From Mesostigma viride (lineage: Eukaryota > Streptophyta > Mesostigmatophyceae > Mesostigmatales > Mesostigmataceae), in contig RPFO01000078.1 in the NCBI GenBank assembly GCA_009746045.1, positions 1,397,107 through 1,461,106 on the forward strand: a stretch of 64,000 nt of DNA, given 5' to 3'. Positions 1-64,000 of the stretch are shown piece after piece (position 1 is the stretch's first letter; each line of letters starts with the position of its first letter). A program made the translations under genes and the position numbers. The notes beneath the pieces are model-generated. The model made no database searches and was not told where the DNA came from. It was given only the letters and a program-made list of their open reading frames with translations.

Positions 1-288
1 TCCATGCCTATAGCGGATGACGGAAAGTCCAGTGGTGACCTTGCATGCCGCGCTTGGCCTAGTGGGGCATGCCACGTGAGGACACACGTTCGCCCGTACG
101 TGCTGTGCGGGCTTGGTGCCAGCTAGTCTTTCTGATGTGTCTACGTACATACCTGAACTGTCATGCGGGCCAGGCCGGTGCCCGGCTAGGCCCAGGCACC
201 TGTGTCAAAGAGTGTGGGAATTTCTACTGGGAAACATATGGTAAATCAGCGTGCAAATCCTCATCGCGAATTGAAAAAGCAAATTAAA

Positions 289-1995
289 TTAACCCCTAAA
301 TGGTCTGGCTGCCGATTTTCCGCCTAAAACTGAGTTACAGCCGACACGTCGGCCCCTTCTCGGGGGACCAAATGCCGCGAAAACTATTGAGAATTAGGAA
401 AATTTTAGCTGAGAAGATCGAAAGTTTATAATTTTCCTCACAGCATGGTACTAGGGTTTGCATACTTCTGACAAAGTTATAGAGGTGTTCTGGCCGGTCA
501 AAGTACAAGGGGTCAGGGTACTTTTTCACGTACAACGTGCATTCCGGAAAACGACGACCTGGCCATGGCGGCTTGCGCCCACGCATGGCATTTACGTTTG
601 CGTTCGAATTTTCTGACCAAACTCAGGAAATTGATTTTATACGTCCTAAAGATGATACAGGCCAAGTTTTGGGTCGCGGGAATGCCATTTGATAGGTGTC
701 GGCAGCGTTCTTGCTGGAAAAAACTGCGATCAGGCCGGACGATAGAAACGTTGACAGCAATACCTTTCCGGCGTATTTTAAAGGATATATTGGTTTCTTT
801 GTACTTTTTATGATACATAGTAGTCGTAAACGTGCAAGGGTGGCCAGAATTCGCCGAATCCAGCGACCATGCTGCACAACTTTGGTGTGCCGAAATGCGC
901 CATTTTGCGGCCACCGCCTGGGCCAAGGTAACGCCATCTATGCCTGGTAAAGCTTAAGCATCGTTTTCATATCGATGTTTGACGTTTATATATACGTTTT
1001 AGCTTGTGTAGCACATTCTTTTTGCATGATTCATGCTCTTTCTTGACCCTGGCCTGGCCCCTTTCTAAAACACCCTTCTTAGATGCTTCCCTCAGTCAGT
1101 TGACCTGCCACAGGGTGATGGTGATAAGTTTTAGAGGCTGTATGGGTTTGAATACCTCCATATATGTTTGTTATACATTTCCCACACACATATTGCATGA
1201 GTGTGAGGCAGTTGGCTGGTCTCTGTGGCATCATCAAGCATGTAACCGGTGAGTAGAAGCTTCCCATTGTCAGCATGTGCCACCAGGTGTGCTGGCCATC
1301 ACCTGGCAAGCTATAGCAGCTTAGGCCTAGTTTATCCTTGCTAGGGCAAGCTGAAATAGGCTTAAAATCACTAGTTTGTTGGTGGCTGCCTCCTAGAATG
1401 CATGCCTTGCGTAGGGTATCCGTACCACGTTACCTACGTGCATGGACAAGGTGGCACCTGCACATAGGTGCCATGTAAGGGCAGTGTGATGATGCAGTTA
1501 TGTTTCCCCATCATTGTGGAAGGGAAATGTATTGTGTGGCATAGTTGGGGGCCATATTAGTAGGTATTAGTAGGTAGTATGCCCACTCCTACCCCCTTGG
1601 TTGCTTTTTACCAACGGTACCCCTATGGGCTGTACTGGGTGTAACTGCTGGTATACCCACCCAAATGATGACCCCAATGGCTCAAACTGTTCAGCAACTA
1701 ATTGTTTATCATCCCTGAAGTGGTAGGTGCCTAGCTCTTACAACATAATTCAAAATGCACATTCTACCAAAAATGAAAACGCTCGTCTTGACCCCCCTGA
1801 CTTTGACGGCAGTTATACATGGCCTACCCTGCATATATGTAAGGTTGTGATATACCAACCCGAAGGGCAACTCATGGACATGCTTGGCCCCCAAGGACAG
1901 CCATTGGATATGGGTGGGTTGGATGGCATCTGGTTTGCAAAATTGTGAAGTTACAGCCGATGCATCGGCAGTATTTCTGCCCATTTAGGGGTTAA
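289..1995. mobile_element. Non-autonomous piggyBac-like element
   Basis: TTAA stands at 289-292 and 1992-1995. Inside them the ends are inverted repeats, CCCCTAAATGG reading inward from both sides, followed on both sides by a CTGCCGAT motif. TTAA target duplication with CCC-starting ends is the signature of the piggyBac superfamily. The 1.7-kb interior has only short, unconvincing open frames, so it would need a transposase from elsewhere. The related repeat copy at 50222-52200 has a simple TTAAGGGGA at the matching point (near 52158), which looks like the empty site. No gene was recognised inside. Confidence 0.72.
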
Positions 1996-3895
1996 GGGGA
2001 GGGTCCCATAGAAATATATCAAAACTTACCCCCCCTAATAACTACAGAAATGCAACTGACAACCACTGAATGATGTTTGGGGACCATAAACATGATGTTT
2101 GGGCATGCATACCACCACTTGTTGGGGGTACTACCCCCAGCCATACACCGGCTATGAGCTAAAAATAGAAAAAAACGCTGTCCGGGGCACATCTTGCCCA
2201 GAACAGTGGGAGAACCAGTTGCATGAAAAAAGTAATACCCATATAAAAATGTCATGGGACATGGTTTCTACCTGATTGGATCAACAAAATCAGCACATCC
2301 CTTTGAGTTATTAATTTTTGGGCCAAAAATACGCTTTTTTAGGCGGGGCGTCCCCATACACACTCATAACACATCCATTAGGCCTAAAAAGTAATAGTCA
2401 AATTCTGTCATGACCATAGAAGGCACTGTCAAAGTTTGGTGGCATTCTGAGCTCAGCTGTAGCAGTTATTAATTTTGGCAGTTGGCCACCTGTGCAGACG
2501 CATAGGAAGGAATTAGTGAGTATTAAGGCACACTAACACTTCCTATGCCATCCAAAAGGCTCCTGACCATGCCCAATTCGACCACAATGTACAAGGAGGT
2601 GGCTGGGCACGTCATGTGCCCTTGCCTTACCTCGACACGGGCAACCTGTTGCGTGTGTGCACAACAATGAGGCAGGTAGCTCTACATGCCTAGCCGACAC
2701 TTCTAAAGCATATTTCAGGTTTATGGTGTGGGCATCATCCCAAAACCAAGCTCAAACACACCCTAGAAAGCCATATCCACTAATTGCCCAACAAGGGTAA
2801 CAACAGACAGTCCACAGAGAAAGCAGAATTATCATACATGCTGCTTGCCAAGGCTTCTTACCATGGTTACCTTGCCTTGCTAGCATATGAATTAGGGCTC
2901 TCCCATTTTAGTGGGAGAAAGGCCAACAAGACAACGATAATGACCCCTACCTACGTGCAGTTCCACCCATGCAGTATGCCCCTCAGAAAAACCACTGCCA
3001 CCTTTCTTTCCAGCGCAATTGTTTGCCAAGAAACAAACTCAAGCTTGTGAGCCTCTAACCACAATGAAGCCTCTGCTAAGAAAGGCCGCGTCAATATTCA
3101 CACAAAACTGAGTGCTGTTAGCAATCTCCTTCCAAGAAACCACTCAGCAAATCCCTGACAACTTGACGATATGCCACGGTCACGCTTTGACACATCCCAG
3201 CCATGCAACGTACATAAAAACCACTGAAAGGTGCCAGGAATATTAATCTGGCGATGCGCAGCACGGAATGGCATTATACCTGGCGCTAACTGCACGGAAA
3301 AAAGCCGAAAACTTGCGTTGATAACCCATAAAGGAAGCGAAACATTCATAGGGTCACGTTGATCACACGATCGTACCATTACCGGAATTGTCCTTCGCCC
3401 AGCGGCGCAAGAAAGAACAACCTTCCATGGAATAATAAGACGCGCATCCCGCGAGCCTGGAGAGTGTCTTACCGATCATGACGGAAATCTTGCCGAAACC
3501 CAGCAAATTTTTTAAAGCTTTACCAATAACGATTTAAACGCATCCTTGACGCTAGGTAAAGCCCATAAAACCTGACAATCACCGCCGCCAGCGTGCATTC
3601 TAATTTATTCCTCTCGACGAAAACATCAGATTGGACCCCCGTGGCGATGGTCATCAATAAAATCATCGACACTGCAAAAAACGCGAACTCCGCTACGAAG
3701 TAGTATCATTTACTCATCGTCTTTAAGATTCGCTCAGTTTCTCTGCATTCCGCGAGCTATCTTTTTCTACTCTGCCTGAAAGCACGTCGCCATGGCCAGC
3801 TCCGGTAGGGGTGCGCGCCCCGTGCACCACTTTTTCACGGTACGGACGGGTACCGCGAATTTTTCGGCGCCAAAATATTCGCGCCGGGACCGTCC
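1996..3895 (+). repeat. Left copy of a ~2 kb diverged repeat (inverted mate at 50222-52200)
   Basis: The stretch aligns from end to end with the reverse complement of about 50222-52160. Landmarks are the GTTGGGGGTACTACCCCCA block (2127 versus about 52017), the GCTAAGAAAGGCCGCGT block (3076 versus about 51050) and a well conserved end with GTCGCCATGG (3788 versus about 50337). By eye identity is roughly 65-75%. The right copy lies inside the 8.3-kb element at 46019-54312, so this is probably a second, older copy of that element. No protein is recognised; the conserved end has a good start context (GCCATGGCC) but the two copies disagree in frame further on. Bases 1-288 hold no recognisable gene and may belong to the same copy. 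Confidence 0.6.
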
Positions 3896-4140
3896 CCTTA
3901 AATTATAACATGACTCCGTTGGGAGATCACGTAGGGAGTACACATACATATACATCCGTCGGGAGAACACATATTAACTGGATGGGTGGAGGTGGGCGAA
4001 GCCGCGTAATCGAACTAAGCTTACCGTCTAAGCTGTTTAGTCTAGAAAATTCCTAACTACTCCTACACTACTCATCATCGCGAATGTGCAAGCCAAAGGA
4101 AATATTATGTGCTCTTCGCAGCACTTGGTGACGCCAACTT
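3896..4140 (-). mobile_element. 5'-truncated LINE 3' end (minus strand)
   Basis: Read on the minus strand this resembles 33230-33390: a stop codon context, a TAG/TTAG-rich stretch, a C-rich block, then the terminal hairpin (3909-3931) with CTCCCAACGGAG and an AT-rich tail. It is inserted at the CCCCTTAA end of the left 2-kb repeat copy. It is a dead 3' fragment and codes for nothing complete. Confidence 0.6.
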
Positions 4141-4315
4141 TGCAGAGCTGCTGGAATACATGGTGGTGCAGGTGCACCTCATACGTTGTGCACCCCGAGT
4201 AGGCCGGTGGCAGCACAGGTTTACATCCAGGTTTACACCATGCACCACCTGCAGGTTGTCGCCTAGAATGTATTAAAAACCTTATATGCCCCTTCTCAGG
4301 GATATGTCTTACAGC
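4141..4315 (+). mobile_element. LINE-type tail fragment shared with 41020-41160
   Basis: Shared blocks with 41020-41160 are GGTGCAGGTGCACCT, CACCTGCAGGTTGTCGCC and ATGCCCCTT..TCTCAGGG in the same order and orientation. At 41.1 kb the homologous stretch ends in the hairpin plus TTAA-rich tail typical of the LINEs in this window. Here the hairpin is missing, so this copy is cut at its 3' end. Confidence 0.5.
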
Positions 4316-4329
4316 ACTGGGGCGGGGAG

Positions 4330-6245
4330 CAGCCTGGTCAGGTCCAACGGCGGCGTAGAAGCGGAGTTGCTTGGCGGCGGTGCTCAGCTCCAGCTCGGTG
4401 AATGGCGGTATAGCTCGTTGGGGTCGGCCAGGGGTTCCGTCAGGGCCGGGTACGTGTAGTCCTGCTCAGCGGCCGGCGGGCGGCGTGGGCGGCGCAGGGA
4501 CGCCCGCAGGCGCCGGCCAGGCGTGCGGCCGCCAGAGGCGGCCAAGCGGCGGAGGCGGCGGGGCGGGGGCGCCGAGCAGCTGGGACTGGGAGGAATACCA
4601 CTGGTCAAGCTGCTGCTGCGGTGGGCCAGAGAGCGTCCGTGGCCCGTCGGCTGCGCACCGCCGGTTGGCCGTTGGGCGTGATGCAGGCGGGTCCAGGCGT
4701 ACTTGCTGTGCTGGTCCTTGAGGTGGCCGCGAAGTAATCGCGGACACTTGTAGGTCCTCCTGCTCCGGTCGCCTGCCGGATGGCCGAGTGGTATTCGGCT
4801 TTGAGGCGGGCGTAGCGGGCGGGGTCGGCGCGGTTGTTGCGCAGGGCTTGCCGGGCCTGGATGAGGGCGGGGCCGCCGGTGCAGGCTGGTGAAGCGGGGA
4901 GGGCGGCGGGGGCCGGCAGCAGGGCCCCTGCCGCGGGCAGCTTGCCAGCGAGGTGCCGAAGGGCCGATGCCGGGCCGGCAGCGCCGCAGCGGGCAGCTGG
5001 GCGTGGCTGGCCGGGATGTCCAGTGCGTCGACGAACTCCTCTGCCGCGCGCTTGTGCGCCAGTTTTTCTGGGAAGTCCTCCAGAGCGTCGTCAGATTTCT
5101 CAAGCAACTGCAGTGCACGCAAATCAGGTGGTGCCACGTGCTCACAAAAGTGTGAGGGGAATCGCAGGCGGATGCGGGTGGTGACCGACGATGCGATGAT
5201 CTGAGCGCACCAGGGGGATCACGTGCGAGTGAGCAGCTAGTACAGATCCTTGACATCTGACGCTTGCGCATTACAACATAGTCGATGCAGCGTTCAGTGC
5301 CAGTTGGCGAGGTGTGTGTGACCAGAGCATCTGGACCATGTGGAAAGAGGATGTTGGCAGTTACCAAATCACATGTCGTAAGCAAATCATGCAGCAAAAA
5401 GTTCAGTGTTGGCAATGGAGACCGTACCGTCGGGGGCGTGCTGACATCCGCCAGTACCCTGTGGTAGCGTTGCGTTGGCGTCCAGTGGCAGAGCCAGGTA
5501 GTTGCGACCAGGGGTGCCGTTCGCCAGGTTCTCCAGCGCAGCAAAGAAGTCCTTGCAATCTTGTTCAGGGTGGCCGGAGTGTGGTGCGTAACCGAGGTAC
5601 GCCCACCGTCAGGGCGTAGGTCGAGTGGCCCTCCACCGAATGGAAGGTGGCCACGAGGAGGCGCCTGCGAGCGTTGACCAGCTCGGGTTCGCCCATGCGG
5701 CGTACGGCGAGCGGGGAGTAGAGGAGACCGATGCCCCCGTTCCCGGTGCCGTCGCCGCCTCCATAATAAAACCGCCAGCCGTCGATCGATGTCGTCAGCA
5801 GCAAGGGCGGTCGGTCCGCGAGCCGATGCAGTGCGCCGGTGTTCATGGATTCCCAGGATGGTGATATTATTGTCGATGCTGGAAGAAGATGATGGACAAG
5901 GCCAAGTGGGCCCAGGTCATAGAGGACAACGAGCCCCCCCCAGTGGGGAAGCGCCCGCGTGTGCAATCCCGTGGGAGGCACGCCAGATAGCTCCCCTAGG
6001 GCAGCGTGCGGCTGCCTAGATAGATGTTGTAGTTAGAATGCTGTTAGATAGATGTAGTGTAGCCAATGTAGATAGATTAGACCGGTAGGACTGGTTGCAC
6101 CCATCCATCCATCCATCGGGGTTAATGCTCCGTGACTCCCCAACGGGAGCACGAGTCTAATTAATTAATTAATTAATTGTCGATGCAGAAACCAATAAGA
6201 TTGGAGACTCGATGGCACTGACAGCCGTCGCTGCGCGGGCAATCC
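4330..6245 (-). pseudogene. Decayed LINE endonuclease region, minus strand
   Basis: On the minus strand this is related to the APE-type endonuclease of the LINE at 37611-39070. Matching pieces are LGIHEH (LGVQEHR in the better copy), GWRFYYGGGDGTGNGGIGLL near 5780-5710, a DANATLP-like block, and ERCIDYVVMRKRQ near 5270 (matching VVCLDYVCVRRAQ). The frame is broken several times and the C-terminal part is a low-complexity proline/arginine frame. A plus-strand LINE fragment (5880-6175) has been inserted inside the endonuclease, splitting the CIDN/ITILGIHEH junction. It cannot make a working enzyme. Confidence 0.75.
5880..6175 (+). mobile_element. 5'-truncated LINE copy with 11-bp target duplication
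   Basis: This 296-bp segment is nearly identical to 40672-40967, the last codons and 3' UTR of the near-complete LINE, including its terminal hairpin and (TTAA)n tail. The 11-bp sequence ATTGTCGATGC stands immediately before (5869-5879) and after (6176-6186). It is a textbook target-primed insertion, truncated at the 5' end, into the older minus-strand endonuclease pseudogene. Near-identity to the donor type suggests recent activity of that family. Confidence 0.88.
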
Positions 6246-6460
6246 TACCGGGATGGATGGGTGCACACAATCCTATACCGGTCTACTCTAACTAGTCTAC
6301 CCATTCTATCTAGAGTGAGCCAGACCCTAGGGGTCTGGCCTAGCATGTTTCCCGTGCTTGCAAACACGCGGCTTCCCCACTGGTGGGGGGTCATTGTCAT
6401 CTATAACCTGAGCCCACTTGGCTTTGTCCATGATCTTTTTCCGAAATGTGGGTAATGGAG
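6246..6460 (-). mobile_element. LINE 3'-end fragment, minus strand
   Basis: The reverse complement reads KKIMDKAKWAQVIDDNDPPP followed by a stop and a UTR resembling 40780-40910, ending near the GTGCACCCATCCATCC block. It is a diverged relative of the LINE at 35705-40968, lacks the terminal hairpin, and abuts the N-terminal part of the minus-strand endonuclease pseudogene. 6461-7350 holds nothing recognisable. Confidence 0.65.
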
Positions 6461-7358
6461 CGCTGTACGTATGACATGTAGATCTCGGCGCCCAGCCAGC
6501 ATCCGCTCTGGTTGTCTCATTGATATTGAGCCATGATCTTGTTCAAATCATATGTACACGCACTTGAGAATTTGCAACACAGGTGTTAGTTGTTGCTGCA
6601 TGTCATACAGGCATAGCTGACAGGCAGCCAGCCTTGTCTAATTCAGATTTATATAGTATACAGTTGCTAAATAGTGCCTTCCTAGGCATGAAGAACCATT
6701 AATAACACACATGCCCACCCACTCTTCACGTCTGGTCTTGACGCCATGCCTGGGTTGCTAGTACGTAGCTCAATAGCCCTCATTTGAGCATATGCACATC
6801 TAAACCTGAAACTTCACACCTGCACTGGTGCACTTCCGGTACTCCACAAACATCTTGTCAAACACCTTTTAAACAGTCGCACTCTATGTTCTGCCAGCAT
6901 GAGCATAAACATAGGCATCCAAAGTGGCACAAACCAGGGCCAACATAATCACAGTTCACCTCTCTGCTGAATTTTATGTGGAACCTTATGATTGTGGCAT
7001 TATGTCACGTTTCACCCTCTAGCATTGCCTTGAGGAATGCCAGCAGTCTCCACAGATGCGGCAGACATTTGGCGCGCCAACAATGCCCAGATTACAGGTG
7101 TTTACTCATCCACTCCTTCAGTGCCGAGCGCGCCTGAACAACCTGGCAAAGTTGTGGGGAGAGGGCAGAAGCAACTGGAAACATCAGCTGGAAGCCAACC
7201 CACAAGTTGTTCTCCCCCAACTCCACCCCTGCAAGCAAGCTGAGCAAAGCACGCTTGGCAGGGTGAGGCACCAGCTGGCGTACTTTGTAAGGTTTGAGAA
7301 AGTCTCTCTGGGTCAAGACGTTATCCGGATGGGAGATATTCACCCAAGGAGAGACAAC

Positions 7359-9194
7359 CAGTGTTTCTGCTAACGCACCGGTACCGGTAATTCTCCGGTA
7401 ATTACCGGTGCCCCCCCGGCCGACCGGTAAGCCCCCCCCGGCCGACCGGTATGCTATATGCCAAGCAGGAAACCCCCCCCGGGCGACCGGTATGCTATAT
7501 ATCAAGCAGGAACCCCCCCCGACCGACCGGTATGCTGTGTTCAGAGCAGGAAACCCCCCCGGCCGACCGGTAAGCCATGCCCGGGCTGACCTGGTCGACC
7601 GGGAAGCAAATAATGCCGGCCGGGGTTCCCCGGTTTCCCCGTCAGACAAACCCGGTACTTATATATACTGACTAATACAAAATATCAATTTCGATTAGTA
7701 TATGTTACTATTCCCGGCACTTACAAATAGTTTGCACATTGCTGCCATGCTAACACCTCCACCGAATGTAAATTCCGACACAGCAGAGCCCTACTGAATG
7801 CCCGACGAAAACCAGTGCGCCAGGGCATGGAATCTCGCGACGGTCCTATCGTAGCTACAGTACAAGATACCCTACTGATGAGGTTAAAATAGTAGTGCGT
7901 GACCCTCAGATGCAGTATTAAAAAAATAATCATGGGCAACGGCTCGTCAAGGCTAGGCGAATTCGCACAAACATTGCTCGCTCGCGACTTGAGTTGTCGT
8001 TGTTGTTGCCCACTTTTAATACCGGTGTGAGCTTGACCAGCACAAATCTCGTTGTTGTTGATGTTGAGTTGAGTTGAGTTGTTGGACGTGCTTACAACTA
8101 CTGTTGATCGAGGAGGGGCTAAAGTTTCAACTTCAATTTGTGAGCAAATAGATTATCCGTACCCAAGTAACAAAAGGCGTGGCGCGGTGCAGATCTGACC
8201 CTATAACGAATGGGTCAGCACTCAGCACTTGGCAGCCGGCAATTCCAGTCTGTCAAGTGCGTAGACTTGAGCGGGTAACAAATGCGCTGCGGAATGCCTG
8301 CAGCAGTAGGTACGCAACACGATGTAAAGGTGCTGAGCCGCTAGACGATGCATAAAGTTCACGGCAGTCGAGCCAGCTGACTTTGTTTTGCGTGTTTTCT
8401 AATCCTACATTTTTCGATAGTGCGCTAGAGGAGTGAATCATGACGAAGAAGAAAGAGCCCCCGATTCCCCTGGGCTACAAGTTCAAGGACCATCTCACAC
8501 GAGGTGGTGGCGTTTTGACCTTGGCTGGCAGTACGAGCGGTCGCCGGGCTTTGGGCACGGTCGTTACACACCAGGCGCAGGCAGGCAACGAGTTAGAAGG
8601 GGACGACACTGATAAGACGAATGGGGATGAGGGTGCCGTAGAGCAGGGCGATGCAGGTGGCTCAGCGCACCCACAGCGCGAAATTCATGGCGGTGATGTT
8701 CCGTAGCAGGCCATGTCGGAGCAGGTTGTTTCGACTCCGGCCTATGGGTGTATATGGTGCATGCAAACCCTAAGGCGGCATCGTGTGAGGTCACGCCAAT
8801 AATGTATGGGTGAGCTAATGTGAGCTACATAGCCTACAAGTGATGACAACTATGTTTTGTAACCTCCTATTGTGACTAGGCATGCTTGTATGCATGCTAA
8901 GTTATCATTTTCGCATGTTTTATTAGGGAGCCCTGCGTAAAAAAAAGGCTATGTGAATCAGGATTCAGGGCACGAGCAGCCCACTAAGGCAAGGCTTCAC
9001 AGTTTAGGATAAATTATATAACTGTATAAGAAATCCTATTGGGTTTTTATTTTTCTAAAAAAAATTCGCCAACATCCGGGGGGGGCTCTGCCCCCCCCGG
9101 ATCCCCCCCCCGGCCTCGGCCGCTTCGCGGCCTCGGCCGGACCCCCCCCCTACCGGAGTTACCGGAACCCCCCCACCCCTTAGCAGAAACACTG
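7359..9194. mobile_element. Non-autonomous hAT-like DNA transposon
   Basis: The ends are inverted repeats CAGTGTTTCTGCTAA, reading inward from 7359 and from 9194, followed on both sides by C-runs and repeated ACCGGTA/TCCGGTAA motifs. The 8-bp sequence GAGACAAC is present directly outside both ends (7351-7358 and 9195-9202). A CAGTG start and an 8-bp duplication are diagnostic of the hAT superfamily. Between 7380 and 7600 the left end carries four imperfect ~60-bp repeats with the GACCGGTATGCT core. The interior has short frames only (for example 8440-8706 plus), none resembling a transposase. Confidence 0.85.
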
Positions 9195-9202
9195 GAGACA
9201 AC

Positions 9203-10241
9203 ATTGGCTGGGGGGGCGGTCTGTGGGAGGTGCTGATACACGCGAAACTGTTGCTGATAATGATATATGTTAGGCTTTAAAGCAAAGAGGCAGCAGCGTT
9301 GAGACCACGTGGCTTCGTCGAGGCCACCATGCAAGAATAGAAATTGCAATACACTGAATTAGAACAGACGTTACAATCTGTATCATCAGACCAGCATCAC
9401 GCAATCACTGGCATCGGGGGGCAGTGAGGCGGAGGACGGACAGCCAGTAAGAAGTGCAGTCATTTATTACCTTGTGTATTACCATGTGCAAAAAAATCAA
9501 CATTGCGCGCACCATTGGTTGCCTTACTCAATACATCCACAGGCACATCTCTCTGTTGCGTGTGTGGCGGATGCCAGTGTAAATACTCACCTCTTGTTCC
9601 GCGAATCCCAGCAGTTTGGCCGATGAAGATTGACCTTCAAAAGCAGCTGGGGAACCTGCGACTGTACCAGTTGCCAACCAGTAAGCACGTACGTTGGTGT
9701 GCATTGCTTGAGTGGGCATCATTTACAAGAGCACACATTTACAGGTAAAATCGAGCCAGGATCATGTTGGCAATCTAACCCTCCCTCGACCAAACGTGTC
9801 GGGTGACAAGCTCAGGTAGGCAAAGCAAAGCATTTCCATCCCGACTGTCCTGTCTTTTTCCAATATTTGGCGGCACGTAGTTGGGATGGCCGCCATTACA
9901 AAGTATAGTTGGGATGGAAAAATAGCTCATGCTTCACTGCTCCCTGCTGTGTGTCCGCAACTGGCAGTCTGTATGTGCGTGTGAGGAATGACGGTGGATG
10001 CGCGCGAGGGGTGCAAAGTGGGTGGTAGCGGCATAGGGGGGGCCAAAGGCACAGCATGGCCCGGTCTCTCTGCGTACGCCTGTGAATGCATGCCTATCCG
10101 AGAACTTGAGAGACGCGCGCTCATGAGACAAGGCGTTCACCATGGCGGCTGCCTGCAGGGACCATGGAAAAAAAGAGGCACTTGTAGATGGGAGGAGAAG
10201 GATTGCACAGTAACTAGTGACAGTGACAAGCAGGAACTCAC
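9203..10241. other. No resolved gene; expected 3' end of the minus-strand gene
   Basis: The last confirmed exon of the minus-strand esterase/acyltransferase gene ends at 10242 with a GTGAGT donor, so one or more terminal exons should lie here or further left. Possible acceptors exist on the minus strand (near 10150, and near 9670 with a following GTGAGT near 9590), but no translation matched the family C-terminus convincingly. Nothing else is seen. Confidence 0.4.
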
Positions 10242-13200
10242 CAGCAGGAGTCAAGCTGGTGACCGGAGAGAAGAGGAAGTAGGTGCGGCGGAGGCCCAGG
10301 TCGATGCCAGGGAAAACCCCGCTACCCCGTAGCCCAGCCACATCATCCGAAAATGCCCTATCCGGTGTGCCTGCTGAGGTGTCCCAGGGAGGGCTGATCC
10401 TGGCCAGCCAGCCGGCCGCCCGGGTCACTGCCCGGCCATTCCTGCCACTACTGCTACCGTCACCCCCACTGCCACTGCTTTTGCCGCTGGCGCTGGTATT
10501 AATTTTACTGATGCTGCTGTCGGTGCTGGTGCTGCTCGCGAGGGTCATGATTGGCACGCCTGCAGCATACGCCCTCACGAGGCACTGCGTGACCAGATCA
10601 TTCCACTCCTCCCGTGAATAGGCCCCCCGGTCGCTCTTGGGCCCCACGCCATGCTTCCCCCCCGTGGCCCTTGTGCTGGTGGACGCGTGCGCCGGGAAGG
10701 GGGGGCACAGGAAGACCACCTCCCCGTCCCGCAGCAGAGTGGCGCAGTTGGCGGGTGTCAGGGGCAGCCCTCCCATCCCGTGGAAAAAGCGCGCCTGGTC
10801 CCACGCGCTCTCCTCAGGGGACGTCGGCAGCAGCGCTAGGGGATCCGGCAAGGAGAGGCCTGCGGCGGTACGGCGTAAGGCGGAGCGCGCGCCGCCGAAG
10901 AGGACCGATCGGAATCGAAGGGGGCTGTTGTCCGGCACGGGGGCGGCCGCCGAGGAGGAGGAGAGGAGGGACGGATGCAAGAGGCAGCGGGGCAGCAGGC
11001 CGCGCTCTTGGAAGAGGCGTTTCACGACCAGCGCGATGTCTTGAGGGGGCATGGATGCATCGGGCAGGACAAGGAGGGGGCCCCAACGGGGAACCCCGGC
11101 AAGGCCTTGGATGACCCGCGGGCGACGTCGCTTGCTGCTGCTGCTGCTGCTGCTGGTAGTGGTGGCGGTGGTGGTAGTGGTGATGGTGGTGGTGGTGGTG
11201 GTGGTGGCGGTGGCGGTGTTTGTACTTGTGTTTGTGGTCGTGCTGGTACTCTTGGAGTCGGCATAGCCAGCAGAGCTTGTCAGCGTATCGACGTGGCCGC
11301 CTGCGACACCCCTTGATCCGACAACGCCAGATGCAATGCTGGCCACGCCACCATTACTGCCGTTGCCAGCACTTAACCCGTCAGTGCTCTTGGCACCGCT
11401 GGGTTTGCCTAGGCTTGCTCGGTCGCTGTCGATGCCAGTACTGCTATTACTGCTCCTACTGGATCCTGTCACCCCCTTCACCTTCATGGACAGGAACACA
11501 GGGCTGGTGGCCCACTCCTGCCACCGCAAGAACCCGCTGAGCTCCGCCACCTTCTTGGCCGAGGGGCGGGGGAATGCTGATGGTATGGGCGCGACGCCCG
11601 CCCACTTGAGCCGTTCGGGGACGACGTCAGTGGTCCTGGCGCTGCGGGCTCTGCCAGAATTCGCAGCGGTGCCGCTCGGTGGGCCTTGTTTCGCGCCGCT
11701 GGCGCCTGGTGACTTGTGATGGCCATCGCTACCCCCGTGGTCGGGGGCATGTGTGGTGGCTGAGTGACTGGTGCTAGTTTGCGCGGTATTGGTAGCGCTA
11801 ACGGGGGTATTGCTGCTTGCATTGGCACCGTGGCTGCTGGTGGGTAGCCCAGATCCTCCCGGGGGGGTCCGCGCCAGCGTCTCTTCCAATTTCTTCCACG
11901 TCGGCACACCGGCCTCTTGCTGTGTCCCGTTGAGGCTGCCCTCACCGACGTGGGCTGTGGGCCTGGGTTGGTTGGCCCTGGTCGCTGCCATGGGGGCGGC
12001 ATGGGTGGTCAGTGTGGCCTCCAGGAACCCGCTCTGCTCCATGATGCGCAGCACGTCCACGCCGTCCTCCTGGGATGCGCCCAGGCGACAGGAACGGGAG
12101 AAGAGAAACAACAAAGGAGCGATGACAGGGTCGCGATGAGAGGGGGGCGATGGGAGGGGGGCGATGAGAGGGGGGCGATGAGAGGGGGGCGATGAGAGGG
12201 GGTCGATGAGAGGGGGTCGATGAGAGGGGGTCGATGAGAGGGGGGCGATGCGAGGGGAGAGAGGGATGGCAAGGGGTGAGAGGCGGGGGAGAAATACTAG
12301 AAGCGATGAGGAGGAGAGACAAGTGACAAAGATGACGAGAGGAAGAGGACGGAGAAGTGGGGGTGAGGAAAGGAGCAAGCGAGAAGCGTGTTGACAAAAG
12401 GGTAACGTCAAACGTGCACACCCCGTGACCAACGAAGGAAAGCATGCAGGCGTTCCAGTGTCCAGTACGTCGCTAACAAACCTGACTATATTCACTATGT
12501 TTGGTTCGTTCGATGGTTTGGGTGGCTGAGATGCTGCAGGATGGGGTTGCTAATCGGCGTAACGAGCAGTGGCACACAGACAAGTGAAATTACAGACTAC
12601 AGACCAACGCACGGCTATCCTGCCATATTCTAGCATGGATGACCAAGGGGTTCATGTCCCTGCCAACAACTTGACAGGTGCAAGAAGAAACATGCAGCAT
12701 CTCGGTAACATATCCAGCGCATTTGGCACGGGAGACCGGCTGTCGCATGCAGAGCAAAGAGCTCCTCATACCCTGCAAGGCATTGAGGAGACATGAGGGA
12801 CGTGGCCTACTATACACCGGTCTTGCCCAGAAGAGATCCTACTGAGATCCTGTACCATGTAGGTGACTGTACCAGCCACTTTGCCTCCTCACCATGAGCG
12901 CGGCATGACCGCTGGACGGGAGCTTGACCACCTGGCAGTTGGGCATGACCTGGCGCAGGCGTTCGCCCTCCTCCACGGATGGCAGCAAGAGGTCTTGCGT
13001 GCTGTCAAAATGCAGCAGGTGGGAGCATTATGGATCGCCAGGGCAGCTAGCCCGACCCACCAGATCAACCAGAGCAACAAGTCCGGGGGTAGGGCGAGCC
13101 TGTGAAGTTCACAGGCTCGCCCTACTAGTGTGAAGACAGAGCCCGGGAGGCAGACACGGGTACTACCACAAGAAGATGTTTCGAGGGGGCAACTAACCCG

Positions 13201-16200
13201 TTTGCCCTTTTTCTGGCAACTGACCATCCATCCAGCCAAGGGGAATCAAGGGATATGTCACGGCGATTATCAAGCAGGCCTACACGGGGCGAAGTAATGG
13301 GAGGCTTTTCCTTCCTCCCCTCGTGCGGCACATATACAGTTCCGCAGTACCTACTTGCCCATCAGCATATGCGGGGTCCTGCTGTGGCCTGCCCATTGTA
13401 GTACAAGAGAAGCAAGGGCACCCTCCCTCCCTCCTCGTGTCCAGGGGCTTATTGGCACCTTTATTGGCACCCATGCGACGCAGTCACGTGCTTTTGATGA
13501 ACTTATCAGCAAAAAAAACTTATTGACTGGGGCTAGTCAATCACACGCATCTGCCTGCCACACCGCCATCACCACACACATAGCACCGACCTGGCCAGCA
13601 CCAGCGTCTTCACGCGCACGGTGGGCAGCAGCGGGTTCACTCTCCGCACCGCATCCGTCAGCAACAGCATGCGCCAGTCCCAGGTCTCGGGCGGAAGCAG
13701 GTCGGGCAGTGCCTGGAGCCGTGTGGCGTGACAGTCGCAAGTATTCAAATGGAACCGCAGGGATCCCACGCACAGGAGCACGGCGTTGCAAGTGCCCAGG
13801 ACAAGATCAGAGCAAGGCACAACAATTACGATAGGTACCTTACTAGAAACACCTGAGAGAAGCTAGTAAACATCAAAATAGTCATAACAACAAGCTTGTA
13901 GACTCTATAAGGTTAAGAAATTATAATTTTATTCTTATAGATTGTCCTGCGGGTGTTGATGTAGGTTTTGTAAACGCTGTAAAATAACAACAGGACTTGA
14001 AGAAAGAATTCACATTCACGCGCTTAAGTGGGGCTGTTTTCAGGATCCATTTGGGATAGTAAGAAGCGTCGAGATCTTATGAAGCGGAAAATAGCCCACC
14101 CAAATACCACCCAGTGACATATCAATGAGACAACCCTAATCATATGGTCACTACGCGCTCAAGCTGATGAAATGCAACCACAGATACTTGATGATAATCA
14201 AGAGGCTATGATTAGAGAGCTGGAGGGCGACAAGATGTCAGAGGCCGCTGGTGTCAAGCATGTGACAGTGTCCAGCACCGCTCCCCTCTGCCCTCTCCCC
14301 TCTCCGCTCCCCCCTCTCTCCTCTCCCCTCTCCCCTCTCCCCTCTCCCCTCTCCCCTCTCCCTCTCCCCTCTCCCCTCTCCCTCTCCCCTCTCCTCTCCC
14401 TCTCCCTCTCCCCTCTCCCCTCTCCCCTCTCCCCTCTCCCCTCTCCCCTCTCCCCTCTCCCCTCTCCCCTCTCCCCTCTCCTCTCTCCTCTCTCCCCTCT
14501 CCCCTTTCCCCTCTCTCCACTCGCCTCTCCCCTCGCATTCTGCATCCAGACAATGGCAGCCCCCCTGACCTGGACCAGGCCACCATATTCGAGCAGTTGA
14601 AGAGGGGGAAATTTAAACAACCTTCAATAGGCTAGGAGCTGGAAGGTGACCAAGATGGTCAAGGGTGACAAGCAACAGTAGACCACGGTTTCAAGCACGT
14701 GACAATGACCAGCCAATAGGCCTCCCACCGCTCACCTCTCATCCCTCACCTATGCGATGCCAGCGCCCCTCACCTGCACCAGGCCACCGAACTTAAGCAG
14801 CTCGTTGATCACCCCCGACGCAAAGTCCCGCAGCGAGTCGCGCGCGGTGTCCTCCACCTGGCCCGCCGCCACGTCGAGCGCCCGCCCTGCGGATGCAAGG
14901 TTTGTGAATAACGGATGGGCACAAGTGGGCCGCCGATGAGGAAACTTGGCATTAGGCAGCAATAAAATGAAATGATAAGGATGAGCAAGGTGATGGCTAT
15001 TCAGCGGCTGATAGAAACTTGGCATTAGGGAGCAATAAAATGAAATGATAAGGATGAGCAAGGTGATGGCTATTCAGCGGCTGCCCGGCGTGCCATTGCA
15101 TCAGCAGCTACTGAGATGGATTATATGCCAGCGCTCCGCAATGCAAGCACATTAACAACACCATCAAGCATGTACGCCTACCCAATAAGTCGATGACACA
15201 CAGATGAAATACGGTGGCCTGGCTGATCCACAGGACGCGTGTTGGACTGCTGGATAGCGAACGCAGTTTAGGTGAACACGGACCCCACACGATCCGAATG
15301 AAACAAGCCCGAACGTGCGCAAACATGCCACGCATGCATACTGGGAAGAGGCACGAACACAACCCCTACCGACATGGGGAGTAGCACCAGCTAGGTCGCC
15401 TACCAACAAAGGGCAGCCAAGATCAAACCAAACCACCTACGCACAAAGGGCAGCCAAGATCAAACCAAATCACCTACCCACAAAGGGCAGCCAAGATCAA
15501 ACCAAATCACCTACCCACAGAGGGCAGCCAAGATCAAACCAAATCACCTACCCACAAAGGGCAGCCAAGATCAAACCAAATCACCTACCCACAGAGGGCA
15601 GCCAAGACCAAACCAAATCACCTACCCACAGAGGGCAGCCAAGATCAAACCAAATCACCTACACCCAGAGGGCAGCCAAGATCAAACCAAATCACCTACA
15701 CACCAAGGGGAGCCAAGATCAAACCAAATCACCTACCCACAAAGGGCAGCCAAGATCAAACCAAATCACCTACCCACAGAGGGCAGCCAAGATCAAACCA
15801 AATCACCTACACACAGAGGGCAGCCAAGACCAAACCAAATCACCTACCCACACAGGGCAGCCAAGATCAAACCAAATCACCTACACACCAAGGGGAGCCA
15901 AGACCAAACCAAATCACCTACCCACAAAGGGCAGCCAAGATCAAACCAAATCACCTACCCACAGAGGGCAGCCAAGACCAAACCAAATCACCTACCCACA
16001 GAGGGCAGCCAAGATCAAACCAAATCACCTACACCCAGAGGGCAGCCAAGACCAAACCAAATCACCTACCCACAGAGGGCAGCCAAGATCAAACCAAATC
16101 ACCTACCCACAGAGGGCAGCCAAGATCAAACCAAATCACCTACACACCAAGGGGAGCCAAGATCAAACCAAATCACCTACCCACAGAGGGCAGCCAAGAT

Positions 16201-19200
16201 CAAACCAATTCACCTACCCACAGAGGGCAGCCAAGACCAAACCAAATCACATACCCACAGAGGGCAGCCAAGATCAAACCAAATCACCTACACACCAAGG
16301 GGAGCCAAGATCAAACCAAATCACCTACCCACAAAGGGCAGCCAAGATCAAACCAAATCACCTACCCACAGAGGGCAGCCAAGACCAAACCAAATCACCT
16401 ACCCACAGAGGGCAGCCAAGATCAAACCAAATCACCTACACCCAGAGGGCAGCCAAGACCAAACCAAATCACCTACCCACAGAGGGCAGCCAAGATCAAA
16501 CCAAATCACCTACCCACAGAGGGCAGCCAAGATCAAACCAAATCACCTACACACCAAGGGGAGCCAAGATCAAACCAAATCACCTACCCACAGAGGGCAG
16601 CCAAGATCAAACCAATTCACCTACCCACAGAGGGCAGCCAAGACCAAACCAAATCACATACCCACAGAGGGCAGCCAAGATCAAACCAAATCACCTACAC
16701 CCAGAGGGCAGCCAAGACCAAACCAAATCACCTACCCACAGAGGGCAGCCAAGATCAAACCAAATCACCTACCCACAGAGGGCAGCCAAGATCAAACCAA
16801 ATCACCTACACACCAAGGGGAGCCAAGATCAAACCAAATCACCTACCCACAGAGGGCAGCCAAGATCAAACCAATTCACCTACCCACAGAGGGCAGCCAA
16901 GACCAAACCAAATCACATACCCACAGAGGGCAGCCAAGATCAAACCAAATCACCTACACACCAAGGGGAGCCAAGATCAAACCAAACCACCTACCCACAC
17001 AGGGCAGCCAAGACCAAACCAAATCACCTACCCACAGAGGGCAGCCAAGATCAAACCAAATCACCTACACCCAGAGGGCAGCCAAGACCAAACCAAATCA
17101 CCTACCCACAGAGGGCAGCCAAGATCAAACCAAATCACCTACCCACAGAGGGCAGCCAAGATCAAACCAAATCACCTACACACCAAGGGGAGCCAAGATC
17201 AAACCAAATCACCTACCCACAGAGGGCAGCCAAGATCAAACCAATTCACCTACCCACAGAGGGCAGCCAAGACCAAACCAAATCACATACCCACAGAGGG
17301 CAGCCAAGATCAAACCAAATCACCTACACACCAAGGGGAGCCAAGATCAAACCAAATCACCTACCCACAAAGGGCAGCCAAGATCAAACCAAATCACCTA
17401 CCCACAGAGGGCAGCCAAGATCAAACCAAATCACCTACACACAGAGGGCAGCCAAGACCAAACCAAATCACCTACCCACACAGGGCAGCCAAGATCAAAC
17501 CAAATCACCTACACACCAAGGGGAGCCAAGACCAAACCAAATCACCTACCCACAAAGGGCAGCCAAGATCAAACCAAATCACCTACCCACAGAGGGCAGC
17601 CAAGATCAAACCAAATCACCTACCCACAGAGGGCAGCCAAGATCAAACCAAACCACCTACCCACAGAGGGCAGCCAAGATCAAACCAAATCACCTACCCA
17701 CAGAGGGCAGCCAAGATCAAACCAAATCACCTACCCACAGAGGGCAGCCAAGACCAAACCAAATCACCTACCCACACAGGGCAGCCAAGATCAAACCAAA
17801 CCACCTACCCACAGAGGGCAGCCAAGATCAAACCAAATCACCTACCCACAGAGGGCAGCCAAGATCAAACCAAACCACCTACCCACAAAGGGCAGCCAAG
17901 ACCAAGCCAAATCACCTACCCACAGAGGGCAGCCAAGACCAAACCAAATCACCTACCCACAAAGGGCAGCCAAGACCAAACCAAATCACCTACCCACAAA
18001 GGGCAGCCAAGACCAAACCAAATCACCTACCCACAAAGGGCAGCAGCACGGTGGGTGCGGCCGCGTACACAGGCTTGCGCACTGCGTCGTCGAGGTTCAT
18101 CAGCAGAGGGAGCACGGTGGGCAGAGGCGTGCGGTCCACCGACGTGGCTGTGGGATGGAGGGGAGGACAAGGGCAACGGGGGGCAGGTGAGGGCATTAGG
18201 GGGGAGGTGAGGGCAGTAGATGGCAGGTGAGGGCAGTAGGGGGCAGGTGAGGGCAGTAGGGGGAAGGTGAGGGCAGTAGGGGGAAGGTGAGGGCAGTACG
18301 GGGCAGGTGAGGGCAGTAGGGGGGCCAGGCAGTGGAGCCTGATAAGGGCAGTATGGGGCCGGCAGAGAGGATCAGGGGCAGGTAGGTGGGCTGTACAATG
18401 CGTGGGCACAAGTGGAGTGGCCAGGCAGCTGAGTGGCCAAGCGCTCGGGTGGTAGAATGGGTGGGCGGGCATGCTGTGGCGCAATGGTGGAATGCCGTAT
18501 AGGGTTAGGTTGCAGTGAGGGGCGTGAGAGGGGGGGAGGAGAGAGAGGGCTAATGGGCAGGGAGAGGGATTTTACAGGGTTTCGTGAGACTTCCCTGAAG
18601 CTGAAGGCTTCCTTCAAAGATTGCTGCACTTACATAGAACCTTGGACTGACACGTCTAGAAGCAGCAAAGGCAACAGGTGCAAAGACTCTCGCATGCTAC
18701 CCGGTGCGATTTGTCTCCTGCGAAACCTCCCTCCCCCAGCAGGCGTTCCCGATGTTTACTTGATCCCCTCATTCGTCACATTCCCAACATTCCCTTGCAA
18801 TCCGCTCCCAGGGCTGACGAGCCCCCGCACCACACCCACCAGGGTTGACGAGCACAAGGCCAGCCAACAGGCCCTGCACGGCGGGCTCCAGGGCTACCGC
18901 CAGAGTGAGCACGGCGCCAAAGGATTCGCAGATGATGAGGATGGGGCGTGACGGATGCCTCTCTTTCTCGCGCACCAGCTCCGACACTACCACGTCCATC
19001 AGGCCTGTGCGGATGTGGTGGCGCGAGGAGTGGGCGATAGATCAATAAAATTGGATCATATGGAGCTCCGGCACTGCCTCGGCCATCAGGATGAGGGCAT
19101 AGAGCAGGCAACATAATCCATATAAACAAATTAATCACTTTGACTTAATCAACTAACGAATCAATTAAGGGGGAGACTCCCCGTGGAGTCATCAGTTCCA

Positions 19201-22200
19201 CAGTCTCTAAAGGGGACCGGCTTCCCTAAAAAAGATTTCCGGATGATAGTGCGCCAAAATCAGGAAATTATATGTCGGAACTCGGATGGCTTTGTCCCCT
19301 GCGGTGGTACTAAGGAGCGTGTGTGCTTGACGTGCCACACACGTACTAATGGATGTAGGAAGTGGCCAAACGCAGGAGTGAAGGGCCGGCCACAGGATGT
19401 GATGCCCGGCCCCGTTCTCGTTTGACTCCCAAAACTTTTTGTCTCATATCCAACTGGCAGCATATCCACTGGCAGCATATCCAACTGGCAGCCACAGTTT
19501 CGTTTGTCAGTTGCGTGCGTGTACCAAAGCCACGAGTTTATTCGTCAGTTACGGATATGCGTGGTTCCCAAGTTGATGAGCATGCATGCATCGACTATCA
19601 CTGCCTGCCTCCGGCTCATTCCCAGTGCCTATAGGTGGGAGAAGAACGGAGACGCTTCCAAGGGAAGCTGGAGAGCCGGAGAGACTGCGTTCCTGTTGCG
19701 TCTACAGGGAAGAGAGTCAGAGCATGGGTGTGCTGCGAGAGAAGGAGAGCTGGGTGTGGCAAACAGCAAGGGCATAATAGACCACGAGAAGACTGGCTCA
19801 CCTTGGAACGTTGTTCGGTTGGCCAGCGGTACGGTGAGGGGCATAATAGACCACGCGAGGACTGGCTCACCTTGGAACGTTGTTCGGTTGGCCAGCGGTA
19901 CGGTGAGGGGCATAATAGACCACGAGAGGACTGGCTCACCTTGGAACGTTGTTCGGTTGGCCAGCGGTACGGTGAGGGGCATAATAGACCACGAGAGGAC
20001 TGGCTCACCTTGGAACGTTGTTCGGTTGGCCAGCGGTACGGTGAGGGGCATAATAGACCACGCGAGGACTGGCTCACCTTGGAACGTTGTTCGGTTGGCC
20101 AGCGGTACGGTGAGGGGCATAATAGACCACGCGAGGACTGGCTCACCTTGGAACGTTGTTCGGTTGGCCAGCGGTACGGTGAGGGGCATAATAGACCACG
20201 AGAGGACTGGCTCACCTTGGAACGTTGTTCGGTTGGCCAGCGGTACGGTGAGGGGCATAATAGACCACGCGAGGACTGGCTCACCTTGGAACGTTGTTCG
20301 GTTGGCCAGCGGTACGGTGAGGGGCATAATAGACCACGCGAGGACTGGCTCACCTTGGAACGTTGTTCGGTTGGCCAGCGGTACGGTGAGGGGCATAATA
20401 GACCACGCGAGGACTGGCTCACCTTGGAACGTTGTTCGGTTGGCCAGCGGTACGGTGAGGGGCATAATAGACCACGAGAGGACTGGCTCACCTTGGAACG
20501 TTGTTCGGTTGGCCAGCGGTACGGTGAGGGGCATAATAGACCACGCGAGGACTGGCTCACCTTGGAACGTTGTTCGGTTGGCCAGCGGTACGGTGAGGGG
20601 CATAATAGACCACGCGAGGACTGGCTCACCTTGGAACGTTGTTCGGTTGGCCAGCGGTACGGTGAGGGGCATAATAGACCACGCGAGGACTGGCTCACCT
20701 TGGAACGTTGTTCGGTTGGCCAGCGGTACGGTGAGGGGCATAATAGACCACGCGAGGACTGGCTCACCTTGGAACGTTGTTCGGTTGGCCAGCGGTACGG
20801 TGAGGGGCATAATAGACCACGAGAGGACTGGCTCACCTTGGAACGTTGTTCGGTTGGCCAGTGGTACGGTGAGGGGCATAATAGACCACGAGAGGACTGG
20901 CTCACCTTGGAACGTTGTTCGGTTGGCCAGCGGTACGGTGAGGGGCATAATAGACCACGCGAGGACTGGCTCACCTTGGAACGTTGTTCGGTTGGCCAGC
21001 GGTACGGTGAGGGGCATAATAGACCACGAGAGGACTGGCTCATCTTGGAACGTTGTTCGGTTGGCCAGCGGTACGGTGAGGGGCATAATAGACCACGAGA
21101 GGACTGGCTCACCTTGGAACGTTGTTCGGTTGGCCAGCGGTACGGTGAGGGGCATAATAGACCACGCGAGGACTGGCTCACCTTGGAACGTTGTTCGGTT
21201 GGCCAGCGGTACGGTGAGGGGCATAATAGACCACGAGAGGACTGGCTCACCTTGGAACGTTGTTCGGTTGGCCAGCGGTACGGTGAGGGGCATAATAGAC
21301 CACGCGAGGACTGGCTCACCTTGGAACGTTGTTCGGTTGGCCAGCGGTACGGTGAGGGGCATAATAGACCACGAGAGGACTGGCTCACCTTGGAACGTTG
21401 TTCGGTTGGCCAGCGGTACGGTGAGGGGCATAATAGACCACGAGAGGACTGGCTCACCTTGGAACGTTGTTCGGTTGGCCAGCGGTACGGTGAGGGGCAT
21501 AATAGACCACGCGAGGACTGGCTCACCTTGGAACGTTGTTCGGTTGGCCAGCGGTACGGTGAGGGGCATAATAGACCACGAGAGGACTGGCTCACCTTGG
21601 AACGTTGTTCGGTTGGCCAGCGGTACGGTGAGGGGCATAATAGACCACGAGAGGACTGGCTCACCTTGGAACGTTGTTCGGTTGGCCAGCGGTACGGTGA
21701 GGGGCATAATAGACCACGAGAGGACTGGCTCACCTTGGAACGTTGTTCGGTTGGCCAGCGGTACGGTGAGGGGCATAATAGACCACGAGAGGACTGGCTC
21801 ACCTTGGAACGTTGTTCGGTTGGCCAGCGGTACGGTGAGGGGCATAATAGACCACGCGAGGACTGGCTCACCTTGGAACGTTGTTCGGTTGGCCAGCGGT
21901 ACGGTGAGGGGCATAATAGACCACGCGAGGACTGGCTCACCTTGGAACGTTGTTCGGTTGGCCAGCGGTACGGTGAGGGGCATAATAGACCACGAGAGGA
22001 CTGGCTCACCTTGGAACGTTGTTCGGTTGGCCAGCGGTACGGTGAGGGGCATAATAGACCACGAGAGGACTGGCTCACCTTGGAACGTTGTTCGGTTGGC
22101 CAGCGGTACGGTGAGGGGCATAATAGACCACGAGAGGACTGGCTCACCTTGGAACGTTGTTCGGTTGGCCAGCGGTACGGTGAGGGGCATAATAGACCAC

Positions 22201-23708
22201 GAGAGGACTGGCTCACCTTGGAACGTTGTTCGGTTGGCCAGCGGTACGGTGAGGGGCATAATAGACCACGCGAGGACTGGCTCACCTTGGAACGTTGTTC
22301 GGTTGGCCAGCGGTACGGTGAGGGGCATAATAGACCACGAGAGGACTGGCTCACCTTGGAACGTTGTTCGGTTGGCCAGCGGTACGGTGAGGGGCATAAT
22401 AGACCACGCGAGGACTGGCTCACCTTGGAACGTTGTTCGGTTGGCCAGCGGTACGGTGAGGGGCATAATAGACCACGAGAGGACTGGCTCACCTTGGAAC
22501 GTTGTTCGGTTGGCCAGCGGTACGGTGAGGGGCATAATAGACCACGAGAGGACTGGCTCACCTTGGAACGTTGTTCGGTTGGCCAGCGGTACGGTGAGGG
22601 GCATAATAGACCACGAGAGGACTGGCTCACCTTGGAACGTTGTTCGGTTGGCCAGCGGTACGGTGAGGGGCATAATAGACCACGAGAGGACTGGCTCACC
22701 TTGGAACGTTGTTCGGTTGGCCAGCGGTACGGTGAGGGGCATAATAGACCACGAGAGGACTGGCTCACCTTGGAACGTTGTTCGGTTGGCCAGCGGTACG
22801 GTGAGGCACCGCAACTCAAACACGCTGAGCGCAGGCACAGCGCACAAAGCAACGGGCGACAGAAGACCACGGTAAAGTGAATAAAGCTCAGCCACACTCA
22901 CGAAGGCATTTAAGCGCACCCAGGATACTGCAGCTATAAGCTTCAGCTGGGGATGCCGTACGCCCTCAACCAGTTGCATGACACTATCTAGGCGAAATCT
23001 TCCCCTTTGTGCTATTTCGGGTATCTGCTGGGTGTGCCTGGCACCTGTGTCGTGATAGAAGACACAACCAGCCATTCATGGCCGATCAATCCGTGGAAGG
23101 CCAACACGTGGAAGGCCAAGGGACATCATAAAGTGCTCTAAGTTTCTACCAGGTGCACAGCGTGGGATGGTGACTGGCAGGCAACCTTCTCTTCTTGCCG
23201 GAGCGGTCCCATGGCAGATGAGATGTGGTTGGAACGCCCGAGGCACAAGCAAAGTATCACTCACTTATCGTGTGAACGTCGAAAGGTAGGGCTCAACCAC
23301 AGGTGCTTACGTCTTTAGCGGCGCAAACTGGGGAATGGCCCCGAGTCCCGTCAAGTCGATGCCCGGGAGATAGATGAGGAGGGGCGGGTCAGGGGGAGGT
23401 GGGCCCACCGCGGGGCACCAGAAGCGTGGGGCTACAGAACCACCGGTGTCATGCTGCCATCGCAGGTAATCTTCCATGCAGACTTCGCCCGCGTATCCTT
23501 TCGGCGCAATCTTTGACACAGGGGGGAGTCCCGAAAGGCCCGCAACCGTCACACCCCGCAGCTGGCGGGGGCTCCTAAGTACCCTACCATGGCGCTGCTT
23601 CGAAATTCTTGCACAAACCTTTCGGCTCCCTCCGGATATACTGAATAGCTGAGAATTACCGCGGAGAGAAAGGGGCGAAGCGAGCATGTCGACACTTTGG
23701 CATGCCAT
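10242..23708 (-). CDS. Phytyl ester synthase / DGAT-like esterase-acyltransferase, 8 exons, 3' end open
   Basis: Exons (minus strand): 23311-23708, 22769-22824, 18840-19004, 18031-18147, 14774-14886, 13591-13712, 12893-13001, 10242-12069. All introns are GT-AG and all joints keep phase, giving about 969 residues before an unresolved C-terminus. Plant members of this family esterify phytol or make triacylglycerol in plastoglobules. The N-terminus is Ser/Arg-rich, like a plastid transit peptide. Residues ~85-360 form an alpha/beta-hydrolase: LIYLPGIDLTGLG, CESFG with Ser179, VNPATS, Asp327 in STQDLLLPS, His356 in SSGHAALM. Residues ~361 onward form the acyltransferase half (EDGVDVLRIM, SPVFLS, IQGLAGVP, GLPLTPANCATLL), with long Ser/Thr/Gly insertions. 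The acyltransferase motifs look degenerate: the HX5D histidine is Ala and the PGG-R-E motif reads PPFPAHA. The start is the first ATG of exon 1. Introns 2-5 carry copies of their own 5' splice sites. Confidence 0.85.
11130..11225 (-). repeat. GGT/GCT microsatellite inside exon 8
   Basis: A run of GGT- and GCT-type triplets encodes, on the minus strand, a Thr-rich then Ser-rich tract inside the acyltransferase half of the esterase gene. It sits in a long low-complexity insertion between SPVFLS and IQGLAGVP, where relatives have only a short linker. Triplet periodicity keeps the frame. Confidence 0.75.
12130..12260. repeat. 15-bp minisatellite in intron 7
   Basis: About eight units of GGGGGCGATGAGAGG, with a GGGGTCGATGAGAGG variant, lie 60 bp upstream (in gene sense) of the exon 8 acceptor. 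The unit contains no splice site of the gene. Open frames over it are by-products of the repeat. Confidence 0.85.
13087..13123. repeat. Near-perfect palindrome in intron 6
   Basis: Two 18-bp arms (GTAGGGCGAGCCTGTGAA and its reverse complement) are separated by a single G. The structure could extrude as a cruciform, or fold as a hairpin in the pre-mRNA. It is neither a terminator nor a known element. Confidence 0.8.
14165..14830. repeat. Segmental duplication covering the end and 5' splice site of exon 5
   Basis: The stretch 14630-14830 (exon 5 end, donor and early intron 5) has a decayed second copy at about 14165-14615. On the minus strand the exon end GGTGGCCTGGTGCAG/GTGAGG is matched at 14560-14585 by GGTGGCCTGGTCCAG/GTCAGG. 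The following AGCTGGA..GTGAC..TCAAGCA.GTGACA blocks match too. A CCTCTC microsatellite (14285-14525) has expanded inside the second copy. Confidence 0.78.
14938..15085. repeat. 73-bp tandem duplication in intron 4
   Basis: Two copies of a 73-bp unit beginning GAAACTTGGCATTAGG lie directly next to each other, differing at about one base. They are about 50 bp upstream (in gene sense) of the exon 5 acceptor and contain no exon sequence. Confidence 0.9.
15398..18043. repeat. 37-bp minisatellite (~71 units) seeded by the exon 4 donor
   Basis: The period is 37 bp throughout. On the minus strand each unit reads CTGCCCTTTGTGG/GTAGGTG plus about 17 further bases: the first 13 bases equal the last 13 of exon 4, then comes the 5' splice site, then intron sequence. 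The first unit is the real exon 4-intron 4 junction (exon end at 18031). Variants (CTCTGTGG, CCTTGGTGT and others) nearly all keep GTAGGTG. Units form higher-order blocks: one marker variant (ACCAATTCACC) sits at 16204, 16611, 16870 and 17240, spaced 11, 7 and 10 units exactly. A 971-codon plus-strand frame across the array is a product of the repeat, not a gene. Confidence 0.93.
18180..18335. repeat. 20-bp GC-rich minisatellite in intron 3
   Basis: About seven imperfect units of GTAGGGGGCAGGTGAGGGCA lie just upstream (in gene sense) of the exon 4 acceptor. On the minus strand they are C-rich with CTCACC blocks and may extend the polypyrimidine tract of this acceptor. Confidence 0.8.
18801..18855 (-). 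repeat. Small duplication of exon 3 end
   Basis: On the minus strand the exon 3 end GTGCTCGTCAACCCTG/GTGGGT is followed about 35 bp later by GGGGCTCGTCAGCCCTG/GGAGCG. This is a decayed copy of the last ~14 exon bases in which the donor GT has been lost. Confidence 0.6.
19772..22807. repeat. 69-bp minisatellite, 44 units, seeded by exon 2 and its donor
   Basis: There are exactly 44 x 69 bp with no indel. Apart from one alternating site (GCG in 18 units, GAG in 26, plus strand) only a few single substitutions occur. On the minus strand each unit is 38 bp of the 56-bp exon 2 (encoding LTVPLANRTTFQ), the donor CAAG/GTGAGC, and 31 bp of intron. The outermost unit (22739-22807) is the genuine exon 2 end. 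The unit is divisible by three and free of stops in at least four frames, including the exon 2 frame, which explains the >1000-codon frames on both strands. None of these should be called a gene on its own. Confidence 0.95.
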
Positions 23709-23739
23709 CGTAACGGACCTACCCTCTGGATTCAAATGA

Positions 23740-24637
23740 GAATAACCGTTGTCTGAACGGCTTACGATGTTAAGTTGATGATCCGGACGACCACGCTGCA
23801 GTGCAAAACAATCCGGGCGGAGGAAACGGTGCTCCGAGGCAACCTAGCTGAAAGGGTTCCTAATGAGCAAAAACCTGTGGACATTGTGACACGCAATCCT
23901 CGATTTTACGGTAGCGCCTGGATAGGAACGCTGAATCTACTCTGCCAAGCGCGAAGGTAAAGATCAAACCATTTCTTTCTCCGCTCCCCATGGGTACTTC
24001 CGGGGCTGCTATTAGGAATTTGACGCGCCGGAGACGCTGGCGGCACCAGGCCAGCTATTTAATAACCAAGATCAGAAATCTTCTACGACTTCTAGCCTCC
24101 ACTTTGCCACTGACTACGTAAGCGCTCCAATTGCTGTGCTGATAAGATAGACTTCGGGAACTTAAATTACGCGGGTACAGTCAATTCACTCCCCAAATTT
24201 ATAATCGACACCGCAAGCTTGTCCGTTGTTCACGGTGGTCAAACCGAGTAAACGAAAGGAAGGGCGTGGTGTTGTGTTGTAAAGCCTATGACACTACTGC
24301 CATGCTGTTATCCGGGGTAATTTACGAGCATGGTGCACACTGCACAGTCAGCCAGCCGAGATCCCAGTCATCCCACCAAAAATTCCTGATCCACAAGTTG
24401 GCACGTCTTTTCCCGCCACGTTCGCACACAGGACTGCTGGATACTTCATGTAAATTTCTGGAAGTAGCTCTGTACCGTATTACCCACCAGGGAAACTGTA
24501 AACAACTGTTGTTGTAAGTTGTTGGGTCCCACGCCGCAGTTAGCAGCAGACAGTAAACAGCAGTCAGGCGTGGGAATCAACGTATCAATTCGCTGATACG
24601 TATTTCCCCTCTCACCTCTTTGGTCCATAATTGGCTA
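23740..24637. other. Intergenic, nothing recognised
   Basis: Between the start of the esterase gene (23708, minus) and the MITE at 24638 there are only short open frames without family resemblance. As the region upstream of the minus-strand gene it may hold its promoter, but no clear element can be named. Confidence 0.5.
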
Positions 24638-25097
24638 CCGTAGTGGTCAAAATCACTTTGCGACAAACCTACTTTGCGACCCCAAAACAGGGTGAAATTT
24701 ATAGTTTGCGACCCAAAATGAAGGCAAAGTTTTAGGTTTGCGAGCCCATCGACTTGTTTATGGTCAGTGGCAACTGGCAGGCACTCGATGTTGTAAATTT
24801 ATAGGCCAGCAGGCTGTCAAGCAGGCTTGACAGCCTGCTGGCCTGCCGGCCTCCCCGCTCTTCTGCCATCGTGCCAAGACAAGTGCACAAGCCTAAAACT
24901 TAGGCTTTCGCATGACAAGTGACAAAAGGCGCGAAAGTTTTGGCGCCACGCGTTCGTTCTACCTGTCGGCGTGCGGCACGGCGCAGGCGCGACGCGGTAA
25001 GTTTTGAACTTTGCGACCCAAAATGAAGCCCATGAAAAGTAGTTTGCGAGGTCGATTCGCAAAGAGGTTTGTCGCAAAGTGATTTTGACCACTACGG
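24638..25097. mobile_element. Mariner-like MITE with a palindromic core
   Basis: A 460-bp element has terminal inverted repeats of about 33 bp starting CCGTAGTGGTCAAAATCACT on both ends. It is flanked by TA on each side (24636-24637 and 25098-25099), as in the Tc1/mariner group. Internally TTTGCGACCCAAAATGAAG occurs twice in direct orientation. The core holds a palindrome with 19-bp arms (24803-24842). There is no coding capacity. Confidence 0.8.
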
Positions 25098-25099
25098 TA

Positions 25100-26192
25100 A
25101 TAAAAATATACCCATTTCCCCGAAAAAAAAATCAACGAATCAACAACAACAGCACCTGTAAGTGATGTAACATGCCTGTAAACTCCTGTAAACGTATACG
25201 TATGTTGTGTATGGCAAAGGTCCCAGCAGTCATGAAAGGCGCTCACTCATTGCGCCACGCAGCCCACGCTGCGCCTGTTGTGACTTGTGAGTGTTGTTTG
25301 CTGGCTGCTGTTCACCATCAGTTCACCGCTTTTTACAGTACGGCGTGCTAACTGCCTGCCGTACAACTCCCTCCAGGAAATGACTAGCCAACTCCTGATC
25401 GGGGTAGCCAAGCGCCCAAGCGAAAGCCTGTGAGCCGTTCGTTCCCGTCGTTGATTTGCAGCTCAGGTGGTGGTCGCTGACGTACGGAGTCAGATACACG
25501 TGTTATCGCAGGTTATCGCCACGGCGACCTTCCACGTCTGTCGTGCCATGCCACTTGCCAGTTGCCGACTGGCAAGGCCAGAAATCTCCGTAAAAAAGCC
25601 CCAATTCCGTCATTCCAGTCAGAGGTCAGTCCCGCCAGTCAGTCCGAATCCCCGGGGTATCCAGGTATTCGCTGGCGCCGACTCCCTTCTTCGGGAGTTC
25701 GGGAAGGCGAGGCAATTTCAACCTGGAATTGCCTGACAACGCCATCTTTGAACTTGTAAGCCATAAAATTCTACGCAGTACACCCTTACACCCTTCATAT
25801 TTTTACAACTTCAGGCAGCATTGATAAAAGCTACGTGAGATAGATTAACACTCTGGTGATTGTCGGACATTGTAAAGGCCGTTACCGGCTGGGCTATTTC
25901 ATCATATGTGGGAACGCGCAGGCCTTTGTGGAAGGGACCGCCAGACCCGGGCGGGTTGGCCATGGCTGACAATGCAACGCACGTGATCAGTCAGCCGTTT
26001 GTTTCAAGCAGGGCATTGAGTCCGCCGTGGAAGACTGCAGCATGGTTAACTCGAGCTAGCGGATAGATGGTCTCGCAAACGGCATTCCTTGCTTTTGCAA
26101 GAAGTACAAAATGCTGGGCCGGAGTGCATAGATCAGCCTTCCATAATCCGTGCCACATCTGAGATTCCCGGTGCTCTGTGTGCGTCTTCAGA
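25100..26192. other. Intergenic / 5' region of the TMTC gene
   Basis: No gene is recognised. Short frames exist but resemble nothing. This is the region upstream of the plus-strand TMTC gene; a CA-rich and generally AT-poor sequence precedes the ATG at 26193, and no core promoter can be named with confidence. Confidence 0.45.
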
Positions 26193-29100
26193 ATGGGTCG
26201 GCGGAAGCCAGCAGTCCGGCACAAGGACTCGGCGTCAGAAACCCGGCATGCCCATGACGACAACGACGACGCGTTCACAGGGAGCCCGCGTTGTTTGCCA
26301 CCGCATGCCAACGAAGGCGTCAGCATCCTCCTGTCCGTCTTCCTCTCCTCCCTGCTTGCATTGCTCATCTTCCTCCCGTCCATCGGCAACAGCGTGATCT
26401 ACGACGACATGTACGTGGTCAACAACCCGGACATCCAGCCGTCCCGCATGAGCTGGCGCTCGCTAATGACGCACGACTGGTGGGGCACCGTCCTCGACGA
26501 CCGGCAGAGCAACCAGCAGTGGCGGCCGCTGTCCGTCATCTCCCTCGGGCTCGACTTCTGGTTCTGGGGCTGCACAGAGCCCATCCCTGGCCGTACCGCG
26601 TTCGCCGGGGATGCGCGGGGCCCGGTAGAGAACCACGAGTGCCTGCGTGGTTTCCACGCGACAAATATAGCGCTGCACGCTGCGTGCACCGCGCTCGTGT
26701 TCCTGTGCGCGCGGCTCGTGCTGCGGCTCCCGCTTATCCCCTCCTTTCTGGCCGCGTGCCTGTTTGCCGTCCACCCGGTGCACAACGAGAGCGTCTCCAC
26801 CGCCTACGGCCGAGCCGACATGCTGTCGTTGTTCTTCCAAGGGTTTGCTATGCTCTACCACGCGGCACGGTTCGGACACACCAAGGTCAAGCCCTCGCAC
26901 TCGCCCACCTCGACGTCGCTGCTCACGACACTGCTCAGCCCGCCACATGGCAGCGGCCGGCCGGGCCACACACACCCCGTGCTGCGGCGCAGCGTGAGCA
27001 TGCTGCGGCGGCATTCACTGCTGGCGCACGTCAAGTCGTTCGTGTACGAGCTGGTCCACCCAGAGGTGCTGCTCTGCCTCGCCTCCTTCCTCACCAAGGA
27101 GTCTGGTGCGTGTCTGCTTTTGGTGGCTTTCGTGGTGTCTGAAATGGTGTCTGAAATAGCGGTGCCATTGGCAGTTTCAAATGGTGGTTGGAATGGTGGT
27201 TGGAATGGTGGTTGGCATGGTGGTTGGAATGGTGGTTGGAATGGTGGTTGGAATGGTGGTTGGAATGGTGGTTGGAATGGTGGTTGGAATGGTGGTTGGA
27301 ATGGTGGTTGGAATGGTGGTTGGAATGGTGGTTGGAACGGTAGTTGTAATGGTGGTTGCAATGGTGGTTGCAAAGGTGGTTGGAATCGTGGTTGGAATGG
27401 TGATCAGCAAAGTGGCCTAACTGGTGGTGGTAACAGTGGACCGCTCATGCTGGCAGACGGGCGGGCAAGTTTGAGTGGAATCAAGTAGGGCTACGAAAGG
27501 ATACTGTTGTCGCATTATTCAGGCCAGAGCCTGAAGCCTCGGCGCCCCCGCCTGCCAGGGCATCCCTGTCTCTGCGACGCAGCAAAGGGAAGCTCTCGTA
27601 TGTGCACAGGCTCTTCAAGTATGCACCATGGGAGGCCTGTCACAAACATCTTGTTGCCTCTAATTTCCCTTCTGTCACAAACATCTTGTTGCCTCTAATT
27701 TCCCTTCTTGACCTCGACTTCCAACCTTGGCCCCCCCGCCCCTTCCCCTCCCCCACCCCTTCCGCCACACCACCCCTGTCCCTGCGCAGGCATGATGACA
27801 TTTTTCACCATATTCGCCTGGGACCTCCTAATCCTGGACCCCGCCGTGGTGCTGGGCGCCGCGCCCGCCTCGGCCGACAAGTCCCACCCCCGCGCCATCG
27901 TGCCGGCCGGCAGCAACAGCAACCTTGGGCAAGTGGCGGGATCCGGTCCCCCCGTGCAGGGGAACTCCCCGGGGGCGCCCACCAGCTCCAGCAGCAAGTT
28001 GACTCGCGTGCTCGCGGGCGTATCCAGTGGCCCCGCGTACACATGGGTGGGCATGTTGGCCAAGCCCGCCGTCGGCGTGGGCATCGTCGTCGCCCGTAAG
28101 ATCCTGTTGAAGAAGTGGCTCCCCCCCACGGGCTTCATGGACAACAACATCAGCTTCTACCCGCCCTGGCCGCGCACGCTGTCCAACCTACACATCCACT
28201 ATCGCTACCTGGGCCTCCTCATCCTGCCCCTCTACCAGGCCATCAACTACTGCTACGACTCCATCCCCATCGTCACCTCCATCTGGGACCCCCGCAACCT
28301 GCTGTGGGTGTCTGCGTACACGGCGGTCCTCTCCCTCCTCTGGGTGTTCTGGCGCGCGCGCAACCACGTGGGCACATTCCTCATCCTGTGGGGCGCGCTC
28401 GTCTTCCTCCCCGCGTCCAACATACTGTTCCCGGTGGGGACCGTCATCGGCGAGCGGCTCCTGTACCTCCCGTCCGCGCCCTTCTGCATCCTCGTCGCTG
28501 TGTGCATCTACTGCGGCATCAACGCGGCGCCCTGGAGGGGTCCCTGCCCTGGTGCCGGCGGGGGCGAAGGCGACCCCGCTGACGCCCACCCCCCACGGTC
28601 CCCCCGCTCCGCCGACGCACGCACGTACCGCGTCAATGGGGCGGGTGCCGGCTGTGATGTCACGAATGCAGAGGGTTCCAGCGGTTCAGGGTATTCCGGG
28701 CACGCTAGAACGGGAGGGCCGGGCGTGGCCCTGGTGGCGCACGAAGGGGTCGGGGCCATGTGCGGGGATCCCTCCCTTTCGGTCGGCGGGTCGCCCTCCG
28801 CTTCGTCCTCGTCCGCACTGGTAGCCGTGTTGGTTGCCATCATGTCCCTCCCTGCGGCCATCTGGACGATCGTGCTGACGTGTGACGACCGCAGGTGCGG
28901 GCGGCGCCATCCGGCCGCCGACGGGCGCGGCTGGCGCGTGGCGCTTCTCCTGGTCATCATCGGTATTGCGGGCGCCACGCTGAACGCGCGCGTGCCGGAC
29001 TACCAGGACAACTATCACGTGTACACCGCCACGCGCAACAACTACCCGCGCAACGCGTTCGCCCACTACAACCTCGCGGTCGAGATGGACAAGCGGCGCG

Positions 29101-32016
29101 AGTACGTGGAGTCGCTGGTCCCGTACAACCACGCGGTCTCCCTGTTGAACGAGGTGAGGCGCGCGGTTTATGGTGGGGTTGTCTGGTTGAGGGTTGCCTC
29201 GTCGGGTTTTCGGGTCGGGTTGTCTGGTATGTGTGTGCCATGTGGCATCAGTAGTGTGTGTCGTAGCGAGTCAATGCCATGGTAAATTCTCATCAAAATC
29301 TTCTTTTGAAATTGTTGAGGTGGCAATTGTTGATATCGCTCCACTTGGAGCCACCCATCCCCTACACCCACACGGTGTCGCTGGTCACTGCTGTGAGGTG
29401 AGCCACGCGGCTTCACCCATCACGTTGTGTGTGTGCCTCGACTCCCCCCTTGTCCATCTGCTCCCCTGCATGCCCTGTGTTGCCCGCATCTATTGCGTCT
29501 TTGCCCGCCGCAAGCAACGAAAACATGAGCACTGCGGTCAAGTGAAAGCAACCATACAGTGAGCATCGCTGTCAAGTGAAAGCAACCATACAGTGAGCAT
29601 TTCGGTCAAGTGAAAGCAACCATAGAGTGAGCATTGCTGTCAAGTGAAAGCAACCATACAGTGAGCATTGCGGTCAAGTGAAAGCAACCATAGAGTGAGC
29701 ATTGCTGTCAAGTGAAAGCAACCATACAGTGAGCATTGCGGTCAAGTGAAAGCAACCATACAGTGAGCACTGCGGTTAAGTGAAAGCAACCAAAACGTGA
29801 GCACTGCGGTCAAGTGAAAGCAACCATACAGTGAGCATTGCTGTCAAGTGAAAGCAACTACACAGTGAGCATTGCTGTCAAGTGAAAGCAACTACACAGT
29901 GAGCGTTGCTGTCAAGTGAAAGCAACCATACAGTGAGCATTGCGGTTAAGTGAAAGCAACCATACAGTGAGCATTGCGGTAAAGTGAAAGCAACCATACA
30001 GTGAGCATTGCGGTCAAGTGAAAGCAACCATACAGTGAGCATTGCGGTCAAGTGAAACTCCCTGCCTTTCACGCGTCTCGTCACGCGTCTTCCTCACTTT
30101 GCTAATACTCTGCTTGGTTTATTCCTTTGCTCTGGTTTATTTCGTTACTCCAGGAGGGTGGAAACAGGAGGCTTCCACCCTCCTGTTTCATGCCCCTCGT
30201 TTCCACTCATGTCGCTACTCCCTTATCGTTCCCTTTTCCCGTTGTTCGAGTGCCGTGTGCCAGATCCTGGAGAAAGATCATATTTTTTACTCATCACTTT
30301 GTGTGCACCTCTGTCCCCCCTCTTTGTGATTCCCCCTCTGCGCTTTTCCCCCTCGTTGCTACTCCCATTGTGCGTGCTTCTTCACTCATGTTGCAACTCC
30401 CTCGCCAATCCCCCTTCTCCTCCCCGTCGCGGTCGCCAGATCCTTGTAGGTTCGCTCATCACGTCGCATTTTACTCCTCGTCCTCCCTTCCTCACCCTCG
30501 CTCTCCCATCCTTATGCACGAGCGCGTTGCCACTCATCATCACGTCGCACTTTACTCCCCTTTCCCCTCGTCCCCCACCCCCTTGTTGGGGCCGCCAGAT
30601 CCTGGAGCGCGAGCACGGGCTGGGCCTGGACACGTCCCACACACGGGAGCAGCTCTTATCCAAGGTGATCGACCGGCGCGACTTCCTGCAGCAGAACAGC
30701 CAGACGCTCTACGAGGTTAACGGTGAGTGGGTTTAACAGTATCTGCTGCTAGTAGCGCTTTGGACTGCTTGCACGCCGTGGCATGCCGCTGCGTATGACA
30801 TGCAAGTACTTGCTTGCACGCCGACAGCCAGGCGCTCCCTGAGGTCAACGGTGTGTGGATGCGATGTCTTTTAGGGGTACGGGCCTGGTACGGGGGTTAT
30901 GAGAGAATTTGATATGAGGTCAATGATATCAGGTCAGTGAGGTCAACGGTTATTGGATGGATGTTGGTGGCCGTTGGCTGTGTGTTGGTGGACTTGTTCT
31001 GCATGCCAACCGTGACAGGTGTGGTGCGGGGTCAAACGTGCGTGTGTGTTGACTGTATGTGTTCTTTTCCTTACTCGGCCATACCCTCACAGAGCAATCT
31101 CACAGGCTCTTCTCCCATCGCCGTTGGGGGTCGGTGTGCCCACCGACACAGTACCGTACCCATCACTTCCTCAAACTAATGGCCTCATGCATTCATGCCT
31201 TTACTAATGGATGGCTTCATCCTCACCAATGGGTGGCCTCCCCAACCACTCTTGGGCAGCGCATTGCACGTGTGAATACATTCACACACGCCATGAGCCT
31301 CACCATCCCTGATGGATACCCTCCCCCTCTCCCTTGGCTTTTTCCTCACCCCCCCCAGTGGATGCTCCTCTAGGGTATCCTCGCCGATTAACGCCCTCCC
31401 CATTCTCCTGTTCTCACTCTGCCAATCGGATGGAGACATGCGCAACCCCTTGGATGGTTCCTCACATTTGCCTGCCCTCACCAGTTCGCGTGGAAACGCA
31501 TTTACCCTCAAACGGATGCAAAGGGGTGCGTTCACCCTCACCCATTCACCTAGCCCCACGCTCACAATCGCATGGCTTAACCCTTCCCAATGGGTGGTCT
31601 CGCGCCTTCGCTCGCCCTCACCAGCCATCCACGACCAGATTCTGGAGCTCAACGAGGCAGGCGTGCTGCAGGAGCGCGAGGGCAAGAGCGAGGCCTCCCT
31701 GGCCGCCTTCAACCGCGCCCTGCAAGTCTCGCAGCCGCTCTGGCAGGAGATGCCGCGCCTGTCCGGCCACGTGCAGGAGAGCGTGCGCGTCGTCTTCCAG
31801 AATACCTGCTATGTGCTCGCCAAGATGGGCATGTACTCGGAGGCCCACATGGTCGTGGACCTGGCCCTCAACATCTTCCCGGCCAACTCCAACGACCACG
31901 CCACGTTCGCCATCAACAAGCGCACGCTCGCCCAGCTGGAGGCGCAGGGGAAGGAGGTGGGGGCGGGCGATGCTAGCAAGGCGCACACGGCAACGTTCGG
32001 GCTCAAGACCTCGTGA
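26193..32016 (+). CDS. TMTC-type transmembrane TPR protein O-mannosyltransferase, 4 exons
   Basis: Exons: 26193-27105, 27790-29153, 30599-30722, 31625-32016. All introns are GT-AG, phases agree, and the joined frame is 930 residues. TMTC proteins are polytopic ER enzymes (GT-C fold) that transfer mannose to cadherin-like and other client proteins; the substrate in an alga is unknown. Residues 42-62 form the first membrane segment. YDDMYVVNN (70-78) carries the acidic pair of the first lumenal loop. QWRPLS (109-114), HPVHNES (194-200), GRAD (206-209) and LTKES/G (300-305) are family motifs. Exon 2 holds the DUF1736-like part (YDSIPIVTSIWDPRN, FLPASNILFPVG, GERLLYLPS) and further membrane segments with a Pro/Gly-rich insertion. 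From about residue 720 on there are TPR-like helices (NAFAHYNLAVEMDKRREYVE; NTCYVLAKMGMYSEA). The first ATG of the exon 1 frame was taken; an upstream GTG is less likely. Confidence 0.88.
27180..27400. repeat. 12-bp minisatellite in TMTC intron 1
   Basis: About 18 units of TGGTTGGAATGG, with variants at the right end, begin 75 bp after the exon 1 donor. The frame stays open (Asn-Gly-Gly-Trp) on the plus strand and also on the minus strand. The unit carries no splice site, so it is taken as intronic; a read-through isoform cannot be excluded because the frame is continuous with exon 1 up to 27488. Confidence 0.85.
27639..27706. repeat. 33-bp tandem duplication near the exon 2 acceptor
   Basis: TGTCACAAACATCTTGTTGC plus the following CTCTAATTTCCCTTC occurs twice in a row. 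It lies about 85 bp upstream of the TMTC exon 2 acceptor, ahead of its C-rich tract. Confidence 0.88.
29525..30055. repeat. 34-bp minisatellite in TMTC intron 2
   Basis: About 16 units of a 34-bp repeat with the core AAGTGAAAGCAACCATACAG followed by TGAGCATTGCGGTC. Units vary at a few positions (CGG/CTG, ACA/AGA) and one has lost a base. It does not resemble the exon 2 donor junction, unlike the arrays in the esterase gene. Confidence 0.9.
30823..30858 (+). repeat. Decayed copy of the exon 3 end and donor in TMTC intron 3
   Basis: The true exon 3 end, ACAGCCAGACGCTCTACGAG plus GTTAACG/GTGAGTGG (30696-30730), is matched about 130 bp downstream by GACAGCCAGGCGCTCCCTGA plus GGTCAACG/GTGTGTGG. 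Most positions match, including the GT. A further weaker echo, GAGGTCAACGGTTATTGG, follows at about 30938. Confidence 0.75.
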
Positions 32017-33120
32017 TGAGGCGCTCGGGCTCTCAAGGCATCGGTTGCCTGCTTAGTGTACGAAGCCAGCGGCCTGCTCATCATGATACGCCAGCGGCCT
32101 GTTTTTGAAATATGCCAGCAGCCTGCTTGGTATTTCCGGTGATGCTTATTATGGGGTGGGTTTCAGGGGGGTCAGGCTGGCCGAGTGTCGGGTGGCAGAG
32201 CTAAGGCCTGGTCCACATGGGCAAAATTCAGGAACAAACCCGGTCGGGGAAAACCTCTCGGCACGGGGCGGCGCATGATTACCGGCAGGATCAGGGGGCA
32301 AAGCGCCGGAAGTCACCTTGGCTGGTTTCTGAGCCTATTCCTAGCGCACTCCTGTGGGAAAAATTTCGGCCGGTAGAGCCTCTGCAGGCCACAAATTTTC
32401 CAGCAGGAATGCGAAAATCCCGGGTGGGAAAAGAACTGGGAGGGTTACAGGAGGGAATCAGGTGCTGGATTCTATTTGTAACCTCCGTCAGCGCGAGCCA
32501 CCCCGCAAAATCTTCCCAACCAGACCTGAATTTCGCCCACGTGTGGACCAGGCCTAGCTAGTGTAAAAGTCATCCTGGGGAGGCGACACCGGATTCCTTC
32601 CTCATTGGCTTTTCATGCCTCCAGTGGGAGAGGTACTGTGGTTAGATGCCACTGCAACAAGAACAGGCTTTTTTTGGGGGGGGGGGAGGGGGGGCAGCCA
32701 GCAGGTGGTTGGCAGTTAAATAAGTACTGCATCTGTAGTACATCTGACTCTATTTTTTAGATATTGTCTCATTGATGCTCATGGCTCCGGGGGGGTACCT
32801 CTGGAGGGGACGGAAGGCAGGTCAGCAGCTCGTGTCTATGCGCACACCTGGGATGTGTCGTGGTGGAAGGGAGATACATACACGCCGCATCAAGGGCGCT
32901 TGGCCCCCCTGCTCTTGGCGGGATTGTCAGGACAGTGTCTTATTTTTCGCAGCGTAGTCATGATCAATGCTGCGGCAGGAAGTTGTAGGGCCAGCGAGCA
33001 AAAGTATTTAGTCCATAAATACTCAACTAACTCATTTCTGACTGGATTGGCTCGAGTCTAAATTCGAAGCTTCGATTTCAATTCAGAGGGCGGGGCCCAA
33101 GATTAAATAAGAGGTACCTT
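32017..33120. other. Intergenic, nothing recognised
   Basis: Downstream of the TMTC stop there are three short repeats of CCAGC(G/A)GCCTG near 32060-32130 and a G-run (32677-32698). No gene or transposon end is identified. The first few hundred bases would contain the TMTC 3' UTR. Confidence 0.5.
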
Positions 33121-33390
33121 CAAATTAAATTTGCTTGGACTGCTATGCAGGACAAGAAGAGGTGGAAGACCATTGTCCAGGCTCATACGCCCGCCCCTGT
33201 GGGCAAGCCCCCTCCTCCCAAGCGGAAGGGGCGCTTTGCTGAGTAGAATAGGTAGGGTTTTCTAGATTAGATTAGCTTAGAGTTAGATTAGTTCGGTTTC
33301 GCGGCTTTGCCCCCCCCTCTGGACATCCATCCACGGAAATATGCGCTACATGATCTCCCAACGGAGTCATGTTATAATTTTTTTTTTTTT
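33121..33390 (+). mobile_element. 5'-truncated LINE 3' end
   Basis: The reading KKRWKTIVQAHTPAPVGKPP continues to a stop at 33245. It resembles the end of the LINE reverse transcriptase at 40.7 kb (KAKWAQVIEDNEPPPVGK). A TAG/TTAG-rich UTR, a C-rich block, the terminal hairpin (33349-33371) and an AT tail with a T-run follow. It belongs to the same family as 62160-62590. Confidence 0.8.
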
Positions 33391-33859
33391 TTTTGAAATT
33401 ACATAAGAGCCATGCCTCTATCAAGATATATTTTTTGAGGCTTGTTTCGATTGGCGTTGACTTGTAGTGTACTTGTAGTTAGGACGACACCATGTCAAGC
33501 CGTTTAATTCATTTCGACTTTCACATTTTCACGGATTTGTCAAAAAAGGATCAATTATATACCCGACTTCTCCGTTAAATCTCATCAACCGGGTTTCGAA
33601 ACAACCCACGAACGCCGTAGATGCAGATCCAACGGAGTTAACAACGTCACGACCGACGCGGCGCCAAATAGTCGCCTAGGTTCCTTTTCTGCGAGCCATT
33701 TTTCAACGTCGCGCCGCTTCGTGTACCCGAGCCCTTTTCTGAACTCTTATTTAGTCTCAGCCCCCGGAGTGCCCCCGCCCTGCGCGAAGTTTTGAAGCTT
33801 GAAGCTAAAAGGCAGTTTTACACCGAGCCACGAGCCACGAGGTAGCCATGGCTGACGGC

Positions 33860-35373
33860 GGAGCTCATAACTTTCACGTTTGAGCACCGAATTCAGCCGT
33901 GAATATCACTATCGCTTCGTCTTTCTAAGATGCACATGCTGATATAATTTTCCGAATCTATTACGCAATATATGACGAGCAAACGCCCCTCGACGCAAGC
34001 GCAGTTTGGCGGATGCGCTCGGCCATGAAAATCCGTCTGCAGCTCAGGCTGCAGCTTCACCCTCAGGTCCGGCAGGCAGCGGTGACACTAGTCGTGCACT
34101 GGTGGTCGCCCAGCAACTTCCCGGGCTCAATGCCTCGCCATCGGCATCGCCTGACCCTAAACGCGCCCGCTCAGCCGACAAAACAGGAGGGTCTTCACGC
34201 CCCTCAGAACCGCGCTTTCGTCCCCGGCCTTTCCAGGTCGATGATTACGACTGGACCAACATGCCTCCGACCGATGCTATGACATGCATCTTCTTCGGGG
34301 ACTACGCTTCGCTTTACGACCTGTGCCTCCATCTCCACGACAACAATCGCCTCCTCACCCCGAACGGCGGCCGCTGGGTCAACATCCACCTGCTTTTCGG
34401 GTGCACCCGCCGGCCCCGAACTCCAGCATCACCATTCTCAACTCCGGCTTCTCATGCGCTCCGATGGCGAGATCTGGGCTCCATCCATCTCTGCCCCCAC
34501 ACTCCGTTCCATCCTTACGGAAGCCTTCCAGCAGCACGTGACCCCCCTTGCTGCCGACGTCTCAGCACTGGGCGGCACGATAGCTGCTGAGCTTCCTCAC
34601 CTTTCCACCACCGTCGCCTCCACGTACTCCACTGCCGTTTCCGCCTCCACTGCGGACATCAAAGCCCAGCTCCTCGACCGGCTCGACCAACGCCTTCAAG
34701 CCACCGCCACCGCCCTTAATTGAGTGCTTGCATGACACCGCCGGCCTCACCGCCCAGGCGGTGCAGGACATTGCTGCCCAGCCGGCACCTGCTGGCCCGG
34801 CCAGTGATGTTCCCTCCACCTGGGCGGACTTGCTTAAGCATCATACCACCTCCACCACCTCCACCATCGCGGCACAACTCAAGCAACAAGCCCTCGACCT
34901 TCGCGAGGAGGCCGAGCTCGACAAGCGCAGCCACAATGTCATCGCCAAGCACCTCGACCAGCCGGCAGGTGAGACCCCGACGAGCCTTCTCACGGCGCGA
35001 CATTCTTGCCCCCATGCAACTCACTGCCGGTGAGCTGCAGGTGTCGGCTGTCCGCCTCCCCCGCGCGCGGGGTAAGGCTGGCCGGCCCGGCACCTGTGCT
35101 TCTTACCTTGGGTTAAGTACATGGGGGACAAGCTGGCGTACGTTCCTTAAATGCCGCAAGAAGCTCTCGGAGACTCGCTTCACGCTGGACGACGACTTGA
35201 CCCTGGCCCAGCAACAGCGGCGACGCGAGCTATGGCCGACCTACCTTCAGCTCCGGCAGCGCGCAGGGGGGAAGCCGGTGTACTGGAGCTGGGGGGCGGT
35301 CATCCACGTTTACCACAAGCCCTGGAAGGCCCTCCTGCCACCTCAGACTAGGGAACATATACCAGTAGTGTAG
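33860..35373 (+). pseudogene. LINE B: 5' UTR and broken ORF1
   Basis: The 5' part (33860-34000) matches the 5' UTR of the near-complete LINE at 35705-35860: GCTCATAACTTT, then GATATAATTTTC at similar spacing. The ORF1 that follows is spread over several frames: PFQVDDYDWTNMPPTDAM (34230-34280), a helical coiled-coil-like region (34450-35000), and KCRKKLSETRFTLDDDLT with QRRRELWPTYLQLRQRAGG (35150-35270). The last part is typical of the C-terminal domain of algal and plant LINE ORF1 proteins. No endonuclease or reverse transcriptase follows before LINE A begins, so this is a 5' fragment. ORF1 proteins bind the element RNA. Confidence 0.65.
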
Positions 35374-35704
35374 ATTAGTCAGGCTTAGCCTAGCATGTGG
35401 CCCACGCGCATGTGCGCCCATAAATATATGGCCCCGGCCATGGATGATGCCTTCGGTATAAATAGCTACGCCATGCCTACAATGGGACCTCCCATGGATG
35501 TTGCAGTCAGCATTTAGCCATGCTATGCCTAAGCCGGGAGCTACTCTCTGCTGAGATGCCATGTGTACACCAGATATAGCCTAGCCACATACCTTCCACC
35601 CCATAATATGTCATGCAGGCCATCGTCTGCATCGCAACCATATATAATCCTGATTGGTGCAGCCATATGGCGATGTTTACGGTGTGGCGAGCTATGGATG
35701 CCGA
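35374..35704. other. Spacer between LINE B fragment and LINE A
   Basis: The region is AT-richer and contains several GCCATG(C) words and TATAAATA (35458-35465), but no open frame with resemblance. It could include the LINE A promoter or an unrecognised element. Confidence 0.35.
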
Positions 35705-35875
35705 GAATGCTCATAACTTTTACATCCGGGCATGAAATTTGGTCGGGTAAATTGCAGTAGAAGCGTCTTTTGATGACGAACACGATGATATAATTTTCAG
35801 CCGCCATCGCCCAAGATTTAGCGCAATATCAACAAAACGCAGCACAGGCAGGGTTCGTATTTTCCGGAACCAGCT

Positions 35876-37210
35876 ATGGCAGAAACTCCGTCAACCGCCT
35901 CCCATACTCTCTCCGAGGGGGAGGCTTCAGCGCCCAACACGATTACGCAACTAATTGCAGATGCGGAAACCATAGCAACGCAGCCCCGGGCCACCGAGGC
36001 AGCCATTACCGCCTCCTCCAAGCGGCTTTGCGTCACCCCAGCCGACGAGATGGACCGCCAGGTCCCTTTGCCATCGTCTTCTCAACCCAGCGAGGCCACC
36101 CCCATTGACGAGGACGACGACGACGCCGACGACGACGACGCTGAGTTCGACCCAGCATCCTTCATGCCTGGCAAGGTTGTCGCCGAGCCCCGGTTCTTTT
36201 CGCTTACCGCCGAGGAGGCGCAGGCTATCCTGCACCACCTGAAAGCCAACGACATTCCACTCTATTTTCCCACGTCTGGCGATACCATTTCTACGGACCA
36301 GCTTGCCGAAATGGACGAGCCAGAGCTTCGACTTTCTGTTTTCCTGAGCCACGCGCAGGCCCCCTGCCTCCGGGCACTCTTTGCCGCTTTCAAGGAAGCC
36401 GAGCACGGCACCGCCAACACCCCTGATGCTGCTTCCCCGGAAGCAGACCTGCACAAGCTCAATAAGGAAGTCGCAGACATGGCTGCCCAACTCGGCGCCT
36501 TGTCCACTGCTATCCGTCAAGACACTGCTGCGCTCAATCCAGCATTGCCGAGGTCAAAGCCGCCCTGGCCACACCTCCCCAGCCAGCAGCCCCTGCACCC
36601 ACCAGCTATGCTAACGTGGTAAAACAGACGGACATTGCCAACCTGATGGAAGATGCAGCACGCAGGGGGGCTGCAGCCCACAAGACTGCGGTCGAGGAGG
36701 ACCTGCGCTCACGCAGTATAGTGGTCCGGTATTTCCAGGTCGCACAGCAGCCTGAAACGGACCTGATGCTAGCGCAACGCCTGTACCACAGCCTCATCGT
36801 GGGCAGGCTGCAACTGGGCAACGAACGCATCCGCATTGAGTCGGCAGCCTGGATGGCGGGCCAGCCTGGCCCCATCCGGGTGACCTTTGCGAATGTGGCC
36901 AGCAAGGTGAAGGTACTCCAGGCCCGCAAGCTCCTAGGCGGGAAGAACGCGCCGAGCCTCGACGACCTCCTCTCACCGGCCCAGCTAGTCATCAAGAATG
37001 GTCTGCTGGGCAGCGACGTGGCGACCAAGGCCAAGCAGGAGCCAGAAGGTCTACGTCCGCCTCGTCCACGACACCCCCGTGCTATTCATCAACGGCCAGC
37101 GCACGGAGGCGCAGGCGCCGAACAAGCGGCACAAGTCGGGCCGTCCCAGGCCCGCCCCAGCTGCGTCATCATCGTCTACGCACGTCCCGGGTATGGATGG
37201 CGCCCGGTAA
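35876..37210 (+). CDS. LINE A ORF1 protein (two frame changes)
   Basis: The ATG at 35876 opens a frame with an acidic tract (EDDDDADDDDAEFD), a conserved-looking domain (FFSLTAEEAQAILHHLKAND) and a likely coiled coil (HKLNKEVADMAAQLGALS). At about 36535 the frame moves by one base into IAEVKAALATPPQP..SYANV and on to IVVRYFQVAQQPETDLMLAQ and PIRVTFANVASKVKVLQARK, which looks like the RRM/C-terminal part of LINE ORF1 proteins. A second shift at about 37045 gives KVYVRLVHDTPVLFINGQR, then a basic tail and a stop at 37210. ORF1 proteins coat the element RNA. The shifts are single-base and may be recent damage or sequence errors. Confidence 0.7.
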
Positions 37211-37610
37211 GGGCACACCCTCGCGGCCTCGCGGTACAATAGGCTTTGGGCACAGCCTTTATAAACAAGCCCCTTTCCATCCTCATGTCGCACCGTGCGA
37301 GCATGATCAGGATGCAAGGTCGCCAGGCACGCCACGGTCAACCTTCCCGCCAATTTACCAGCCTTACACGCCTCCTAGCCCGCCTTGAGCGGGATGAGGC
37401 CCAGTCGACACGCCGGCGACCCCAGCCAGGACGGAGACGACGCATATCCGTCCTGAAAGAAAGCCTCCATGCGTTGACAAGCATTAACCCCAATCGCCAC
37501 CCTCCCCCTCCCCCCCCCACCCCCACCCCCACCTCCAGCACTACCCTTCTCCACCCCCACCCCCACCCCCACCCCCCCGCTAATAGGGCAACGGCCCATT
37601 CTTGGTATTG

Positions 37611-39070
37611 CTAGTTTTAACGTGCGCACCCTCCCTGCAGATCCTTCTACGAGCGGCGGCACCCCAGCACGCCAACGCGTCGACGAGCTGATCGCCCTGT
37701 GCGCCGACAACAAGATCGCTGTTCTTGGAGTCCAGGAGCACCGACGCACCGTTGACCCTCAGCACGCGGTCAACGGTCTGCTGGTCGACGACCTGCGTGC
37801 AGGCTGGCGGTTCCACTATGGTGGCGGCGACGCGCCGGGCCAAGGTGGTGTGGGCCTCTTGTGCTCGCCGGCAGCATCAGAGCAGCTCCAGTCCATCGTG
37901 CTGCGGTCCCCGCGTGTGCTAGTGGCCACTTTTTCGGCCACTGAGGGCCATTCACACCACACGCTAACCGTTATCGTGGGATATGCACCACATGCGGGTC
38001 GAGCTCAGGCGGAACGTGAGGCCTTCTTCGACGCCCTCAAGGAGGAGGAGGCCAACATCCCAGCTCGGCACTTCCTGGTTATGCTGCTCGACGCCAACGC
38101 CACGCTGCCAGTTGGCACTGGGGGCGCTCAGTATTCCCCAACCAACACGACAGCCAACGGTAACACGCCTTTATTTGCGAATCTGCTGGCAGAATCTGCG
38201 CTGGTTGCATGCAATGCTTCTTTCGCACGCCCCGCTGAGCAGCTGGCCACCTTTTTTGGGCCGTCGGATCGGGTGGTGTGCCTTGATTATGTCTGCGTAC
38301 GTCGGGCTCAGCGCCCCTCAGTTGTCGATGCTCGCGTCCTGCAAGATTCTGTCAGCACGGTGGAATCTGATCATCGTCTCGTGCTCGCTCGCATCAGATT
38401 GCGGTTTCCTGGGGTGAAACCGTCGCGACAGCTGGCACCTCAGCCAGATCTGAAAGTGCTCCGGATTGTGCTGAAGGATGCCGACAAGATGTCAGCAGAA
38501 GAGCAGGCCGCTATGTCGCACAGGGATGATTTCCTGGCCGTATTCGACGCCGGGGGCAGCCGACAGCAGTTACACGCCATTCCGCCGCCGGGGGATATTT
38601 CAGTGATCCTCCGTGGTGTCGCCGCCAAGTATCGCCTGGCTGCCCGCACCCTCCCCACCTTGCCTCCGCGTCGGCAGCTTGCTGTCCACCGTCACGCACC
38701 GACAGTGGTCGCCGCCAGGCAGATGCTCCGCCGCAACAGAGATCCGCTCGCCAAACCTGGGCTGCAAGCAGCTCTGAGGGCCGCCTACGAGCAGGCTGAG
38801 AAGGCAGATGCTCAGCAGATGGTCAAGGACCTGCGCAGCTGCCAGCAGAAGCACGACGGCAAGGGGGCCTGGTTCTGGTACAAGCGCCTCGGGCACCCGG
38901 ACGGCCTCGGCCGGCCCCACCGCCACGACGTCCCCGGCGCCCCAGCCAAGCGGCTTCGTACCTGGGCCACGGCCACGGCCGAGGTCGTGGGGACAGCTGC
39001 GCCGCCCCCACCCCTGCTCCCAGCCGCCGCCGCCCGCCGGCCGCCCTGGCCGGCCCCGCAGGGCCCCCGG
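37611..39070 (+). CDS. LINE A ORF2, APE-type endonuclease part
   Basis: The frame enters with ILGIASFNVRTL (about 37600). It carries the apurinic-endonuclease motifs in order: LGVQEHR (catalytic Glu) near 37725, GWRFHYGGGD near 37803, VGYAPHAG near 37978, LLDANATLP near 38083, DRVVCLDYVCVRR near 38270 and ESDHRLVLARI near 38365 (the SDH end motif). The enzyme nicks target DNA to prime reverse transcription. A helical linker and a Pro/Ala-rich stretch follow. The frame then differs by one base from the reverse transcriptase frame, so ORF2 is split at about 38900-39080. No ATG near the start is certain; ORF2 may begin upstream at 37285 in another frame. Confidence 0.85.
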
Positions 39071-40782
39071 CCCCGCCTAGGTCAGCGGCGGACTACCTAG
39101 TCCCCCCGCTGGTCGGCCCACTTGGCGACCCGTCTGACATGCCTCCTTTCACCTCTCGCGAGGTCACGGAGGCGGTCCAGCGCCTGCGTTATGACGCAGC
39201 CACCGGCTCTGACGAGATTCCGGCCGCAGTTGTAAAACTTGCAGCCGAATTCGAGGACACAGGTGTTATGCTGCTCTTCCGGGACATCTGCAACCGCCTT
39301 CTGCTGTCGTCGCAACCACCTCCAGCGGCCTGGCAACACAGTTTTCGCACGATGCTGTACAAGAACAAGGGGTCGCCTGCCGACCCCGGCAACTACAGAG
39401 GGGTGTGCATTCAAAGTGCCCCCCTCAAGCTTCTTATGCGGCTCATCCTGAACCGCCTGCGCACGGCCCTGGACGGTCACCTCAGCGAGACTCAGCACGG
39501 CTTCCGTTCAGGTCGCAACACAGTACAGGCGCTCTTCGCTACTCGCCGACTGGTGGAGGAACTGCAACGCCTTCAGCCTGGTGAGTCCCCTTTGCACCTT
39601 GTGCTGGTGGACTTCATCAAAGCCTTCGATTCGGTTTTCTGGCCTGCGCTTTGGGACATCCTCGAGTTGTTCCGGATCCCCCGCCCCCTGATTGCTGTCA
39701 TCCGCAACCTGTATGAAGGGTCCACCACTTCGGTGCGCACTTCTTACGGGACCACGCCCCCATGCCCTTTACAGAAGGGTGTGTGGCAGGGCTGCGTGCT
39801 GTCGCCCTACCTGTTCATTATTGTTGTCGAATACGTAATGATTCAGGCGCGCAAGCGATTTGCCCGCATCGTGGGCAGGGAACCAGGAGTGCAGGTTGCT
39901 AACAAATTCTGGCATGGCGGTGCGGACACGGAGATTCGGCTAGCAGACATCATTTACGCAGACGACACCACCCTCTTTGAGGACACTGAGCACGTGCAGA
40001 CATGGCTTGACTGCCTGGCTCTCGAGGCCCGTGCAGTGGGGCTTGAGGTCAGCAAGAAGACAGAGGCCCTGGCGGTTGGGCTCACCACCTCAGCGCCGCC
40101 CCTCTATCTCCTAGACGGCTCTCGAGTCCTGTATCGGGACCGCGTTAAGCTGCTGGGCAGCCTGCTCCCTAGCTGCGAGGTGGATGTGGACCACCGCATC
40201 TCCCTCGCCTGGCACGCTTTACGCCAGTACCGGGCCCTATGGCGCAAGCCCCTGGGCAAGATCGAGAAACAGGACCTGTTCAAGGTCCTCGTCCTTCCTG
40301 TTCTCACGTATGGCGCCGAGACGTGGACCCTCACCGCCGACCTGGCCCGCAAGCTGGACGGCGCGGTCACCAGCATGCTGCGTTCCATTTTCAGAGTAGG
40401 ATATGCTGCTCATGTCCGCAATGAGGACCTGTACCAGGGCATGCCCTATATCACCAGCACAATTAAGCAACGCCGCCTGCAGCTAGTAGGGCACCTAGCT
40501 CGCACCAACCAGGTAGACACCTCACGTGGCCCCCCCGCAGGACTGCGACCAGCCCAGCCTGGCCGGCACCTCCTGACGTGGGCTGGGCCCAGTGATGTTA
40601 GACGCCGCAAGGCCCGCACCTTCAAAGAACAGCTAGTAGAGGACATGGGGGGCCTCGGCCTCTCCGTGATTTGGAAGAAGATGATGGACAAGGCCAAGTG
40701 GGCCCAGGTCATAGAGGACAACGAGCCCCCCCCAGTGGGGAAGCGCCCGCGTGTGCAATCCCACGGGAGGCACGCTAGATAG
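39071..40782 (+). CDS. LINE A ORF2, reverse transcriptase part
   Basis: Open from the linker to a stop at 40782. Motifs in order: GSDEIPAAVVKL, FRTMLYKNKGSPADPGNYRG, LSETQHGFRSGRNTVQALF, LVLVDFIKAFDSVFW (first Asp), GVWQGCVLSPYLF (the usual R is W), IYADDTTLFED (catalytic Asp pair near 39955-39965), EVSKKTEAL, then the thumb-like VLTYGAETWTL and RRLQLVGHLAR. It copies the element RNA into the nicked target. The conserved YADD box is intact. The only visible defect is the frame difference from the endonuclease part. Confidence 0.9.
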
Positions 40783-40968
40783 CTCCCCCTAGGGCAGCGT
40801 GCGGCTGCCTAGATAGATGATGTAGTTAGAATGTTGCTAGATAGATGTAGTATGTAGCCAATGTAGATAGATTAGACCGGTAGGAATGTTTGCACCCATC
40901 CATCCATTCATCGGGGTTAATGCTCCGTGACTCCCCAACGGGAGCACGAGTCTAATTAATTAATTAAT

Positions 40969-41190
40969 TCTAGGCCCTCTCCTCAAGCCGCCTTGTGTGC
41001 TTGTGCTTGTTTAGGAGGCATGATGAACTATCATGGCGGTGCAGGTGCACCTTGTGCACCCAGAGCAGGTGATAGTTGTACCTCCTACACCTGCAGGTTG
41101 TCGCCCTGATTGTATTACAAACCCATAGATGCCCCTTAATTCTCAGGGCTATGTGCTCCCCACGGAGCTATGATTATAATTAATTGATTA
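40969..41190 (+). mobile_element. Third LINE-type 3' tail
   Basis: From about 41020 the sequence matches 4141-4310. It ends in GTGCTCCCCACGGAGC (hairpin around 41146-41166) and a TTATAATTAATTGATTAA tail. It follows the tail of LINE A directly, so two independent tails are stacked head to tail. Confidence 0.6.
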
Positions 41191-41330
41191 ATGATTTACT
41201 ACACCGATTACAGCTCCCTGTGCGCCGCGTCGCGAACCCGCGCACAGTTTCTGCGAACCCTTTTGAGCGGGAGGCTCAGGCCTTTCCGCGAGTTTCTGAA
41301 TTTTTGAGTCCAGAACCATTTTTTCACCGG
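41191..41330. other. Short non-repetitive spacer
   Basis: There is no gene or known repeat between the LINE tail and the CATT array. A GC-rich stretch with GCGCCGCGTCGCGAACCCGC is present near 41222. Confidence 0.4.
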
Positions 41331-41937
41331 CTAATTCATTCATTCATTCATTCATTCATTCATTCATTCATTCATTCATTCATTCATTCATTCATTCATT
41401 CATTCATTCATTCATTCATTCATTCATTCATTCATTCATTCATTCATTCATTCATTCATTCATTCATTCATTCATTCATTCATTCATTCATTCATTCATT
41501 CATTCATTCATTCATTCATTCATTCATTCATTCATTCATTCATTCATTCATTCATTCATTCATTCATTCATTCATTCATTCATTCATTCATTCATTCATT
41601 CATTCATTCATTCATTCATTCATTCATTCATTCATTCATTCATTCATTCATTCATTCATTCATTCATTCATTCATTCATTCATTCATTCATTCATTCATT
41701 CATTCATTCATTCATTCATTCATTCATTCATTCATTCATTCATTCATTCATTCATTCATTCATTCATTCATTCATTCATTCATTCATTCATTCATTCATT
41801 CATTCATTCATTCATTCATTCATTCATTCATTCATTCATTCATTCATTCATTCATTCATTCATTCATTCATTCATTCATTCATTCATTCATTCATTCATT
41901 CATTCATTCATTCATTCATTCATTCATTCACTCACTC
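41331..41937. repeat. (CATT)n microsatellite, ~150 units
   Basis: This is an uninterrupted CATT tetranucleotide array of about 600 bp. Its 264-codon plus-strand frame (Ser-Phe-Ile-His repeats) is an artefact. Only the last units change (CTCACTCGCC). Confidence 0.98.
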
Positions 41938-42071
41938 GCCTCCGTTGGGAGAGTCATGCACAGGGTACCAACTTTTGAGGTACCTTTCATCGGTGTCATG
42001 CCGATGCATGCGCCCCAGGCATGCGCGCTTTGCTGCGCTTAAGGGGTTCGAGCTAGCCTGGCTAATTGGAC

Positions 42072-42655
42072 TGTTACGTCCCTGCCCTTTTGGTCGGACG
42101 TAACAATGGAATAAATTACTAAGGCTGTTTGGTCTATTGGACTTGGGTTTTATGGACCTTGGCTATTGTGTGAATTGGACTAGTTATTTTGGTCCTAGGT
42201 TGTCCTTTTAGGGGCCGGCGCTGTGGCGCCGCGTCAGTTCTGAGTCCGTCAGTAGTTCTAGGCGTGGATCCTATAGTTGAGGGTCGATGTCGGCCCGGAT
42301 CCTACGTGGAATGAGTGGCTCGGATTGTTCTAGGGAAATTGGCGTGTATCTGCGCCGCAACCAACCTAGGGTAAATTGGTCCGAGGACGAGAGTCTCGTC
42401 CTCTTGGTTTGATGAATGATAAGTGCGAATACGCCTACACATTGAGCCCGGGGCATTATCCATTTGTAATTGGTATTGCTAGCCAATATAAGTGTGAACT
42501 AATTAGCTTGGCATTAAGCCGTGATGCCAGATATCTCACGACTCACGTCGTGAAGCGCAACCTACTTTAGGCTATCTTGAATTATTCCTAATTCCGGCAA
42601 GGAGGGTCTTTCGCTACGTAGCTCAGGCTAGGTGTGTCTGGGCAGGGACGTAACA
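42072..42655 (+). repeat. 5' LTR (584 bp)
   Basis: It begins TGTTACGTCCCTGCCC and ends with the exact reverse complement of those 16 bases. A second inverted half, GGACGTAACA, follows at 42094-42104, so the left edge can fold by itself. It is identical to the 3' LTR except at about four sites. The LTR would carry promoter and polyadenylation signals, but none can be named with certainty. Confidence 0.96.
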
Positions 42656-42656
42656 C

Positions 42657-42668
42657 TGGTATCGGAGG
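42657..42668 (+). promoter_or_regulatory. tRNA primer binding site
   Basis: TGGTATCGGAGG starts one base after the 5' LTR. It resembles the complement of the initiator-methionine tRNA 3' end (TGGTATCAGAGC), the usual primer of many plant-type gypsy elements. Confidence 0.75.
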
Positions 42669-42764
42669 AAATGTGCTGGAAAGGTTAGCTAACTCTCGCG
42701 GAGAGGGTTAGTGAGCCAATTAGGATACCAAGACGAAGCTTGGCGTAGGTAGAGGTTCCGGAAT

Positions 42765-42985
42765 TCAACGATTGCTGTCAGGCCGGCGGCCAGCCCGTAA
42801 AGGGATTCAACGACGACCTAGACAGCAAGCGGCCAGTCTGGGATACTCGGCGGGGCTAGCAATAGTCCTGTGGTGAGGTGCTGTCAACGATAGCGTTCAG
42901 CTCTCCTGTTTTCAACGACACCTAGTGGCGGCCAGGGCTTGCCTTCAACGACACCGGGTGGCGGCCAGCTCAGGAGGGTTTAACG
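42765..42985 (+). repeat. Leader repeats in the LTR element
   Basis: A motif TTCAACGACACC...GTGGCGGCCAG occurs twice almost perfectly (42910-42970), and weaker TCAACGA..CGGCCAG versions occur three more times upstream. It lies between the primer site and the first ORF, where packaging or dimerisation signals are usually found. The function is inferred only from position. 42986-43399 has no further recognised feature. Confidence 0.6.
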
Positions 42986-43399
42986 TCATCGAAGATGGTA
43001 CGTCCCCTAGTTAGAATTCTTTCTTTACAAAGCTATGCCTGCTGAAGGCTAGCTGGCGAGCTTGCTCTCTATCCGGGAACGCGCGCGCAGGGGGTTTATG
43101 TTATATGTTGTGCCTCTATAGGTTGTAAATGTTGTTGGTGCCCATGGACGTCGCGGAGACGGACATTCGTTGTTTGACCTGCAAGAGGTCGTGGGGGTGG
43201 ATACCGTCTGGCTGTTGCCGACTGTGTTGACGGTGTTTACCTCCGTGTGTGCGTATAGCCCGTTCCTGCGGAAGGCTCGGGCGTGTGCTGTGATACACTC
43301 CGTGCTCTCTCCTCGTTTGTTTAAGGTCACTGCATTAGAGGTAGCCCGGGTTTCCCCTTTCTCTCTTGCTTGCAAGCCGCTGCCAGACTATGATGTAAC

Positions 43400-43738
43400 A
43401 TGCCACGACGTAAAATAAACAAGGGTGGACAGTCTGGATTTCCTTACTACGCAGTAGCTCACGACGGGGATAAGGGTAGGCCTGCTATATTCTACAGCTG
43501 GAAGACTTGTGAGGAGCATATTAAAGATAAGACATTGTCCCAAGGCTCTAGTGCTAAGTGGAAAGGGTTTGATAACATTACAGATGCAGATAGGTTTGTT
43601 AGGGAACACATGCCATTGCCTGAGGGGATGCACGTCACACGTGAATGCTCCAAGCCACCCACACTCAGCAGTCAGGGGGAGGGGACAGCAGTTACAGTGA
43701 CTTTCTCTCAGCTGACCATTGGCCCTAGCAAGCAGTAG
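43400..43738 (+). CDS. Small protein with RNase H1-type hybrid-binding domain
   Basis: This 112-residue ORF with its own ATG and TAG lies between the leader and gag. Residues 14-70 (FPYYAVAHDGDKG...IFYSWKTCEEHIK...KWKGFDNITDADRFVREHM) match the pattern of the N-terminal domain of eukaryotic RNase H1 (the caulimovirus-VI-like fold): YYAVA, an IYxSW-type turn, a C-E-x-x-(I/V) helix, K-(F/G)F, and a D/E-A-x-x-F(V) helix. In RNase H1 this domain binds RNA/DNA hybrids. Here it stands alone without a nuclease. It could bind the hybrid made during reverse transcription or act in translation, as the caulimovirus VI protein does; both are guesses. A Ser/Thr-rich tail follows. Confidence 0.78.
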   Translation: MPRRKINKGGQSGFPYYAVAHDGDKGRPAIFYSWKTCEEHIKDKTLSQGSSAKWKGFDNITDADRFVREHMPLPEGMHVTRECSKPPTLSSQGEGTAVTVTFSQLTIGPSKQ

Positions 43739-43872
43739 AGGAGACCATTATTAGGGAGTAGTATTAGGTTCTATAGTTATAGCTCTATAGCACGTGGTTG
43801 CTCTCTCTCTCTTGCTCTCTCTTCCTTCCTGGGGAGGTGTTGCCTGCAGTGTAAGGTACCGGTACGAGCACC

Positions 43873-44223
43873 ATGCCCACACGGTCCCAAACAAGGAACG
43901 CCAGAGATACAGAGGAAGAGACTAGAGAACGAGATCTAGAGAATACAGAGATAGAACCGGTAGACCACCACGAGCACGGTACAGAGGGTATAGAGGTACC
44001 ACTGCACGTCCAAGCAGGGACATATACAGGTGAGGTCATGGAGAGACCTGCGGAAGGCTCCCCACGATCCAGAGATCAGAACCCTAGGTTCCCAGCGGAT
44101 GGGGACAATATAGACGCCTTACCCAGGCAGGGAGATGACAGGAACGACCGAGAGAGGCTCCAAGAGTACGCGCAGCAGCAGCAACAGCAGCAGCAACAGC
44201 AGCAACAACAGCAGCAGCAGCAA

Positions 44224-44294
<71 letters not shown>

Positions 44295-46046
44295 GCAGCA
44301 ACCGCAGCAGCAGCAACGGCAGCAACAGCATCAGCAGCAGCAACGGTCACCACAGCAGCAATGGCAACAGCAGCAACCCCGGATGCAGCAGCAACAACCC
44401 CAGACGAGACCACAATGGCTACCACCGGATCCAGAGCAGCGGGAGACGATAATGGAGATACCCTGCACTACCGCCAGCAGCAGCCAGTCACCGGGCGGCC
44501 AACGCATCCTTGGGCAGGTCGGGGGCGGCCCCAGAGACCTCCACCGGGTCCCCCACACCGGGGCAGACGCAGAGTGTCCTTCGGCAGCACGTCCCTGTTA
44601 CCCACAGCGCTATGGTATTCGGACGAGGAAGGGGAGGCCCCAGGGGCAGATGGCGAGTTCGATGACCTGGAAGGGACTAACGAGGCGGACGAGGGATCTG
44701 TCACGCAGGGCCCGCCCGTTGGTTCTTATAGACCACGGACCAGCCCAGGGGAGACCCGGAGCAGTGTCACCACCCGCGACGAGGAGACTCACCCGCCAGC
44801 CCAGCGCCCGGCACCTCAACCGCAGCGTCTACGGGCGCTTGACAGTAGCGTGGTCCCTTCGCCCGCGGCCGTCGGTAACCTGAATTTCAGCAGGGTGGCA
44901 CTGGATGACCCGGGGTACGAACACCCCTCGTCGGTACAGGTGCGCCGGACACACGGCACACCGGACAGATCCGGATCTCTCCCGCGGTCGCAGCCTTCAG
45001 CATTCGGCTCCATCTCCTACAGAGAGGTCGGGGGGCCTAAGCTTAACACGATAAAGGCCCCACCGATGCCTACCTTCAAGAATGTTCCCAAGCTGCACGC
45101 GGATATGAAACCGCGAGAGGTCGACGAATGGGGACGCATGTGGCAACAGCAGTATACAGTTTGGTGCAATCACAACAGCTGGGAACTGGCCACCTGTGAT
45201 TTGATCCCCCACGTGGTCAACACCTGCATGGACCCCTCGGTGGTGAGCATCCTGAACTGTGAGAGCATCGCATCCCAGTCATACCCGCAAACAGTGGAGG
45301 AGCTGATGGACCGGGTGCGCCGCAAGCTGATACCCCCAGACGCGGAGCTCCACGAGCGGATCGCTTTCGGCAAGCTGCGCCAGGGGACCACCCCATATCG
45401 CGAGTTTCTGTCCAAGTTTGAGTCCAGCGCCGCTTATCTAACCGACATGACCTGGTACGAGTACAAGATCAGATTCATCGAGGCGCTCAGCCCCGAGCTG
45501 CAGGACGAGGTATTCAAACACTACGCTGAGGTCCCCTGGAAGGAGTGGGACATCCTGAATATCCAGAGATACCTTCTGCAGGTGGCCGACGTGGTGTCTC
45601 GCGGCCGCGCACCCTCGGTGCGCCGTTTCTTCAGACCTGCTCCCCCGCGACGGGTGAACCAGATGTACTCCACTGATTTCGCCGGCGAGGAGGAGGACGA
45701 GTACCTCGACGACCCTGACGAGGGCTACACTGACCCTGGCGTCAACGCGATCGACGCTAGCAAGGCGCGCTGCTTCATGTGCAGCGAGGTGGGGCACCTC
45801 AAGCGCGACTGCCCCAAGCTCCGGGGCAAGAACGCCAGTCGTGGGACAGGAGAGGGGACACCCAGTGTTCGTTTCTCCGGCCCGGCCTTCGGCAGTCGCC
45901 CCGACTCCTCCGGTCCTCGGGATCGACCCCGCAACGCGGGTGAGCGTGCGGCTCGCCTGCAGCACGCCAGACAGGCCCCGACGCAGTACCAGCAGCCACG
46001 ACCACCCGCGACCAGCTCCACTAAGCGATTTTCCTACGCGTCGTAA
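43873..46046 (+). CDS. Gag (frame change in poly-Gln tract; C-terminus cut by insertion)
   Basis: The ATG at 43873 opens a charged N-terminal region followed by a long CAG/CAA tract (44174-44345). Downstream the coding frame is one base back, so the full Gag needs a -1 shift within the repeats. The second part contains the capsid-like region (PPMPTFKNVPKLHADMKPRE, then helices ending VADVVSRGR) and one CX2CX4HX4C zinc knuckle, CFMCSEVGHLKRDC, at 45771. The last eight codons and stop (46022-46046) come from the inserted DNA element; the original C-terminus continues at 54313. Gag forms the particle and packages RNA. Confidence 0.88.
44174..44345. repeat. CAG/CAA microsatellite in gag
   Basis: About 55 CAG or CAA triplets encode poly-glutamine in the gag frame. 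Open frames in the other readings (poly-Ser, poly-Ala, and poly-Leu on the minus strand) are by-products. Confidence 0.95.
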
Positions 46047-46776
46047 AAGTATACTTAACTAGACACGCAAAGTATACTAATACGAAAGTATACTTTTACT
46101 ATCTGTATGCGTCAGCGTAGGCTTACGTTTTGGATACTTTAACGTAGCTTTGGCGTACAAATTTACTTTACGTAGGTTTGGTCGTAGCAATGTCGTATCT
46201 TGCGTAAGATCTTTTGGTAATGTTGTACGTACCGTTATTAAATACGACACGGATACGGCAACGGATCTGCCAACGATCCGTCAAGTACAAGTTGAAGATC
46301 TTTTGTATTGTGATACGTTAAAATTTAAGTTACGACACAGATACGGGAACGGATTTGTCATGGATTTGTTCAGTCCACGTTGAGGATCCCGATATAAAGT
46401 GATACGATACGTTTTTAATTACGGCGCGGATACGGCAACGGATTTGTCAAAGATCCATCAAGTGCACAGTTAACGGATCACAGCCGGACGCAGGTTGACT
46501 ACGCTTCTCGCGTTCACTACCGGTCCTACAATCATGTCGCTATGTCGTTCTAAATTGCAGCACTGATTAGACTTTCACTTATCATTTCGGTCAACCTAAC
46601 CCCTAACACACATTTACCCGGGGAAAAAAAAAAATGAATGGCGTTTGCAGCAAGGCTCATGCAAGACAAGTTTCTATTTGATAAAACATTTCATTATTAC
46701 ATGCAGGATTACATGTCATACACAAAAATCCAACGCCTTCACAGAAAAGAGCATATAAAGTCTTCTGACGACAATA

Positions 46777-47085
46777 TCAAGTCAATATCAAACTCGTGGC
46801 TTCTCTTCGTGGCTTGAAATACTGTTTCCATGCGGTGCTTAGGACAGCTCCGGGGATGTCGGCACCGCACAGAAGCTCCATCCGGGAGCAAGTGCGCCGG
46901 GGGAAGAAGATGTTGTACATCCAGAGCTCGATATGTGCGGGAAGCCGTCGTGTTGGAAACCGAGGTGTCTGCACAGAATTCCGCGCGCAGGCAGCTTGTG
47001 CCTTTACGGGGGAAGACCTGCGACACAAAAACCGTGTCCGGACAAAGCAATACGGAGAAATGGCAACGGCAGATGGAGTCGGCAA
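46777..47085 (-). CDS. Unassigned minus-strand frame in the CACTA-like element
   Basis: A frame of about 100 codons includes RLPAHIELWMYNIFFPRRTC and GADIPGAVLSTAWKQYFKPR, which has the texture of real protein. It ends about 750 bp inside the left end, where a transposon gene could terminate. No family is recognised. It could be the last exon of a spliced gene that starts near the conserved GCCATGGCC at about 50340 on the same strand; that is inference only. Confidence 0.25.
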   Translation of the reverse strand: MPTPSAVAISPYCFVRTRFLCRRSSPVKAQAACARNSVQTPRFPTRRLPAHIELWMYNIFFPRRTCSRMELLCGADIPGAVLSTAWKQYFKPRREATSLILT

Positions 47086-47194
47086 AGGCCGCTTGTAAGG
47101 AAAGTGATTTTTAATGCACGAATAAATGTATAATGCATGCTACATCGCCATCTCTTGGGCGGTGAAAAGACAAGGACCAACCACATGCCCCCAC

Positions 47195-47400
47195 CTACCC
47201 TTCGTGCATCCCGCCCTTGACGAGGCACAACCATGTGCCCCCACCTACCCTTTGTGCGTCCCTCCCTTGACAAGAAACAAGCACGTGCACCTATCTAAAC
47301 CTTTGTGCATCCCTCCCTTGGCAAGGAACAAGCACACCCACCCACCTACTCCACATGCATCCCTTCCTTGACAAGGAACAAGCACGATCACCCTGCTACC
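47195..47400. repeat. ~60-bp imperfect tandem repeats
   Basis: Four units share the words ACC(T)A(C)CC..TTGTGCATCCCTCCCTTG and ACAAGGAACAAGCAC. They are diverged and non-coding, and lie inside the CACTA-like element. Confidence 0.75.
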
Positions 47401-47639
47401 CACTAGCACGGCAGCAAGGCAGACCTTACAATGGCAAGTGATGTTTATCAGTAGAAACTGTTAGACAACTAGCAAACGAGCCAGCCGGTGAAGAGCAAGG
47501 CACGCATGCAAGGAATTTGTCGTTGCCTATGTCTACGCTTGTGTTTGTCACTGCAGTTGAAATCTGCATTTGCAACAGCAGGCCCGATCGAAGCCCATGT
47601 CGCCACCCGCATTTCCACTTATACTGCACGGCCCCTTAT

Positions 47640-48030
47640 TTTTCTCTTGTGCCTGCCTTTGCCCTAACTGTTACCCTAGCATCTGCCCTTGCCCCTATTG
47701 ATCCCCAGTGTTTGCCGTTGCCCTCATCCTTTCCCTAGTGCCTGCCCTTGTCTTCATCTTTTCCCTTGTGCCTGCCCTTGCCCTTGTCCGTTCCCTCGTG
47801 CTAAACTTGTCCTTATCTCTTTCCCTTGCGCCTGCCCTTGCCCTTATCCGCTTCCCTTGTGCCTGCCCCTGCCCTTGTCCTTTCCCTTGAGCCTGCCCTT
47901 TTGGCAAGCACAAGTGCCTTTGTCCTTTCCTTGGCCTTGTGCTTGCTCTTCCAGTTTCCCTTTCCTTTGCTCGTGCGGTTGCCTTTGCTCTTACCCGGGT
48001 GCTTGCCCTTGCCGTTTGCAAGCTGCATTA
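47640..48030. repeat. Degenerate C/T-rich repeats
   Basis: Recurring CCCTTGTGCCTGCCCTTGCC words with irregular spacing give a pyrimidine-rich block. Open frames on both strands follow from the composition. Confidence 0.75.
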
Positions 48031-48759
48031 TTGTCTTAGCAAGCTAGCAAGTGCAAACTGGCACTGAGCCAGAAATGCAAGCAAAGCAGCCAGTGTAAAT
48101 AAGGATGGACGGGAACAGTAGAAAGCTAGAGGTGGCAACGGTGCTAGAGCTCATGGCAACAAGGTGGTCCCATTCTTGCTGCATTGGGTGCGTTGCATGG
48201 GTGGGATATTGCGATAGGGGGACATTCTTGCCTTGGTTGTGTTTTCACATGCACCCGGTGCTTGAATTTATGCGTGCAAGGGTGGATGGTATCCCAACCA
48301 ACCGCCTAAGAGGAAAAAGAGTGCTTAGAAAAAAGCAAGAATGACTTAATGTTGGTAATAGCAGTGGTGGCGGCAGCAAAAACTGTTGTTGTAGATGCAA
48401 GCTACAACACTGCGGATGGTTTCTCGCACTAATGTGGATAATGATAATGCATGCCACTTAACGGGACCATATAAACCACAACAAGAATAAATCGTGAGAG
48501 CAAAAGAAAGGGGAGTACAAAATGGCCGGCTTACCTAGCTACAACAAAAAAATTGCATGAAAAACGAGATAACTCACCTTTGTCGCAGCAGTGACCATAT
48601 CAGACAGCTCACAAAAACTTGTTGATCCTTGAAACTTCCTGCTTGAAGGCAGCCACCAACGGTCTGGAGTTTTCACCCCAGTCCTTCTCAACAGCCAAGG
48701 GAAAGGGAAAGAGAGACGAGGGGTGCGGGAGGGACAAGAGAGCGGGGGTGGGAAGGGGG

Positions 48760-48888
<129 letters not shown>

Positions 48889-50109
48889 GAGAAGTGCGGG
48901 TGGGGGTGGGATGGAAGATTCACTACGTTAGCAGGCGACTAAACTGCTACAATCACACAAAACCACGGAGCTAGGCCCTTAACTCCATCAGAGCAGAATG
49001 AAAACCAATGTTGAAACTGGGACAAATGCCATTAAAATGTTACTATGACCGTGGCTAGTAAACGTGAATTGACACCCAGGTTGTGACTTCAACGATTGGA
49101 GGCAACCTTGCCAAGTCTCCCAAATGTAGTTGGCTAGACAAGCTTCACAAAAAACGCAGCAAACATGTTAACGTTGCTAATATTCCAACGACGCGCATCC
49201 GCAGCCCGGCTGCCAATGAAGTCTTCTTGGTCGCCAGCTGTGCACAGAGGAGTAACCGCTAGAGACGCCAATTTGCGAACAATTCATTACAATTACAAAG
49301 CGCAGGAAGCAGATGGCTATGCATCAACAATTACTTCCGCTCGCCCTCGTGTTTAGCCAGGTCTATCTGCCCAAACTGGGTAAATGTTTTGCGATCGGTG
49401 AAATTGGCACTCTAGTGACCTACTTTCCCAGAAAGTGTCCATCCACACAGCAACCGACTCACGCTCACACGTCGTGAGGAGTTGCCGATAGGATAAAGAA
49501 GCCGAACGATGAATTGCTGTACATAAATGCCACGCTAACGGCGTCGTGAACTGACTTCTTGCAATCACGATTAAAGTGCCCGGCCCAACAACAAATTGGC
49601 GACACACGACCCCGCAACTGGAAAAGAATTCTGGCCACGTTGATATACATCGGTTTGATAAAGAAAAACCTCGCATTCTTTTCTGGCTAGCCTCAAACGC
49701 ATGCGCCCTGAAACCTTTATCCACCTGGCGGCCACAGTTTCTCGGTTCTCTTGTTCCGTTGGTCGTGCCGCTAGCGTGCCAGCCGCTCCAGTCCCTAAAA
49801 TTCAAATTCTAGTTGTTCGAGAAAACGTTGTCGGCACGGCGACGGCACGATGCCGGGCCGGGCTGCATGCACGTACACACCAATACCGCAGGTGATACAC
49901 AACTATACCGTACGTGCGTTGCACTGTGCCCAGAATCCAGATAGCGACTTTCAGCTGTGGGACTAGATAGCGACTTTTTTTCCAGATAAATAGGTGTACG
50001 TTTATTCCAAATATATAGCTAGATAGCGACTTTAAACTGACTGACTGATATGCCCGCGGTCAGGAGCTTGTTGTACTACCAGTGTACATAGCTGTACTAG
50101 CTATGGCAA

Positions 50110-50230
50110 GAATTAGGCAAAAGTATGCCTAAAGTTTTCAAGAGTTTGAAAAGGACTTGGAGCGGTCCGGCGCTTATTGTACTTGCCATGGCAAGAATTT
50201 GGTGAAAGTATCCATAACGTTTTCAAGAGT
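50110..50230 (-). repeat. Tandem ~100-bp duplication next to the conserved 2-kb repeat end
   Basis: The words TTTTCAAGAGTTT, TTCTTGCCAT and AAAGTAT occur twice at about 100-bp spacing (AAGTTTTCAAGAGTTTGAAA and ACGTTTTCAAGAGTTTAAGG). The duplication directly follows, in minus-strand sense, the conserved end with the putative start ATGGCC. Confidence 0.6.
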
Positions 50231-52200
50231 TTAAGGGGACTCGGCGCGGCGAATATTTTCCGCGCCAAAAAAATTCCGCGGTACCCTCCGTACCGTGAAA
50301 AGTGGGTGCACGGTGCGCGCACCCCTTGCGGAAGTGGCCATGGCGACTGCTTTTAGGCGAAACGTGACAAATCTGGCCCGCGGAAAGCAGAAACAATGCT
50401 CGATTGTTGGAGAAAATTAGTTACTGGTTCTAATGTATGGTGGGATGGTTGCGAACTATAATGTCGCGGGCTTTTTTTCTTTGCCATCGGCAGGGGGGGT
50501 CCGGCCTGAATTTCTGTCGGGATGAATAAAGTATAATGGATGCCTGCCGGGTTGATTGTCGATTGTTGCCAGTTTTGATGGTCGTAAGGAAAGATAGTTT
50601 AATGACGTTTCTAAAGCCGTAAAAATTCCCGCTGTTATCTTTACCTTTCCCGTCATTTTGCGGTAAGATAACATTAGGCCTGCGCGATGCGCGCCCAACC
50701 TCTCCATGAAAGGGTGGCCTTTCTTGTCCGCCTGGGCACGAATAGATGCCCGTTATGGTACGTTCTTGTATTAAACGTATTAATCTAGCGTTTTCCTGCT
50801 TTCTTAGCTCGTTGAGCGTAAGCTTTTTGCCTTCTTTCCGGCCAGATGCTGCCAGGAAGTTGCGGGTCCTGGCGCTGCATCGCTGGATTCCTGGATGTCT
50901 TTTAGCAAGTTCGTCTGTGACGTGGCTGGCTTTCTGCAGCGCGTGGCCCGCAACCTGTCGGGAAGGTGTAATGCTTTTATTTCCATGCTTCTCTGAAATT
51001 TCTTTTGCTTAATAGACAGTTGTGTTCGAGGAAATTCACGCGGTCTTCCTAAGCAGCGGCATCATTCCCCCAGCTGCAGACACTGACGAGCTGGCACCTG
51101 TCTCCTAAAGAAAGTGGCTCGTGCTTGTTAGAAAGGAGGCAGTGTGCATTTTGCGGGACACAATGCTTTGGTGGCACATGCGTCAGATAGGTTGTTCCAA
51201 TGGTCTCTTCACCTTTCCCACTGAGTAAATGATAGCCTTTGTCATGCTAACCAGAGCAGCTAGCCACAGGTTGGCTGGATAAAAAGTCAGCTTATTTTCT
51301 CTTTATATACTGCGTGTGTGGTCCTCCACGTGTCCGGCTTGTTGGGCATTTTGGAAGAGGATTTTGTTGAAGATGTGTTGAAGATGTGTTGTTGGGTGGA
51401 ACAACTTGGTTGTTGGCACAAAATCACACATTATTAGCCTGAGATAGGCATTACATATGCTGCTGAAGCGTGTCGTCCTACCAGCCTTGTTGTTAAGGGT
51501 AGACTCACAAGGCTGGCTGTGCCGATGGAGGGGTGGGGCGTATGACGCTCCGGACATCCTCCTCACACTCCGTGATCAAAGTGGGCATGTTTTTGGGTGT
51601 CTAGGGTAGCAAAACAGATGTCATTTTGGCTCAGCACTAGCTCAATTGTCTTTTAGCGTCTACCCAGGTGGCATCACAGGAAAATCAATAACTTGAGCTA
51701 CGCTTGTCAGAATGAGCTCAAACTTTGGGGTTGTGTTTCCCCCCACTCAGTGGAATTTCGCATGTATGGATGACCCCATTCGATGTGTTGATGATTTTAT
51801 TTTATTTTTTTTGCTCAAAAAAGTACCGATTTTGCGGGGAAATTAATAACTCAAACAAATGTGATTATTTTGACCATGTGAATAGCCCAGATTTTTTAGA
51901 AGTGGGGGAACTTTGCAGGAATGTATGGGCAGGTCATTTGGATATGTGGTTTGTCTTGGGCAAAATATCTCATAAATAGCGTCTTTTTCTATTTTTAGCT
52001 CGCCACCGGTGCGTGGTTGGGGGTAGTACCCCCAACAAGTGGTGGCATGAATGCCCAAACATCATATTTATGGTACTCAATCATCACTAGATGGTTCCCA
52101 AGTGCATTGGAACTGATATTCATTAAAGTTTTTCAGGCTATTGGGCGTGCGAGTCCCCTTAAGAAGTATGTGAAGTGTCAGTTTTGTGCCCTGTGGTAAT
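50222..52200 (-). repeat. Right copy of the ~2 kb diverged repeat
   Basis: This is the inverted counterpart of 1996-3895 with the same order of landmarks. It lacks the piggyBac-like element seen at 289-1995 and shows a plain TTAAGGGGA at the matching point. No protein family is recognised on either strand. Confidence 0.6.
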
Positions 52201-53376
52201 GAGCTGCACGACCTGACAGCTGGCAGTTCACACCAAGTACGTGGTAGCTGTGTACACAAGGTCACAACTGTACGCGAAAGGCTTGGTGGCAAACTGGCAA
52301 TAATCACCATGATAATCACTGAAAAAAAAAGTGATGCTTCCATGACGTAGCAACTGAACGTGCTTAAGCAAGTGAAAACGACGCAGGATTTTCGCCAAAC
52401 TCCAATACCCCCAACCAAGATGCTAGGAGTATCTACACTTCAAGGGCTTTCAGATTATATGCAATAATACCTTGGCTTTATCAAAGCATTTGGATGATAG
52501 CTCTACTCAAAGTTGGCCATGCAAAAGACGATCTTTTTTCCCCAAGGAAAAGTCTACCCCCCCTAACTTCCCAGGTAGGGTAGGGAATCTCAATATCAAC
52601 ATTGGACAACTTAGTTGGATAGTCCAATGGTGGTTTCCTTGGGTCAGACCACCCGGATAACCCATTAGACCTATATAAGGTGCTCATATACGTGTGTGGG
52701 TTACGCGCGCGTAAACAGCCAACTATGACATGCAATACAAGAATGCATTATAACAAGCTAAAAAAGTTTGCCAAAGGTGCTGGAATACAAACATGTTGCC
52801 TACCTGCACTAACGAAATGATATGCTCCAAAGAAATGCCATAAACTGGTCACTTTCAGGGCTAATACCGCTTTTTACAGCAGGCATGGAAGCTTGCTGAA
52901 AGGTGCACAAAAAATCTCGTCAAATATAATGCATGGGAGACGTAATCCGCTGCAAAGGACACGCAAACACGTCGCCGTACCTGGCTCGTTCACGTCCTGA
53001 CCGGATTCCAATGGCCGGGACCCTCATATCTCACACATACCATTGCTTTACAGGCATAGTCGCCATAGCCGCATCATGCACGCATCGTTTATGATTACCA
53101 GTAGATGCTGCGTTCAAAGATTACCTATAAACGCGTCCGCATTCCCAGCAAACGCATCAGCGGACATCCCGTACCAAATCTGGATGCTTGGGCTGGCGCA
53201 GACTGCCCGGCCATGAGTATAAAATGGAAATATGATAAGCGATTACTCATCTGGCACTGACGACCAAGAAGGCAGTATTTTTCCACCTGAATTTTCCCAA
53301 TCCTTTAAGTGTAGCTCTGCGGTTGTTCCATCGGAAGATTCAGCGCGAACTGTCCACCTGACGCGAGGTGGGGATT

Positions 53377-53430
53377 TCATTTCCACGCAGGCTTTCACCA
53401 TTCGAATGGCGAAAGCCTGCGTGGAAATGA
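53377..53430. repeat. 20-bp-arm hairpin plus direct repeat
   Basis: TCATTTCCACGCAGGCTTTC and its exact reverse complement are separated by 14 bases. The right arm and its following TTCTATTCACGAG block recur once more at 53476-53512 as a direct repeat. It lies near the right end of the CACTA-like element. Confidence 0.85.
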
Positions 53431-54312
53431 TATTCTATTCACGAGATTGTGAAATAACCCTAATAGGATCGAATGGCTAAAGCCTGCGTGGACATAAAAT
53501 TCTATTCACGAGGATGTGTAAACCCTGATAGCATCGACATTGATCGATAAGCAGAATGCCCCCCTCGCCCAGACTCAAATGTCCCCACTTGCGCTGATAA
53601 CCCGTTCTCGCGCAAGGTGCGGATTTCATCATGGCGTGTACCCTTCCGTGGCGTGACTCACGCACGTTGTAAATTACTCGTCCCCCTAAAAACGCGTCCC
53701 CCTAAAGTCCCCCTAAAGTCCCAATGCATCGAATATTTCTAGAAAACGCTGCATGTTGCACCCTCGTTGTTGTTGTTGTGGGCGATCAGTATACGTTAAA
53801 CGGATGCGTTGATTATCCTGAACCTTAAAAACTACAAATTGCAGCCAGTACTGGTACACCTGCAAGATGCGATGACAGTACACCTGCCTCTAAGTCATAC
53901 GGACAAGAACATATTATATATCTGACAAGTATCTTGGACGAAAAAAATACGAACCACATACAAGACATGACTCCAAGCGCCGTATCTGGGACCTAGTTGG
54001 CTACGAACTAAACACTTTTGTTTCGTAAACGAGTCGTAACGACAAAAGCGTTACACACTTTGAACGTCTCCGTGAAGTTCAGAAAATTGTTCAGGACACG
54101 AACAGCTAGTGTCAGGCACGAAAAAATTATCGCTAGGGATACGGCTGTGCCGTATCTTTTCAGTACAAACAAACGTTACAACCACAAAAACAGATCCAGC
54201 CCGCGTACGTTAAAGTGCACCTGTCGAAACGGTATACTTTTAATGTACTTTTTCGTTTCCGCAACGTTAACAACTCGTATACCTTTACGACGCGTAGAAA
54301 AATCGCTTAGTG

Positions 54313-54504
54313 TCTACCAAGGGTGTGTTGCGTGCGGTCAACGAGATGGAGGCGCGGCGACAGTCCTCCTCTTCCGGCCAAACGCAGGCAGTGGCTGGCT
54401 ACGAGTATGACGACGAGGAGGGGGCTGACGACGAGGAGGAGGGGGGGGAAGAGGGCGGGTGGTCGGGCGAGGCGGCCTCCCGTCCCACCGCTCCTCGGGA
54501 GTAG
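54313..54504 (+). CDS. Original Gag C-terminus, separated by the insertion
   Basis: Reading on from the TC duplication gives STKGVLRAVNEMEARRQ, then a strongly acidic Asp/Glu/Gly region, and a TAG at 54504. It overlaps the pol frame, which begins about 45 bp earlier and one base back. A G-run (54441-54448) stands at a suitable place for a -1 ribosomal shift. It is now without its own start. Confidence 0.75.
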   Translation, partial: STKGVLRAVNEMEARRQSSSSGQTQAVAGYEYDDEEGADDEEEGGEEGGWSGEAASRPTAPRE

Positions 54505-57500
54505 TAGCCCTGCCCATGGGCTTGGGTCCCGGGGTAGGGGATAGGATAGAAAAATCAGATGGTAGCCCAGACGCGGAGTCAACTAGAGTAGAGGTAGACG
54601 TCAATAACGTGGCCGCGGCAGACGCGTCCTCCCAACCGGCGGCGCGTGCATCTCAAGGAGATTCGCGGCATCTGTTTCTTTTCAGTGGAGGGTTATTGGT
54701 TCCCCCCACCGTCCTTGATCCGTATTTGAAGGAGAAAACGATCATGGACGTGAAGTTCCTGGTCGACACCGGCGCCTCCACGTCCTTCATCAACGAGGCC
54801 CTGGTGCGTCGGCTGGGCCTGGTACCCCGGCCTCACACCACGGCAGTCTATGTCACCTACTCAGACGGTCGGCGACACCAATCGCCGGGCCTAGCAGACA
54901 TCAAGGGTGTGCTGCAGGGCACGCCGGTGGACCTGGTGGCGACTATTGCGCCGCTGGGCGCTGCCGACATCATCATTGGAGTGGACTGGCTGGACAAGCA
55001 GGATGTGGACATCAGTGTGCGCCGGCGGGTAGTTTGGTTTCCTGATGGTTCATTCTGGTGCCCTGACAGCGAGTATAGGGCACAGGCCGCGGAGGTCCAT
55101 AACATTACACACGAGCGCTCGGCGGACGGGCCTCGACCAGCGTCCCAGATCCTGATGAGTAGCAAGACGCTGGCGCGCCAGCTCCGGAAGGGCAAGGAGT
55201 ACGCGATGTATCGCATAGACCTGGATAGCACTCAGGCTCTGCTTAACGAGATTGGTGCCGGATTCACACCGGATGAGCTGGCGCGGTTCAATGCCGTCCT
55301 GGAGAAGCGCACTACCCTTTTTGCGGACCGCACCCCCCAGTTCCCTCCCAATCGATCGGTGTTGCACCGTGTCCAGCTCCAGGAGGGTTCCGGTCCTACC
55401 GTGTCTCCCATGTACCGCATGGGCCCAGTCGAGCTGGTGGAGCTCAAGAAGATCCTCATTTCACTGCTCGACGCGGGGCTCATTGAACCCAGCAACAGCC
55501 CCTTCTCAGCGGGCGTGCTGCTCGTTCCCAAGCCAGGAGGCAAGTGGCGTCTGGTGACGGATTACCGGAAGCTGAACGCCATCACCGTCAAGTCCCGGTA
55601 TCCCTACCGCGGATCGACGACATCTTCAACCGTGTCCAGGGGGCCACGTGTTTCACCGTCATCGACTGTGCGGACGGGTTTTGGCAGCTGCGCATCGCGC
55701 CAGAAGACTGCCACAAGACCGCGTTCGCTACGCCCTTCGGTCACTATCAGTTTCGGGTGGCGGCAATGGGGCTGTGCAATTCGCCGGCGTCCTTCCAGAT
55801 GCTGATGAATGATATCCTCCGTCCGGTGATGGGCACAGCCCACTTGCCGCAGGTCTCCCAGGACCTGGCGGACCCGCAGAAGGGGGCGCGCCCGCCCTGG
55901 ACCTACAAGCGCACGTGCGCGCTGGCGTATCTGGACGACATCCTGGTGTACTCCAAGACGTTCGAGGAGCACCTAGAGGATGTGGACGCCGTGCTGCAGA
56001 TCATGGAGGATGAGCACCTTTCGGCGCGGAAAGCCAAGGTGCGCGCCGGCCGCTGCGTGCCGTTTCTGGGCCATACCTTGTCCGCAGACGGCATCGCGAC
56101 CGACCCGAGAAGATCGAGTCCGTCCAGCAATGGCCTGTCCCTACGGACGTGAAGGGGGTGCGCAGCTTCCTGGGATTGGCATCTTACTACCGACGGTTCA
56201 TCCCGCGGTTTGCCACCATCGCCGCTCCGATCAACGCTCTTCTCAAGAAGGGTACCCCGTTCCTCTGGGCTGAGCAGTGCCAACAGGCTTTTGAGGCGCT
56301 TAAGCGCCACCTCACCACAGCACCAGTCCTTATCCTGCCGGACCCGGCCCTTCCTTTCGTCGTGGCTACGGACGCCAGCAAGGTGGCCATCGGGGGTGTC
56401 CTCTGCAGGACCAAGGCAAGGGTCTTCAGCCCATCGAGTATATCTCACGCACAATGATTCCGGCGGAGCGGAATTACCCAGTGCATCAGCAGGAGCTTCT
56501 GGCAGTAGTCTACAGCTGCCACACGTGGCGTCATCATCTTCTGGGGGCCCAGTTTTCGGTGGCCATTAGTGAGCAGGGGGATCTCGACCCCCACCGCCTG
56601 GTGATCCACACCGACCACCGGCCGCTCACCCACCTCCTGGTGCAGCCCAACCTGACGCCCCGCCAAGCGCGGTGGATGGAGTACTTGTCACAGTTTGCGC
56701 CATTCAAGATCCAATACGTCAAGGGCGCGGACAACGTGGTGCCAGACGCCCTTTCGCGACGGGCGGACTATTGGTTCTACGAGGACATGGATGTGCTTCA
56801 TACCACTTGCGTACCAGTGGCCGCCCCGGGGACCGCCTACGGCGCGGAGCCACGGTCTCCCCGGGCCCGCCACCTGTTTCATCTGGGACACACCACCAGC
56901 GATGACTTGTCACCTCTCTTGGAGGAGACGAGTGCCCACGAGGACGTGGACGCCCCCGGGGAGGGGGAGGGATCGCATATGCGCATGCCCCTTAGCCATG
57001 TGGTGCCGCCCCAGGGAATTTTTCAGCTTCAGCCGATCGGCCCGCCCACAGTCTTCTCCGAATTCGTCAACCAGGCGAGTGCGGAGACAGACCGGCCGCG
57101 GACGCGTTCACAGTCACGTCGGACCTGGAGACGATGATCAGTCGTTTCACGGTCACGGAGGAAGCGGCGCTTGAAGCCATCCGGGCGCATCCCCAGCAGA
57201 TGGGTGCCTACCCTTGCAAGTTCCAGGATGGACGCCTGTTCGTGAGTCCAGCCGGAGGAATGGCGGCTGTATGTCCCGGAGCTTTGTAGGGCCGCCTTGC
57301 TTCACGAGCTCCACGATTCGCTTCTAGGCGGACATCAAGGAAGCCACCGTCTTTATCCTCGGGCCCGCAAACATTTCTACTGGCCAGGGATGAAGGAGTA
57401 TATTGAGACATATGTGCGCCAGTGCCCCTCGTGCCAGATCATGAAGTCCAGGAACACGGGCTCGCAAGCCGTCCCCAAGACGTTACCTGATCCGATGGGT

Positions 57501-58633
57501 CCTTGGGATTCTATCATGATGGACTTCATCGGCCCGTTCAAGAAGGCGAAGAGCGGCAACAGCATGGTCTGGTGTTCGTGGACCGCCTGACGCGCATGTG
57601 TCACTTGGCCCCGTGTCCGGCCGACCTCACTGCGGAGGAGTGCGCCAAGATATACCTGACGCACGTGTTCCGGTTCCACGGGCTCAGCCGACAGTTCATC
57701 TCCGACCGCGACAAGCTCTTCACGGCCAAATTCTGGCAGGAGTTTTTCGAACGGCTGGGCACCAAGGTGTCGCTGGGCACGGCCTACCACAGTTCGTCGT
57801 CACATCTGGTGGAGCGGTTGAACCGCACAGTGCAAGAGACCATGCGACACTACACCGACGCGGTGGGCAGCAATTGGGAGGAACTTCTGGGCTTGGTGGA
57901 GTTCTCCCTGAACAATGCTCCCCAGGCCGCCCACGGATTTACCCCCTTTTTCCTCAACTCTGGCAGGCACCCTCTCACGCCTCCCGACCTGCTTATGAGC
58001 CCCGGACTGGGAGAGGATCAGGTCAAGCTGGACACACGCCAGGGGGTTGATCGCTTGCTGCAGCGGATGCACCAGGCTCATAACAGTGCAGTCCAGGGCT
58101 ACCGCGCCGCGACCGAGCGGTATCTGGAGAGGACAGCCGGCAAGCGGGATAACCGGGCGCCGTCCATTGAGGTGGGCGATTGGGTCCTGGTGGAGGGCCC
58201 ACAGATCGGACGATTCTCACACAAGGTGGAGAAGGAGCTGAAGACTAAGCTTCGTCCCATGTTCCTGGGCCCCTACAAGGTTCTCACCAAGTTTGACGAC
58301 GTCATGTTCCAGGTGGACGTCCCAGTGTCATGGAACCTCACGTCCAACCGTTTCCATCGTGACCAGCTCAAGTTGTACCACCAGAACACCATTCAGGGTC
58401 GGGTCAATCCCCCGGCCCCGTTGGAGTTCAATCCGGACACGGGGAACAGGAGGATGAGGTGGCAGCGATCGTGGGACACCGGATGTCAAACGAGGTCGGG
58501 GGACCCAGCGACAGTACCGTGTGCGATGGCGATTCGCGCAGCATGAGTCTGAGGACTCCTGGCGCACTTCTACTGAGTTAGCGGGTTGCGCCCGCTTATT
58601 GGAAGCGTACAAGAAGACACACCAATTGCATTA
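54459..58633 (+). pseudogene. Pol: protease, reverse transcriptase, RNase H, integrase, chromodomain (several single-base shifts)
   Basis: Domains in order: aspartic protease VDTGAS (54762) with IIIGVDWL; reverse transcriptase SPMYRMGPVELVELKKIL, WRLVTDYRKLN, GFWQLRIAPEDCHKTAF, the catalytic YLDD at 55928; RNase H VVATDASKVAIGG (56360) and HTDHRPL; the integrase zinc-binding part HELHDSLLGGHQG..CPSC (57300-57440); the integrase core with MDFIGP, SDRDKLFT and HLVERLNRT; and a C-terminal chromodomain. Frame changes of one base lie near 55605, 56105, 56410, 57125, 57250, 57560 and 58490. No in-frame nonsense codons were noticed between them. About 22 extra residues stand between LRPVMG and the YLDD box. 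As written it cannot give one polyprotein. Confidence 0.9.
58444..58633 (+). other. Chromodomain at the integrase C-terminus
   Basis: EQEDEVAAIVGHRM, then after a one-base shift QRQYRVRWRFAQHESEDSW and a helix ELAGCARLLEAYKK, match the chromodomain pattern (VExILxHR, YLVKWxGY, W, helix). Such domains direct chromovirus integrase to chromatin. The usual G-Y after W is changed (RFAQHE). Confidence 0.75.
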
Positions 58634-58721
58634 ATAGGCCACATGCGGTATAACGGTGTACGGTGTAGGGTGAGAGTGAGGTGTGAGCCGGGTACAGGTA
58701 CACGCCGACTAACGCCTTGGC

Positions 58722-61202
58722 TTGTGGTGTGTGGGCCGTGCAGGGGGACGCCGCGGAGGCGCTTCCCAGGGCCAGACTTCCGCCAGCGCCGCGGAGGCCG
58801 TAGAGGCAGGAATCCGGGTAGTAGACGGGGAGTCGAGTGAGGAAGATCTGGTGGACATGGACACGACAGATTACCCGGAGGCCCCTCTACCAGAACAGGT
58901 GACAGGATGCAGACAGCTCGCGGAGAGCCTGCAGTCCGAAGGGGTGCTTAAGGGCCGGGGGCTCGGGAGGTGGTGGCCGGCACGAGACGTCGTCCAGACC
59001 CGAAGCTCCGGACGCGCGCGCGCTGCAGCTAGTGAAGGAGCTGAATGAGGAGACATTCAACCCCCGGTGTTCGTGCGCGACTATGGTCGGGCGGGTGACT
59101 TGGTGGAGCGGCGTCGTCGGCGCCGTAACCAGATGCCGTCAGATCTCCGCGCCGATTCCATTCTGGCGCGGGTCGGCCCCGCTAAGCTGGAGGATTTTCG
59201 ATGGTTCGTGCGGAGAAATGTGGGGTTCAAGATCGAGACCCGCACCGCCGAGCGCGACGGCGTGGTGGTCGGTATCGACTGGGAAACCCATGAGCGGGAG
59301 TGCCTGTGTCATGCGTGCGTGAACACGCTGGATGCAGGTCTGGTTTTCCACGGCTGTTGCTCCTCCTAATTCCACCCGAGGTGCGGAAGCATCTGGAGAA
59401 CTACTTTCCTCGATACCTCCCGTTTGAAGGGGCGTTGCGGGGCGAGAAGTGTATGCGCGCGGGTCAGTACTCGTTACGGCAGGCCCTGGATCGCATTGTG
59501 GCGATGGACGACGAGGACCAGGATGATGGGAGCGAGGGTGACGACTCCGATTCTGATGACTACCCTCCCCGCCCTCTTCCTCGTCCTCCTCCAAGGGATC
59601 CACCTTCTGGGGGCTCCTTGGAGGGCGGCGCAGGACATCGTCCTGTGACGCGTTTCGAGGCGCCACCGCCGGCGATGGGCTGGGGGCGCCCCTCTGGGCG
59701 AGGGTCTCGCCCGCGGTCCACGGGTTGGGGCGGGGCAGCCAACCAGCTTCTCGGCGTGCTCCAGACCGGCCTGCACGTCGGCGCTCGCCCTCACCGTCAT
59801 CGCGCTCGCGTTCCCGTTCGGACTCGGGAACGGAGGTACGCCCTGCTCGCCGAGCGTCACCACCACCTCGTCGCCCGGCTGATCGGCACTGGGAGCGCAC
59901 GTGGGGGTCGGCGGTGGAATTGGAGCGAGAGTCTCGGCGACCGCGGTCGGATACGACGGGAGCTGCTCCGGCTAGGACAGAACAGCCGGCCGGGGGCGAG
60001 CCCCCGGTTGTGGCCCCCTAGGTCCTCCGACGGATGCGGGCCAAGAGGAGCCTACCTTCCTTGTCTCCTTGGAACCACCGGAGCCTACCTTCCTAGTCTC
60101 CCTGGAACCACGTCCCCGGCCTGCACCAGCCGGCTCATCAATGCCACGTCCTGCGGAGGGACACCCGGCCCACTTCGTCGGGTCGACCTCGCACCCTTCC
60201 GCGGAGGAACCGTGCCTACACACCATGGCAGAGACGCGACCTCGGGTCGCGGAGGGCCCAGCGGACGGGCATTCTGGTACCAGCGGAGCCCGTGATGCGC
60301 TTGGAAGCGCTCGTAGCTGCGGTACAATCAGGACAGGACCTGATACAGCGCCTGATGGTCCAGCACGGTCGTCAAGGCGATCATTCTGCGGCCACCTCAG
60401 TGGGCTATGATGCGGCTTCCAGAGCTCCTGGGTCACGAGGAGTGGTCATTGGGGGACTTCATACGGCCGGTACCGGGCAGAGCGGTGCGACATGGTGGGC
60501 CAGGACCTCGCACGGAGAAGCTGTGTGTGACATTCGAGGGACCTCCGGCTTTTCAGGTTCCCCCGGGTACGCACCTACCTGCTCCTCTGGTGTTTCAAGC
60601 GGGTCCTTGGTTCGCTGTGGATCGCGGGGCTTACTGGGAACAGGTAGAGATCACCTTTCTGCCCCAGGTTCCCCTGCCCCTGCCGCAACCCGACGACCCT
60701 CGTTTCCCCTTGCGGTGGGGCATACTGTGCGGTTCGGGTCCGAAGACTGGTGGGATTGGCGATATCAGGTCGACGGGGTGGGGCACGTGGTGACGCCTCC
60801 CAAGGTGGCTCCAGCGGAGGGGAGTGTCTTTCTTAATCTGGTGGCGCCCGATATTGTAGGGCCCGGACGGTGTCGATCAACGATGATCACGTGCGTATGG
60901 AGGTTTTCATGATGGGGGTGCACTTTGTTCGCGAGCACCGTTGTGGGGTGGTGGATCGGTCGGCGCTGACACTCCTATTCACCCATCCCCAGTACCTCGC
61001 TGGGTTCCTGTCTCTGTGGCCCAGAGGGTCGTGGGTGGAGCTGTCCCGGCTGGGTCGGCAGAAGGTGTCCCCCTACCAAGTGGCTTTTGAGGTTGACCTG
61101 TGTTCGCACCCTGGGGTGATGACTTCACAGATGACCCACGCGGGGCGTAGGGCCTTCACTGAAGTCCTGTCGCAGCGACGTGCCACTAGCGGCGGACGCT
61201 AG
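58722..61202 (+). pseudogene. Post-pol region of unknown function (ORF3-like, frameshifted)
   Basis: After the chromodomain stop, 2.5 kb of open-looking but frame-broken sequence precedes the 3' LTR. Pieces are an acidic part (58800-58900), a conserved-looking part DLVERRRRRRNQMPSDLRAD with KLEDFRWFVRRNVGFKIETR (59085-59240) and ECLCHACVNTLDAG, then PEVRKHLENYFPRYLPFEGA (59378-59437), an Asp-rich tract, an Arg/Ser/Pro-rich tract (59725-60010), and FTHPQYLAGFLSLWPRGSWV near 60980, ending at 61202. No family is recognised and no signal peptide or membrane segment is seen, so an envelope protein is not supported. It may be an extra capsid- or nucleic-acid-related protein. Confidence 0.55.
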
Positions 61203-61400
61203 AGTGGTTAGAATAGTTTTCGTGACGGATAGCGGATTGATCCAGTCACCATCAGTCTTACTACTACGTCAGAGTTGGTCCTGTGTATCAACTTCTAGAG
61301 GAACTGGCATTACTAACCTGCGGGTGAACCGAGGTTGGGACATAGTACTCTTATAGTAGTGTTGTTTTCCAATCTCACTTGTACGGTAGGGACTACCGAC

Positions 61401-61418
61401 CCCCATGGGGGGGAGGAG
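61401..61418 (+). promoter_or_regulatory. Polypurine tract
   Basis: GGGGGGGAGGAG immediately precedes the 3' LTR. It is the expected primer for plus-strand DNA synthesis. 61203-61400 is non-coding. Confidence 0.85.
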
Positions 61419-62002
61419 TGTTACGTCCCTGCCCTTTTGGTCGGACGTAACAATGGAATAAATTACTAAGGCTGTTTGGTCTATTGGACTTGGGTTTTAT
61501 GGACCTTGGCTATTGTGTGAATTGGACTAGTTATTTTGGTCCTAGGTTGTCCTTTTAGGGGCCGGCGCTGTGGCGCCGCGCCAGTTCTGAGTCCGTCAGT
61601 AGTTCTAGGCGTGGATCCTATAGTTGAGGGTCGATGTCGGCCCGGATCCTACGTGGAATGAGTGACTCGGATTGTTCTAGGGAAATTGGCGTGTATCTGC
61701 GCCGCAACCAACCTAGGTTAAATTGGTCCGAGGACGAGAGTCTCGTCCTCTTGGTTTAATGAATGATAAGTGCGAATACGCCTACACATTGAGCCCGGGG
61801 CATTATCCATTTGTAATTGGTATTGCTAGCCAATATAAGTGTGAACTAATTAGCTTGGCATTAAGCCGTGATGCCAGATATCTCACGACTCACGTCGTGA
61901 AGCGCAACCTACTTTAGGCTATCTTGAATTATTCCTAATTCCGGCAAGGAGGGTCTTTCGCTACGTAGCTCAGGCTAGGTGTGTCTGGGCAGGGACGTAA
62001 CA
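61419..62002 (+). repeat. 3' LTR (584 bp)
   Basis: Same length as the 5' LTR, with substitutions at about four places (for example GCGCCAG for GCGTCAG, and AGTGACTC for AGTGGCTC). The same 16-bp terminal inverted repeats are present. Confidence 0.96.
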
Positions 62003-62159
62003 CAGGGCACCCGCACCCTCATGGTCTATCACGCTATGCCCGGGTAAGGGGGGAGCATGCCTGTGAGGGGGAAGATCATCATGGCTATACAAGAGCTATG
62101 GCATGGCTTCTCAGCAGAGAGTGACTCCCTGCATGGGCACAACATTACTAAATAACAAT
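62003..62159. other. 3' flank of the LTR element
   Basis: There is no gene. The first bases (CAGGGCACCC) do not match the 5' flank. Confidence 0.5.
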
Positions 62160-62600
62160 GGCAGACCATTGTCCATACATTAATATGCAGGCCCAATTAA
62201 TAAACCAATTAATAAACCAATTAATAAATGCAGGCCCACGCACCAGCCCCTGTGGGCAAGCCCGCCCCCCCCCCCCCAGGAGGAAGGGGCGCTTTGCTGA
62301 GTAGAGTAGCCGCTAGGATTTTGGTAGATTAATTAATTAACTAATTAATAGACACGTGACTGCGTCACGTGAGCATAAGTCCTCAGTGGGAGGGGAACAT
62401 GGGATGGAATGGATGGTATAAGCTATCTAGGTCCTAGTTACAGGGGTGGTTTGGTAGATTATATTAGATTATCTATGATTGTTCGCTTAGTAGTTTTTCG
62501 CGGCTCCGCACACCCCCACCCACCCGCGATGGAATACGTGCTCCCATGATCTCCCAACGGAGTCATACATTATAATTTAATTTAATTTTTTTAATCCCTG
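62160..62600 (+). mobile_element. LINE 3' tail (family of 33121-33390), itself interrupted
   Basis: AGACCATTGTCCA, CCTGTGGGCAAGCCCGCCCC, GAAGGGGCGCTTTGCTGAGTAG and the terminal hairpin (62545-62567) match 33170-33390. It is cut by a 118-bp segment at 62332-62449 and by a small AATTAATAAACC repeat near 62196-62227. Confidence 0.8.
62332..62449 (-). mobile_element. Nested 118-bp LINE tail with 12-bp target duplication
   Basis: TTTGGTAGATTA stands on both sides (62320-62331 and 62450-62461). The insert read on the minus strand ends in a perfect hairpin CACGTGACTGCGTCACGTG followed by a TTAA-rich tail. Another copy of this tail, also minus, is at about 62790-62885. Confidence 0.85.
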
Positions 62601-62659
62601 TTTGATTCACATGCAACAAGAACGAGGGGGCATTAATTAAACGCGTGAGCAGCACTCCC

Positions 62660-63060
62660 GTTAAGGATTCACTAGCTCCAGAGTGCTTTTAATCCCTGTA
62701 TGCGCACAGCAGGAAGGGGGCAGAGACCCCGGCCCCCTTCCCTCATGCCGCTGGCATGCCACAGGTGCAATTGATGGTCAAGTTATAATTAATTATGTTA
62801 AATTGGACTGCGTCACGTGAGCATAAGTCCTCAGGGGGATGGAATCGATGATGCTAGCTATCTAGGTTCTAGTTACAGGGTTGCGGGTGCCGCGGCCCAA
62901 ATTACTATGAATGCCATCAATTAATTGAACAAGTGCTCCCACTGGGGAGTCACGGAGCACCAGAGTGCTTCTAGTCCCTGAGTGTGCACAGCGGGTAGGG
63001 GGCAGAGACCCCTCCCTTCCCTCATGCCACAGGGCACAGGCATGCCACAGGGTGCACAAT
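62660..63060. repeat. Duplicated ~100-bp block around a LINE tail
   Basis: CCAGAGTGCTT...CACAGC.GG..GGGGGCAGAGACCCC...CTCATGCC...GGCATGCCACAGG occurs at 62679-62767 and again at 62959-63055. Between them lies the second minus-strand LINE tail and a hairpin GTGCTCCCACTGGGGAGTCAC (62933-62953). Confidence 0.75.
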
Positions 63061-63554
63061 CAGACCCGTCGAAACGATCTGGAACCCCCTGTGGGTGCAA
63101 TAAATATAGTAAAAAATTACAATATGGGAACCCTGGCTTCGCCTGCGCAGCCCCAAAAGTGACCATGCACCGTTTTGTGAGGGCTTGCGTGGCTTGCCGT
63201 TTCCTGCGAGATCCGGGGGTTGTCATAGCTGCAGCTGCATCTGTCACCTCTTTAGTCGCTGCGGCTTCTCAAAGCGTTAGATCCAGGAATTCTGCCAGTT
63301 TGCTCCAGGAAAAATTCCAGCGAGCTGTGTCTGCTCGCAGGATCTTTCTACCCTTCACGAGGGTGGCCCTTTGCGGCCAGCTTCCTGAGGCGTATGCTCG
63401 GCCAGGGCTGGACTATAACCATGTCATAGTACATCCTTTCATATTCTGTGCAGGTGACCCTATATATCATTGGCTTTGGGGTCAGCTTCCTCTGGCCTTG
63501 TTGTTCCGCCTTTCGATGAAGCACGGAACATTCACAAGAAACCGCCACTGGTGT

Positions 63555-64000
63555 TCAGTAGCTGAAACCTTGCGGCCGGTTCCGGAGCCTCACGTACAGA
63601 AGCTCCAGAATGGTGTTCATGGCGTCGCTGTCCAAGTAATCATGCTGCCCACGTGTCACTTGCATCACCTGCTGCTCCATGGGAGTCACATCGTAGCGCA
63701 GCTTCCGCAGCCTGTCCTTGAGGTCCGTTCGGTACCGGCGGAAGACGAAGCGGGGCCACACGCGGCGGATGTTGATCTGCATCATTTGAACCTCTTCTTG
63801 GGGGATCGCGGCCAGGATCTTGTGCAGGTTTGGGATGTCCTTTTCTAGCACCCGCACAGAGAACTTGGAGTAATCGAGGATGTTGGAAAACACCATGTCC
63901 ACATCATCACTAACGATAACGGGGATGCAACCGTGCAGAAGTCCATGAATGTATCCCTGGCTCCAGCCGTCGCCGGGGAACGCGCCGCAGAAGACCGAAT
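63555..64000 (-). CDS. Exostosin-type (GT47) glycosyltransferase, C-terminal part
   Basis: The frame enters from the right edge of the window and stops at 63555-63557. The visible 147 residues contain FCGAFPGDGWSQGYIHGLLH and GCIPVIVSDDVDMVF, the end of the GT47 nucleotide-sugar-binding domain, then LDYSKFSVRVLEKDIPNLHK, which is also typical of exostosins. A basic, helical C-terminus follows (RRVWPRFVFRRY). GT47 enzymes are Golgi type II membrane proteins that build cell-wall or proteoglycan polysaccharides; the sugar cannot be told from this part. The start and any upstream exons lie outside the window. 63061-63554 has no recognised feature and would include the 3' UTR. Confidence 0.85.
   Translation of the reverse strand, partial: SVFCGAFPGDGWSQGYIHGLLHGCIPVIVSDDVDMVFSNILDYSKFSVRVLEKDIPNLHKILAAIPQEEVQMMQINIRRVWPRFVFRRYRTDLKDRLRKLRYDVTPMEQQVMQVTRGQHDYLDSDAMNTILELLYVRLRNRPQGFSY

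Follow-up and report, generated by a model that had tools for sequence, protein, structure and literature searches.

A 69-bp minisatellite of 44 units, found on the minus strand of a 64,000-nucleotide stretch of the Mesostigma viride genome (the whole stretch is hereafter the window), is probably the amplified product of a tandem duplication that took in the donor of exon 2 in an alpha/beta-hydrolase gene, and would represent a class of event common in this genome and tolerated because the outermost donor would be the one used. A second array of the same anatomy lies in the same gene, and copies of an exon's own end together with its donor occur in 22 of 57 introns sampled from this one genome, where donors are copied more often than acceptors and the copies are local and direct. 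The 69-bp array is the most homogeneous case seen, and appears to be the most conspicuous product of a common process rather than a unique object.

Two donor-anchored arrays in one hydrolase gene

The hydrolase gene was modelled on the minus strand in seven exons, namely exon 1 (23311-23708, 398 nt from the ATG), exon 2 (22769-22824, 56 nt, the last 38 nt of which are the exon part of the first 69-bp unit), exon 3 (18840-19004, containing the hydrolase ESFG motif), exon 4 (18031-18147, whose last 14 nt open the second array), exon 5 (14774-14886), exon 6 (13591-13712) and exon 7 (12893-13001). The spliced model is in frame, with phases 2, 1, 1, 1, 0, 2 and 0, and gives a piece of 360 residues in which Pfam recognizes Abhydrolase_6 (8.9e-9), an alpha/beta hydrolase. 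The hydrolase motif is one that we take to be reminiscent of plastid phytyl-ester-synthase-like hydrolases. Exons 2 and 3 are placed both by the model and by a homologue, P0001 (267 aa, 32% identity, E 7e-20), a distantly related predicted protein encoded on a contig of 2136 bp. The alignment with P0001 is gap-free where exon 2 joins exon 1 and where it joins exon 3 (FELRCLSIRTDDYSTWQNLARDTV against FELRCLTVPLANRTTFQGLMDVVV), which argues for the predicted exon 2 and for both of its edges, and residues from the array would not be expected in the protein. An earlier note, made from the letters of the window, had placed exon 2 with its donor and phases, and had taken the first donor of the array to be the real one; the seven-exon model agrees with the former over exons 1, 2 and 3, and the lack of extra residues in P0001 favors the latter. 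When a second haplotype of the gene was sought across the assembly with exon 1, one match only was obtained. Intron 4 also contains a 73-bp duplication in two copies (14941-15083), and intron 5 a 7-bp CTCCCCT array (14281-14534), both reported by TRF.

The 69-bp array extends over 19770-22805. In the 64-kb window, TRF gives a period of 69, 44.0 copies, 99% matches and 0% indels at 19770-22806, and a parse of the minus strand from 22805 to 19770 yields 44 full units without an indel, as the earlier note had described. Its reading of the unit as an exon-intron junction is also borne out by the parse: the repeat begins within exon 2, of which it takes in the last 38 nt, and continues across the donor into intron 2, so that each unit consists of 37-38 nt of the exon-2 end, the donor CAAG/GTGAGC and 31-32 nt of intron. 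With head-to-tail units of this length, within the 10-100 bp range, the array is a minisatellite. The sequence of unit 1 recurs exactly in 23 of the 44 units, and the other 21 differ by a single base, which is T>G at unit position 52 in 18 of them and falls once each at positions 38, 12 and 49. Such near-homogeneity fits the recent amplification that had been proposed. The donors had been called identical, which holds for the 43 units that read AAG/GTGAGC and fails for unit 26 (21080-21012), which reads AAG/ATGAGC, its GT having become AT. The segment at the end of exon 2 matches its own intron with a score of 63, while the best of 200 shuffles reached 13.5, and hence the match is not due to chance. 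A search of the whole window against Rfam at gathering cut-offs gave 0 matches.

The second array, a 37-bp minisatellite of 71.5 copies by TRF, lies at 15399-18044 on the minus strand and begins at the end of exon 4. Its unit comprises 14 nt of exon 4, the hexamer GTAGGT and 17 nt of intron, and GT is retained in all 71 full units (67 GTAGGT and 4 GTATGT). In both arrays the unit is a direct copy of the adjoining sequence including the splice site, as in a tandem duplication. Reading through beyond the first donor of the 37-bp array leads to an immediate stop, and since the period is in addition not a multiple of three, the further donors would break the protein. The two arrays amount to a natural experiment on the choice of donors in a single gene: the 42 intact spare donors of the 69-bp array would all keep the frame, and the 71 further copies of the 37-bp array (70 full and one partial) would all add a stop.

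Exon-end copies across 57 introns

Within the window, the own exon end and donor are copied in five of the nine introns of the hydrolase gene and its TMTC-type neighbor, as the two arrays and as three decayed copies. In the hydrolase gene, a decayed copy of the exon-5 end and donor is found at 14553-14596 (minus strand; offset 204, 80% identity). The TMTC-type gene (26193-32016, plus strand) has four exons in frame that encode 930 aa. Its exon at 27790-29153 carries the Pfam match TMTC_DUF1736 (5e-8), and the end of this exon, with the donor, has a decayed copy at 29358-29413 (offset 244); the next exon (30599-30722) has one at 30815-30858 (offset 128), and exon 4 starts at 31625. The three copies score 26, 21 and 24, against respective maxima of 15.5, 15 and 16.5 in 200 shuffles. 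The TMTC introns also hold a 12-bp array (27180-27402) and a 34-bp array (29526-30057), neither of which starts at a donor as judged by eye. Elsewhere in the window there are open frames resembling a LINE-type element with endonuclease and reverse transcriptase (37622-40782) and a Ty3/gypsy-type element (44361-58546), both judged by eye from translations, as well as an ATTC microsatellite of 150 copies with 99% matches (41334-41934, TRF).

Further introns were placed by homology, using exon pairs from Pfam profile searches of the assembly, in which dynein AAA1 gave 44 exon matches and the kinesin motor 129; from these came 32 stretches, 12 for dynein and 20 for kinesin. The pairs had adjacent HMM positions and a moderate span; longer introns and most pairs within the same open frame were left out, and intron edges were resolved by frame and splice-site score. 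The resulting sample of 57 introns comprises 9 from the window, 18 from dynein and 30 from kinesin genes. Left out beforehand were three poorly resolved dynein introns, L033, L036 and L040 (1563 nt), all free of donor and acceptor copies, three unresolved dynein pairs, and a weak kinesin case, L059_2232, in which the donor was copied but not the acceptor. Among all 61 resolved introns, donor copies number 23 and acceptor copies 6. Kinesin exon matches are spaced alike on contigs C2 and C622, and the assembly thus probably keeps some haplotigs. Two copies of a chaperonin gene (L061 and L062, on the probable haplotigs C1641 and C887) measure 4082 and 907 nt from one shared exon match to the next; the extra ~3.1 kb, which lies in one intron, was considered as a donor array and rejected, because the same TRF unit occurs twice, 2395 bp apart, which makes the extra sequence look like an LTR-type insertion.

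The 60-nt donor window from -40 to +20 is significantly copied within its own intron in 22 of the 57 cases (window 5/9, dynein 6/18, kinesin 11/30). The same donor windows gave 0/57 against the reversed intron, 0/57 against the reverse-complemented intron and 0/57 against one other intron, and the copies are therefore local and direct. They contain the end of an exon of the gene in which they lie, and are often serial: at least two copies are present in 11 of the 22 introns and at least three in 6 (9 and 4 of 20 without the two arrays), and gapped views of L050, L044 and L035 show successive units, in each of which an exon end is followed by the donor and the first part of the intron. Median intron length is 894 nt with a copy and 552 nt without, arrays included.

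Along the 57 donors, the number of introns with a copied window rises from the exon towards the splice site, being 0 for -160 to -100, 0 for -130 to -70, 1 for -100 to -40, 3 for -80 to -20 and 13 for -60 to 0; it is then 20 for -50 to +10, 22 for -40 to +20, 21 for -30 to +30, 16 for -20 to +40, 14 for 0 to +60 and 13 for +20 to +80. The corresponding acceptor counts are 13 (-80 to -20), 10 (-60 to 0), 6 (-40 to +20), 6 (-20 to +40), 4 (0 to +60), 1 (+20 to +80) and 0 (+40 to +100). Donors thus exceed acceptors (-20 to +40) by 22/57 to 6/57 (Fisher p 0.0009), by 17/48 to 5/48 when the window introns are excluded (p 0.007), and by 11/30 to 4/30 in the kinesin set alone (p 0.07). With the two arrays left out, 103 of 482 interior intron windows have a downstream copy, which indicates that local duplication is general in introns; against this background acceptors are copied more rarely (5/55, p 0.03), donors more often (20/55, p 0.017), and exons at a rate near zero. 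Part of the donor excess over the interior may come from slower decay or conservation of the exon side.

Two broader counts gave no asymmetry or excess. A home-made gene finder, run on 261 kb, placed copies at 11 donors and 9 acceptors among the 244 introns that it predicted outside the window, and at 9 of each among 224 at score 20; although known exons were found again, the program linked everything into four 'genes', so that many of the predicted introns are probably false and these counts unreliable. A motif test that used no gene models, on 58 local-repeat groups, gave 27 for the donor against a permuted mean of 26.35, and 31 each for the reversed and the complemented motif, with the flaw that several rows were aligned to themselves (distance 0). 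The repeats listed by a blastn self-comparison were all separated by 100 bp or more. Ungapped extension recovered complete head-to-tail periods in no more than 3 of the 22 copy-bearing introns, and some older cases could hence be short templated copies and not tandem duplications.

Spare donors and a proposed lengthening of introns

The spare donors might themselves be functional, as alternative donors, as sinks for U1, or in recursive splicing through AG/GT units that join an acceptor to a donor, although we regard this as improbable. GT is still to be read in most copies: apart from the two arrays there are 34, of which 32 extend as far as the donor base, and GT is present in 28 of these 32, in addition to the 71/71 and 43/44 of the arrays, and AAG/GTGAGC lies within the 69-bp unit; these are counts of GT alone, however, and CAAG is a poor acceptor next to the CAG ends of 19/21 and 31/31 resolved introns, for which the scoring favored CAG. 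Copy offsets are divisible by three in 5 of 22 cases (p 0.37 against one third), as is expected if the copies are untranslated and the spare donors are not productively used.

The same offsets bear on a reading that appears more doubtful still, in which exon 2 runs on through the array and encodes a protein of 44 repeats of 23 residues (LTVPLANRTTFQGEPVLSWSIMP). A 69-bp unit corresponds to 23 codons, the frame, entered where exon 2 starts, remains open over 1064 aa through the array, and any intact donor of the array would preserve the frame into exon 3. Openness is nevertheless weak evidence, since open frames cross the array in four of the six frames, and the frame in question ends at a stop 46 codons after the last unit. 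Moreover, nothing is inserted in P0001 between the parts that match exons 2 and 3, the sister array of 37-bp units is not open, and the offsets lack the preference for multiples of three that translated copies would show.

A dispersed element with splice sites of its own, be it an introner or another kind, is a very unlikely source of the copies. Introners and introner-like elements do bring splice sites with them, as reported from Micromonas and other eukaryotes (PMC3879977 and PMC9860276). They are near-identical copies in many unrelated genes, whereas the present copies carry the end of an exon of the gene they lie in and match their own intron in 22/57 cases and one other intron in 0/57. 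A two-unit query against the 439.9-Mb assembly placed 20 of 20 of the matches listed within the 69-bp array (lower bounds), and among them was no array of the same unit outside any gene, from which, as the earlier note had allowed, this one might have been copied. Finally, there is scarcely any likelihood that the array is an artefact of a looped or mis-assembled read, for although near-homogeneous arrays are hard to assemble, T and G alternate irregularly at unit position 52 (22 switches along the array against 21.3 when shuffled), single variants sit in units 26, 29 and 44, and divergent serial donor-bearing copies are present in other genes.

Under the preferred explanation, the amplified duplication of a donor, the array would have started with the tandem duplication of a segment that reaches from exon 2 across its 5' splice site. 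Once two units were present, unequal exchange or slippage could amplify them, and the homogeneous 69-bp array would be the latest case. With the outermost donor taken as the one in use, the 43 further units would be part of intron 2, and the coding sequence would be unchanged while the intron became longer. Duplications crossing a donor would be tolerated because the upstream donor still adjoins the exon and stays in use. A duplication crossing an acceptor, on the other hand, would leave part of the intron, with a second acceptor, in the message unless splicing passed over the first acceptor, and one inside an exon would alter the protein, so that both kinds would mostly be removed. Such a scheme predicts that donors are copied about as often as the interior, acceptors less often and exons hardly at all, and the observed pattern agrees with it. 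Introns would thus lengthen from the 5' end, through stacks of their own exon end and spare donors, which would decay or occasionally amplify into minisatellites.

Long introns are usually attributed to transposons and small insertions. The copies described here directly record another route of lengthening, whose raw material, the exon's own end, is still readable in over a third of the sampled introns, and the asymmetry between donors and acceptors makes it testable. We lean slightly towards the view that tandem duplication across the 5' splice site is a main route of intron growth in the Mesostigma viride genome, acting as a near-neutral and hard-to-undo ratchet on the donor side that largely spares acceptors. 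If so, introns would come to carry stacks of up to dozens of intact spare donors, which would feed minisatellites.

Comparison with known systems

The earlier note had regarded the array as a singular object beyond known processes, a view that is not supported, given the second donor-anchored array in the gene, the frequency of copied exon ends and donors among the sampled introns, and the fact that tandem duplication of splice sites has already been described as an event, in passages of PMC4974935, PMC3443670 and PMC3629103. The model that explains intron gain by tandem genomic duplication (Rogers 1989; Hellsten 2011; recounted in PMC4974935 and PMC3443670) is similar in that a tandem duplication provides extra splice sites, and AGGT is present in the unit. 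In that model a new intron arises inside an exon, whereas the present duplications seem to add length, at the donor end, to introns that already exist; they do so in many introns and with up to 44 and 71 units. In the potato RdRp gene, the duplicated segment likewise crosses an exon-intron boundary; according to the relevant part of PMC4974935, however, it is the intron 1/exon 2 boundary, on the acceptor side, which was duplicated once and made a new intron, while the present duplications cross the donor side and are not put forward as the source of a new intron. The fission-yeast introns built of short tandem repeats with proto-splice sites resemble the present ones in their short units with splice-like sites, and differ, in the portion of PMC3629103 concerned, in being new introns derived from exonic repeats, in two cases and with few units. 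A limited literature search returned no title on donor-anchored arrays or on donor-spanning growth of existing introns, and an earlier publication is possible.

Internal gene duplications spanning splice sites (Gao and Lynch 2009) are named in passages of PMC4974935 and PMC3629103. They share with the present copies the inclusion of splice sites, and the present copies differ in being short, serial and donor-biased. The duplications of Gao and Lynch reportedly concern the creation of introns, and human introns are said to have been traced to tandem arrays by Zhuo and others in 2007. Minisatellites and VNTRs are a general class of tandem repeats, to which the arrays conform in their tandem units of 37-69 bp and, for the 69-bp case, in near-homogeneity; unlike minisatellites in general, their first unit begins in a coding exon, and nearly every unit contains a GT donor. 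The arrays therefore belong to a known kind, the tandem duplication that spans a splice site, which here acts on existing donors, is frequent in the sample and asymmetric, and can form minisatellites.
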